Both the position numbers and the translations under genes were made by a program. Below are positions 1-44,382 of a stretch of DNA of 44,382 nt, piece by piece; within the stretch, counting starts at the first letter, position 1, and every line of letters begins with the position of its first letter. The DNA is from an uncultured Porphyromonadaceae bacterium (lineage in GTDB: Bacteria > Bacteroidota > Bacteroidia > Bacteroidales > Muribaculaceae), in NCBI GenBank assembly GCA_947573485.1, contig CANPGB010000027.1, positions 1 to 44,382 of the forward strand, read 5' to 3'. Under the pieces are notes generated by a model. It saw nothing but the letters and a program-made list of their open reading frames with translations, had not been told where the DNA came from and searched no databases.

Positions 1-688
1 GGGCCATGGCGGTGAAAATGCCTTTGTAGCCTTCGGCGTCGGTGTTGCCGCTCTCCACGTTGGCCTCGGGCTTGAAGCCGAGGCAGAGCTCGGCGTCTTC
101 CTCGTTGCCTATGCAGACATCGACATACTTCATCAGGGGTCGCATCACGCTTTGGGCTTTCTCGCTCGTCCACAGTTTCTTGCGGAAGTTGAGGTCGACG
201 CTCACCGTTACGCCGTGGCGCTTGGCGGCCTCGCAGGCGAGGCGTGTGAGCTCGGCGGCCTTGTCGGAGATTGCGGGGGTGATACCGCTCCAGTGGAACC
301 AGTCGGCGCCCTCCATTATAGCGTCGAAGTCAAAATCTTCGGGGTCGGCTTCGGCGATTGCCGAGCCTGCGCGGTCGTAAATAACCTTCGAGGGGCGCAT
401 GGAAGCGCCTGTCTCGCAGTAATATATGCCCACGCGCTTGCCACCGCGCGCAATGTGGCGGGTGTCGACGCCGTAGCGGCGGAGAGCGTTAACGGCGGCC
501 TGTCCGATTTCGTGAGCGGGGAGCTTCGACACGAAGCATGCGTCGTGGCCGTAGTTGGCGCACGACACGGCCACGTTGGCCTCGCCGCCGCCCCAGATAA
601 CGTCGAAAGAGTCGACCTGCACGAAACGTTTGTTTCCTTCGGGCGAGAGGCGCAGCATGATCTCGCCGAGTGTTACTATCTTGCTCAT
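1..688 (-). CDS. kdgK: 2-keto-3-deoxygluconate kinase, PfkB family (3' end cut by window)
   Basis: Reading leftward from the ATG at 688, the frame stays open to the window edge, so about 229 residues are visible and the C-terminal part is missing. The start (MSKIVTLGEIMLRLSP), the WGGGEANVAVSCANYG segment and the IARGGKRVGIYYCETGASMRPSKVIYD stretch (in three blocks) are typical of KdgK-type PfkB sugar kinases. The expected reaction is ATP-dependent phosphorylation of 2-keto-3-deoxygluconate to KDPG in the cytoplasm; there is no signal peptide. It lies 2 bp downstream of kduI, with the KduD-like gene further up the same unit, which supports the KDG assignment over other PfkB substrates. The DTGA-type catalytic region lies outside the window and could not be checked. 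Confidence 0.88.
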   Translation of the reverse strand, partial: MSKIVTLGEIMLRLSPEGNKRFVQVDSFDVIWGGGEANVAVSCANYGHDACFVSKLPAHEIGQAAVNALRRYGVDTRHIARGGKRVGIYYCETGASMRPSKVIYDRAGSAIAEADPEDFDFDAIMEGADWFHWSGITPAISDKAAELTRLACEAAKRHGVTVSVDLNFRKKLWTSEKAQSVMRPLMKYVDVCIGNEEDAELCLGFKPEANVESGNTDAEGYKGIFTAMA

Positions 689-690
689 GA

Positions 691-1611
691 TTATTTCATT
701 TCGAGGTAGCCGATTTTATCCATGTCGCCATAGTCGAGGTTCTCGCCGCCCATGCCCCAGATGAACATGTAGTTTGAGGTGCCTGCAGCGGCGTGTATAC
801 TCCACTCGGGAGCCATTACTGCCTGGTGATTGTGCAGCCATATGAGTCGGTTTTCCTGTGGCTCGCCCATGAGGTGGCAAATGGCGTTGCCCTCGGGAAC
901 GTTGAAATAATAGTACACCTCAACGCGGCGGTCGTGGGTGTGAGCGGGCATGGTGTTCCACACACTGCCGGGCATAAGCTCGGTGAGACCCATCTGAAGC
1001 TGACAGGGACCTTCTTCGAGCACGTTGGCAACGATGAGCTGGTTGATGTAGCGGTCGTTGCTCTCTTCGAGCGAGCCGGCGTGCATGCGGTTGGCTTTTA
1101 TCGAGCCCTTGCGGCCGTCGATAGTTATGAGCTGGGTCTTGTAGGCCTTGTGTGCGGGAGTGGAGTTGAGGTAGAACATTGCAGGCTTGGCATCGTCTTT
1201 GCTGCGGAAGCTCACGTTTCTGTTTCCGCGGCCAACGTAGAGGGCGTCTTTGAAGCCGAGCTCGTAGTCCTTGCCGTCGACGGTAACTATGCCGTCGCCG
1301 CCGGTGTTAATAACGCCGAGTTCGCGGCGCTCAAGGAAGTATTCGGCCTTGAGCGGGTCGATGGTCTCAAGCACCACGGTCTTGCCCACGGGGATAACGC
1401 CGCCGTACACAATGCGGTCGTACATCGAGTAGGTGAGGTTGATCTTATTCTCCTCCATAACCTTGGGCATCATGAAGTGCGAGCGGAGTTGTTCGGTGTC
1501 GTAGTGCTTCACGTCGTCGGGGTGGCAGGCGCGGAGTATTGTGTAGTCGGTCTGTGCACGGCCGCAGAGGCACGAGGCCATGAAAACGGCTGCTACTATC
1601 AGTTTTTTCAT
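691..1611 (-). CDS. kduI: 5-keto-4-deoxyuronate isomerase KduI with an N-terminal signal peptide
   Basis: The 306-residue protein matches KduI along its length. The four metal ligands of the family are present as H224, H226, E231 and H273, with the same 2-5-42 spacing as E. coli KduI (H196, H198, E203, H245). The family reaction converts 5-keto-4-deoxyuronate to 3-deoxy-D-glycero-2,5-hexodiulosonate. The unusual part is the first 20 residues: MKK, a hydrophobic stretch and GRAQ, a good signal peptidase I site with Q at +1. The family domain starts directly after it ([13 protein letters not shown]). Characterised KduI proteins are cytoplasmic and lack this extension, so a periplasmic enzyme is inferred. 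MASC (C14) could alternatively be a weak lipobox. It sits 2 bp after the EIIC gene and 2 bp before kdgK. Confidence 0.92.
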
Positions 1612-1613
1612 TG

Positions 1614-3035
1614 TTATTCAGTTGTTTGAAGTTCTGTTGAATCTTTGGCAACCATGGCACGCTGATTGCGGATAATAAGCACGCGGTTCCACCACATCAT
1701 GCCCATGGTTATGAGCACGAGTATGCCCGAACCTATCCACTTAAGATTTTCGGTGAGTTGGAAAATAATCCATGCCAAGGGGCTGCCTGCAAAGTCGAGG
1801 CTACCGCCCGAGAAACCTTCGGGAATTGCCACGGCGGCATCGCCGGTGGCTGCGTAGACGTCTTCGGCGGCGAGGGTGAACCATGCCGAGAGGTTGGTGA
1901 CCATGTAGAGGCTCAGTATTATCACCACGAGCCCCACGATAAAGGTCTTGACAACGCTGCCGCGTGTGAAGGGGAGCACAAGGGGGAAGACGTAGAACAT
2001 GCCTGCGAGCGAGGCCAGCGGCAGGAACTCGTTGCCCGGCATAACAACGGCAAGGAAGAGTGTGACGGGGATTAGCAGCAGCGACACCACAAGCGTTGTG
2101 GGGTGGCCGATGACAAGAGCCGGACTCATGCCTATGTTGAGGCCGTCGGCGCCCTTGAATTTGCGGGCTATGAGCTTGCGGGTGGCCTCTGAAATGGGTT
2201 TGAGACCCTCGATGAAGAGCACGGTGACGCGGGGTATCAACTCCATGACGGCGCCCATTTTTATGCCGAGGCCGAGAATATAGGGAATCTTGTCGATAAT
2301 CTCACCCCACGATTTGCAGGTGAGGCAGCCAATGCCTATACCCACGATAACGCCGAGGAAAAGAGGCTCGCCGAGGAGGCCGAATTTCTTCTTTAGCCCT
2401 TCGGCGTCGATTTCGAGGCGCTCCATGCCGGGCACTTTGTCGAGGCCTTTTGTTATAGCCCAGGCAAAGGGCACGAAGCCCGCGCAGAAAGGCTGCGGAA
2501 TCGAAATTCCGGCCATGCCGTCGTAGTAGTCCTGAAATTTCTTGGCGGTCATGTCGGCTAATATCAGGGTGATGATGTAGCAGACAATGGCTGCGAAGAA
2601 GCCCCAGGCGAGCGAACCCGACGCAAAGTAGACCACGGCGCCTATGAAGGCGAAATGCCAGTAGTTCCAGAGGTCGATGTTCACCGTGCGGGTGGTGCGC
2701 GTAACGAGCATGAGGATATTCACGCCCAGGCAGACGGGTATGATGAGGGCTCCCACGGCGGTGTTGTAGGCCACGGCGGCAGCGGCGGGCCAACCCATGT
2801 CGAACACCTTGAGCTGCAGGCCGTAGATGTCGACCACTGTGTTGAGCGCGGGGCCGAGCGCCGAGGTCAGGAGCGCCGTGACTATGGAGAGGCCTATGAA
2901 GCCCACGCCCACTTTAAGACCCGATTTGAGAGCCTCGCCGGCCTTGATGCCGATGCAGACACCGAGCACGGTGAATATCACCGGCATCATTACGGCCGCG
3001 CCGAGACCTATTATATACTTGAATACTTCTTCCAT
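1614..3035 (-). CDS. Orphan PTS galactitol-type EIIC (GatC-family) permease
   Basis: The 473-residue integral membrane protein has about ten or more hydrophobic segments. Its architecture and sequence ([19 protein letters not shown] near the start; [16 protein letters not shown] and [15 protein letters not shown] later) are those of the EIIC-GatC family, elevator-type sugar or polyol carriers. The ATG at 3035 was chosen because it overlaps the stop of the preceding gene by one base (TAATG); the frame is open further upstream but that would overlap the neighbour by over 100 bp. No EIIA, EIIB, EI or HPr gene is visible nearby, and PTS sugar uptake is rare in Bacteroidales. Lying between kduD/DUF4861 and kduI/kdgK, it is inferred to import an unsaturated or keto-deoxy uronate, probably without phosphorylation. 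Confidence 0.85.
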
Positions 3036-4177
3036 TAGTCTACAGTGATTGTTAAGGGTTGGCTGCGGCGGGCGGCGAAGTCGGCCAGGGCTGCCTGCCA
3101 CGCTTCCATATCGGGTACGAAGCCTTTCGACCACGACGCTCCCCACCAATAGGTGAAGGCATCGCCCGGCTCATAGTTCGCCGGGGCTGCGATATGGCCG
3201 CAGGCATCGGCAACGGCTTCGGCAAAAGGCAGGTAGAGCAGGGTATCGGAAGCGGGCGATACGAGTCCTGTGAATATGATGCCGTTGTCGCCGCCGGGGT
3301 TCTGCGTGAGGTCGGCGTAGGCCATGGTTCCGGCTTCCGGATTGAGAACGTAAGCCTCGGGATTGGATTCATGCACCACAATGCCGGGCATTATTGTGCG
3401 GGCGCCCGAGAGGCCGCTGTAGCTCACTGTGGTGCGGTTGAGGAAGTCGCCCTTGTCGAGGCTTATAACGCGGGTTTCAACCACGACTGTGTCGGTGTCG
3501 ACTGTCAGAGGAGCGTAGGTGAGACGCACGCAGAAGCGCAGCGGGCCGTTGTCGAGAATCTCATAATCGGCGAAGCAGTAGGGGTAGACGATGTTGGAGG
3601 CGCTGTCGAGCAGGGCTGCCGTTCCCGCTCCGAGAGTGGGACCTACGGCATAAACGTCCATGCCCTCGCCGTGGTCTTCGTGGAAAGAGATGCCACGATT
3701 GATGTGGTCGTAATAGCGTTTATTGACCACGGGCTGTGACACCGACTTTGTCCATACATCGTAGCCGAAAGCGCGCTCGCCGGTGCGCTGGAGTGCAGGG
3801 CCGTAGGCGCGGTAAGCTCCGAGGTCGTTCTCCCATGCCATGTCGTCGAGCCGTTCGGGCACGAGGCGACCGCACACGAGTGTATCGACGGGTGCAGGCG
3901 TGCCTTCCTTCAGGGTATAGCGCGATTCTGCCCCTGCTTTTACCGTGGCGGGGAAAATAATCTTGCCCTCGTGCGTGAGCTGGTAGGGAAGCTCGCTCCC
4001 CTCGGCGTCAAGAATTATGAATGAGCCGGGTGTGAGGCCTTTGAGAGCGGCTGTGTCTACCTCCACAATCTCGGCCTTGCGGTCGATGTCGGAACTGTTG
4101 CGCACGGTAATGGTGTGCCCTCCCGTGCAGGCGGCACAGGAGAGCAACACTATTGCATTTAAGAGGTGGCGTGTCAT
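3035..4177 (-). CDS. DUF4861 family lipoprotein
   Basis: This 380-residue protein starts with a short lipoprotein-type signal (hydrophobic run then LLSCAAC; C14 or C17 could be lipidated). The remainder looks like the DUF4861 family: TITVRNSSDIDRKAEIVEV near the N-terminus, a central DHINRGISFHEDHGEGMDVY segment rich in His, Asp and Glu, and a C-terminal FTYWWGASWSKG motif. Members occur in Bacteroidetes loci for uronic-acid polysaccharides; no activity is assigned here. It overlaps kduD upstream and the EIIC gene downstream by one base each (TAATG), so translation is probably coupled. Its place between KduD and the permease suggests a role in handling the uronate product in the periplasm, for example as an epimerase- or lyase-like beta-sandwich enzyme. 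This is inference. Confidence 0.7.
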   Translation of the reverse strand: MTRHLLNAIVLLSCAACTGGHTITVRNSSDIDRKAEIVEVDTAALKGLTPGSFIILDAEGSELPYQLTHEGKIIFPATVKAGAESRYTLKEGTPAPVDTLVCGRLVPERLDDMAWENDLGAYRAYGPALQRTGERAFGYDVWTKSVSQPVVNKRYYDHINRGISFHEDHGEGMDVYAVGPTLGAGTAALLDSASNIVYPYCFADYEILDNGPLRFCVRLTYAPLTVDTDTVVVETRVISLDKGDFLNRTTVSYSGLSGARTIMPGIVVHESNPEAYVLNPEAGTMAYADLTQNPGGDNGIIFTGLVSPASDTLLYLPFAEAVADACGHIAAPANYEPGDAFTYWWGASWSKGFVPDMEAWQAALADFAARRSQPLTITVD

Positions 4178-4974
4178 TATTGGGGCTGCTTACCGATGTA
4201 CGCGAGTATGCCGCCGTCGACGTAGAGCACGTGGCCGTTGACGAAGTTGGAGGCGTCGGAGGCAAGGAAAACTGCCGGGCCCATGAGATCCTCGGGAGTT
4301 CCCCAGCGGCCTGCCGGTGTCTTGGCGATGATAAACTGGTCGAAGGGGTGACGCGAGCCGTCGGGCTGGATTTCGCGCAGAGGAGCTGTCTGGGGTGTGG
4401 CGATGTAACCCGGGCCAATGCCGTTGCACTGGATGTTGTGCTCGCCATACTCCGAGCAGATGTTGCGGGTGAGCATTTTGAGACCACCCTTGGCGGCAGC
4501 GTAGGCGCTCACGGTCTCGCGGCCGAGCTCGCTCATCATAGAGCAGATGTTTATGATTTTGCCGTGCCCTTTCTTAATCATGCCGGGGATAACGGCTTTG
4601 GCGCAGATGAACGGTGCCACGAGGTCGATGTCGACAACCTTGCGGAACTCCTCGGCTGCCATTTCGTGCATGGGTATGCGCTTGATGATGCCGGCGTTGT
4701 TCACCAGGATGTCGACGCCGCCCATGTTCTTTTCGATGTCGGCTATCATAGCCTTCACGCCGGGCTCGTCGGTAACGTCGCAGAAATATCCTTTGGCGTC
4801 GATACCTGCTTCCTTATAGTTTGCGGCTCCCATTTCGAGAGCTTCGTCGGTGTTTGCGCAATATACGATGCGGGCGCCTGCGGCGTGGAAAGCTTTGGCA
4901 ATGGCGAAACCGATGCCATAGACTGCGCCTGTTACGAGGGCCACTTTTCCTTCGAGTGAAAATTGATTGGTCAT
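4177..4974 (-). CDS. kduD: KduD-like short-chain dehydrogenase (2-dehydro-3-deoxy-D-gluconate 5-dehydrogenase)
   Basis: The 265-residue protein is a classical SDR. It has the nucleotide motif TGAVYGIG at 15-22, NNAG at 92-95, and the catalytic S145, Y158 and K162 (YxxxK). There is no signal peptide, so it acts in the cytoplasm. Within the SDR superfamily it most resembles the gluconate 5-dehydrogenase/KduD group. With kduI and kdgK in the same unit, the likely reaction is NAD(P)H-dependent reduction of 3-deoxy-D-glycero-2,5-hexodiulosonate to 2-keto-3-deoxygluconate. The stop overlaps the next start by one base, and the gap to the upstream BNR_4 gene is 18 bp. Substrate is inferred from context; SDRs cannot be assigned by motifs alone. 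Confidence 0.85.
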   Translation of the reverse strand: MTNQFSLEGKVALVTGAVYGIGFAIAKAFHAAGARIVYCANTDEALEMGAANYKEAGIDAKGYFCDVTDEPGVKAMIADIEKNMGGVDILVNNAGIIKRIPMHEMAAEEFRKVVDIDLVAPFICAKAVIPGMIKKGHGKIINICSMMSELGRETVSAYAAAKGGLKMLTRNICSEYGEHNIQCNGIGPGYIATPQTAPLREIQPDGSRHPFDQFIIAKTPAGRWGTPEDLMGPAVFLASDASNFVNGHVLYVDGGILAYIGKQPQ

Positions 4975-4992
4975 GATTGTGTTGTATTTAGG

Positions 4993-6297
4993 TTAAATGT
5001 TAGCTTCGAGTACGTAGACGGGAGTAGCGTTGATGTCGACGGTTTTCTCGCCGTCGCCCTGCGCTGTTCTCTGTACGAATATATTGAGTTTGGAGTCGCG
5101 TCGCCAGAGGTCGCTGTCGAGAGTCGGTTCCCAGGCATCGACGTCGAGGTCGGCAAGGTCGGTCACGCTCCATGCGCCTTCGGGACCTGTGGTTGTGGAG
5201 GCCATTGATACCTTTGAGCCGCGTTCGGCGTCGCGGAAGATTACGCCGATGAAATCTTTGTCGGCCACAACGCGCGGTCGCGATATGGGAATCATCTTTG
5301 TGCCGCCGCCCGAGAGCGAGAAGGGTGTGGTTCGCTCCGAAATGGCGCGGTCGTTCCAGCGGCTGCCGTCGTGCCACACTATGCGGTACTGGGGCACGGT
5401 GGAGGCCGAGTCACGCCAATAGGTTACTATATAAGGCCGCGAATCTTTGTCGGCGGTCATGGAGGTTTGGTTTATGAGCTCGGAGTTCTGCGGGATAAGG
5501 CGTGCATACTCGGCGTTGGCAGCGGTGATTGGCAGCGTGTAGGGCGTGCCGTCGGAGCGGAGCCATGTGACACCGCCGTCGGTCGACTTGGCATAGCACA
5601 GGTCGTGGTTGGTCTCCACGAGCCATGTCTCGCGCCATACCCAAGAGAGATGTATCACATCGTTGGCGTCGACGTATAGCTGCCAGTAGGGGCTGCGCTC
5701 GTTCTCGCCGTCGAGGAGATTATCCTGCACGCGCTGCCAGCGGCGTGTGGCGGCATCGTAGCGGTTGATAGCCATGTTTCCGCGGCCTGAAGCCCCCGAG
5801 CGGTACACGAAGAGGAGGTCGCCGTTGGAGAGGCTGTAGAACTCGGGGTAAGTCACGTTGTCCTCGTCGAGGCCCGTCATGCTTTGCATGGGGCCGAGTT
5901 CGAGCAACCCCGGCGCTACAGCAGTGGCATAGCGCAGCGGGTGGCCGTGGTGGTCGAAAGATGCGTGGAGGAGGCCGTTGCCGTCGATGCCTATGCTTAT
6001 CACATTGTGAGCGTCGGCCACATTGCCCTTGTACTGCGTGCGGTGCAGCTGCCACTCGCGGCTGCCGTGGGCGCGCTTACCGAGGGTCACATAGCCCACG
6101 CTGTCGTAGTAGGCAATATACTGCGTGTCGCCGCGGGTAACGAGAGGCGAGGTGCGGAACACCGCCGTATTGACCGAGGTCTTGCTGTAGCCCGGGCCTA
6201 CCTCAATAAGCTCGGAAGTACGTGTTCCCGTGCAGTGCCAGCATAGAAATGCCGACACCGCAGGGAGCAGTATTTTTGAAAATAATGAGGGTTTCAT
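4993..6297 (-). CDS. BNR_4-type seven-bladed beta-propeller protein, candidate glucuronate lyase or alpha-L-rhamnosidase
   Basis: A 434-residue protein with an N-terminal signal (hydrophobic 8-20), then BNR-like repeats. The block H97-N98, D105, H111, H117 and H119-P-L-R-Y matches the conserved HN..D..G..H..H..PL.Y block of the BNR_4 group. That group contains ulvan lyases (PL24/PL25), GH145 alpha-L-rhamnosidases and L-rhamnose-alpha-1,4-glucuronate lyases (PL42). In this locus, which has GH105, KduI, KduD and KdgK but no other recognisable lyase, a lyase that produces a 4,5-unsaturated glucuronyl end is the simplest reading. A rhamnosidase is the main alternative. No sulfatase is present, which argues against ulvan. 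The start ATG overlaps the upstream stop by one base (TGATG). Family placement is fairly secure; activity is not. Confidence 0.75.
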   Translation of the reverse strand: MKPSLFSKILLPAVSAFLCWHCTGTRTSELIEVGPGYSKTSVNTAVFRTSPLVTRGDTQYIAYYDSVGYVTLGKRAHGSREWQLHRTQYKGNVADAHNVISIGIDGNGLLHASFDHHGHPLRYATAVAPGLLELGPMQSMTGLDEDNVTYPEFYSLSNGDLLFVYRSGASGRGNMAINRYDAATRRWQRVQDNLLDGENERSPYWQLYVDANDVIHLSWVWRETWLVETNHDLCYAKSTDGGVTWLRSDGTPYTLPITAANAEYARLIPQNSELINQTSMTADKDSRPYIVTYWRDSASTVPQYRIVWHDGSRWNDRAISERTTPFSLSGGGTKMIPISRPRVVADKDFIGVIFRDAERGSKVSMASTTTGPEGAWSVTDLADLDVDAWEPTLDSDLWRRDSKLNIFVQRTAQGDGEKTVDINATPVYVLEANI

Positions 6298-9200
6298 CAG
6301 AATTTGAACTTGTCGCCTTTGACGTAAACCTTGAAGTCTTTGACAGCGCCCGGCACCTCGGCTTCCATGCGGGGGAGGTATTCGAGGCCGCTGAGGGTGT
6401 GCTCGGCACCGAGGTCGAGAACGAGGCTGTGGGGATAGGGGGCATCGGCGCCTGTCGACCAGAATGTTGACTCCTGGAGGTCGTAGATTTTGTCGGCTGC
6501 GCGGTTTACGCCCTCAACATCTTCGGCATCGGCATAAAGCACCGTCCAGGGCTCGCGCGATATGCGTTTGCCGTCGGCATCGAGGAGGTAGAACTCGGCA
6601 ATGGCAGCGTTCTTGCCGCCGTCGATGGCGTTGAGGAACTCGAGAGCCACGTAGCGGCCTGTTGCCTCGGCGGGGAACTCAACCTTCTGCCAGCCGTTGC
6701 CGGGAGCAAAGCTGCCGGCCATTACGGCTTTCTCGCCCGAGAGGTCGAGGTTTTGGCCTTCTTCGCGGTGTGTGAGGGGGCGGGGAGTCTGAAGCTTGTC
6801 GATAACGTGCTTTGCGAGGCCTTCGCTGCGGGCTTCCTTGGGGCCTACGATGTCGAACACAAGAATTTCGTTCTCGCCTTTGCGCAGCCAGCAGCCGGGG
6901 AGGTAGAGCGTCTGCTGCGGACCGATTTCCCAGAAGCGGCCGAGGGCGTGGCCGTTGACATAGACGAGTCCTTTACCCCAGCTTTCCATGTTTATGAAAG
7001 TGTCGGCGGGACGCTTTACGTTGAATTTGGTGCGGTAGACACCGGCAGGGAGGCGTCCGGCCTCGTCTTTGGTGGCGTCGGCGAGCGGGCTGAAAGTCAT
7101 GCTTTCGTAGAACGATTCCTCGTCGGGCAGATTGAACACCTCCCAGTTGCGGAGCTCGGTGTTGAACGCGTAGCCGTCTTTATCAACGGTTACAGTAACA
7201 TTGTCGGTGATGCCTTTGAAGTCTTTTATGGCGCGGCCGAAGTTTATGCGGCCCATGGCTTCAACGAGGATGTCGAGCACGGCACCGGCCTTGACGGCGG
7301 GAATCTTGAGGCTCTTCTCGCCGAGGCGACGGTCGAGTTTGCCTATGTATTTGCCGTCGATGAAAATCTGTGCGAAGTCGTGAGGCTCGTTCACGGTGAG
7401 CAGGGCGGGGGCGTCGAGGGCGGGGAGGGTAGTGCGGTAGAGGATGCTGCCGAAGCCCTGGTCGTATTCCTCCATGGTGCGGATTTTCTTATCGCGCTTA
7501 GGAGCGGGAAGATTGGCGAAAAGAGGTGCGAACTCAGTGAAAGAGAACTCCTTGACAGCCGTGGTGGGAATGGCCTTGGGAATCTCGGGGAGTTTGCCGG
7601 GAGCGTACTTGGCAAGGGCGGCACGGAGGGCGTGATACTTGGGTGTGGCTTCGCCCGACTCGCTCACGGGAGCGTCGTAGTCATACGAGGTTACGTCGGG
7701 TGCGAAACCGGGCGAGTTGGCGCCTGCCCAGTGGCCCCAGTTGGTACCGCCGTGAGTCATGTAGAGGCTGAAAGATATGCCTTTGTCGAGCATTTCGGTG
7801 AGGCCTTCGATCATATCGGCGGCGGGGCGTGTCTCGTGGTTGCCACCCCACTTGTCGAACCAACCGCTCCAGAACTCAGAGCACATAAGGGGAGTGTTGG
7901 GGCGCTCGCGGCGCAGCCCTTCAAACTGCTGGTCGATGTTGGCGCCGGTGCCGAAGTTCACGGTCCAAATGAGATCGTCGAGACCGTTGTTGAGGAAGTT
8001 CGACGACCAGTCGCACTGGAAGAGAGTGACATCGTTGCCGAAGTTCTCGCGGAGCATGTCGCGTATGTTGCCCACGTACTCTTTATTGGTGCCGTAGGAG
8101 CCATATTCGTTCTCTACCTGCACCATGATGATAGGACCGCCGTCGGCCACGGTGAGGCCTTCGACCTCTTTGGCCACGGCTTTCTGGAATTTATCCACGC
8201 GTTCGAGGAAGTAGGGATCGTTCTCGCGGAGCTTGATGTCTTTTTTCTTGAGGAGCCACCAGGGCAGGCCGCCCATTTCCCACTCCGCGCACACATAGGG
8301 GCCCGGGCGGAGAATAACGTACATGTCGTTTTTCTTGCACAGGCGGATAAACTCGGCAAGGTCTTTCTGACCCTCGAAATCGAAGTTGTCGGGCGTAGCC
8401 TCGTGGTTGTTCCAAAACACGTAGAGACATATGGTGTTCATGCCCAGTGCTTTGCACATCTGTATGCGGTGCTCCCAATATTCGCGGGGGATGCGGGGGT
8501 AGTGGAGTTCGGCAGCTTTGACAACGAAGGGCTCGCCGTTGAGCAGGAAGGTGCCGTTACCGGCCTCGAAGCGGCCTTTGTCTTTGAACACGTCCATGCC
8601 CCAGCTCTCGCGCCAGGGTATGCTTATGCTGTCGCCGTTGAACTCTATGGGCAGCCACACGTAGCGGGAGTCCTCGAGGTCGGTCTTGTTCCAGCGGTCG
8701 AACATTGCCACATAGGCATCGTCCTTGCCGTGGATAGGCTGCACGTAGGTGCTCTGGGCGTAGAAAGTCTTGTCGGCGTCGGTGCCGGTGCAGGGGTTGC
8801 CGAGGTTAGTCCATGTACCCATTATCGAGTCGGCCACGGCGAGCCCGGCCTGGTTGGGGTCCCAGCCTGAGCAGCCCGAGGTGAGCACATAGTATTTGCC
8901 ATTGTGCTTGAATACGGCGGGTGCCTCGCGTGCCTCCCCTATGAAATTGCGGGTGTATCGGCCCGTGGGGCGCATGTAGTCGTCGGTAAGCTCGGCGATG
9001 TACATGGTCTGGTTGTTCTCCGAAGAGTAGAACTGATATGCCTTGCCGTCGTCATCGACAAATACCGTCTGGTCGCGGCTCATGGCGTTGTTGGGGCGGA
9101 AGCTGCCAACGTATGTGAAGGGGCCTGTGGGGCTGTCGCTTACGGCAACACCAGCAGCGGCCTTGCTGTAGTCGGCGCTCTCGGCGTGCACCCACATCAC

Positions 9201-9599
9201 AAACTTGCGAGTCTTGGGGTTATACACCACCTTGGGGCGCTCTATGACCTTGCTCGGGTGCAGGTCGCTGCCGGGGATGTCGGGCTCAGCGGCGAGCACC
9301 ACGCCCTCGAATTTCCAGTTTACCATGTCGGGCGATGAGTAGCAGCTGACTCCCGTTACATCGGTGCGGTAGCACTCCCATGTGGCCCACTCGGGGAGCA
9401 CGGTCTTGCCTTTTTTATATTCACCGTACCAGTAGTAGGTGCCGTTGTGGTAGAGGATACCGCCGCCATGGGCGTTGACAGGGTTGCCGTCGGTATCGAG
9501 CCATTGCTCGTACTGCACGATTCGGTCGCGGGCTCCGGCGGGAGCGGCGAGCGAGAGTGCGGCTGCGGCAATCACAAATGTCGTGATAATTTTATTCAT
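6297..9599 (-). CDS. Secreted GH43-GH35 fusion with C-terminal F5/8-type domain (beta-galactan exo-enzyme)
   Basis: This 1100-residue protein joins two catalytic domains. Residues 1-23 are a signal peptide (APAGA then R). Residues about 25-335 are GH43, close to the galactanase-type subfamilies: NAHGGGILY, TYYWYGEYK, ERPKVVYN and EAPAVF with E225 as likely general acid. The usual Asp base near the N-terminus is replaced by the HGGG segment. Residues about 343-960 are GH35 beta-galactosidase, with acid/base E498 in VQVENEYG and nucleophile E575 in CSEFWSGW. Residues about 965-1100 resemble a galactose-binding F5/8 domain. A combined exo-beta-1,3-galactanase and beta-galactosidase activity would suit arabinogalactan side chains. 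The gap to the upstream GH97 gene is 10 bp. Substrate is inferred. Confidence 0.9.
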   Translation of the reverse strand: MNKIITTFVIAAAALSLAAPAGARDRIVQYEQWLDTDGNPVNAHGGGILYHNGTYYWYGEYKKGKTVLPEWATWECYRTDVTGVSCYSSPDMVNWKFEGVVLAAEPDIPGSDLHPSKVIERPKVVYNPKTRKFVMWVHAESADYSKAAAGVAVSDSPTGPFTYVGSFRPNNAMSRDQTVFVDDDGKAYQFYSSENNQTMYIAELTDDYMRPTGRYTRNFIGEAREAPAVFKHNGKYYVLTSGCSGWDPNQAGLAVADSIMGTWTNLGNPCTGTDADKTFYAQSTYVQPIHGKDDAYVAMFDRWNKTDLEDSRYVWLPIEFNGDSISIPWRESWGMDVFKDKGRFEAGNGTFLLNGEPFVVKAAELHYPRIPREYWEHRIQMCKALGMNTICLYVFWNNHEATPDNFDFEGQKDLAEFIRLCKKNDMYVILRPGPYVCAEWEMGGLPWWLLKKKDIKLRENDPYFLERVDKFQKAVAKEVEGLTVADGGPIIMVQVENEYGSYGTNKEYVGNIRDMLRENFGNDVTLFQCDWSSNFLNNGLDDLIWTVNFGTGANIDQQFEGLRRERPNTPLMCSEFWSGWFDKWGGNHETRPAADMIEGLTEMLDKGISFSLYMTHGGTNWGHWAGANSPGFAPDVTSYDYDAPVSESGEATPKYHALRAALAKYAPGKLPEIPKAIPTTAVKEFSFTEFAPLFANLPAPKRDKKIRTMEEYDQGFGSILYRTTLPALDAPALLTVNEPHDFAQIFIDGKYIGKLDRRLGEKSLKIPAVKAGAVLDILVEAMGRINFGRAIKDFKGITDNVTVTVDKDGYAFNTELRNWEVFNLPDEESFYESMTFSPLADATKDEAGRLPAGVYRTKFNVKRPADTFINMESWGKGLVYVNGHALGRFWEIGPQQTLYLPGCWLRKGENEILVFDIVGPKEARSEGLAKHVIDKLQTPRPLTHREEGQNLDLSGEKAVMAGSFAPGNGWQKVEFPAEATGRYVALEFLNAIDGGKNAAIAEFYLLDADGKRISREPWTVLYADAEDVEGVNRAADKIYDLQESTFWSTGADAPYPHSLVLDLGAEHTLSGLEYLPRMEAEVPGAVKDFKVYVKGDKFKF

Positions 9600-9609
9600 A
9601 GTATTAGAG

Positions 9610-11565
9610 TTAGATAGTTTCTATTACGAAGCCATGTGCGGGTTTTACGCTCACTTTCACCTTGGCGGGGTTTTTGAGGGTGAGCCCGGTGCGCCCGAAC
9701 ACTTCTTTTTTATTCTCTGAGTAAAGAAGAGCCTTGGTGCCGGCATCGAGCATGCTGAGGTCGAGCTCAAGGTCGAGAGCCTCGGGCAGCGCGTTGACGC
9801 CTGCTATATACCATTTTGTGTCTTTGCGGCGGGCTATCACCACATAGCGGCCCGGATAGCCGTCGATATAAACGGTTTCGTCCCATGTAGTGGGCACTTC
9901 TTTCATAAATTCAATGGCCTCGGCAGGAGCCTCGCGGTAAGCCTCGGGGGTGAGGGCGAAGTTCTGCAGAGGGTTCTGGAAGAGGATAGCCGTTGCGAGC
10001 TGGAAGGCGTCGGATGTGCGGCGTATATTGCCTCCCTCGTTATTCTTGGCAAGACGGCGGTTGAGCAGCGTGCCGCCGTACTCCATGCTGCCGACAGCGT
10101 TGCGGATAAAGGGGTGCAGGGTGGCGTTGAAAGCCTCGGCGTCGCAGAAATCCTGGCGGAAAATGAGGTTTTCAGAGGCGAGGACGGCCTCGCTGCCCAC
10201 ATAGTTGGGGTATAATCTTTCCCAGCCTCGGGGAAGAGTGCAACCGTGGAATATAACGCTTATGCCGTAGTCGGCGGCATCGCTGAGAATATCTTCGTAG
10301 AGGCGCATGGTCTCCTGTTTGTCGCCGCCGAAGAAATCAACTTTAATGGTTTTCACCCCGAGGTCGCGCAGCCATTTCATTTCTTTCTTGCGGCTTATGG
10401 GGCGCGACATGATGTCGACGGGGCTCTGCGTGATATCGTTCCACCAGCCGCTTGAGGAGTACCAGAGTGCTATTGAAGTGCCCTTGCTGCGTGCATAGTC
10501 CATGAGGCGGGCGATGCCCTCGCGACCGATGTTCACATCCCAGCCGCAGTCTATCAGGGCGTAGTCGTAGCCCATGTCGGCGGCGAGGTCGATGAACAAC
10601 TTCTGGTCGTCGAAGTTTATGCTGCCGTCCTGCCACAGAATCCAGCTCCACGTACCTTTTCCTTCGGTACGGGTGTCGGCTTCGTAGAGCGAGGGCAGGG
10701 GAGCCCAGGGTATCACCGTTTCCACAATAGGTTTGAGCGAGCTGCCAAGTGTTATCGTGCGCCACGGCGTAGCACCGGGCAGGGCAATGCCGGGAGCGGC
10801 GCTGCCGTTGCCATTGTTCTCGGCGGCCATGGGATATTCTATTTTATACCCTTGGCCGTCGAATTCACCCAAGCGGGAGGCACAGTAAGAGCCGTCGACA
10901 CCCGTCTCGCTCACGAGCACCCAACCGCGGTCGCCCACATGGAAGAGCGCCGGGAAGGTGTAGCCGCGTCCGTACTCCGAGGGCGCTGTCATAGGGGCGT
11001 CGTTGGTGTAGTTTTCCTCGTAGCTGGGTTTTGTGCGCTTCCAGCCTATCATGGGGTCGCTCTGCGGGGTGATGAATGTAGTTGTGAAAGAGGGGAAGGC
11101 GAAAGATGTGCTCTCGCTCTCGACCACGGCGCTGTGCCGCTCTCCCTGCACGGGTATGAGGTAGCGGAAAGCGATGTCGTTGTCGCCCACAAGCCACTCG
11201 ATTGCGAACTCGCCGCCGCTGTTGTTGCGGTAGCGCGATACCAGTCGGTTGGCTTTGAAATCGACCGTGGAGTGCTTGATGCGGTCCTGCGCGAACTTGG
11301 CGTGGAATGTGCCGGTGCTGTCGCAAAGGTGGGTGAGCGAGTCCGTGTAGTTGCCCGTATCGGCCGTGAAACCCAGGCGCGACGGCTCGATGAGCACAAC
11401 GCCCTTATGACTCACCGCGTAGCGGGGCACGCCACCCTCGCAGGATAGCGTTACCACTGTCTTGCTGTCGGGGCTCGCTATCTCTGCTGCAGTTGCAGAG
11501 GAGCTTGTGCACGCAAGGGCTAAAGCGGCTAAAATCAGCCCTATGCAGCGGATTTTGTTATTCAT
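9610..11565 (-). CDS. GH97 glycosidase lipoprotein (alpha-galactosidase or beta-L-arabinopyranosidase type)
   Basis: The 651-residue protein has a lipoprotein signal (ALALAC, C19) and the full GH97 architecture: N-terminal beta-supersandwich to about residue 280, TIM barrel to about 560, and a C-terminal beta domain. TWSWILWQDGSINFDDQ, DYALIDCGWD and the VKTIKVDFFGGDKQETM region are typical. D410 in KVDFF fits the retaining branch, whose nucleophile is an aspartate, as in the B. thetaiotaomicron alpha-galactosidase, rather than the SusB-type inverting branch. E459 or E465 in VGSEAVLASE is a candidate acid/base. In an arabinogalactan locus it would remove terminal alpha-galactose or beta-L-arabinopyranose; which one cannot be read from the sequence. 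It lies 7 bp after the tandem GH43 gene. Confidence 0.9.
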   Translation of the reverse strand: MNNKIRCIGLILAALALACTSSSATAAEIASPDSKTVVTLSCEGGVPRYAVSHKGVVLIEPSRLGFTADTGNYTDSLTHLCDSTGTFHAKFAQDRIKHSTVDFKANRLVSRYRNNSGGEFAIEWLVGDNDIAFRYLIPVQGERHSAVVESESTSFAFPSFTTTFITPQSDPMIGWKRTKPSYEENYTNDAPMTAPSEYGRGYTFPALFHVGDRGWVLVSETGVDGSYCASRLGEFDGQGYKIEYPMAAENNGNGSAAPGIALPGATPWRTITLGSSLKPIVETVIPWAPLPSLYEADTRTEGKGTWSWILWQDGSINFDDQKLFIDLAADMGYDYALIDCGWDVNIGREGIARLMDYARSKGTSIALWYSSSGWWNDITQSPVDIMSRPISRKKEMKWLRDLGVKTIKVDFFGGDKQETMRLYEDILSDAADYGISVIFHGCTLPRGWERLYPNYVGSEAVLASENLIFRQDFCDAEAFNATLHPFIRNAVGSMEYGGTLLNRRLAKNNEGGNIRRTSDAFQLATAILFQNPLQNFALTPEAYREAPAEAIEFMKEVPTTWDETVYIDGYPGRYVVIARRKDTKWYIAGVNALPEALDLELDLSMLDAGTKALLYSENKKEVFGRTGLTLKNPAKVKVSVKPAHGFVIETI

Positions 11566-11572
11566 GTATAAA

Positions 11573-13555
11573 TTAGAGGCTTACGCCCTCGCTTGAGTGA
11601 TGAATCTTGCGTATAGTGCCGTCGGCATTATACTCCATGGGCTCGATAACCACCGAGCGGCTGCCGCTGCCGCCACCGTCAAGACCGCCGTTGTGGCTTA
11701 TGAAGAGCCAGTGGTCGCGGAAATTGACAATTGCCGGGTGTGTGGTGTTGCAGTTGCCTGCTATCTCAGAAATTATGCCCATTGGGCGGTAAGGCCCATC
11801 CACCTTGTCGGCCATGGCGTAGGCGATTTTCTCGGGCCACTCTGCAGCATAGGCCAGGTAGTATTTGCCCTTGTGTTTCCATAGCCACGGAGCCTCGGTG
11901 AAAGGGTGCTCGCCGTCGAGGTCGACTTGGCGGATGTCGCCCTCTATACCGAGCATGTCATCGCTGAGCTTCGCCATATAGCACTGGCGGTTGCCCCAAA
12001 GAATATACGATTCACCGTTGTCATCGGTAAAGACGGCAGGGTCGATGCAGGCCCATGCGTGGTCGGAGGCGAAGCAGTCTTTGTTGGTGAGCATGGGTTT
12101 TCCCAAAGCGTCTTTGTAGGGCCCGGTGATATTGTCGCTCACGGCCACGCCTATACCACCCCAGTTGGTGCTCACATACCAGTAGTATTTGCCGTTTTTG
12201 GCGGCCACGTGGCCTGCAAAGGCGTTTTCGGCGGGAGCCCATTTGAAGTCGGTGACTTTCAGTGGCGAGGGGTATTCAGTCCAGTTGGTGAGGTCGGGTG
12301 TGGAGAACACGAGCCAGTCGTTCATGTGGTAGCCCGGGCGGTTGCCGGGCTCGTCGTGGCCGGTGAAGAGCCACAGCTTATCTTCGACCACCATTGCTGC
12401 TGGGTCGGCGGTGTGCTTGTGGCGGATTACAGGATTTCCTTTGCTCGTGAAAGAGTAGAGCGGAATCTCCGAAGGCTCTGTTGCCGTGATGTAGGGCGTG
12501 CCGTCGGCCTCAAAAGATATGGGCAGCCACAGGTGTCGCGAGTCGGGGAGCGCCTTCGGGTTCCATATGTCGGCCATGAAGGTATACGAGTCGCCGTTCT
12601 TGAGTATGAAAGTGCTCTGTGCGCCAAAGGTGAGTTCGGCACCCTCGCCACGGCATGGGTTTGGCAGCCGGTGCCACTCGCCCATGATAGAGTCGGCCCA
12701 CATGAGTCGGGCTTCGTTGGGCGCCCAGCCGGTGCAGCCCGAGGTTATCATCCAGTATTTGCCGTCTTTCTTGAAAATCGCCGGGGCTTCGTTGTGGCCG
12801 CCGGGGAAAATGCGGATATATTTCCCGGTGTGATTGGTGAACGAGGGGTCGAGTTCGGCAATCTGCAGAGTGAGGTTCTCTTCTGATGAGTATATGTGGT
12901 AAGCCTTGCCGTCGTCGTCGACAAAGAGGGTCATATCGCGTGCCATTTGGCCGCCGTCGAGGTCACGGTAGGTGAGCATGCCGCCCTCAATTTTGGCGCG
13001 CCACTCGGGAGTCCACCACTCCATGGCGAGGTCGTCCGCCGTGGGACGCGGGGCGTTGCCGATGTTGGCAGGCAGGATTCCGGCGTTTACTCGGCTGCTG
13101 CGAAGTGGCTCGAAAGGGCCGAGAGGATTGTCGGCCACTGCCACTGCAGTGTGTGCGGCGGCATAGCCTTGCCCCTTGAGCTCGTGGTGGAACCACATCA
13201 CATATTTCCCCGTAGCGGGGTTATAGATAACCTTGGGGCGCTCGATGGTTGAGCCCCGCTCCACTATGGCACCGGCGCTGTCGCTCACCGCCATGACAAT
13301 GCCGCGGTTCTCCCAGTGCAGGAGGTCGCGCGAGGTGTAGCAGGCGACACCATCCTGCGGGGCGTTGTAGCCGCGGTGTTCGCCATACCAATAGTAAATG
13401 CTGTCGGGCCCGGCGAGGATACCGCCGCCGTGGCAGTTGATGTGTTTGCCCTCATTGTCAGGCCAATACTCACCTTTGATTACGGGTGTGCGGGCTTCGC
13501 AGAGGCTTGCGGTCAAGGTCAGCAGACAGATGCCTGCTGTAAGTCGGTAGTGCAT
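11573..13555 (-). CDS. Tandem GH43-GH43 glycosidase
   Basis: A 660-residue secreted protein with signal peptide 1-22 and two five-bladed propeller domains. The first (about 24-350) is of the same type as the GH43 part of the neighbouring GH43-GH35 fusion: NCHGGGILAG, IYYWYGEH, IERPKVIYN and HNEAPAIF with E256 as likely acid; it also lacks the usual N-terminal Asp base. The second (about 365-655) is a canonical GH43 with base D384 in HTADPAAM, DPAVFTDDNG in the middle and FTEAPWLWKHKGKYY carrying the acid Glu. The first probably trims galactan, the second arabinofuranose or xylose. It is the first enzyme gene after the regulator, 29 bp downstream of its stop. Confidence 0.88.
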   Translation of the reverse strand: MHYRLTAGICLLTLTASLCEARTPVIKGEYWPDNEGKHINCHGGGILAGPDSIYYWYGEHRGYNAPQDGVACYTSRDLLHWENRGIVMAVSDSAGAIVERGSTIERPKVIYNPATGKYVMWFHHELKGQGYAAAHTAVAVADNPLGPFEPLRSSRVNAGILPANIGNAPRPTADDLAMEWWTPEWRAKIEGGMLTYRDLDGGQMARDMTLFVDDDGKAYHIYSSEENLTLQIAELDPSFTNHTGKYIRIFPGGHNEAPAIFKKDGKYWMITSGCTGWAPNEARLMWADSIMGEWHRLPNPCRGEGAELTFGAQSTFILKNGDSYTFMADIWNPKALPDSRHLWLPISFEADGTPYITATEPSEIPLYSFTSKGNPVIRHKHTADPAAMVVEDKLWLFTGHDEPGNRPGYHMNDWLVFSTPDLTNWTEYPSPLKVTDFKWAPAENAFAGHVAAKNGKYYWYVSTNWGGIGVAVSDNITGPYKDALGKPMLTNKDCFASDHAWACIDPAVFTDDNGESYILWGNRQCYMAKLSDDMLGIEGDIRQVDLDGEHPFTEAPWLWKHKGKYYLAYAAEWPEKIAYAMADKVDGPYRPMGIISEIAGNCNTTHPAIVNFRDHWLFISHNGGLDGGGSGSRSVVIEPMEYNADGTIRKIHHSSEGVSL

Positions 13556-13584
13556 ATATGTAGTATTCAGATTCTCAAAATGAA

Positions 13585-16500
13585 TTATTCGTTGTCTTCG
13601 TAGGGTGTAGAATGCAGTGAAGATTTCGACGAATATTCAGAAGGAGAAACTCCGAATTCTTTCTTGAAAAGACGCCTGAAATAGGCTACGCTGCCAAAGC
13701 CGGTCATAGAGGCGATGTCGGCCAGCGTGTTGTTTTTGTCGTCGAGGAGCTCGACGGCCTTGCGGAGTTTTATCTTGCGGATAAACTCGTTGGGGGTGAG
13801 GCCCGATATGCTCTTTACCTTGCGGTAGAGCGTGGAGTGGCTCATGCACATGCGGTCGGCGAGGAAAGTCTGGTCGAACTCTTCCATTTCCATGTTTTCC
13901 TCCACCAGGCGGCAAAGCTTCTCGATGAACTCTTTATCGAAAGCGCTGAGCTCCGCAGGAGCTCCGCGCGACCCGACTTCGTCGGCTTGCGCGGAGCCGC
14001 CAATGTCGGTTTTCTTGCCCTTTGGTTCCTGCACTTTTATATTGAGCAGGCGCATGGTGAGCTTGTGTCGTGTCTCGATTATATTGTTGATACGTGCGCG
14101 CAGGAGAGTGGCGCTGAAAGGCTTGGTTATATATGAGTCGGCGCCCGATTCATAGCCCTCCTCCTTGTCGCGCAGGGTGTCTTTCGCCGTAAGGAGAATA
14201 ATGGGTATATGGCTGGTAGCCATCTCGTTCTTGAGCTTGTTGCACATCTCTATGCCGTCCATTTCGGGCATCATGATGTCGCTCACTATAATGTCGGGCA
14301 TGTCGGAAATGGCAATTTCGTATCCCTCCTTGCCGTTGGCGGCGGTCAGCACCTTGAAATCTTCGGCGAAAGATTGTGCTATGTACTCGCGCATGTCGTT
14401 GTCGTCTTCCACCACGAGGAGCACGAGTTTGCTCTCAGAGGCAGGCTGCTCGGCAAGCTGACCCTCTTCGGTGCTTGTGGTCTCCGTTTCCTGAGCCTCG
14501 GTGTGGTTGGCGTCGGGATAGCAGTTTTCCTGCAGCAGGCGCACGGTGAACACAGTGCCCTTGCCGGGCTCCGAGGCAACGGTGATATTGCCCTGGTGGA
14601 GCTCCACGAGGTTTTTGGTGAGTGCGAGGCCAATGCCCGTGCCGGAGGTCTTGCGCGCGTTGGAGGCCTGGTAGTAGCGCTCGAACACGTGGGGCAGAGA
14701 GTCTTTGGAGATACCCGTGCCGGTGTCGCTTACGGCGAGGTCGACATATTTCACATTGCCTTCGGTGACCGGTGTGAGCGAGAGTGTGATAGTGCCCGTG
14801 CGGGTATACTTCATGGCGTTGCTCATGAGGTTGTTGATTATCGTGGTGATAATCTCGGGGTCGTAGTACATTTTCACGCCTTCGACACTCGCCACATCAA
14901 TCACGATGCTCACATCTTTGTTGCTGTTCAGCTCTTTGAAGCGCAGACCAATCTCGCGCACGTAATTGGCAAGATTATCCTGCACCACAGAGAGTTTGCG
15001 GTGGTGAGTCTCTGTCTTGCGGAACTCGAGGATGCCGTTGATGAGGTTGAGCAGGCGCATCGAGCTCGTGCGTATGGTGTGGAGCTTCTTGCGGTTGGTG
15101 TCGTTGATCGAGGTGTCGTTGACCAAGTCCTCGATAGGGCCGATTATGAGCGAGAGCGGTGTGCGGAGCTCATGGGTGATGTTTGTGAAGAACACCATAC
15201 GCTCTTCGTTGAGGGTCTGCACGTTCTTTATGTTCTCGCGCTCGATTGCGAGGTTCTTCTCAAGGTTGAGCTTGTGCTTGTAGAAGTAAATGAGCACATA
15301 TATGATTACAATACCGCAGGCCACATAGAGCAGGATAGCCCACCATGTGTGCCAAATGGGAGGTGTAATCTTGATGAAGGCGAGTGTCTGCGGCTCGCCC
15401 CACTTCTCGCCGTTGAAGCGCTGCATTGCCTGGAACTTGTAGTCGCCCGGCGAGAGGTTGCGGTACACGGCCTCGTTGTTTACCATGCCCTTTGTCCATA
15501 CTTCGTTGATACCCACCATGGTATAGGCGTACTCCGAGTTGGCGGCTCCGGTGATGTCGGGGTTGTTGAAGCGGAGGGTGAAAGTATTTTTGTTGTAGGG
15601 CAGGGTAATGTGGTCGTTGTCAACGGGTATCTCAATCTCGAGGTTGTGGTCGGAGCCGTTGCTGTCGTGTGCGAAGAGCTCGGTGAGAATCACCTCGGAG
15701 TTGTTGTGCGTGCTGTTGTGGCTGTTGGGCGTGAAGGTAGTGAGGCCGTTGAGTGAGCCGAAGTATATGCGTCCGTTGCGGTCGGTGGCTGCCGAGTGCT
15801 CGATATATGATTCGAGATTCATGGCGTGAGTCTTGCCGTAGACCGAGATTTTGCCGTCGTGAGGAGAGTAGAGTGCTATTCCGCGGTTTGTGCCGAACCA
15901 TATGTTGCCGCTGCGGTCTTCGGTAATCGACTTTATGAAAGAGCTTACAAGACCGTCGGCGCGGGTGAAGTCGCGCATACGGTTCAGTTTGGGTCCCGAC
16001 AGCTGCAGGGCTCCTTCGCGCGTGCCTATCCATATGTTTCCGCTGCGGTCTTCCATAATGGTGTTTACTGCATTGGAGGGCAGACCGTTCTGCGAGTCAT
16101 AGGATACTATAAGCTCGCCTTTGTTGCTGAATTTCACCGCTCCCTTGCCGAGGGTTCCCACCCACAGACTGCCGTCGCCGTCGAAGGTCAGGCTTGTCAC
16201 GAAGTTGTCGGGGAGCTGGGCGTTGTATATCGACAGCGGCTCGGCGCTTTTGCCGTCGGCCGATGTGAAGATGCCGAGGCTTGTGCCTATGAAAACAGTG
16301 CCGTCGGCGGCTTCGGCGAAGCACTTTATTTCCGTGTCGGGAATTTCGATTACCCCGATGTTGTTCTTTTTGTTGTCGTATATGTAAATTCCGGCATAGC
16401 TGGTGCCTACCCACAGCCGCCCTTTGGTGTCGCCGAGCAGAGCCTTGACGAGCGATGAGTAGCCGAGGTTGGCGTGTGTTACGGTGATGCGGTTGGGCGG

Positions 16501-17685
16501 GTATGTTCCGGCCTCGAGCACCTCGTTTTCACCGCCGAGCCACACACGGCCGTCGGCGGTGGTGGTAATGCTCCACACGGCCTGCTTTTTGTTGAGGCCC
16601 GTCTGCGACGTAAAAGGCTCCGAGACAGTGAAGAAAGGCTGCTCGTGAGTGAACACGTCGATGCCGTCGCTGCTGTTGCCCATCCACTTGTTGCCGTAGC
16701 TGTCTTCCACGATTTTAGTTATTATAGGCGACGATATATTGCGGTCGGCGTTGAAGTTGTTGGTGGGGCGTATGTTGAGGAACACGAAATTGTGCTGCAC
16801 GCGGTCACCCGCCGAGAGTATGCTCACGCCGCCCTCGGTGGTGGCGAACCACAGGTCGCCGTTCTCCATTTCGCATATGCTGCGCACCTGGCCGGGGAGA
16901 ATAGAGTTGTCGGCGGCGGTGTGGCTTATGTTGTGGAAAATCTTGCGGTCGGGGTCGAAGATCGATACGCCCTTGTCGGTGCCTATCCACACATAGCCGA
17001 GGTGGTCAACGTGTATGCAGTAAGCAATCGAGCCTATTATGGCATCGGGCCTGGAGGCGTCGGGGCGGAAGTTCTCGTAGATGCCCGTGGCGAGGTTCAC
17101 GCGGGTGAATCCTTTGCCGTCGTGACCTATGTACAGTTGCTGCCGTCCGGTATCCTCAACCGCGCAGTACGAGTGGGTTGGGAAGTTGTCGGGCAGTACG
17201 GTGAACAGCGGCTCGGTTTTGCCTGTGGCGGGGTCGAGGAGCTCGGGTGCGTCGTGGTAGTGCGTGAGCCATATCTTGCCGTTGGAGGCGTTGGAGAGCG
17301 ATGTTATGTTGCGGCTGCGGAGACTTCCGTCAAATTCCGTAATCGAGCAATCTTTATAGTTGTATTTGCAGAGGCCGTCGTGGCGCGTGCTCACCCACAT
17401 TATGTCGGGGTCCGAAGGGTCGGCGAGGAGGCTGTTGAGCTCGTTGCTCGACAAACCCGAGTTCTCTTTCGAGAATCGGCGGAACGAAATACCGTCGAAA
17501 CGGTTGAGACCGTCGATAGTGGCAACCCACACGAAGCCGTGACCGTCCTGGCCGATGTCGCGGATATAATTGCTGCTTAGCCCGCTGTTATGGTCGAGGT
17601 GAAAACGATGAAAGGCCTCACCGCGCGCAGCAAATGCTGTGATAACGGCGAGCACAAGACCGAGGAATACTCCTGAATTTTTCAT
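13585..17685 (-). CDS. Hybrid two-component system sensor-regulator (HTCS)
   Basis: This 1366-residue protein contains a whole signalling pathway. It has a signal peptide (1-24), a periplasmic sensor of about 14 propeller repeats of Reg_prop type (WVATIDGLNRFDG, WIGTDKGVSIFD, IWIGTREGAL; about 25-655), a Y_Y_Y domain (about 695-775) and one membrane helix (779-801). HisKA follows with H838 in ITHELRTP, then HATPase_c with N956, DTGTG 987-991 and TGIGLAL, a receiver domain with D1136 and K1188, and a C-terminal AraC-type helix-turn-helix (about 1260-1350). The family binds oligosaccharides in the periplasm and activates its polysaccharide locus. As the first gene of the leftward unit it probably activates its own transcription. 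Residues 1213-1250 form a loosely conserved linker. Confidence 0.96.
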   Translation of the reverse strand: MKNSGVFLGLVLAVITAFAARGEAFHRFHLDHNSGLSSNYIRDIGQDGHGFVWVATIDGLNRFDGISFRRFSKENSGLSSNELNSLLADPSDPDIMWVSTRHDGLCKYNYKDCSITEFDGSLRSRNITSLSNASNGKIWLTHYHDAPELLDPATGKTEPLFTVLPDNFPTHSYCAVEDTGRQQLYIGHDGKGFTRVNLATGIYENFRPDASRPDAIIGSIAYCIHVDHLGYVWIGTDKGVSIFDPDRKIFHNISHTAADNSILPGQVRSICEMENGDLWFATTEGGVSILSAGDRVQHNFVFLNIRPTNNFNADRNISSPIITKIVEDSYGNKWMGNSSDGIDVFTHEQPFFTVSEPFTSQTGLNKKQAVWSITTTADGRVWLGGENEVLEAGTYPPNRITVTHANLGYSSLVKALLGDTKGRLWVGTSYAGIYIYDNKKNNIGVIEIPDTEIKCFAEAADGTVFIGTSLGIFTSADGKSAEPLSIYNAQLPDNFVTSLTFDGDGSLWVGTLGKGAVKFSNKGELIVSYDSQNGLPSNAVNTIMEDRSGNIWIGTREGALQLSGPKLNRMRDFTRADGLVSSFIKSITEDRSGNIWFGTNRGIALYSPHDGKISVYGKTHAMNLESYIEHSAATDRNGRIYFGSLNGLTTFTPNSHNSTHNNSEVILTELFAHDSNGSDHNLEIEIPVDNDHITLPYNKNTFTLRFNNPDITGAANSEYAYTMVGINEVWTKGMVNNEAVYRNLSPGDYKFQAMQRFNGEKWGEPQTLAFIKITPPIWHTWWAILLYVACGIVIIYVLIYFYKHKLNLEKNLAIERENIKNVQTLNEERMVFFTNITHELRTPLSLIIGPIEDLVNDTSINDTNRKKLHTIRTSSMRLLNLINGILEFRKTETHHRKLSVVQDNLANYVREIGLRFKELNSNKDVSIVIDVASVEGVKMYYDPEIITTIINNLMSNAMKYTRTGTITLSLTPVTEGNVKYVDLAVSDTGTGISKDSLPHVFERYYQASNARKTSGTGIGLALTKNLVELHQGNITVASEPGKGTVFTVRLLQENCYPDANHTEAQETETTSTEEGQLAEQPASESKLVLLVVEDDNDMREYIAQSFAEDFKVLTAANGKEGYEIAISDMPDIIVSDIMMPEMDGIEMCNKLKNEMATSHIPIILLTAKDTLRDKEEGYESGADSYITKPFSATLLRARINNIIETRHKLTMRLLNIKVQEPKGKKTDIGGSAQADEVGSRGAPAELSAFDKEFIEKLCRLVEENMEMEEFDQTFLADRMCMSHSTLYRKVKSISGLTPNEFIRKIKLRKAVELLDDKNNTLADIASMTGFGSVAYFRRLFKKEFGVSPSEYSSKSSLHSTPYEDNE

Positions 17686-17726
17686 CGACGATTAGTTAAG
17701 GTGTGCTTGGTTGTTTATTAGTGCTA

Positions 17727-17758
17727 CAAAATTATAAAATACTTGTTGCTCTGCCAAG
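17727..17758 (-). promoter_or_regulatory. Candidate promoter of the HTCS-led operon
   Basis: On the minus strand, TAATTTTG (17734-17727) matches the Bacteroidetes -7 consensus TAnnTTTG, and CTTG (17758-17755) stands 20 nt upstream as a one-mismatch -33 box. Transcription would start near 17720, about 35 nt before the HTCS ATG. The 21-bp-period repeats at 17761-17795 lie immediately upstream of the -33 box, as expected for an activator site. Confidence 0.6.
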
Positions 17759-17760
17759 GT

Positions 17761-17795
17761 AAAAAACGGTCATTAGGGTATAAAAATCGGTCAAA
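17761..17795. promoter_or_regulatory. Direct-repeat operator candidate, 21-bp period (HTCS/AraC site)
   Basis: Two copies of AAAAA[A/T]CGGTCA start at 17761 and 17782, exactly 21 bp apart, so both face the same side of the helix. Twelve of the first twelve positions agree except one (A/T). They lie in the divergent control region between the HTCS operon and the GH105 operon, touching the leftward -33 box. The 21-bp spacing and direct orientation suit binding by AraC-type domains. Confidence 0.5.
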
Positions 17796-17846
17796 ACCAT
17801 GCCGAGAGAGTGTTTTGCATTAATCGTGACTGCCGTTTGACGTTTT

Positions 17847-17882
17847 TTTGCCCGAAAGCCACGGGCGTGTCGATTAATTTTG
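17847..17882 (+). promoter_or_regulatory. Candidate promoter of the GH105-GH51-GH43 operon
   Basis: TAATTTTG at 17875-17882 matches the -7 consensus TAnnTTTG. The nearest TTTG (17847-17850) is 24 nt upstream, longer than the usual 19-20, so the -33 element is poor, which fits an activator-dependent promoter. The same extended box TAATTTTGCA recurs in front of susC at 24371. The gene starts about 60 nt downstream. Confidence 0.5.
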
Positions 17883-17948
17883 CAGCGTAGAAAAATGCAG
17901 TGGAGAATACCGACGGATATTCTTCTTTTTATAAACCTAAACTAAACC

Positions 17949-20276
17949 ATGGAGAATTTCAATAAGTGCTTGCTGGCTCTCGTGATTGCCGCCGCCGGAA
18001 CCGTTCCGGCCGTGACGGCAGCTCCGCGCTCCGCCGAAAAGGAGGCGGCCGAGGTGAGAGCCATTATTAATAAGGTAAACAATTATTGGCAAAACAACAA
18101 CACCGCTCTTTCAAACCCCTTCTGGGATAATGCCGCATACCACACCGGCAATATGGAGGCTTACCGCCTTACCGGAAACGAGGAGTGGCTCGACTACTCG
18201 CAGAAGTGGGCCGAGCACAACGAGTGGAAGGGCGCACGCAGCAACGACCGCAGCAAATGGAAGTACAACTACGGCGAGACCGACGAGCACGTGCTCTTCG
18301 GCGACTGGCAGATATGCTTCCAGACCTATGCCGACCTCTACCACATATTGCCCGACGACAGCCGCATAAAGCGCGCCCGCGAGGTTATGGAATATGAGAT
18401 GTCGACGCCAAACAACGACTACTGGTGGTGGGCCGACGGCCTCTATATGGTTATGCCCGTGATGACCAAGCTTCACAAGATTACGGGTAACCCCCTCTAT
18501 CTCGATAAATTATATGAGTATGTGACTTATGCCGACAGCATCATGCTCGACGAGGAGACCGGCCTCTACTACCGCGACGGGAAATATGTATATCCCAAGC
18601 ACAAGAGTGCCAACGGCAAGAAAGATTTCTGGGCCCGCGGCGACGGCTGGGTGCTCGCAGGCCTTGCAAAGGTGCTCGCCGACCTCCCTGCCGAGTACAA
18701 GCACCGCGAGTTCTTCGAGAACAAGTTCCGCAAGCTTGCCGACGGCGTTGTGGCTTGCCAGCAGCCCGACGGCTACTGGAGCCGCTCGATGCTCGACGAG
18801 GCTCACGCTCCCGGTCCCGAAACCTCGGGCACAGCCTTCTTCACCTACGGTCTTCTCTGGGGTATAAATAACGGTTACCTCGCAGATGCCAAATATACCG
18901 ATGCAGCGCTCAAAGGTTGGAACTATCTTAAAACCACTGCATTGCAGAAAAACGGACGCATAGGTTACGTGCAGCCCATAGGCGAGAAAGCTATCCCCGG
19001 TCAGATTGTCGACGCCAACTCAACCTCCAACTTCGGCGTGGGCGCTTTCCTCCTCGCCGCTTGCGAGTACACCCGCTACCTTGAGGCCGACCGCAACGCC
19101 GACCGCGCCTATTGGGTTGACCTCCTCTATAAAATGGCACACCCTGTGCTGAGCAACATGGCTAAGGGCGAACTTCAGAAAAACATGCTCGTGGAAGTAA
19201 GCCCCAACTGGGACGGCCGCGACAAGAAAGTGACTTACATGGAGACTTTCGGCCGCCTTATGGCCGGTATAGCCCCGTGGCTCGCCCTCCCCGACGACAA
19301 CACTGCCGAAGGCCTCAAACGCAAGGAGTTGCGCGACATGGCACTGGCAAGCTACGCCCACGCAGTTAACCCCGAAAGCCCCGATTACCTCGGCTGGCGC
19401 GGCCACGGCCAGGCTCTGGTTGATGCTGCATATATCGCCGAAAGCTTCCTCCGCGCCTACGACGCCCTGTGGATGCCCCTCGACGATACTACCAAAGCCC
19501 GCTATATCGAAGAGTTCTCGCAGCTCCGCCGCGTGGATCCTCCCTACACCAACTGGCTCCTCTTCTCATCCACTATCGAAGGTTTCCTCGCCAAGGCCGG
19601 TGCCGACCACGACGAATACCGCGTGAACTCGGCCATACGCAAGGTAGAGGAGTGGTATATGGGCGACGGCTGGTATGCCGACGGCCCCTCGTTTGCCTAC
19701 GACTATTACAGCAGCTACGTGTTCCACCCCATGTACCTCGAGACCCTCCAGGCCATGAAGGACGCAGGCAAATATACCCGCATACATTATAAAAAATACT
19801 ACGACCGCGCCATCAAGCGCACTCAGAAGTTCGCTATCGTGCTCGAACGTCAGATTTCACCCGAAGGCACTTTCCCCGTTTTCGGTCGTTCGATACCTTA
19901 CCGCATGGCCACTCTCCAGCCACTTGCCCTCATGGCATGGTATGAGAAACTTCCTGCGGGTCTTACCAACGGCCAGGTGCGTGCAGCCCTCACCTCGGTG
20001 ATGCACCGCATGTTCGACGGACGTGAGAACTTCAACGAAGGCGGCTTCCTCACAATCGGTTTCGCAGGCCGTCAGCCAAACATCGCCGACTGGTACACCA
20101 ACAACGGCTCGCTCTACATGACCTCGCTGTCGTTCCTGCCCCTCGGCCTTCCCGCCACACATCCTTTCTGGACCGACGCTCCCCTTGCATGGACAAATAT
20201 GAAAGCCTGGGGCGGCAAACCTTTCCCCAAAGACCACCACTGGGCCGACGGCGCTCCTATCGGCGACCTCTTCTAA
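17949..20276 (+). CDS. GH105-GH154 (DUF2264) fusion: unsaturated glucuronyl hydrolase plus beta-glucuronidase-type domain
   Basis: The 775-residue protein begins with a signal peptide (cleavage near TAA-APR, about residue 25). Residues about 30-380 form a GH105/GH88-type alpha/alpha barrel with WWADGLYM (candidate catalytic D163) and WARGDGW (228-234). This family hydrates 4,5-unsaturated uronyl ends. Residues about 388-775 match DUF2264, now GH154, a family with beta-glucuronidase activity in an arabinogalactan context: VEVSPNWDGRDKKVTYMETFGR in two blocks, WYMGDGWYADGP and FPVFGRS. One polypeptide could thus remove both unsaturated and intact glucuronate caps. GH51 follows after 29 bp. Domain calls are secure; the GH154 activity is by family only. 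Confidence 0.88.
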   Translation: MENFNKCLLALVIAAAGTVPAVTAAPRSAEKEAAEVRAIINKVNNYWQNNNTALSNPFWDNAAYHTGNMEAYRLTGNEEWLDYSQKWAEHNEWKGARSNDRSKWKYNYGETDEHVLFGDWQICFQTYADLYHILPDDSRIKRAREVMEYEMSTPNNDYWWWADGLYMVMPVMTKLHKITGNPLYLDKLYEYVTYADSIMLDEETGLYYRDGKYVYPKHKSANGKKDFWARGDGWVLAGLAKVLADLPAEYKHREFFENKFRKLADGVVACQQPDGYWSRSMLDEAHAPGPETSGTAFFTYGLLWGINNGYLADAKYTDAALKGWNYLKTTALQKNGRIGYVQPIGEKAIPGQIVDANSTSNFGVGAFLLAACEYTRYLEADRNADRAYWVDLLYKMAHPVLSNMAKGELQKNMLVEVSPNWDGRDKKVTYMETFGRLMAGIAPWLALPDDNTAEGLKRKELRDMALASYAHAVNPESPDYLGWRGHGQALVDAAYIAESFLRAYDALWMPLDDTTKARYIEEFSQLRRVDPPYTNWLLFSSTIEGFLAKAGADHDEYRVNSAIRKVEEWYMGDGWYADGPSFAYDYYSSYVFHPMYLETLQAMKDAGKYTRIHYKKYYDRAIKRTQKFAIVLERQISPEGTFPVFGRSIPYRMATLQPLALMAWYEKLPAGLTNGQVRAALTSVMHRMFDGRENFNEGGFLTIGFAGRQPNIADWYTNNGSLYMTSLSFLPLGLPATHPFWTDAPLAWTNMKAWGGKPFPKDHHWADGAPIGDLF

Positions 20277-20305
20277 GCCCTCCCTCATATACCAATACCT
20301 GAACC

Positions 20306-22273
20306 ATGAAACCCTTTGCAGCCTTTTTAGGCGCCACACTGATTGCCGGCAATGCCCTTGCCGGCAATCAGTTCGACATTAACGTGGGCAAGCCCGGCGC
20401 CGACATATCGCCCACAATGTACGGCCTTTTCTTTGAGGATATTAATTACGGAGCTGACGGCGGCCTCTATGCCGAGATGATCAAGAACCGCTCTTTCGAG
20501 TTCCCCGACCGGCTCATGGGCTGGCGCAGTTTCGGCAATATCGAGGTGAGGGATACCGACGGCCCCTTCGACCGCAACCCGCACTATGTGCGCCTCTCCG
20601 ACCCCGGTCATGGCGAGAAGCGCACCGGTCTCGACAACGAGGGCTTTTTCGGAGTATCGTTCAAGGCCGATTCCGTCTACCGCTTATCGGTATGGAGCCG
20701 TACGGCCTCCGATGCACCTTCGCGCATTAAAGTAGAACTTATCGAACCCGACGCCGACGGCGAGAGCCAGGTGTGCGCCGATGTCAAGATAGATGTCAAA
20801 GGCTTTGAGTGGAAGCGATATACCGCCGAACTGCGCCCCGACAGAACTGTTGCCAAGGGGCGCCTGCGCATTTTCCTTGACTCGCCTGCGGCGGTAGACC
20901 TCGAGCATGTGTCGCTTTTGCCTGCCGATACCTGGAAAGGACGCGAGGGCGGTCTTCGCCGCGACCTCGTGCAGCGCCTCGCCGACATCCACCCGGGTGT
21001 TTTCCGCTTCCCCGGCGGCTGCATAGTGGAGGGCACCGAGCTCCCCGATCGCTATCAGTGGAAAAACACCGTAGGGCCCGTGGAGAACCGTCCGCTCAAC
21101 CTCAACCGCTGGCACTACACTTTCCCGCACCGTTTCTTCCCCGACTATTTCCAGACCTACGGGCTCGGCTTCTATGAGTATTTCCTTCTCTCTGAGGAAA
21201 TTGGCGCCGCGCCTCTGCCCGTGCTCAACGTAGGCCTCGTGTGCCAGTATCAGAATCACGACCCCAAGGCTCACGTGCCTGCCGACAGCCTCGACGAGTA
21301 TATACGCGATGCTATCGACCTTGTGGAGTTTGCCAACGGCGACACCACCACAACGTGGGGCGCGCTGCGTGCACAAATGGGGCACCCCGCACCTTTTGGC
21401 CTCAAATATATGGCTATAGGCAACGAGCAGTGGGGACCCGAATATGTCGAGCGCCTCAAACCCTTTGTCGAGGCCATGCGCCGCGAGTGCCCTGAAATAG
21501 AGATTATTGGCTCGTCGGGTCCCGACTCCGAAGGTGATAAGTTCGATTACCTGTGGCCGGAGATGAAGCGCCTCGATGTTGACCTCGTCGACGAACATTT
21601 CTACCGCCCCAACGACTGGTTCCTCTCGCAGGGCATGCGCTACGACGGCTACAGCCGCAAGGGCCCGAAAGTCTTTGCCGGTGAATATGCCTGTCACACA
21701 CCCGGTTACAAGCGTAACAACTACGGCGCCGCAATTTGCGAGGCCGCGTTTATGACCGGTCTTGAGCGCAACGCCGACGTTGTGCGCATGGCAACCTACG
21801 CTCCCCTCTTCGCCCATGTCGAGGGCTGGCAGTGGCGCCCCGATATGATTTGGTTCGATAACTTCGAGTCGGTGCCTACCTCGAGCTACTTTGTGCAGCA
21901 GATGTACGCTACCAACAAGGGCACGCGCGTGCTCCCTCTCACCATGGACGGCAAACCCGTGGCAGGGCAGGAGGGGCAGAACGGCCTCTTTGCCACCGCG
22001 GCGCTCGACGAGGATAATGGCACCACTATTGTGAAAGTTGTGAATACGGGCGACACCCCGCAGAGTGTTGACCTTGTTTTCAAAGGCTTGAAAAAGAACC
22101 GCCGCTATACCTCCTGCAAGGTGGTGACCCTCAGCTCCGACAACCTTCGTGGCGACAATACGCTGCAGGCTCCCGATGCCGTGCGCCCCGTTGAATCGGC
22201 TATAGACATCGACGGCACTTCCTTCACAACCGAAATAGCATCCCAAACCTTTAAAGTCTTTATCCTTAAATAA
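20306..22273 (+). CDS. GH51 alpha-L-arabinofuranosidase
   Basis: The 655-residue protein carries a signal peptide (1-19, NALA-GNQF). It matches GH51 throughout: ISPTMYGLFFEDINYGADGG near the start, a carbohydrate-binding-like insert at about 75-205, FRFPGGCIVEG at 233-243, the acid/base E374 in AIGNEQWG, and the nucleophile E460 in VFAGEYA. The C-terminal beta domain is complete. It should release terminal alpha-L-arabinofuranose, from arabinogalactan side chains in this context, in the periplasm. Its stop abuts the next start without a gap (TAA then ATG), so it is co-transcribed with the tandem GH43 gene. Confidence 0.93.
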   Translation: MKPFAAFLGATLIAGNALAGNQFDINVGKPGADISPTMYGLFFEDINYGADGGLYAEMIKNRSFEFPDRLMGWRSFGNIEVRDTDGPFDRNPHYVRLSDPGHGEKRTGLDNEGFFGVSFKADSVYRLSVWSRTASDAPSRIKVELIEPDADGESQVCADVKIDVKGFEWKRYTAELRPDRTVAKGRLRIFLDSPAAVDLEHVSLLPADTWKGREGGLRRDLVQRLADIHPGVFRFPGGCIVEGTELPDRYQWKNTVGPVENRPLNLNRWHYTFPHRFFPDYFQTYGLGFYEYFLLSEEIGAAPLPVLNVGLVCQYQNHDPKAHVPADSLDEYIRDAIDLVEFANGDTTTTWGALRAQMGHPAPFGLKYMAIGNEQWGPEYVERLKPFVEAMRRECPEIEIIGSSGPDSEGDKFDYLWPEMKRLDVDLVDEHFYRPNDWFLSQGMRYDGYSRKGPKVFAGEYACHTPGYKRNNYGAAICEAAFMTGLERNADVVRMATYAPLFAHVEGWQWRPDMIWFDNFESVPTSSYFVQQMYATNKGTRVLPLTMDGKPVAGQEGQNGLFATAALDEDNGTTIVKVVNTGDTPQSVDLVFKGLKKNRRYTSCKVVTLSSDNLRGDNTLQAPDAVRPVESAIDIDGTSFTTEIASQTFKVFILK

Positions 22274-24181
22274 ATGAAAAGCAAGACCTTACTCATGGCC
22301 TTGGCCTTTTCGGCGGCAGTGGCGGCCCAGGCTGCTCAGCCCGACCAACCCGAATATGCCGGTTACCTGTTCACCTACTTCACAGGCAACGACATACGCG
22401 AGGAGGCCATACGCTTTGCCCTCAGTCGCGACGGCCTCAACTTCACGGCTCTCAACGATAATTGCCCCGTGATAGACTCGCGCCTCATAAGCGAGACGGG
22501 TGGTGTGCGCGACCCGCACATACTCCGCAGCGCCGACGGCAAGCAATTCTATATGGTGGTAACCGACATGGTGTCGGCCAACGGCTGGGACTCGAACCGC
22601 GGCCTCACTCTCCTCAAGAGCGACGACCTCGTTAACTGGACGGCCTCGGTTATAAATATTCAGAAGCGTTTCAAGGGCAACGACAAACTACTCCGCGTGT
22701 GGGCGCCGCAGACAATCTACGACCACGATGCCGGTAAATATCTTGTATACTGGTCGATGAAGCACGGCGACGGCCCCGACATCATATACTATGCCTACGC
22801 CAACGACGATTTCACCGACTTCACCGGCAAACCAAAGCCCCTCTTCATCCCCAAGGATAAGAAATCGTGCATCGACGGCGACATCGTCTTCCACGGCGGC
22901 AAATATCACCTCTTCTATAAGACCGAGGGTCACGGAAACGGCATACGCAAGGCTACCACCGATAAGCTCACCTCGGGAAAATGGACAGAGACACCCGGCT
23001 ATAAACAGCAGACCGACAAGGCCGTAGAGGGTTCGGGCGTGTTCAAGCTCAACGGTTCCGACAAATATATACTCATGTACGATGTGTATATGGACGGGCA
23101 ATACCAGTTCACCGAGTCGACCGACCTTGAGAATTTCAAGGTTATAGATTCGTCGGTGAGCATGGACTTTTTCCCCCGCCACGGCACCGTAATGCCCGTG
23201 ACCGATGAGGAATACCGCCGCCTCGAAGAGGCTTTCCCCTCGGCGCTCAAAGGCGTGTCGAACCCCGTGCTCCCGCAGTTCCATGCCGACCCCGAGATTC
23301 TACACAGCGAGGCCGACGGGCGCTATTACATCTACTCGACCACCGACGGCTTTCCGGGGTGGGGTGGGGCATACTTCACTTGCTACTCCTCGGCCGACCT
23401 CAAAGACTGGAAATATGAGGGAGTTACCCTCGACCTCTCTACCGACGCCGTACCCTGGGCCGACGGCAACGCCTGGGCTCCGGCAATAGAGGAGCGCAAG
23501 CAGGCCGACGGCAGCTACCGCTACTATTTCTATTTCAGCGGCAACGCCACCGACGGCAGCGGCAAGCAGATAGGAGTGGCAGTGGCCGATTCACCCGCAG
23601 GCTCCTTCAAAGCCGCTCCAGAGCCTATGGTTAAGGAATCTCCCGCAGGCCGAGGCCAGCAGATTGATGTTGACGTGTTCACCGACCCCGTCAGCGGCAA
23701 GTCATATCTCTATTGGGGCAACGGATACATGGCCGGAGCCGAGCTCGCGCCCGACCTGATGAGCATCAAGCCCGCCACAATCACCGTAATGACTCCCGAA
23801 GGCGGTTCGCTCGCCGATTATGAGTACCGCGAGGCTCCATATGTGTTCTACCGCAATGGCCTCTATTACTTTATGTGGTCGGTCGACGACACCGGCTCGC
23901 CCAACTATCATGTTGCTTACGGCACCTCGAAATCGCCGCTCGGCCCTATTGCCGTGGCTGCCAAGCCCGTAGTGCTCTCGCAGAAGCCGTGGGACAAGGT
24001 CTATGGTCCCGCCCACAACTCTGTGGTTCAGCTTCCGGGCGACGATATATGGGCGATTGTATACCACCGCATCAACTCCACATACAAGGACGACCGCCCC
24101 GGCATACACCGCGAAGTGTGCATCGACCGCCTCCTTTTCAACCCCGACGGATCTATCGTGGCCGTCTCTCCGCTGCGTTAA
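22274..24181 (+). CDS. Second tandem GH43-GH43 glycosidase
   Basis: This 635-residue protein has a signal peptide (1-20, AQA-AQPD) and two GH43 domains. The first (about 28-315) carries D80 in GVRDPHIL as base candidate, D202 in CIDGDIVF and E252 in VEGSGVFK as acid candidate. The second (about 332-635) carries D339 in FHADPEIL, the IDVDVF segment at 464-469 and E520 in YREAPYVF. Unlike the leftward GH43 proteins, both domains keep the N-terminal Asp, so both look catalytically complete. Arabinofuranosidase or galactosidase activity on side chains is likely; the pairing suggests two linkages on one branch. It ends the unit that begins with the GH105 gene. Confidence 0.87.
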   Translation: MKSKTLLMALAFSAAVAAQAAQPDQPEYAGYLFTYFTGNDIREEAIRFALSRDGLNFTALNDNCPVIDSRLISETGGVRDPHILRSADGKQFYMVVTDMVSANGWDSNRGLTLLKSDDLVNWTASVINIQKRFKGNDKLLRVWAPQTIYDHDAGKYLVYWSMKHGDGPDIIYYAYANDDFTDFTGKPKPLFIPKDKKSCIDGDIVFHGGKYHLFYKTEGHGNGIRKATTDKLTSGKWTETPGYKQQTDKAVEGSGVFKLNGSDKYILMYDVYMDGQYQFTESTDLENFKVIDSSVSMDFFPRHGTVMPVTDEEYRRLEEAFPSALKGVSNPVLPQFHADPEILHSEADGRYYIYSTTDGFPGWGGAYFTCYSSADLKDWKYEGVTLDLSTDAVPWADGNAWAPAIEERKQADGSYRYYFYFSGNATDGSGKQIGVAVADSPAGSFKAAPEPMVKESPAGRGQQIDVDVFTDPVSGKSYLYWGNGYMAGAELAPDLMSIKPATITVMTPEGGSLADYEYREAPYVFYRNGLYYFMWSVDDTGSPNYHVAYGTSKSPLGPIAVAAKPVVLSQKPWDKVYGPAHNSVVQLPGDDIWAIVYHRINSTYKDDRPGIHREVCIDRLLFNPDGSIVAVSPLR

Positions 24182-24194
24182 CATTCCGTAACTG

Positions 24195-24218
24195 AAAATA
24201 TGTTATAAAACATGTTTT
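24195..24218 (+). terminator. Weak AT-rich hairpin after the GH43 gene
   Basis: A 10-bp stem (24195-24204 with 24209-24218, one G-T pair, loop ATAA) lies 14 bp after the stop and ends in TTTT. It probably attenuates or ends the GH105-GH51-GH43 transcript before the susC control region. Confidence 0.4.
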
Positions 24219-24236
24219 CGGGCGCCGCCTTTCAAC

Positions 24237-24275
24237 TTGAACGGATTGGTGCGCTCCTTGAATAAATTGGTGCGC
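24237..24275. promoter_or_regulatory. Direct-repeat operator candidate upstream of susC, 21-bp period
   Basis: TTGAAcggATTGGTGCGC at 24237-24254 is followed by TTGAAtaaATTGGTGCGC at 24258-24275; 15 of 18 positions are identical and the period is exactly 21 bp. The pair ends about 95 bp before the susC -7 box. Together with the pair at 17761 it suggests that the HTCS AraC domain binds two sites two helical turns apart. Confidence 0.55.
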
Positions 24276-24370
24276 ATGAAACACGTAAACAGCACATTAT
24301 GAGGCGAAATTGATTGATTTTCGCACGCTGTTTGATTGAAAAAGTGTAGGTCGGCGTCTCTCTTTCGATA

Positions 24371-24378
24371 TAATTTTG
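24371..24378 (+). promoter_or_regulatory. Candidate -7 box of the susC promoter
   Basis: TAATTTTG matches TAnnTTTG and continues as TAATTTTGCA, the same ten bases as the -7 box of the GH105 operon. No good -33 TTTG is found 19-20 nt upstream, consistent with activator dependence. The susC ATG lies 40 nt downstream. Confidence 0.5.
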
Positions 24379-24417
24379 CAACCAGATAACAAACCGTCAT
24401 TAACCAAATTTATTACC

Positions 24418-27400
24418 ATGATAAAAACAAAGACGTGGAAATCAAGAATTGCTGTTGCGGTCTTGATGTGCGCTACCGTCGCCTGGGCAACGCCTGTATG
24501 GGCAAGTCCTGCTGAGGCAGCGGCGCCGCAGTCGAGCCAGCAGCTCCATTCTGTTACCGGTACAGTGACCGACGCTGAAGGCGAGCCACTTATCGGTGCA
24601 AGTGTTGTTGTTAAAGGTGCCAACAGAGGCGTTACTACCGACCTCGACGGTAACTTCACAATCCAGGCCGCACAGGGCCAGACCCTTCAGATTTCTTATG
24701 TAGGATGTGTTCCTCAGGAAGTGAAGGTGGGCACAGGCCACATTAATATTGTACTTCAGGAAAACAGCAACGCCCTCGACGAAGTTGTCGTTGTGGGTTT
24801 CGCTACGCAGAAGAAAGTCAACCTTACCGGTTCGGTAGGTACGGCAACTTCCAAAGATATAGCATCGCGCCCCGTGCAGAGCGCAGCAGCAGCTCTCCAG
24901 GGTGTGATTCCCGGTCTTAACATCTCCAACTCGTCGAGCGGTGGCGAGCTCAACGCCTCCAAGCAGGTCGAAGTGCGCGGTATGGGCACTATCGGCGACG
25001 GCTCCAGCGGCGGCCCCCTCATCCTTATCGACGGCATGGAGGGCGACATGAACACCCTCAACCCCAACGATATCGAGTCGATTTCGGTGCTTAAAGACGC
25101 CGCAGCTTCTTCAATCTACGGTTCGCGCGCTCCTTTCGGCGTTATCCTCATAACCACAAAAACAGGCTCCGAAGGCCGTGCTCAGATTCACTACAACAAC
25201 TCGTTCCGATTCAACCAGCCCCTCACCACAATGAAGATGATGGACTCGTGGCAGTACCTCAACTACCTTAACGACGTCAAGACTTACACCGACGGCGGCA
25301 AGGAGTTCAATCAGGACTTCCTCGACGGCGCTTGGGCTTACTACACCGGCGAGAGCGACAACTACATATACGAGAACAAGTGGGACGGCACTCACCGCCG
25401 CTGGGGTACCGGCGAGTGCGGTGGTACCTTCGCCAACGTGAACTGGGTAGATGAGCTTTACAAGAAAACCGCTTTCGCTCAGGAGCACAACGTGACCCTC
25501 ACCGGCGGCAGCGAGAAAGTTACCTACTATGTGAGCGGCAACTTCCTTGACCAGGGCGGCTTCCTCAAATACGGTAACGACAACTACGACCGCTACTCCG
25601 TAATGGGTAAATTCTCGGCCAAGATGACAAACTGGCTCAACGTGCAGTACACCGGTCGTTGGATACGCACCGAGTACGACCGTCCGCAGATCATGACCGG
25701 CGGCTTCTACGAAAAGGTTATCCGTCGTCTCCCCCCGACAAACCCCAAGTATGACCCCAACGGCTACATCGCTGCCGACTACAACTATATTGAGCACCTC
25801 GAGAACGGCGGTCGCTTCAAAGAGCAGAACGACGCCTTCACAAACCAATTCAAGCTTATCATCACCCCCCTCAAAAACTGGAATATCATAGGTGAGTTTA
25901 ACCTCCGCGTGAACAACGACTGGCGCCACCAGGAAACCAAAGTTGTATACGCACACGATGCCGACGACCTCGACGGACTCAGCTCCGAAACCACTCACGT
26001 GGCTTTCGACTCCGGCGACCACGACAGCGTTCTCGAGCGTGCTTACCGCTCTACCTACCTCAACTACAACATCTACTCCGACTACTCCTTCAACTTCGCC
26101 GAGAAGAACAACATGAAGGTTATGCTCGGTTTCCAGGCTGAGGACTTCAAGGACCGCTACATGCAGGCAAGCCGCAACGACATGCTCGTTGAAGACCTCC
26201 CCGTGCTCGACCTCACAACCAGCACCGAGACTTATGGCATTAACGGCGCATATCAGAAATGGCGCACCGCAGGCTTCTTCGGCCGTATCAACTACGACTT
26301 CGACAGCAAATACCTCCTTGAGGTGAACCTCCGCTACGACGGTAGCTCGCGATTCCGCCGCGAAAGCCGCTGGGTATGGAGCCCCTCCTTCTCTGCCGGT
26401 TGGAACATCGACCGCGAGAACTTCTGGGAAAGCATCCGTCCCATTATCCCGAGCTTGAAATTACGTGCTTCTTACGGTCAGCTCGCCAACCAAAACACCT
26501 CGGGCTGGTATCCCACCTACCGCATCATGAAAGTCTACAACCAGGGCAGCAACTGGCTCGTGAACGGTGCCAAGCCTAACACCGCCAACTTCCCCACTCT
26601 CATCTCGTCGGGCCTTACCTGGGAGAAAATCCGCAACACCAACATCGGTATCGACTTCTCGGCCTTCCGCTACCGTCTTACCGGTTCGTTCGACTACTTC
26701 TGGCGTACCAACAGCGACATGGTAGGCCCGGCAGTAACCCTCCCTGCTGTGTTCGGTGCAAGCGTGCCTAAAGAGAACAACCTCAAGATGCGCACCTACG
26801 GCTGGGAACTCCAGATTGGCTGGCAGGATCACATCAACGACTTCAACTACTCGGCCAAACTCAACCTCTCCGACGACCAGACAAAGATTCTCGAATACCC
26901 CAACGTTGAGCAGTATATCAACAACAGCAACTACGACCCCTACAACAACTACATTGCAGGCGACGTAGTAGGTAACATCTACGGTCTTACATCTGTTGGC
27001 GTGGCCCGCGACCAGGCAACAATGGACGCTCACCTCGCACACACCGACCAGAGCCAGATTGGCGACAACTGGCAGGCAGGCGACATGATGTACCAGGATA
27101 TCGACGGCGACGGCGTCATTACCCGAGGCACAAGCAAGAACAACCTCGGCGACCTCAAGGTTATAGGTAACCAGCAGCCCCGCTACCGCCTCGGTCTCAA
27201 CCTCTTCGCACAGTGGAAAGGCATCGACCTCACCGTATTCTTCCAGGGCGTGCTCAAGCGTGACTACTACTTCAACCCCGACGGCGGTCAGGGTACAGGC
27301 GGCAAGGGTGCAGTGTTCTGGGGTGCTACCCGTGGTGGCCGATGGGAGTCTATCTTCCTCCAGGAGCACCTCGACTACTGGCGCGACGACAGCAGCGTTC

Positions 27401-27720
27401 TCGGCGAGAACCTCGACTCATACTACGCTCGTCCTATCTATTATACCAACAAGAACCGTATAATGCAGACGCGCTACCTCCAGGACGCTTCCTACGTGCG
27501 CCTCAAGAATCTCCAGGTTGGCTACACCTTCCCCAAGAGCATAACTCAGAAATTCTTTGTCGACAACCTCCGCATATTCTTCTCGGCAGAAAACCTCTGC
27601 ACCTGGACAAAGATGTCGAAAGTTATCGACCCCGAATCGCTCGAAGTTTCTTCAATGAAGTCAGGCTCGTCCTATCCTCTTGCCAAGACCTTCTCGTTCG
27701 GCCTCACACTCGATATTTAA
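24418..27720 (+). CDS. susC: SusC-like TonB-dependent outer-membrane oligosaccharide transporter
   Basis: The start at 24418 gives a normal signal peptide (MIKTKTWKSRIAVAVL, cleavage near VWA-SPAEA); an in-frame ATG 42 bp upstream would bury it. The 1100-residue protein has a CarboxypepD_reg-like N-domain (HSVTGTVTDAEGEPLIGAS), a TonB-box-like DEVVVVGF, a plug domain (SGGPLILIDGMEG, DIESISVLKDAAASSIYGSRAPFG) and a 22-strand barrel of the SusC family. It imports oligosaccharides across the outer membrane with energy from TonB and works as a pair with the SusD lipoprotein encoded 29 bp downstream. The specificity determinants cannot be read; arabinogalactan fragments are inferred from the neighbouring enzymes. 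Confidence 0.97.
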   Translation: MIKTKTWKSRIAVAVLMCATVAWATPVWASPAEAAAPQSSQQLHSVTGTVTDAEGEPLIGASVVVKGANRGVTTDLDGNFTIQAAQGQTLQISYVGCVPQEVKVGTGHINIVLQENSNALDEVVVVGFATQKKVNLTGSVGTATSKDIASRPVQSAAAALQGVIPGLNISNSSSGGELNASKQVEVRGMGTIGDGSSGGPLILIDGMEGDMNTLNPNDIESISVLKDAAASSIYGSRAPFGVILITTKTGSEGRAQIHYNNSFRFNQPLTTMKMMDSWQYLNYLNDVKTYTDGGKEFNQDFLDGAWAYYTGESDNYIYENKWDGTHRRWGTGECGGTFANVNWVDELYKKTAFAQEHNVTLTGGSEKVTYYVSGNFLDQGGFLKYGNDNYDRYSVMGKFSAKMTNWLNVQYTGRWIRTEYDRPQIMTGGFYEKVIRRLPPTNPKYDPNGYIAADYNYIEHLENGGRFKEQNDAFTNQFKLIITPLKNWNIIGEFNLRVNNDWRHQETKVVYAHDADDLDGLSSETTHVAFDSGDHDSVLERAYRSTYLNYNIYSDYSFNFAEKNNMKVMLGFQAEDFKDRYMQASRNDMLVEDLPVLDLTTSTETYGINGAYQKWRTAGFFGRINYDFDSKYLLEVNLRYDGSSRFRRESRWVWSPSFSAGWNIDRENFWESIRPIIPSLKLRASYGQLANQNTSGWYPTYRIMKVYNQGSNWLVNGAKPNTANFPTLISSGLTWEKIRNTNIGIDFSAFRYRLTGSFDYFWRTNSDMVGPAVTLPAVFGASVPKENNLKMRTYGWELQIGWQDHINDFNYSAKLNLSDDQTKILEYPNVEQYINNSNYDPYNNYIAGDVVGNIYGLTSVGVARDQATMDAHLAHTDQSQIGDNWQAGDMMYQDIDGDGVITRGTSKNNLGDLKVIGNQQPRYRLGLNLFAQWKGIDLTVFFQGVLKRDYYFNPDGGQGTGGKGAVFWGATRGGRWESIFLQEHLDYWRDDSSVLGENLDSYYARPIYYTNKNRIMQTRYLQDASYVRLKNLQVGYTFPKSITQKFFVDNLRIFFSAENLCTWTKMSKVIDPESLEVSSMKSGSSYPLAKTFSFGLTLDI

Positions 27721-27749
27721 TCAAGCGTTAAATTGATTTACCAAGAAAA

Positions 27750-29864
27750 ATGAAGAATATAATGAAATACAACATACTCGGTGTGGGTGCCCTTGCCATG
27801 GGCCTGGCTCTCACAGCGTGCGACGACTACCTCGACATCACGCCCCCGTCGGAGGTAACGCCCGAAACCTACTTCACCACGGCTGAGCAGCTCGGTGCAT
27901 ACACCATAAACATGTACAAAAACTCGGCCGACGTGGAAGGTAACCGCGGCAGCAACATCTTCCCTTCTTTCGGTGTGGGTGGCAGCGCCTACGGCTTCTT
28001 CCTTGACGACGACCAGGGCACCGACAACGAATCGGGTACCAACAACCGCTTCTTCGACGGCACCACCAAGAGCAAGGTGGGCTCTACCGGCGGCAGCTGG
28101 AGCTTCGGAACTATCAACAACATCAACTACTTCCTTGAGACCGTTGTTCCCCGCTGGAAAGCAGGTCAGATTGCCGGTGCCGAAGAACTCACCCGTCACT
28201 ACATCGGTGAAGGTTACATGATTCGCGCAACCGAATACTTCGGCAAGCTCCGCGACCTCGGCGACTTCCCCATTCTCCGCAACACCCTCCCGCTCGACAA
28301 GCAGACTCTCATCGCTGCCTCGAAGCGCCGTCCGCGCCACGAAGTTGCCCGCTTCATAATCTCTGACCTCGACAGCGCCATTATGCTCCTCAGCGACGGC
28401 GCAGCTACCGGTCGCACCCGCATCACCAAGCAGGCAGCTCTCCTCTTCAAGGCCCGTGTGGCCCTCTACGAGGCTACTTTCGAGAAATACTTCGCAGGCA
28501 CCCCCTTCGTGCCCGATAAAGCCGCGGGCTGGCCCGGTGCCACCAAGGACTACAACAGCGAGGTAACCTACGACAACGCCACAGAGGTGGCCTTCTTCCT
28601 CGACCAGGCTCTCGACGCCGCCAAGCAGGTATGCGACAAGCACCCCAACCTTACTGCAAACAGCAAGCGCGTGCTCGGTGGCAAGGATTTCCCGGCCAAC
28701 CCCTACTACAACCTCTTCGCCACCCAGGATCCTTCGGGCATGGACGAAGCTATCATGTACCGCTCTTATATCAAAGACATCAGCGGCGGTCACTGCTTCA
28801 ACCAGTATATCAAAGGCGGCCGCGGCTACACACAGGAGTATGCCAACTGCTTCCTGATGACAAACGGTCTTCCTATATACGCTCCCAACTCGGGCTATGC
28901 AGGCGACGACTTCGTGGCCGACACCAAGAAAGACCGCGACTACCGCTGGCAGCTCTTCATGAAGGCTCCTAACGAATACGTTTATGCCGACAACCTCGAC
29001 CAGCGAATCGGCGAAGGCAAGAAGAACAAGAACGACGCCGAATTCAAAGTTCCCGCTATCGTCGGCGGTAAGGTTGACTTCACCACCTCGACCGGCTACA
29101 CCAAAGGCAAAGGCTGGGCTACAAACAGCGAGTGGAGCAAAGGCGGCTGGGACGTGACCTCGGCTATCATCTTCCGCTCGGCAGAAGCTTACCTCATCTA
29201 TCTTGAGGCTGCCTGGGAGAAATATGGCGACGGCCTCAACAGCGAAGCATGGGGCTACTGGAGCAAGCTCCGCGAGCGCGCAGGTCTGCCCGCCGACCCC
29301 ATGATTACCGTCAACGCAACCGACCTCGACAAAGAAGAGGAGACAAGCCACGACTTCGCCCTCTACTCAGGCGGCAAGCGCATTACCTCGAAAGTGCTCT
29401 ACAACATCCGCCGCGAGCGTCGCTGCGAGCTCATCAGCGAAGGCCTCCGTTGGGACGACCTCATCCGCTGGCGCGCACTTGAGCAGCTCAAGACCAAGCG
29501 CTACTTCAAGCATGGCTGCAAGGTGTTCGGCCCCATGAAAGACCACTTTATGACTACGAAGATAGGCGGTCGTGCCGCAGTTTACCTCTGGGACCAGGCC
29601 GACGACACCAAGAACACCTTCTCATCGCCCAACGATACTGAAGGCGGCTTCAACGGCGACGCTCGCTATCTCTCGCTCCAGCGCCTCTCAAAGTCGAACG
29701 ACTGGTACAACAGCGGTTACTCCTGGCGCATGGCCCACTATCTCAGCCCCATTGCCGAGAGCCACTTCCTCGAGAGTACGATGGACGGTGTGTCGGTAGA
29801 GAACTCTCCTATCTATCAGAATCCCTACTGGAGCACCACCCACGATTCGCCCGCATTGCAGTAA
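27750..29864 (+). CDS. susD: SusD-like surface glycan-binding lipoprotein
   Basis: This 704-residue protein has a lipoprotein signal ending LALTAC (C24 from the first ATG), followed by DDYLDITPPSEVTPETYFTT, a standard SusD N-terminus. TPR-like helices (YMIRATEYFGKLRDLGDFP) and the C-terminal RRERRCELISEGLRWDDLIRW segment are family hallmarks. It caps the SusC barrel and captures glycan at the cell surface. It is long for a SusD protein (usually about 500-650), with the extra length in loops around 330-460. An internal ATG four codons later is also possible as start. A strong hairpin follows the stop at 29880. Confidence 0.96.
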   Translation: MKNIMKYNILGVGALAMGLALTACDDYLDITPPSEVTPETYFTTAEQLGAYTINMYKNSADVEGNRGSNIFPSFGVGGSAYGFFLDDDQGTDNESGTNNRFFDGTTKSKVGSTGGSWSFGTINNINYFLETVVPRWKAGQIAGAEELTRHYIGEGYMIRATEYFGKLRDLGDFPILRNTLPLDKQTLIAASKRRPRHEVARFIISDLDSAIMLLSDGAATGRTRITKQAALLFKARVALYEATFEKYFAGTPFVPDKAAGWPGATKDYNSEVTYDNATEVAFFLDQALDAAKQVCDKHPNLTANSKRVLGGKDFPANPYYNLFATQDPSGMDEAIMYRSYIKDISGGHCFNQYIKGGRGYTQEYANCFLMTNGLPIYAPNSGYAGDDFVADTKKDRDYRWQLFMKAPNEYVYADNLDQRIGEGKKNKNDAEFKVPAIVGGKVDFTTSTGYTKGKGWATNSEWSKGGWDVTSAIIFRSAEAYLIYLEAAWEKYGDGLNSEAWGYWSKLRERAGLPADPMITVNATDLDKEEETSHDFALYSGGKRITSKVLYNIRRERRCELISEGLRWDDLIRWRALEQLKTKRYFKHGCKVFGPMKDHFMTTKIGGRAAVYLWDQADDTKNTFSSPNDTEGGFNGDARYLSLQRLSKSNDWYNSGYSWRMAHYLSPIAESHFLESTMDGVSVENSPIYQNPYWSTTHDSPALQ

Positions 29865-29879
29865 CTATATATCACTCTC

Positions 29880-29911
29880 AGGTCGGGCGCCTGCCCGCAG
29901 GGGCCCGACCT
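29880..29911 (+). terminator. Strong GC hairpin between susD and the next gene, no U-tract
   Basis: AGGTCGGGC at 29880-29888 pairs perfectly with GCCCGACCT at 29903-29911, and an inner CCTGC/GCAGG pair nests inside. No run of T follows, so it is more likely a 3'-end stabiliser or partial attenuator that sets susCD expression above the downstream genes than a full terminator. Confidence 0.5.
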
Positions 29912-29987
29912 ATTCAAAAAATCTAAAACGTAACAAACCCGGCGAAAGCCAATACCAAACAAACCAATTAAAATCAAACAAATTGCT

Positions 29988-30821
29988 ATGAAGAAATTCT
30001 TTATCTCCGCAGCTATCGTGGCCGTTGCCTTCTCGGTAAACGCACAGCGCACCGAAGGTGGTGTGAACCTCGTGAAAAACTGCTCGTTCGACGACCCCGG
30101 TCTCGTTCAGGCCGTACCCTCTGCATGGACTTGGGAGCCCATGAGCACCTGTAACGACATCGAAACTCTTCCCGATTGGACTCTCTCGACAGGAGGTATC
30201 TGGAACGGTGGCGCTGAAGTAATGTGCGACCCCGCCCTCGACCTCGGCGACGGCGACACTCGTCCCGACGAAGACTACCACTGGCTCCGCTTCTACTCCG
30301 ATACCGACAACATGTGGGCCGCTATCAAAGCCACACAGAAAATCACCGGTCTCGAAGTAGGCAAGAACTACAAGTTCGACTTTGTAGTATGTGGCAAACC
30401 CTATGCTACTGTAGGTGAAGGTGCCGGCTCCTGGAACCAGAACCTCACTGTAAGCGTGACCATTGCTGAGACTGATGGCGAAAACCTCGGCCGTGAAATC
30501 AAGAAAGAAGAACTTTCTGAAATCGAGCTCGACTGGACACGCCGCTCTATCGAGTTCAGAGCTTCCGCTACTGAAATCTACCTGCAGCTTTCTATGGGTA
30601 ATGATCTCGTCAATGATAAGCACGACCAGGCATGGGTAGGCTTCGACTGCCTCGACATGTACGACCCCAACGGCGTTGGCGGTGCCGGTGTTGAAGGCGT
30701 TGTTGTTGACGAAAACGCTCCCGTTGAATACTTCAACCTCCAGGGCATCCGCGTTGCCAACCCCGAAAACGGTGTATTCATCCGTCGCCAGGGCGCAACT
30801 ACTACCAAAGTAGCTCTCTAA
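29988..30821 (+). CDS. Secreted galactose-binding-like protein with C-terminal sorting-type module (surface glycan-binding candidate)
   Basis: The 277-residue protein has a signal peptide (1-19, VNA-QRTEG), then an N-terminal NLVKNCSFDDPG motif typical of carbohydrate-binding jelly-roll domains (about 22-220), and a C-terminal segment EYFNLQGIRVANPENGVFIRR (in two parts, about 243-265) ending in TKVAL. The C-terminal segment resembles type IX secretion sorting domains and short tails common in Bacteroidales. It has no lipobox, unlike most surface glycan-binding proteins at this position after SusD. A role in holding substrate at the surface is inferred from position. No catalytic motif is visible. 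The downstream GH16 protein ends in a related tail. Confidence 0.65.
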   Translation: MKKFFISAAIVAVAFSVNAQRTEGGVNLVKNCSFDDPGLVQAVPSAWTWEPMSTCNDIETLPDWTLSTGGIWNGGAEVMCDPALDLGDGDTRPDEDYHWLRFYSDTDNMWAAIKATQKITGLEVGKNYKFDFVVCGKPYATVGEGAGSWNQNLTVSVTIAETDGENLGREIKKEELSEIELDWTRRSIEFRASATEIYLQLSMGNDLVNDKHDQAWVGFDCLDMYDPNGVGGAGVEGVVVDENAPVEYFNLQGIRVANPENGVFIRRQGATTTKVAL

Positions 30822-30844
30822 CAATTCGATAAAAACAGACGACG

Positions 30845-30885
30845 ATGGCCGCCATCCCTCGCCAAAGGCATGGACTGGCGGCCAT
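30845..30885 (+). terminator. Intercistronic hairpin before the GH16 gene
   Basis: ATGGCCGCCA at 30845-30854 is perfectly complementary to TGGCGGCCAT at 30876-30885, with a 21-nt loop and the partial tail TTTCTC. It probably tunes read-through or mRNA stability between the two genes. Confidence 0.45.
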
Positions 30886-30924
30886 TTCTCTCATCGCACA
30901 AACCTGCCTGACACTAAAACCAAT

Positions 30925-32631
30925 ATGAAAACTTACCTTTCAGCCGGCCTTCTTCTTGCAGCCCTCGCTATGGCTCCCGCTGCCGTGGCAGAAGAAAATG
31001 CCGACATCGCTAACAAATATCCCGGCTATACTCTCGCTTTCCACGATGAATTCGACGGCGACGCGCTCGACATGGACCAGTGGACCTGCGAAATAGGCTT
31101 CCAGCGCAACAACGAAGACCAGTGGTACTCCGACAAGAACTTCGAGGTGCGCGACGGCAAACTCGTGATTATAGCAAAGAAAGAGCGAGTTGAAAATCCG
31201 AATTACAACCGTTTCGGTTCCGATTGGAAAACAACACGCCGATATGCCGAATATACTTCCGCCTCCCTCAAGACCAAAGCAAAATTCCACTACGGTATCT
31301 ACGAAATGCGTGCCAAAATTCCCGTAGGCACAGGCTACTGGCCCGCATACTGGGCTTGCGGTAACAGCCGCGAGTGGCCCAACAACGGCGAAATTGACAT
31401 GATGGAGTACTACGGCGACGCTATCCACGCCAACGTGGCATGGGGCAGCTCCAAACGCTGGAACGCCACCTGGAGCAGCCAGGCTCCCCGCATGAGCACT
31501 TTTGAAGACGACTTCGCCGACAAATACCACATCTGGCGCATGGAGTTCGACTACGACGCAATCCGCCTCTATCTCGACGACCGTCTGCTCAACGAAACCT
31601 CGCTCGACCGCACCGTAAACCCCGTGGTCGACTACATCCCCGGCGATAATGGCTACAACCCCTACCGCGACGAAGACAACCTCTTCGACGCCGCTTGGGT
31701 AAACCTTGCTCTCGGCGGAAACAACGGTGGCAGCCTCACCAACACTCCTTTCCCTGCCGAATACCTCATCGACTACGTGCGTGTATACACTCCCGGCAGT
31801 ATCTACACCGGCATAGAAACACAGCTTGCAAAGGCACAGGAAGCTCTCGACACTACCGTTGAAGGCGACGCCCCCGGCCAGTACAGTGCAGCCACCCGCG
31901 CTATCCTCGAAAAGGCCATGGCCGACGCCAAAGCCCTCATCGACGTTGCCGACGAAGAAGGCGCCAAAGCCGGTGCAACAGCACTCCGCGAAGCTATAGC
32001 CACCTACAAGGCTTCATGCAACCCCGCCGTTGCAGGTGACTACCGCTTGATTCACAAGCCTACCGGCCTCTACCTCTCAACAGGTTGGGTAGAGGAGAAT
32101 CACCGTGTGCTTCTGCTCAACGACAACCGTGCCGAAGGTGCCGACTCCAAAGACTACAACCAGGTTTTTACCCTTGTTGAAACCTCGGAAAACGCTGCTG
32201 TCAAGGGTTTCAACATCAAAGTAAACGAAAACGAATACGTTTACCGCAACAGCTGGAATCTTTTCGTTACCTCTACCCCCGACCTCGATGCCAAAGACTA
32301 CATCTTCAACGTTGAGTTCGACGGCGACTACGTTCACATCAAGAACGAAGGCACAGGCAAATACTTCGGCAACGACGACAACTGGGCGTGGGCGCACATG
32401 TACAGCGACAAAGCCGGCTCCGGCAACGATAAGTCGTATTTCATGATGGTGAGCAAAGATTATACCGGCGTAGAGAACCTCGCCGTAGAGTCGGCTAAAG
32501 GCTTCTCGGCGGTATATAACTTACAGGGTCTCAAAGTAGCCGACACCGTAGCCGAGCTCGAAGGCCGCGGCGGCTCTCAGATATACATCATTGTCAGCAA
32601 CGGCGTGAGCCGCAAGGCTGTCATCCGCTGA
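30925..32631 (+). CDS. Secreted GH16 endo-glycanase (endo-beta-galactanase or glucanase) with C-terminal binding and sorting-type modules
   Basis: A 568-residue protein with a signal peptide (1-22). Residues about 33-293 are GH16, with the catalytic signature GEIDMMEYYG: nucleophile E156, D158, acid/base E161. WTCEIGFQRNNEDQWYSDKN is typical of the laminarinase-like subfamily that also holds endo-beta-1,3-galactanases. Residues about 297-370 form a helical Ala/Glu-rich spacer, about 373-505 a domain with beta-trefoil-like features (YRLIHKPTGLYLSTG, KNEGTGKYFGNDDNW), and about 515-568 a tail with YNLQGLKVAD resembling that of the preceding protein. As the only endo-acting enzyme it probably starts degradation at the surface. 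Arabinogalactan backbone is inferred; laminarin is the alternative. Confidence 0.88.
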   Translation: MKTYLSAGLLLAALAMAPAAVAEENADIANKYPGYTLAFHDEFDGDALDMDQWTCEIGFQRNNEDQWYSDKNFEVRDGKLVIIAKKERVENPNYNRFGSDWKTTRRYAEYTSASLKTKAKFHYGIYEMRAKIPVGTGYWPAYWACGNSREWPNNGEIDMMEYYGDAIHANVAWGSSKRWNATWSSQAPRMSTFEDDFADKYHIWRMEFDYDAIRLYLDDRLLNETSLDRTVNPVVDYIPGDNGYNPYRDEDNLFDAAWVNLALGGNNGGSLTNTPFPAEYLIDYVRVYTPGSIYTGIETQLAKAQEALDTTVEGDAPGQYSAATRAILEKAMADAKALIDVADEEGAKAGATALREAIATYKASCNPAVAGDYRLIHKPTGLYLSTGWVEENHRVLLLNDNRAEGADSKDYNQVFTLVETSENAAVKGFNIKVNENEYVYRNSWNLFVTSTPDLDAKDYIFNVEFDGDYVHIKNEGTGKYFGNDDNWAWAHMYSDKAGSGNDKSYFMMVSKDYTGVENLAVESAKGFSAVYNLQGLKVADTVAELEGRGGSQIYIIVSNGVSRKAVIR

Positions 32632-32707
32632 ATCGTTTCTGAATAACCTCCGGTTTGTTATGATTTCTAAATAGAGATAGGTTGTATTAATGGTTTCTTC
32701 AAGAGGG

Positions 32708-32739
32708 GAGGCTGTGCTCACGGGCGCAGCCTCTTTTCT
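32708..32739 (+). terminator. Intrinsic terminator of the susCD-GH16 unit
   Basis: GAGGCTGTGC (32708-32717) pairs with GCGCAGCCTC (32724-32733) around a 6-nt loop, followed by TTTTCT. This is a textbook rho-independent terminator 77 bp after the GH16 stop. Confidence 0.85.
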
Positions 32740-32780
32740 GTAAGATTTAATTGCAGTGAGCGCCGAGATACACAAATAAA

Positions 32781-32815
32781 AAACGGAACGCAACTCATCG
32801 AGCCACATTCCGTTT
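32781..32815 (-). terminator. Terminator of the leftward GtrA-oxidoreductase-glycosyltransferase unit
   Basis: On the minus strand, AAACGGAA and TTCCGTTT form the stem (32815-32808 with 32788-32781), and the T-run continues leftward (TTTTTTATTTG). It lies 25 bp after the glycosyltransferase-like gene and faces the PUL terminator. Confidence 0.65.
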
Positions 32816-32840
32816 GATATTGATAAAGTTTCAGACAGAG

Positions 32841-34118
32841 TTAGCGGTGGAAAGAAAACAACCGGCCGGCAAGGAGGAGTAGCACAGGGTAGTTGGGTAT
32901 CAGCAGGCGCGGGTACTCGTTTTGTGCTCCTACCAGAAGCGTGGCATAAATTACAATGAAGAGCCCGCAGAGAAACCATGTGAAAGTCGAAAAACTGCGA
33001 CGCTTCACATCGTGCCGTGCCAGTAGAATCATCACAACCAACAGCATCAGGAAAGCCGCGCCGTTGTTTGGCGACAGCATGCGTGTCACCGCGCGCACGG
33101 GGGGGCAAAGCGAGCCACCGTAGATGCAGTCGGCATCGGCTACATCACAAGTGCGCTTGGAGAGAATGTATTTAACAGTCTCTTTCGGGTGTGCCTTCAT
33201 GGCAGAAGTTGTGATTTCGGGTAGCTCGCGGGGCTCGGTGAGGGCGCTGAGCGTACCCACTTCGTTCCACACCATTTCAAGTGTTGGCTGGGCCCCATGT
33301 CGGCGAAGCAAGGAGTCGGCCACCGACCGCAAATCTTCTCTTTCAAGTTCGTCGGGGTAAAGAACGCCGGCATACCTTACGGTAAAGTAATTGTTGGCGC
33401 CGGAGACCGACGAAGGGCCCGAAATGCCGTAGGTAGCTTTCATCGAAGCCGAGTAGATGCCAAGCACGCCAAGTGTCACCGCTACGCTCGCAAGGCCTGT
33501 AAGCCACGTCTTCGGAGCTGTCTTGCGCATGGCAGCCACGACAATCCAGAAAAGTCCGGCGGCGAGAGGTATATAAAGGAATGCCGGGCGAAGCATAATC
33601 ATGGCGCTCATCAACAGTGCCGTCCATGCGGCATAGCGCCACGAATTGAGCGAGAAAGCCCGGTACAGCAGCAGAAGAAGTCCCACAGAGGCGCTGAGGG
33701 CGAAAGAATCGGTCAGAGCCATCCCACAGAGGGTAAGAGGACCGGGGTAGAGAGCGTAGATAATAAGAACAATGCGGCCAGCTCGGCTGCCGGGCAGCAA
33801 AGCTGAGGTAAGATCACCGAACCAGCGGATTGAGGCGATGAAGACGGCACTTTGCAAAAGATAAAGTGCAACGCTGCCGCCCACGGTCCCCAACAGGGCT
33901 CTGAGGCTACCTGCCACGAGGGGGTAGAGTGGAGTGCGCAGATGATCAGGGCTGCCGTTTATAATTGTATTAAAGGCAGAGAAGTATGTCTCCGCGTCGG
34001 CGGGGTATGCCTTCGTGACTATCGACCATATGCAGATAAGCAAAAGCTCTAACGCTGCTATGCGGTAGAGCTTGCTGTATAGAGCAGGGGAATAGTTATT
34101 GCTGCTGTTTGGCTTCAT
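32841..34118 (-). CDS. Multi-pass membrane protein, glycosyltransferase GT-C-like
   Basis: The 425-residue protein has about nine to eleven hydrophobic segments and a first periplasmic loop containing [30 protein letters not shown]. An acidic motif in the first loop followed by TPLYP is seen in GT-C enzymes of the PMT/ArnT type that use polyprenyl-phosphate sugars. A soluble loop (about 225-320) includes [21 protein letters not shown]. Sequence identity to a named family is not obvious to me. It follows GtrA and a FAD oxidoreductase and overlaps the latter by 23 bp, a grouping consistent with transfer of a lipid-linked sugar to a cell-envelope acceptor. Function is inferred from topology and neighbours. 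Confidence 0.6.
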
Positions 34119-35709
34119 GATATTCTGTCTCGGTGTTTACGTTCCAGATAGCACTTTTGTCGGTTCCGGGAGTGGGCGAGAGTATATCGTCGACAGTTTC
34201 CATGGCCGTCAGCATGGAGTGGTCCATGTTGTTGTAGCGGTGCTGGCCATTGCGCCCCACGCAGTAGAGGTTGGAGAAGCGGTTGAGGAACTCCTTGACC
34301 TTGTCGAGCTGATAGTAGGAGCCGTGATATGCCGGATAGGCCTTCTTGATTTTGATGCGCACGGCATCTTCAACATCATCGGCAGAGTCGATTACGCCGA
34401 TATGCACAAGTTCGTCGATAGCCATGGCAATGAAGTCTTTGTCCGACATCTCCCACATCTCGTCGCCCTCGAAGCAGAAGTATTCAAGACCAATCCACAT
34501 GCGGTTCTCGAAATCCTTGACCATGTAGGGCGACCAGTTGTTGAAAATCTGTATGCGTCCCATGCGCACATCGCGCTCCTGCACGTAAATCCAGGTGTCG
34601 GGCACACGGTTGGCATATGTATGAAGTTTGGTTTCGTTTGTTATCTTGAGCTTGTCGATGAGCAGGCCTACTGTGATAAAATCGCGGTAGGGAAGTTCGG
34701 CTGCTGCCTTGGCTACGTCGGCAGGGATATCCACACCATCGATAGCGGCCAGCAGTTCTTTCAGAGGCATCGACGATATGAAGTAGTCGCAGGGCACACG
34801 GCGCTCCTTGCCGTCGGGGTCGGCTACCGTTACGGCCACCACACGGTCGCCCTCGATGTGCACCTTGCGCACGGGCGTGCTCATGGCAATCTCACCACCG
34901 TCGCGCTGCATGTCGGCGGCTACGGTCTCCCAAAGCTGGCCCGGGCCGAGTTTGGGGTAGATGAATTCCTCGATGAGCGATGTTTCGACCTTTGAAGAAT
35001 CGCGGGTTGTAAACTTCTTGAGGAACATATCCTTGAGTATGGCAAGAATCGAAAGTCCCTTGACGCGCTGCGAGCCCCAGTCGGCACCGAGCTTGGAGGG
35101 ATGCAGACCCCATACCTTCTCGGTGTAGTCCTCGAAGAACATGCTGTACAGCTTCTTGCCGAAGCGGTTGATGTAGAAATCTTCAAGAGAGTTCTCGGGG
35201 CGCTTGTGCACCATGGCCTTGAGGTAGCCCATGCCGGCGGCAAAAGTTCTTCCCAGGCCCATGTTGGAGATTGTGGCCATCGACATTGATATAGGGTAGT
35301 CGAAGAACTTGCGCAGGTAGTAGATGCGGCTCACCCTGCGGCGTGCCAGCAGCACGCGGTCGGTCGACTCGGGGTCAACTTCCGCTCCTGTATTCTTGCC
35401 GGCGGTCGTCAGGCCTGAGGTAAGGCGTTCGCCTAAAAGGATTTCATCGCGCGACGGCCGTGTCTGCATAGGCATGACCTCTGCCCACCAATCCATAACC
35501 CTTTCGCTTTTGCTGAAGAAACGATGACCGCCGATATCGATGCGGTTGCCGTTGTGACGCACCGTCTTGGAGATGCCCCCGATTTCATCGGTGGCCTCGA
35601 AAACGATAGGGTGAAAATCTGAGCGGAGAGTGAGTTCGCGTGCGGCGGTAAGTCCGGCTGGACCGGCGCCGGCGATGATGACGGTTTTGGCGTCTGCGGG
35701 CTTATTCAT
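34096..35709 (-). CDS. FAD-dependent oxidoreductase of the amine oxidase/UDP-galactopyranose-mutase-like superfamily
   Basis: This 537-residue protein has the dinucleotide motif GAGPAG at 14-19, [10 protein letters not shown] around 36-45 and GGHRFFSKS, all typical of the FAD/NAD(P) amine-oxidase fold. The C-terminal [22 protein letters not shown] is the second FAD-contact block seen in UDP-galactopyranose-mutase-like proteins and protoporphyrinogen-oxidase-like proteins. It lacks a signal peptide or membrane helix. Between GtrA and a membrane glycosyltransferase-like protein, a role in making or altering a nucleotide or lipid-linked sugar is likely. It is longer than most bacterial Glf (about 370-400), so a true mutase should not be assumed. 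Confidence 0.72.
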
Positions 35710-35732
35710 AGTAAAGGTGGGTAAGAGGGGGA

Positions 35733-36221
35733 TTATATTGTTTCGTTAGAGGCTTCTGCTCCGGCAGGCAAGGTCCAGGACATAAGCACGCGGCGAGCGA
35801 GAAAATTCCAGATGAATACCAACGCGGTGGATATCAGTTTAGAGCCAAGGTAATATATGCCGAGGATATCGGTCGAAAGCCACAGTATCAGGGAATTGAG
35901 ACCAAGGCCTATGACGCCGATTATGGCATAGCATATAAACTCTATCCGGCGCAACTTGGCCGACTTGGCACGTTGAGCAGCCGAGGCTGTGAACACCCAG
36001 CGTACGCTTATCAGATAGTTGACAATCAGACCGGCCACGAAACCGGCTGTCGCCGAAAGCAGGTAGTGCAGCCCGGCAAATTCTGTGAGTGCCCAAAGTA
36101 TGCCGAAGTCCACCACAAAGGCTATTCCGCCTACTATGCCGTAGCGGAAAAACTGGATAAGTATATTGTTGGTATCGCCGGCAAAGAGAGCCGCAATTCC
36201 GTTGTTCTTTTCTGTTGCCAT
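35733..36221 (-). CDS. GtrA-family membrane protein
   Basis: The 162-residue protein from ATG 36221 has four hydrophobic helices ([59 protein letters not shown] and [17 protein letters not shown]). This is the GtrA fold. Family members are thought to flip polyprenyl-phosphate-linked sugars. A TTG five codons upstream is in frame but less likely as start. It heads a leftward unit, 23 bp before the FAD oxidoreductase. A -7-like box (CAAAAATA on the plus strand, 36234-36241) lies directly upstream, inside the first copy of the 100-bp repeat. Confidence 0.85.
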
Positions 36222-36231
36222 AATTTGTAAA

Positions 36232-36332
36232 CGCAAAAATAGTGAAAATTATATACAATCGGGCAACAGACCGCGAAATTTTACAAAAAACATTGCCGGG
36301 ACAAGCTTCAATAAAACTTCGTCCTTTATGAA
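36232..36332. repeat. 100-bp direct repeat, copy 1 (left flank of the Fic-nuclease cassette)
   Basis: This stretch matches 38657-38756 in the same orientation with about five substitutions and one single-base indel. It starts CGCAAAAATAGTGAAAATT and ends near TTTATGAA. Copy 1 forms the promoter region of the GtrA unit and contains a minus-strand TATTTTTG box. It borders the 3' end of the Fic gene by 8 bp. Confidence 0.95.
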
Positions 36333-36340
36333 TTACAGGA

Positions 36341-37423
36341 TTATTTCAGGTTTATCACCCAATCTACGTGCTTTGTAGAACCGGTTCGTGAGAGAACTCC
36401 CTTCTCTTTTAGAGATTTGATTATTCGGTTAACCGTTCTGGCAGACAAGCCAATCTTATCAGCAAGCTCTGCGATAGAAATACTTCTATTCTCCATAATC
36501 GATTTTATAATAGCAGTCTCTTTAAGATTTAAGCCTATCAACTGTTCTGAAACGTCATTTTGACGTTGCAAAGTGTTTGAAACGTCATTTTGGCGTTGAT
36601 TGTCGTGCCAACGGATATGAAGGTAGCGGTTTTTCAGTTCGTTGGTTTCTCCGAGTAGAAGGTTGCGGAGAAAGAACACGAGATATTCTATTGTCGGCTC
36701 AATCCCTTTGGCCACATTGCGATAATTGGCGCGGACGAGGGCGTTGCGGAAATACCACGAATGAGCCTTGAACATGTCATTCTCTGCCTTGTAACCCAAT
36801 GAGCGAAGATATTTGATGGCGAAGACAGCTGTGGTTCGCGTATTACCCTCAGGGAAAGGGTGTATCTGCCACAATCCGGATATGAATCGGGCGATATGTT
36901 CGACTATCTGCTTTTGTGACAAGCCTCTATAGGAGAATTTCCGCTCTTGCTCCAAGTCATATTCAATGGTGCGGACAAGGTCTTCATTCGGGCCATAAAG
37001 CACCGAAGCACCATCGAGCACCCATTCCTTCTTGGGGATGTCATAACGGCGGAACTCACCGGCGTGTTTCATCGCGCCCTTGAATATGCGGCGATGTATG
37101 CCTGACAACCCGGCTACACTGAATACAAAGGCATCCGTGGAAAGTTCGCGGACTATATTCTTCGACACCTCATCGGCCTCCTTTACATCGTTGGGAATCT
37201 CGTGGGATGCTTCGCTCTGATAATATGTATTGATTAGTCTGTCGACACCGTCAATATCCACTTCCCCCTCGATATGTCGCTTTGCCGTCTCGACAAGGAA
37301 ATCCGACACCGTCAGCCCATCGACCTTCTGTAGGCCGATAGCTGTCTGCCAAAGTTCAGCCCGCTCCCTGCTTTCCGGTTCGGAAACTCGTAGATATTGC
37401 TCAAAGTCATTGAAATGCTCCAT
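36341..37423 (-). CDS. Fic-family protein (predicted AMP-transferase) with C-terminal winged-helix domain
   Basis: The 360-residue protein carries the complete Fic motif HPFPEGNTR at 188-196 (catalytic H188, E192, N194, R196) and the FIC upstream flap region around DIPKKEWVLDGASVLYGP. The N-terminal helix has IEGE (E52-G53), like the inhibitory (S/T)xxxE(G/N) motif, but the Ser/Thr position is K48. Residues about 285-360 form a helix-turn-helix (ISIAELADKIGLSARTVNRIIKSLKEKG), often seen in self-regulated Fic proteins. The family transfers AMP, or another nucleotide, to protein hydroxyls. It lies 3 bp downstream of the nuclease-like gene, so the two are co-expressed. Target unknown. Confidence 0.92.
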   Translation of the reverse strand: MEHFNDFEQYLRVSEPESRERAELWQTAIGLQKVDGLTVSDFLVETAKRHIEGEVDIDGVDRLINTYYQSEASHEIPNDVKEADEVSKNIVRELSTDAFVFSVAGLSGIHRRIFKGAMKHAGEFRRYDIPKKEWVLDGASVLYGPNEDLVRTIEYDLEQERKFSYRGLSQKQIVEHIARFISGLWQIHPFPEGNTRTTAVFAIKYLRSLGYKAENDMFKAHSWYFRNALVRANYRNVAKGIEPTIEYLVFFLRNLLLGETNELKNRYLHIRWHDNQRQNDVSNTLQRQNDVSEQLIGLNLKETAIIKSIMENRSISIAELADKIGLSARTVNRIIKSLKEKGVLSRTGSTKHVDWVINLK

Positions 37424-37426
37424 ATA

Positions 37427-38605
37427 TTACAAAGGTATATGGTGGTCGGTGCAATATTCACTCAACTCTTCCTCGCAGGTAAAACCCTTGTCACAGAACG
37501 ATTCGAGACCCCGTTTGACATCCTCTATCATATCTTGCTGTGCATTCAGTACGCGCGCGGTTCGTACCATAAAATTGCGGAAGTCGGCATTAATCTTACA
37601 CAGCTTATCAACAGTATAATAGTCTACATCTTTCTTCTCAGCCGGGAAAAGAACCTGAGTAGAGTCGGTAAACGGAGACAAGCGAATTATACCGATGCCG
37701 AATGCACGGTTAAGGCGCTCCATTTCTTCGCGTAATTCATCGTTGATTTCAAAAGCTACAAGATAACCGTAATTCGCCCAGCTGCTATTGGAGAGCGCTT
37801 GGAAGAAATACTCCTTGAGTTCATGGTCGCTATCTATCGAGCGTTTCAATTCGTAAGAATAGATGTCAAGGTACTGCTTGGTATCCGCAGCTTTCAGCAA
37901 AGTTCGTGTAGCCGAATCCTGAAATTCATTGAACCGCACCCCAACCATGTCGGGATGCACCCATTTTTTCGCTTGGTCAGACTTTGTTGACTTTTCGTGG
38001 AAAATAGTCTTGGAGAGTATTCCTTCTGCAAGGAGATTATTAGCAAGCAGTCGGTGCAGCGACCTCTCCAGAAAGCTGTCAGCTACATTCTCTGCTATCG
38101 GAACGGTACCTGTCGCCGGGTTTCCACTCCCTATCAGAGATTCAATCTCGGCTGCATATTTGGTGATATTGCAGCACGTGCCTATTGAACCACTGGAATT
38201 TTGGAGAGCCTTCGACATATCTTTGCGGCAGATGTTTTTCTCAAGCCATTTGACTTTACGGCGATGTGGAAGATTTTTGCCTGGTGCGTAGAAATATTCA
38301 CCGACAATCATACCTACACGGTAAATGCCTTCGCCATTGGAGGCAAGGACAATATCACCTGCCTTAAGCCCATAGCAAACCGTCCATAGGAAGCCAATTG
38401 AGTTCCTTGCCGTACCTACCGACTTCTCGGGAAACTTGTCGAGAAAATTACTAATCATTAGCTTACGCCACGAAGCCTCATCTTTTGTTGATATGCCGTT
38501 CAAATCGGTGTCCGACAAAAAATTGATTCCTATAAACTCACCGGCGAGACATTCGGGAAGGTACTTCCCATGTTCACCAAGCATTATTCGATTATATTGT
38601 TTCAT
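37427..38605 (-). CDS. Predicted restriction-type nuclease: EVE/PUA-like N-domain plus PD-(D/E)XK domain
   Basis: A 392-residue cytoplasmic protein. The N-terminal part (about 1-125: GISTKDEASWRKLMISNF, SVGTARNSIGFLWTVCYGLKAGDIVLA in two parts, IYRVGMIVGEYFY) looks like a PUA/EVE-type reader of modified bases or similar binding fold. The C-terminal part (about 175-310) has E180 in a helix, P218-D219 in HPDMVGVRF, then LDIYSYELK with E252 and K254, which is a PD-(D/E)XK nuclease layout. Such fusions act as modification-dependent restriction enzymes (type IV-like). I recognise the pattern but no named family with certainty. It is the first gene of the cassette, downstream of repeat copy 2, which supplies its promoter region. 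Confidence 0.65.
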   Translation of the reverse strand: MKQYNRIMLGEHGKYLPECLAGEFIGINFLSDTDLNGISTKDEASWRKLMISNFLDKFPEKSVGTARNSIGFLWTVCYGLKAGDIVLASNGEGIYRVGMIVGEYFYAPGKNLPHRRKVKWLEKNICRKDMSKALQNSSGSIGTCCNITKYAAEIESLIGSGNPATGTVPIAENVADSFLERSLHRLLANNLLAEGILSKTIFHEKSTKSDQAKKWVHPDMVGVRFNEFQDSATRTLLKAADTKQYLDIYSYELKRSIDSDHELKEYFFQALSNSSWANYGYLVAFEINDELREEMERLNRAFGIGIIRLSPFTDSTQVLFPAEKKDVDYYTVDKLCKINADFRNFMVRTARVLNAQQDMIEDVKRGLESFCDKGFTCEEELSEYCTDHHIPL

Positions 38606-38656
38606 GGCGCCTCGATTGCTTCTTGCTCCTTGTATTGCTTAAATTATTGATTGTAT

Positions 38657-38756
38657 CGCAAAAATAGTGAAAATTATATACAATCGGGCAACAGACGGCG
38701 AAATTTTACAAAAAACATTGCCGGAACAAGTTCCAATAAAACCTCGTCTTTATGAA
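38657..38756. repeat. 100-bp direct repeat, copy 2 (right flank of the Fic-nuclease cassette)
   Basis: It is the counterpart of 36232-36332, offset by about 2425 bp. The minus-strand TATTTTTG box is conserved (38666-38659) and would drive the nuclease-Fic pair, whose first ATG is at 38605. It ends 24 bp before the DUF1848 gene stop. Confidence 0.95.
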
Positions 38757-38779
38757 ATTGCTTCTTAAAAACGCACTTC

Positions 38780-39733
38780 TTAATGAATTGAGTCGTTGTT
38801 TGGATTGTGGCGGTGATAGTTGGCAAGTGCTGATTGTTGGGTAGTGTTGGCATAACAATATGCGCAGCCGTGCGGACAGCTATTATATGCGCCGATGTCT
38901 TTTGACAGTATGCAGCCACAATGCTTGCGCTGGCCGCCGTCGGTGCGTGCGTTGAAAAGGAAGTTTTGAAGAACGGCGTCATCAGGTGCCAAACGGGCTA
39001 TCAGTTCCGGATCGATACACCTGTTATGCTCAATATTGAATTGTTCTAAGGCGATTCGCTCAGAGCAGGTGGCGAGATGAAGCCCCCACGATTCGTTTTG
39101 CTCAGATAGTTTTTCAGCGAAACTTAACATCGATTCATCGCACCATTCTTTATACTTGATTGCGGCCTGCATCAGATTCTTTCCCACTTTCTTATATGAA
39201 CCGATATCGGCAAAACTGAAAACGAGTTTTTCTGTGTAGCCGCGCAAGCGCTCCGCAATATTATCAATCTTTTCAAGCAATGATTCTTCAGAAACGGCAT
39301 CGGTCAAAACAAGAGGGTCAAAACGCCAGACAACTGAGCCTTCTCCCAAAGTATCAACAAGACGCTTGAAAGTATCAATCCGATGCTGCAACGCAGGTAC
39401 ACTGGCTTCAAAACCCTTTTTCTCATAATCGTTGAGAGTATATTGCACATAGCAACCAATACCCCTCTCTCTAAGTATATGAAGATTGTGAACGAGAGGC
39501 GCGGGGTTCTTTGACCAAAATACGATGAACCGTGTATTTGTAAATGAAACAAAGCTGTCCTTACCATTAAACGGGTTGCGCCACCTTACATATCCTTTCC
39601 CTAATCGGCTGAAGAACCAATCGGCATAGAAAGCCGGAATATCCGTGGCTCTGCTTGCCGATATGATTACGGGAGCTTGCGCTACCGCCTCCTCTTGCCG
39701 GTCTGTAAGAATTGTTGTGCTTGGATGCTTCAT
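38780..39733 (-). CDS. DUF1848 protein with C-terminal CX3CX2C cluster motif
   Basis: The protein matches DUF1848: APVIISASRATDIPAFYADWF, RWRNPFNGKDSFVSFTNTRFIVFWSKNP in two parts, and CYVQYTLNDYEKKGFE. From the upstream ATG (39772) it would be 330 residues; the ATG at 39733 gives 317 and is kept because the family begins shortly after it. Near the C-terminus is SCPHGCAYCYAN, a CX3CX2C motif like the iron-sulfur site of radical SAM enzymes but at the opposite end of the barrel. An HCGC pair lies 12 residues before it. A [4Fe-4S] enzyme with permuted order is inferred. Substrate unknown. It is next to the repeat-flanked cassette but appears to be a separate unit. Confidence 0.8.
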   Translation of the reverse strand: MKHPSTTILTDRQEEAVAQAPVIISASRATDIPAFYADWFFSRLGKGYVRWRNPFNGKDSFVSFTNTRFIVFWSKNPAPLVHNLHILRERGIGCYVQYTLNDYEKKGFEASVPALQHRIDTFKRLVDTLGEGSVVWRFDPLVLTDAVSEESLLEKIDNIAERLRGYTEKLVFSFADIGSYKKVGKNLMQAAIKYKEWCDESMLSFAEKLSEQNESWGLHLATCSERIALEQFNIEHNRCIDPELIARLAPDDAVLQNFLFNARTDGGQRKHCGCILSKDIGAYNSCPHGCAYCYANTTQQSALANYHRHNPNNDSIH

Positions 39734-39824
39734 GGTATCGTCATTTGATATGGCAAAGTTAATACCATACATGTGGCCGGTTAGGACGCATGAGGGTTTT
39801 ACATGCTTGCATAGATTGGTTAAG

Positions 39825-39929
39825 TTAGATTTTCGAAGTTCTGGAGAGAAAGCATTTTGATGCCGTTTTATATTTCAAAATCTTATCAAGATATTTGGGC
39901 CTCGGAATGTTTTCTATTGTTTTAATCAT
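39825..39929 (-). pseudogene. 5' remnant resembling an AAA/DUF4143 ATPase start
   Basis: A 34-codon frame starts at ATG 39929 and ends at 39825. Its MIKTIENIPRPKYLDKILKY resembles the first residues of AAA_14/DUF4143 ATPases (RPKYLxKIxxY, normally followed by a P-loop about 15 residues later). The P-loop and everything after it are absent; the remaining 14 residues look unrelated. A perfect promoter stands just upstream (39945-39975), as if a promoter and gene start survived a deletion. A genuine short peptide gene is the alternative. Confidence 0.35.
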
Positions 39930-39944
39930 ATTCAAAAGTTTTTG

Positions 39945-39975
39945 CAAATATAGCAGCTGTTTTGGGTATATCAAA
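39945..39975 (-). promoter_or_regulatory. Strong Bacteroidetes-type promoter, leftward
   Basis: On the minus strand TTTG (39975-39972) is followed after exactly 19 nt by TATATTTG (39952-39945), a full match to the -33/-7 consensus. The start point would be near 39938, giving transcription into the remnant at 39929 and the DUF1848 gene at 39733. Confidence 0.7.
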
Positions 39976-40025
39976 AAGTTAGATGAAAATATTCTGAAAG
40001 TTATATGACACATATTTAATAAAAC

Positions 40026-40062
40026 AAAATGGAGTGCAACCGTTGGGGTTACACTCCATTTT
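40026..40062. terminator. Bidirectional terminator hairpin
   Basis: AAAATGGAGTG-AACC pairs with GGTT-CACTCCATTTT (one mismatch inside the stem, short loop), with A-tract and T-tract on the two sides. It can end transcription in either direction and isolates the DUF1848 side from the region at 40063-40396. Confidence 0.7.
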
Positions 40063-40284
40063 GATGTTAATTTTTTAGGGATTACTTAACTTCCTCAAAT
40101 GTAAAACATATTGTAATTCAACACTATATAAATCTATGGTCCAAATTTGACTACTATATAATCTATCTATATCAATTCAAATCAATCGCAAACAGCCAAA
40201 TTTTATACCGGTTGAATTATATGGGTATCTTATACATTTAGAGTCCAAGATATGGTTTATGGAAAAGTATGGCAAAACGACATA
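40063..40284. other. AT-rich stretch without recognisable gene
   Basis: Part of the 39773-40396 interval. I see no convincing reading frame on either strand, no tRNA and no clear promoter here, only AT-rich sequence between the terminator at 40026 and the hairpin at 40285. It may be decayed gene material. Confidence 0.5.
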
Positions 40285-40316
40285 GCGGGTAGCTCTATAT
40301 ACATAGAGTTACCCGC
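40285..40316. terminator. Long perfect-type hairpin downstream of the toxin-like gene
   Basis: GCGGGTAGCTCTAT (40285-40298) pairs with ATAGAGTTACCCGC (40303-40316) around ATAC, 14 bp with one G-T pair. It lacks a T-run on either side. It lies 80 bp after the stop of the leftward three-gene unit and probably forms its transcript end. Confidence 0.5.
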
Positions 40317-40396
40317 CTAATCTTCAGAAACTTATAATCGCTCTGACACGGAATCGGGATAAAATTCATACCATAGGCAGTCCTCCTGATAACAGA

Positions 40397-40852
40397 TTAA
40401 GGCCGCAACTTAATATCAGATTTCAACTTTCGTAAAAGTTCTCCGTAGCGCTCAATTTCCTCATTGGAAAGGTATCGAGCGTGTTTGTCATCTCTTTTCC
40501 AGTTACCTTTGGCATCCTTCTTAAAGGGTTGTACATGAACAGTCCCTTTCTCAAATTTTTCGCCATTTTTATTGGTGTGATTATGATCCCAATCGAAGTC
40601 GCATACAGGCTTTCTGTCTTTATAGATTCGAGCCTGAATGATTTCACCATTGGCATTCGTCTTGAAATAAACCTCGCTTGTATTGGAAAGGATAGGAAGA
40701 CCATCATAGGATGCTTTGTCGATTTTTTCGACAATCTTACCCTCTACACCGTTGGATGCAACTATGGTTTCCCCGACCTGATGGTAGAGGTATTCCGAGA
40801 AACCTCCACTTTCGTTATATAATCGCTGCATTCCCATATCACATATAGTCAT
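40397..40852 (-). CDS. Small toxin-like protein of unknown function
   Basis: The 151-residue protein has no signal peptide or membrane helix. The C-terminal half contains CDFDWDHNHTNKNGEKF and GTVHVQPFKKD, then a charged helix (NEEIERYGELLRKLKSDI). The Asp/His-rich pattern recalls the small C-terminal toxin domains that end phage head proteins and polymorphic toxins (DF..H....H). That similarity is by eye only. It is the last of three leftward genes and overlaps the preceding one by 14 bp. ATGs at codons 6 and 8 are alternative starts. I assign no function. Confidence 0.6.
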   Translation of the reverse strand: MTICDMGMQRLYNESGGFSEYLYHQVGETIVASNGVEGKIVEKIDKASYDGLPILSNTSEVYFKTNANGEIIQARIYKDRKPVCDFDWDHNHTNKNGEKFEKGTVHVQPFKKDAKGNWKRDDKHARYLSNEEIERYGELLRKLKSDIKLRP

Positions 40853-41243
40853 TGTTTTGATTATACTTTATACCCTTGAAGTCGCGCTCCCTCAGCCATT
40901 CAAGGAGAGTGATATGGCGGCCAACGAATTGAGATATGTCTTGCTGCAACGCAAGAAAGATACCGGCATATTCCTCGGGAGTTGTAGTCTCTTTTGGGTC
41001 GGAGATATTCCGGCCAATCAGGATGCCGTCAGAACCGACTCGCAGAATATACAATCCATCGGAATTGTCAGCCTCGTTCATCAGCACATCATTGCTGGCT
41101 GCTGTTTCATTGAGTTCCTTGAACCGTAGTTTTTCAAAGAACTCTTTTTCATTGGGAGTAAGTGCTTTTTTTATTGCAGCGTCAAACTCCTCAGGGGTAT
41201 CCGACAGGTCCTCCCAGTCTTCTGTACGATATTCCTTTTTCAT
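40839..41243 (-). CDS. Hypothetical acidic protein, middle gene of the DUF4417 unit
   Basis: The 134-residue protein is acidic and probably alpha/beta (EEFDAAIKKALTPNEKEFFEKL, DGLYILRVGSDGILIGRNIS in part, FLALQQDISQFVGRHITLLEWL). I do not recognise a family. It overlaps the DUF4417 gene by 4 bp (ATGA) and the next gene by 14 bp, so the three are translationally coupled. If the downstream protein is a toxin, an immunity or antitoxin-like role here is possible but not shown. Confidence 0.6.
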   Translation of the reverse strand: MKKEYRTEDWEDLSDTPEEFDAAIKKALTPNEKEFFEKLRFKELNETAASNDVLMNEADNSDGLYILRVGSDGILIGRNISDPKETTTPEEYAGIFLALQQDISQFVGRHITLLEWLRERDFKGIKYNQNNDYM

Positions 41244-41995
41244 AATTTGCGTAGTTTTGATATGAAACTGGGCATCATGATTATAGGCACACCCGGGTCG
41301 AAAGTCAAAGGTGCACCAAAAACAACAAGCCCTATTGGGTGTTTTCTCTCAACGAGTGTTCTTACTGCGAACTTGAACAATCGCTGTTCCGCTTTATTGC
41401 CGACACGTTGATGCCCGATGGCAGTCCAGCTATTCTCTGCGAGGCCGTCGAAAGCGTAAGTCAACACAGATTCAGCATTGCCCCATGAGGCGGTCTGAAT
41501 TGTGGCAACTCCGTTATTCTGCCAAAATCGCTGAGTGGTTCGAGACTTCCGTAACTGCTCTATGTTCTCGCAAGTAAGGCCATCTACCCATAGTGTATGG
41601 TCCGGAGCAACCGCAAGCATGTACTGCTTGACTTTTTTAAGCGATTTCACCGGTTGACTCCAAGTGGAACTGAAACCGGCATCATGGATATTGCAGTATA
41701 CCCCCTTGAACATTGCGTTATAACACACCTTGGCACTATATGGAATGAAAACTTCCGGAATATCTCCTGTGTATGGGAGAACCTTTGGTAGTTGAAAAGA
41801 TCCCTCTACAGGTGTGTCGCTCGGAAGTAGATGCTTGTTGAGAATCCGCATCTTTCTTTGTTCGGATTCCTTAAGACCAAGATATCGTTCGTGGAACACG
41901 ATACCTTCATCAGTGGTGGATTTGGTCGGTTCCACTTCCGCTTTTCCAAGTTCGTCATCATCAAAGAGCGAACCGGAAGCTTTAAAATCGGACAT
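41240..41995 (-). CDS. DUF4417-type protein
   Basis: The 251-residue protein carries an N-terminal disordered charged stretch (1-45) and a domain from about 60 that fits DUF4417: IPYSAKVCYNAMFKGVYCNIHD, VKQYMLAVAPDHTLWVDG, and RTTQRFWQNNGVATIQTASWG. The family is common on phages and mobile elements in Bacteroidetes and Firmicutes; no activity is assigned. It is the first gene of a leftward unit. About 225 bp upstream is a leftward promoter candidate (42227-42258), so the mRNA would have a long leader running antisense to the small RNA predicted at 42081-42184. Confidence 0.7.
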   Translation of the reverse strand: MSDFKASGSLFDDDELGKAEVEPTKSTTDEGIVFHERYLGLKESEQRKMRILNKHLLPSDTPVEGSFQLPKVLPYTGDIPEVFIPYSAKVCYNAMFKGVYCNIHDAGFSSTWSQPVKSLKKVKQYMLAVAPDHTLWVDGLTCENIEQLRKSRTTQRFWQNNGVATIQTASWGNAESVLTYAFDGLAENSWTAIGHQRVGNKAEQRLFKFAVRTLVERKHPIGLVVFGAPLTFDPGVPIIMMPSFISKLRKL

Positions 41996-42042
41996 AAATT
42001 CGCGTTTTTTAAAGGTTTAACAATGATTTTTAACGCGACCGA

Positions 42043-42074
42043 TTTGTTTTATAGACGGGCAAAGACTACCTTTG
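42043..42074 (+). promoter_or_regulatory. Promoter of the predicted small RNA
   Basis: TTTG (42043-42046), 20 nt, then TACCTTTG (42067-42074) match the Bacteroidetes consensus. No protein gene of normal size follows before the terminator at 42145-42183. Confidence 0.65.
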
Positions 42075-42080
42075 CAAGAT

Positions 42081-42183
42081 TAAAACCAGACTTTCTGTTG
42101 ATGCAATGTGGAAGTTCGCAACAGACTGTCGACTGAATCTCGTAGAGTGGCATTGGTCGCACCGGTGTCACTCTCGTCTTTTT
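42081..42183 (+). ncRNA. Predicted structured small RNA of about 100 nt
   Basis: The interval lies between a good promoter (42043-42074) and a strong intrinsic terminator: GAGTGGCATTGGT (42145-42157), loop CGC, ACCGGTGTCACTC (42161-42173), then TCGTCTTTTT. A second stem, TCTGTTG (42094-42100) with CAACAGA (42119-42125), forms a 5' hairpin. The loop contains an 11-codon frame (ATG 42101 to TGA 42136) that could instead make this a leader peptide. It would be antisense to the leader of the DUF4417 unit. It matches no RNA family I know. Confidence 0.55.
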
Positions 42184-42196
42184 ATATAATTAGCTT

Positions 42197-42214
42197 GTGT
42201 TCATAGTTGAACAC
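42197..42214. promoter_or_regulatory. Palindrome, operator candidate for the XRE-ImmA protein
   Basis: GTGTTCA-TAGT-TGAACAC is a perfect 7-bp inverted repeat placed just downstream of the leftward -7 box (42227-42234), a typical repressor position. TTTTT follows at 42216 on the plus strand, so a back-up terminator for the small RNA is an alternative. Confidence 0.45.
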
Positions 42215-42226
42215 GTTTTTCGATTG

Positions 42227-42258
42227 CAAAGTTAAGCATTATTTTTGGCGATATCAAG
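42227..42258 (-). promoter_or_regulatory. Leftward promoter candidate for the DUF4417 unit
   Basis: On the minus strand CTTG (42258-42255), 20 nt, then TAACTTTG (42234-42227). The -7 box matches the consensus and the -33 box has one mismatch. Transcription would begin near 42220, within or next to the palindrome. Confidence 0.5.
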
Positions 42259-42314
42259 TCTTTTGAGAAATATTTTTATGAAAAGTGTAAACTTGCAGGT
42301 TATCACATTTCGAT

Positions 42315-42345
42315 TTTGTGGTTTGCGAAATAATAACTACCTTTG
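42315..42345 (+). promoter_or_regulatory. Promoter of the XRE-ImmA gene
   Basis: TTTG (42315-42318), exactly 19 nt, then TACCTTTG (42338-42345): a full consensus promoter. The predicted start near 42352 is 24 nt before the ATG at 42376. Confidence 0.75.
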
Positions 42346-42375
42346 CAAATAATTTCACATGAAAGACCCAATTGC

Positions 42376-43509
42376 ATGAACATCGTTAACCTGCAAGATT
42401 ACACACTCTCTCCTCATCCCGGAACCGTCTTAAAAGGCGAGTTGGAAGAATACGGGCTTTCGCAGAGAGAACTTGCTTCTGCTCTTGGAAAGTCTGCCCC
42501 GATGATAAATGGTATTATTACGGGGAGTAAAGACATCACGGTTGAAATTGCGATTCTTCTTGAAGCAGCACTGCCAGGTAGTCTGAAAGCATCCGATTGG
42601 CTTAGGCTCCAAAATGAACATGATCTTGAATTAAAACGAAAAGAAATAGAATCCAGAACTGCGGCTATCGAGATTTGGAATAAATTGCGCACACATGCGA
42701 ATTTGGGCGCATTGAAAAAGAGATTGGAGTTTTCTTCAGATTTTGAGGAAAATATTGCTATGGTCATGAAGGCGCTCGGAATCTCAGATGTTCAGCAATT
42801 AGATCGACAATTTTCATCTTCCGCCGGATGTTTCAAAAAATCAGAAAAAGTTCAGACTGATCAATCCAATCTTTTCACTTGGGTAGTCATTGTCAAACAT
42901 GTGAGCAATAACATGACGCTGGATACAGAATTTATTCCTGATCGAGTTCCTGAGCTGATAGAAAAATTGAATGCAGTGTTCTTCTCAAATACCGATGTAA
43001 TTGAGAAGACTGAGAAGTTGCTCAATACCTATGGCATTAAATTCATATCCGGGGAAAAAAGACTTGACAAAGTGCCTGTTGATGGTTTCTCTTTCTGGAG
43101 TGGTAGCAATCCCACGATTGTATCTACACAGCGAATGAATAGAATAGACAACTTTGCATTCACAATTATGCACGAGTTGGGGCATATTATGCTTCACCTT
43201 GAACAGGATAGCACCCATAGTTTTATTGATGTGGATAGAAGCATAATGGTTAATGATGAAAAAGAAACAGCAGCAAACCAATATGCGACAGAGGCATTGT
43301 GGAGTGGAAACTCTCCCATAGAAGCGTTCTCTGATATCGAGAATCCGTATGCCGCCGCAAATAAGTTAAAGGCAATAGCCAGAAGCAATCGTATGAATGT
43401 GGGAATAGTGACAGGACAATACCACCATTTTTGTCAAGAGAGGAATCTTGTCAAAAATTCATACGCGATATGTCGAGACCTTATATCAAAAATTGGAGGT
43501 TATAATTAA
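42376..43509 (+). CDS. XRE (HigA-like) helix-turn-helix fused to ImmA/IrrE zinc metallopeptidase
   Basis: From ATG 42376 the protein has 377 residues; a TTG 33 bp upstream is in frame but sits in the promoter. Residues about 12-75 are a HigA-type HTH (HPGTVLKGELEEYGLSQRELA in part, SAPMINGIITGSKDITVEIA in part). Residues about 235-345 are an ImmA/IrrE-type peptidase with HELGH at 266-270 and the downstream EKETAANQYA supplying the third ligand (E297 likely). Such fusions are repressors or antirepressors inactivated or activated by stress, often on mobile elements or next to toxins. No HigB-type toxin gene is adjacent. Likely targets are its own promoter and the leftward unit. Confidence 0.88.
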   Translation: MNIVNLQDYTLSPHPGTVLKGELEEYGLSQRELASALGKSAPMINGIITGSKDITVEIAILLEAALPGSLKASDWLRLQNEHDLELKRKEIESRTAAIEIWNKLRTHANLGALKKRLEFSSDFEENIAMVMKALGISDVQQLDRQFSSSAGCFKKSEKVQTDQSNLFTWVVIVKHVSNNMTLDTEFIPDRVPELIEKLNAVFFSNTDVIEKTEKLLNTYGIKFISGEKRLDKVPVDGFSFWSGSNPTIVSTQRMNRIDNFAFTIMHELGHIMLHLEQDSTHSFIDVDRSIMVNDEKETAANQYATEALWSGNSPIEAFSDIENPYAAANKLKAIARSNRMNVGIVTGQYHHFCQERNLVKNSYAICRDLISKIGGYN

Positions 43510-43712
43510 GCAAGTTTAGCTACATTTGAGTTTTTCGTTAAATGGTATAAATTGGAACAATTATCAAAATGTTCTAATTAGAGTCAGCTATTAAAACAAT
43601 TTTAGATAGATAAGTTACATTCTTCAGTTTTATAGACTTCTTATTTCCAATTGAAGGATTTTATAAACAGAAAGCCGACAATCTTCAATTTAAATAAGGA
43701 ATAATCCAACTA

Positions 43713-43749
43713 AAAAAGGGTTGCAATCCTTGTGATTGCAACCCTTTTT
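43713..43749. terminator. Bidirectional terminator between XRE-ImmA and dnaK
   Basis: AAAAAGGGTTGCAATC and GATTGCAACCCTTTTT form a perfect 16-bp stem around CTTGT. A-tract and T-tract make it active both ways. The rest of 43510-43712 is AT-rich and shows no gene. Confidence 0.85.
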
Positions 43750-43776
43750 ACACGGATTTATGTGTATGTAGTTTTA

Positions 43777-44382
43777 TTACTTCACTTCCTCGAAGTCGAC
43801 GTCGGTCACGTGGTCGTCGGGGTTGGCGCCGTTGCCGGGCTGCTGGTAGCCTGCACCGGGGTTGGCACCCTGCTGCTGAGCCTGCTGCTGGGCATTGAGG
43901 ATGTCCTGCTGCACGGCACCGAAGAGGGTTTCGATTTCCTTGATAGCGGCGTCGATGCCGGCGATGTCGGCGTTCTTGTGAGCCTCTTTGAGTTTGGCTA
44001 CGGCACCTTCGATAGCTGAGCGCTTGTCGGCAGGAATCTTGTCGCCAAATTCAGCGAGCTGTTTCTCGGTCTGGAAGGCTACGGCGTCGGCCTGGTTGAG
44101 TTTGTCGGCGCGCTCTTTCTCGCGTGCGTCGGCGTCGGCGTTTGCGGCGGCCTCGTCTTTCATACGCTTGATTTCGGCGTCGGTAAGACCGCTCGAAGCT
44201 TCGATGCGGATGCTCTGTTCCTTGCCGGTTGCTTTATCTTTTGCGGTAACGCTGAGGATACCGTTGGCGTCGATTTCGAATGTCACCTCAATCTGAGGAA
44301 TACCGCGGGGTGCGGGAGCGATGCCGTCGAGGTGGAATTTGCCGAGGAGCTTGTCGTCCTTAGCCATGGGGCGCTCGCCCTG
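43777..44382 (-). CDS. dnaK: Chaperone DnaK, C-terminal part (5' end outside window)
   Basis: The leftward frame is open at the window edge ([23 protein letters not shown] read as two parts) and gives the last 201 residues of Hsp70. The C-terminal end of the substrate-binding beta domain ([30 protein letters not shown] in two parts) is followed by the helical lid and a disordered Gln/Gly-rich tail ([18 protein letters not shown]) ending in DVDFEEVK, the normal conserved DnaK tail. It is a core housekeeping gene with the GC-rich codon use of the PUL, in contrast to the AT-rich genes beside it. Confidence 0.98.

Follow-up and report, generated by a model that had tools for sequence, protein, structure and literature searches.

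The isomerase KduI is, by textbook account, a cytoplasmic enzyme. The locus described here raises the question of whether its reaction can instead take place outside the inner membrane and, if so, by which carrier the product enters the cell. The locus lies in a window of 44,382 nt, the whole stretch of DNA analysed, on contig CANPGB010000027.1 of an uncultured Porphyromonadaceae bacterium (Muribaculaceae); its source genome is labelled G000. The following features were recognized:

2 to 688, minus strand: PfkB-family sugar kinase (KdgK-like), cut by the contig end (PF00294, 83.1 bits)
691 to 1611, minus strand: KduI, 306 aa, with a signal-like N-terminus and the metal-site motifs (NF002091, 387.9 bits, cut-off 250)
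1614 to 3035, minus strand: GatC-type EIIC, 473 aa (PF03611, 256.9 bits, cut-off 24.2)
3035 to 4177, minus strand: DUF4861/BT3233-family protein with a lipoprotein-like N-terminus (PF16153, 297 bits; NF058564, 384.9 bits, cut-off 320)
4177 to 4974, minus strand: SDR reductase, KduD- or DhuD-like, without a signal-like N-terminus (NF005488, 489.8 bits, cut-off 369)
4993 to 6297, minus strand: BT3686-type alpha-L-rhamnosidase with a signal-like N-terminus (NF052497, 717.8 bits, cut-off 700; PF15892)
6297 to 9599, minus strand: GH43 and GH35 fusion with a signal-like N-terminus (PF01301, PF04616)
9610 to 11565, minus strand: GH97 (PF10566, PF14508, PF14509)
11573 to 13555, minus strand: GH43 (PF04616)
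13585 to 17685, minus strand: hybrid two-component sensor/regulator (Reg_prop, HATPase_c, Response_reg, HTH_18)
17949 to 20276, plus strand: fusion of a GH88-type unsaturated uronyl hydrolase and DUF2264, with a signal-like N-terminus (PF07470, 306.5 bits; PF10022, 396.2 bits)
24376 to 29864, plus strand: outer-membrane pair, SusC-like (24376 to 27720) and SusD-like (27750 to 29864) (PF07715, PF00593, PF07980, PF14322)

On the minus strand the order of transcription is BT3686-type alpha-L-rhamnosidase, SDR, DUF4861, GatC-type EIIC, KduI and PfkB kinase, with the start of KduI 2 bases past the EIIC stop. The original prediction had placed the EIIC between the KduD and KdgK genes. It does lie there, and the DUF4861 gene (3035 to 4177, minus strand), which had gone unmentioned, sits between the EIIC and the KduD-like gene. 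The best NCBIfam match of the KdgK-like fragment was NF041633 (356.9 bits, below its cut-off of 700). The SDR scored over the cut-off of NF005488 (gluconate 5-dehydrogenase) and under that of TIGR01832, the model for kduD (222.3 bits, cut-off 338.85), and kduI-dhuD pairs are reported for Bacteroidaceae in passages of PMC12838403; the SDR of the window may therefore be of the DhuD kind. Elsewhere in the window, three open reading frames (29988 to 30821, 32841 to 34118 and 37427 to 38605) had no Pfam match at E 1e-5, the first of them with a signal-like N-terminus, and a Fic/DOC-family protein with a winged-helix domain (36341 to 37423) lies outside the polysaccharide utilization locus (PUL).

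The likely origin of the KduI substrate, 5-keto-4-deoxyuronate (DHU), is encoded nearby. Within the fusion protein at 17949 to 20276, the first domain (residues 28-380) matches 5noa and the second (382-763) matches the solved glucuronate dehydratases 9o4u and 9nwf. A further match of the second domain is 8oi4, a structure annotated in its deposition as a beta-galactosidase. Glucuronate dehydratases prime terminal glucuronate for GH88, according to passages of PMC12269599. From its domains and N-terminus, the fusion is likely to be the source of DHU, outside the inner membrane. The locus also has GH16, GH35/GH43, two GH43, GH51-like, GH97, rhamnosidase and SusC/SusD-like genes and a hybrid two-component regulator. 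This complement suggests an arabinogalactan-type glycan as the target of the PUL.

KduI was described in the original prediction as carrying a clear signal peptide and an intact metal site. The first claim is in keeping with its N-terminus, which has a hydrophobic peak of 2.60 (10-residue mean, residues 1-30) and a charge of +2 over residues 1-8, ahead of an NF002091 alignment that begins only at residue 27. Thirteen other locus proteins with exported or membrane-type N-termini have peaks of 2.20-3.27. The KduD-like protein (1.93, charge -1) and KdgK (1.42) fall below this range, in keeping with the prediction that neither has a signal, with a narrow margin between the KduD-like value of 1.93 and 2.20, the lowest of the 13. 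By this measure of hydrophobicity and charge, the KduI N-terminus is signal-peptide-like. The metal site is likewise intact: H224, H226, E231 and H273 (HxH, E, H), which we take to be the metal ligands, fall on the HTH..RR.E and WSIH motifs when aligned to structures 1xru and 1x8m.

A different reading of the N-terminus would keep the pathway in its usual compartment. If the hydrophobic stretch were not an export signal, or if translation began at the in-frame ATG at residue 11, KduI would be cytoplasmic and the EIIC would import DHU itself; five relatives from Verrucomicrobia/Kiritimatiellae, with a very short hydrophobic N-terminus only, also fit such a reading. We consider it quite improbable. 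The inner Met is not conserved. A crude pattern search placed a conserved MK or MR start at least 18 residues ahead of the mature motif in 53 of 63 rows, and it passed over some clear cases, L004, L017 and L085 among them. Moreover, the solved KduI chain 9kd0 aligns to the window KduI from residue 20, the first beyond the presumed cleavage site, and resembles a mature signal-type KduI, minus its signal; 9kcz is a solved KduI of the plain type. A literature search on 9kd0 found no paper. Finally, 89% of the signal-type sequences have Cys29, as compared to 6% of the others, and a disulfide in an exported KduI would fit this residue.

The EIIC of the window passed the PF03611 cut-off, has a complete GatC fold in the structure model and matches the PTS galactitol EIIC GatC (9u82) in both sequence family and whole fold; it scored below the cut-off of the galactitol-specific model TIGR00827 (383 vs 542.2 bits). 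The original prediction called it an orphan, and a search of the source genome for three PTS families agrees. No match was found in G000 to HPr (PF00381), the EI N-domain (PF05524) or PTS_IIB (PF02302), families that as positive controls were matched in 7, 7 and 6, respectively, of 14 named genomes; EI, HPr and a cognate EIIB, three of the parts expected of a functional PTS, are thus all without a match. This lack is also what would be seen if the EIIC were a non-transporting PTS remnant kept by linkage. Such a remnant would hardly be expected to stay full-length with a complete fold and a mean column identity of 77% over 44 homologues, nor to be kept beside KduI across families, and we regard the idea as very improbable. 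Passages of PMC6281302 already propose a lone Bacteroides IIC as a secondary carrier and term the lone IIC genes monocistronic, with KduI unmentioned in those passages. The claim of a new role for an EIIC without a phosphorelay was therefore anticipated in print; what stands of the claimed novelty is the pairing of the IIC with a signal-type KduI, which was not found in the literature searched.

The original prediction also called for a search of genomes for signal-type KduI together with a lone GatC-type EIIC. This search was run on 199 Bacteroidales genomes spread evenly over the order (completeness at least 95). KduI was encoded by 59 genes in 56 of these genomes and the EIIC exceeded its cut-off in seven. 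All 59 KduI N-termini were inspected: eight were of the signal type, 50 plain and one incomplete (G578). The signal type occurred in G000 (two genes), G411, G229, G330, G453, G528 and G507, with an EIIC directly upstream of seven of the eight genes; the remaining one belongs to G000 and lies where contig C36 begins. By genome, the EIIC accompanied signal-type KduI in 7 of 7 cases and was found over the cut-off nowhere in the other 49 KduI genomes (0/49, with G578 and its incomplete N-terminus counted among the 49). The flanking DNA of the other 51 KduI genes contained no EIIC (five of them had <2.5 kb upstream). Both types of KduI are present in G453 and G528, where the EIIC adjoins the signal type only. 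Fisher's test gave p ~4e-9 for the association, a value to be read with the rows not independent and the signal type forming one clade. In a wider sample of the phylum, the EIIC exceeded the cut-off in 4 of 392 genomes, all within the order Bacteroidales; G387 was among the genomes over the cut-off in this sample. Weak matches below the cut-off occurred in G513 (23.1 bits) and G030 (19 bits). The former was considered as a lone EIIC elsewhere and rejected: phmmer (E up to 1) recovered from its region neither an EIIC nor KduI nor any other gene of the operon.

A KduI tree was built from 141 rows, combining a set of named loci with the 199-genome set and including some duplicates (e.g. L026/L139). 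The named loci are the best 80 of at least 592 by similarity and are biased towards the signal/EIIC type. Signal-type KduI formed one clade of 64 rows (SH-aLRT 80), with a core of 61 (SH-aLRT 99). The N-terminal extension, which the original prediction had asked for in homologues, was present across this clade: it was signal-like in 58 of the 64 rows (56 recognized by pattern, L005 and L010 on visual inspection), and L044, L052, L054, L055 and L056 had a very short hydrophobic N-terminus only. An EIIC lay within 3 kb on the same strand in 58 of the 64 rows. Those without one were L085 and L013, at contig ends; L049, L050 and L056, which are Verrucomicrobia/Kiritimatiellae MAGs; and L040_b, a second KduI copy that also has no signal. 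Upstream of the L056 gene, 5.4 kb contained no EIIC. Counted by locus, 57 of 60 inspected loci of the signal clade had the EIIC, in most cases no more than 160 bp upstream; kdgK or another gene intervenes in L003, L005, L008, L052, L054 and L055. The 77 rows outside the clade had neither signal nor EIIC. Independent evolution of signal and EIIC was rejected, the signal type being one clade on the tree and an independent-pairs test not significant (5-6 pairs, median p 1). For these same reasons we claim the co-occurrence as conserved linkage only; going by the tree, signal-type KduI and EIIC form one linkage that may have arisen once, not a repeated convergence.

Of the rows just listed, L049 and L050, from Verrucomicrobia MAGs, combine a signal-like KduI with the lack of an EIIC in the DNA examined; L050 has a gene for an ExuT-like MFS transporter downstream. 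Transporters of this kind bear on who imports the product. KduI could be exported while an MFS or other carrier takes up the product or substrate, the EIIC serving another sugar of the glycan, e.g. a neutral one. This is the arrangement that L050 would suggest, with an MFS downstream of signal-type KduI where there is no EIIC; in many loci of the Bacteroides type, too, a gene for an ExuT-like MFS immediately follows KduI, and relatives of the EIIC take several polyol- and pentose-like substrates according to passages of PMC10989795. The MFS does not, however, track the signal type: it was a neighbour of KduI in 16 of the 62 signal/EIIC rows and in 17 of the 79 others, counted over flanks that reached 10 kb in one set and were ~4 kb long in the second. 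The EIIC, by comparison, tracks signal-type KduI both ways among the 199 genomes. The MFS itself matched the NCBIfam D-galactonate transporter model below its cut-off. Among the genomes with signal-type KduI, it was strongly matched in G411, G330, G453 and G507, weakly in G229 and not at all in G000 or G528. Because of the last two genomes and the weak match in G229, the MFS was rejected as the carrier that signal-type KduI goes with in general. Some species may take up the product through it, yet as an account of the window we judge import by another carrier to be unlikely.

The source genome (2.88 Mb in 49 contigs, 99.96% complete) has two EIIC and two KduI genes. A signal-like N-terminus (MKKTILSLALAAFAALAQAQTSYS) is seen in the second KduI, encoded on C36, as well, and no plain-type KduI was found in G000. 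The second EIIC lies on C20 between DUF4861 and kdgK. Both the window contig and C20 (L086, 1-690) end in kdgK, and the two copies have 8 differences in their first 690 bases; the contigs thus probably break at a kdgK repeat, or the near-identity of the copies reflects recent gene conversion. C20 would then continue into C36; in L003 and similar relatives kdgK lies between EIIC and KduI. One RpiB-family gene was found in G000, so the genome may also encode a cytoplasmic DhuI-like isomerase.

The scheme of the original prediction is the best-supported reading of these observations; within it we infer export, the site of isomerisation, transport by the EIIC and the substrate of the EIIC. The proposed order of events is as follows. 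The predicted exported GH88-type hydrolase/glucuronate dehydratase would free DHU in the periplasm from the terminal glucuronate of the polysaccharide. KduI, presumably placed there by its signal-like N-terminus, would convert DHU to 3-deoxy-D-glycero-2,5-hexodiulosonate (DK-II). The GatC-type EIIC, for which no phosphorelay was found, would serve as a facilitator or secondary carrier that moves DK-II over the inner membrane, with the downstream enzymes providing the pull. Judging by homology, the cytoplasmic SDR (KduD/DhuD-like) would then reduce DK-II to KDG and the PfkB kinase would phosphorylate KDG to KDPG. On the sequence evidence, we think it rather probable that this uronate route is split across the inner membrane in just this manner, with periplasmic isomerisation, phosphorylation-free import through the EIIC, and reduction and phosphorylation inside. 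The chances are about even for the broader proposal that, for part of uronate catabolism in gut Bacteroidales, the EIIC is a dedicated phosphorylation-free importer of DK-II coupled to a periplasmic isomerase, to which the adjacent DUF4861 lipoprotein may add a periplasmic sugar-handling step. The DUF4861 model (mean pLDDT 87.6) shows a beta-supersandwich fold similar to domains found in GH38 and PL26 enzymes, from which a periplasmic role of this kind, e.g. mutarotase-like, can be guessed. DUF4861 genes are found in the vicinity of plain KduI as well, in several loci of the Flavobacteriia and Sphingobacteriia type.

Both parts of the pair are already on record, as a lone IIC and a solved signal-type KduI (9kd0); the literature in which their pairing was not found covered few subscription papers. 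No link between KduI and an EIIC appears in passages of PMC12838403, PMC6281302, PMC9067506, PMC12269599, PMC6994673, PMC10989795, PMC6045597, PMC7953866, PMC13274419 or PMC8072126. Passages of PMC6994673 say of DHU only that it feeds cytoplasmic metabolism, with no importer named, and the passages searched in general do not say which protein carries unsaturated uronates across the inner membrane of gut Bacteroidales. If true, the proposed route would assign a substrate to a lone IIC so far listed without one, place in the periplasm a step that textbooks locate in the cytoplasm, and give a reason for the presence of two KduI types in some genomes; it would also be open to a simple genetic test in a culturable species.

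Known systems share some features with this locus and differ from it in others. With known KduI (NF002091; 9kd0, 9kcz, 1xru) the window KduI has in common its family score, its metal-site motifs and its KduD-like and KdgK-like neighbours; unlike the textbook cytoplasmic enzyme, it has a signal-like N-terminus and an adjoining EIIC. Loci of the Flavobacterium type contain the same pathway enzymes, with KduI, KduD-like and often KdgK-like genes clustered, but have an ExuT-like MFS, KduI without a signal and no EIIC, where the window has signal-type KduI and EIIC. The lone Bacteroides IIC TC 4.A.5.1.4 and the window EIIC share sequence family, whole fold and, through passages of PMC6281302, the proposal of a secondary carrier. 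The PTS galactitol EIIC (GatC) differs from that of the window, which has no EI, HPr or IIB match in its genome and is tied to signal-type KduI. Lastly, the B. caccae pair BcGDH and GH88 consists of the same two kinds of domain, described in passages of PMC12269599 as separate proteins; in the window both are fused in one predicted exported protein, and the PUL looks to be of the arabinogalactan type, not directed at chondroitin.
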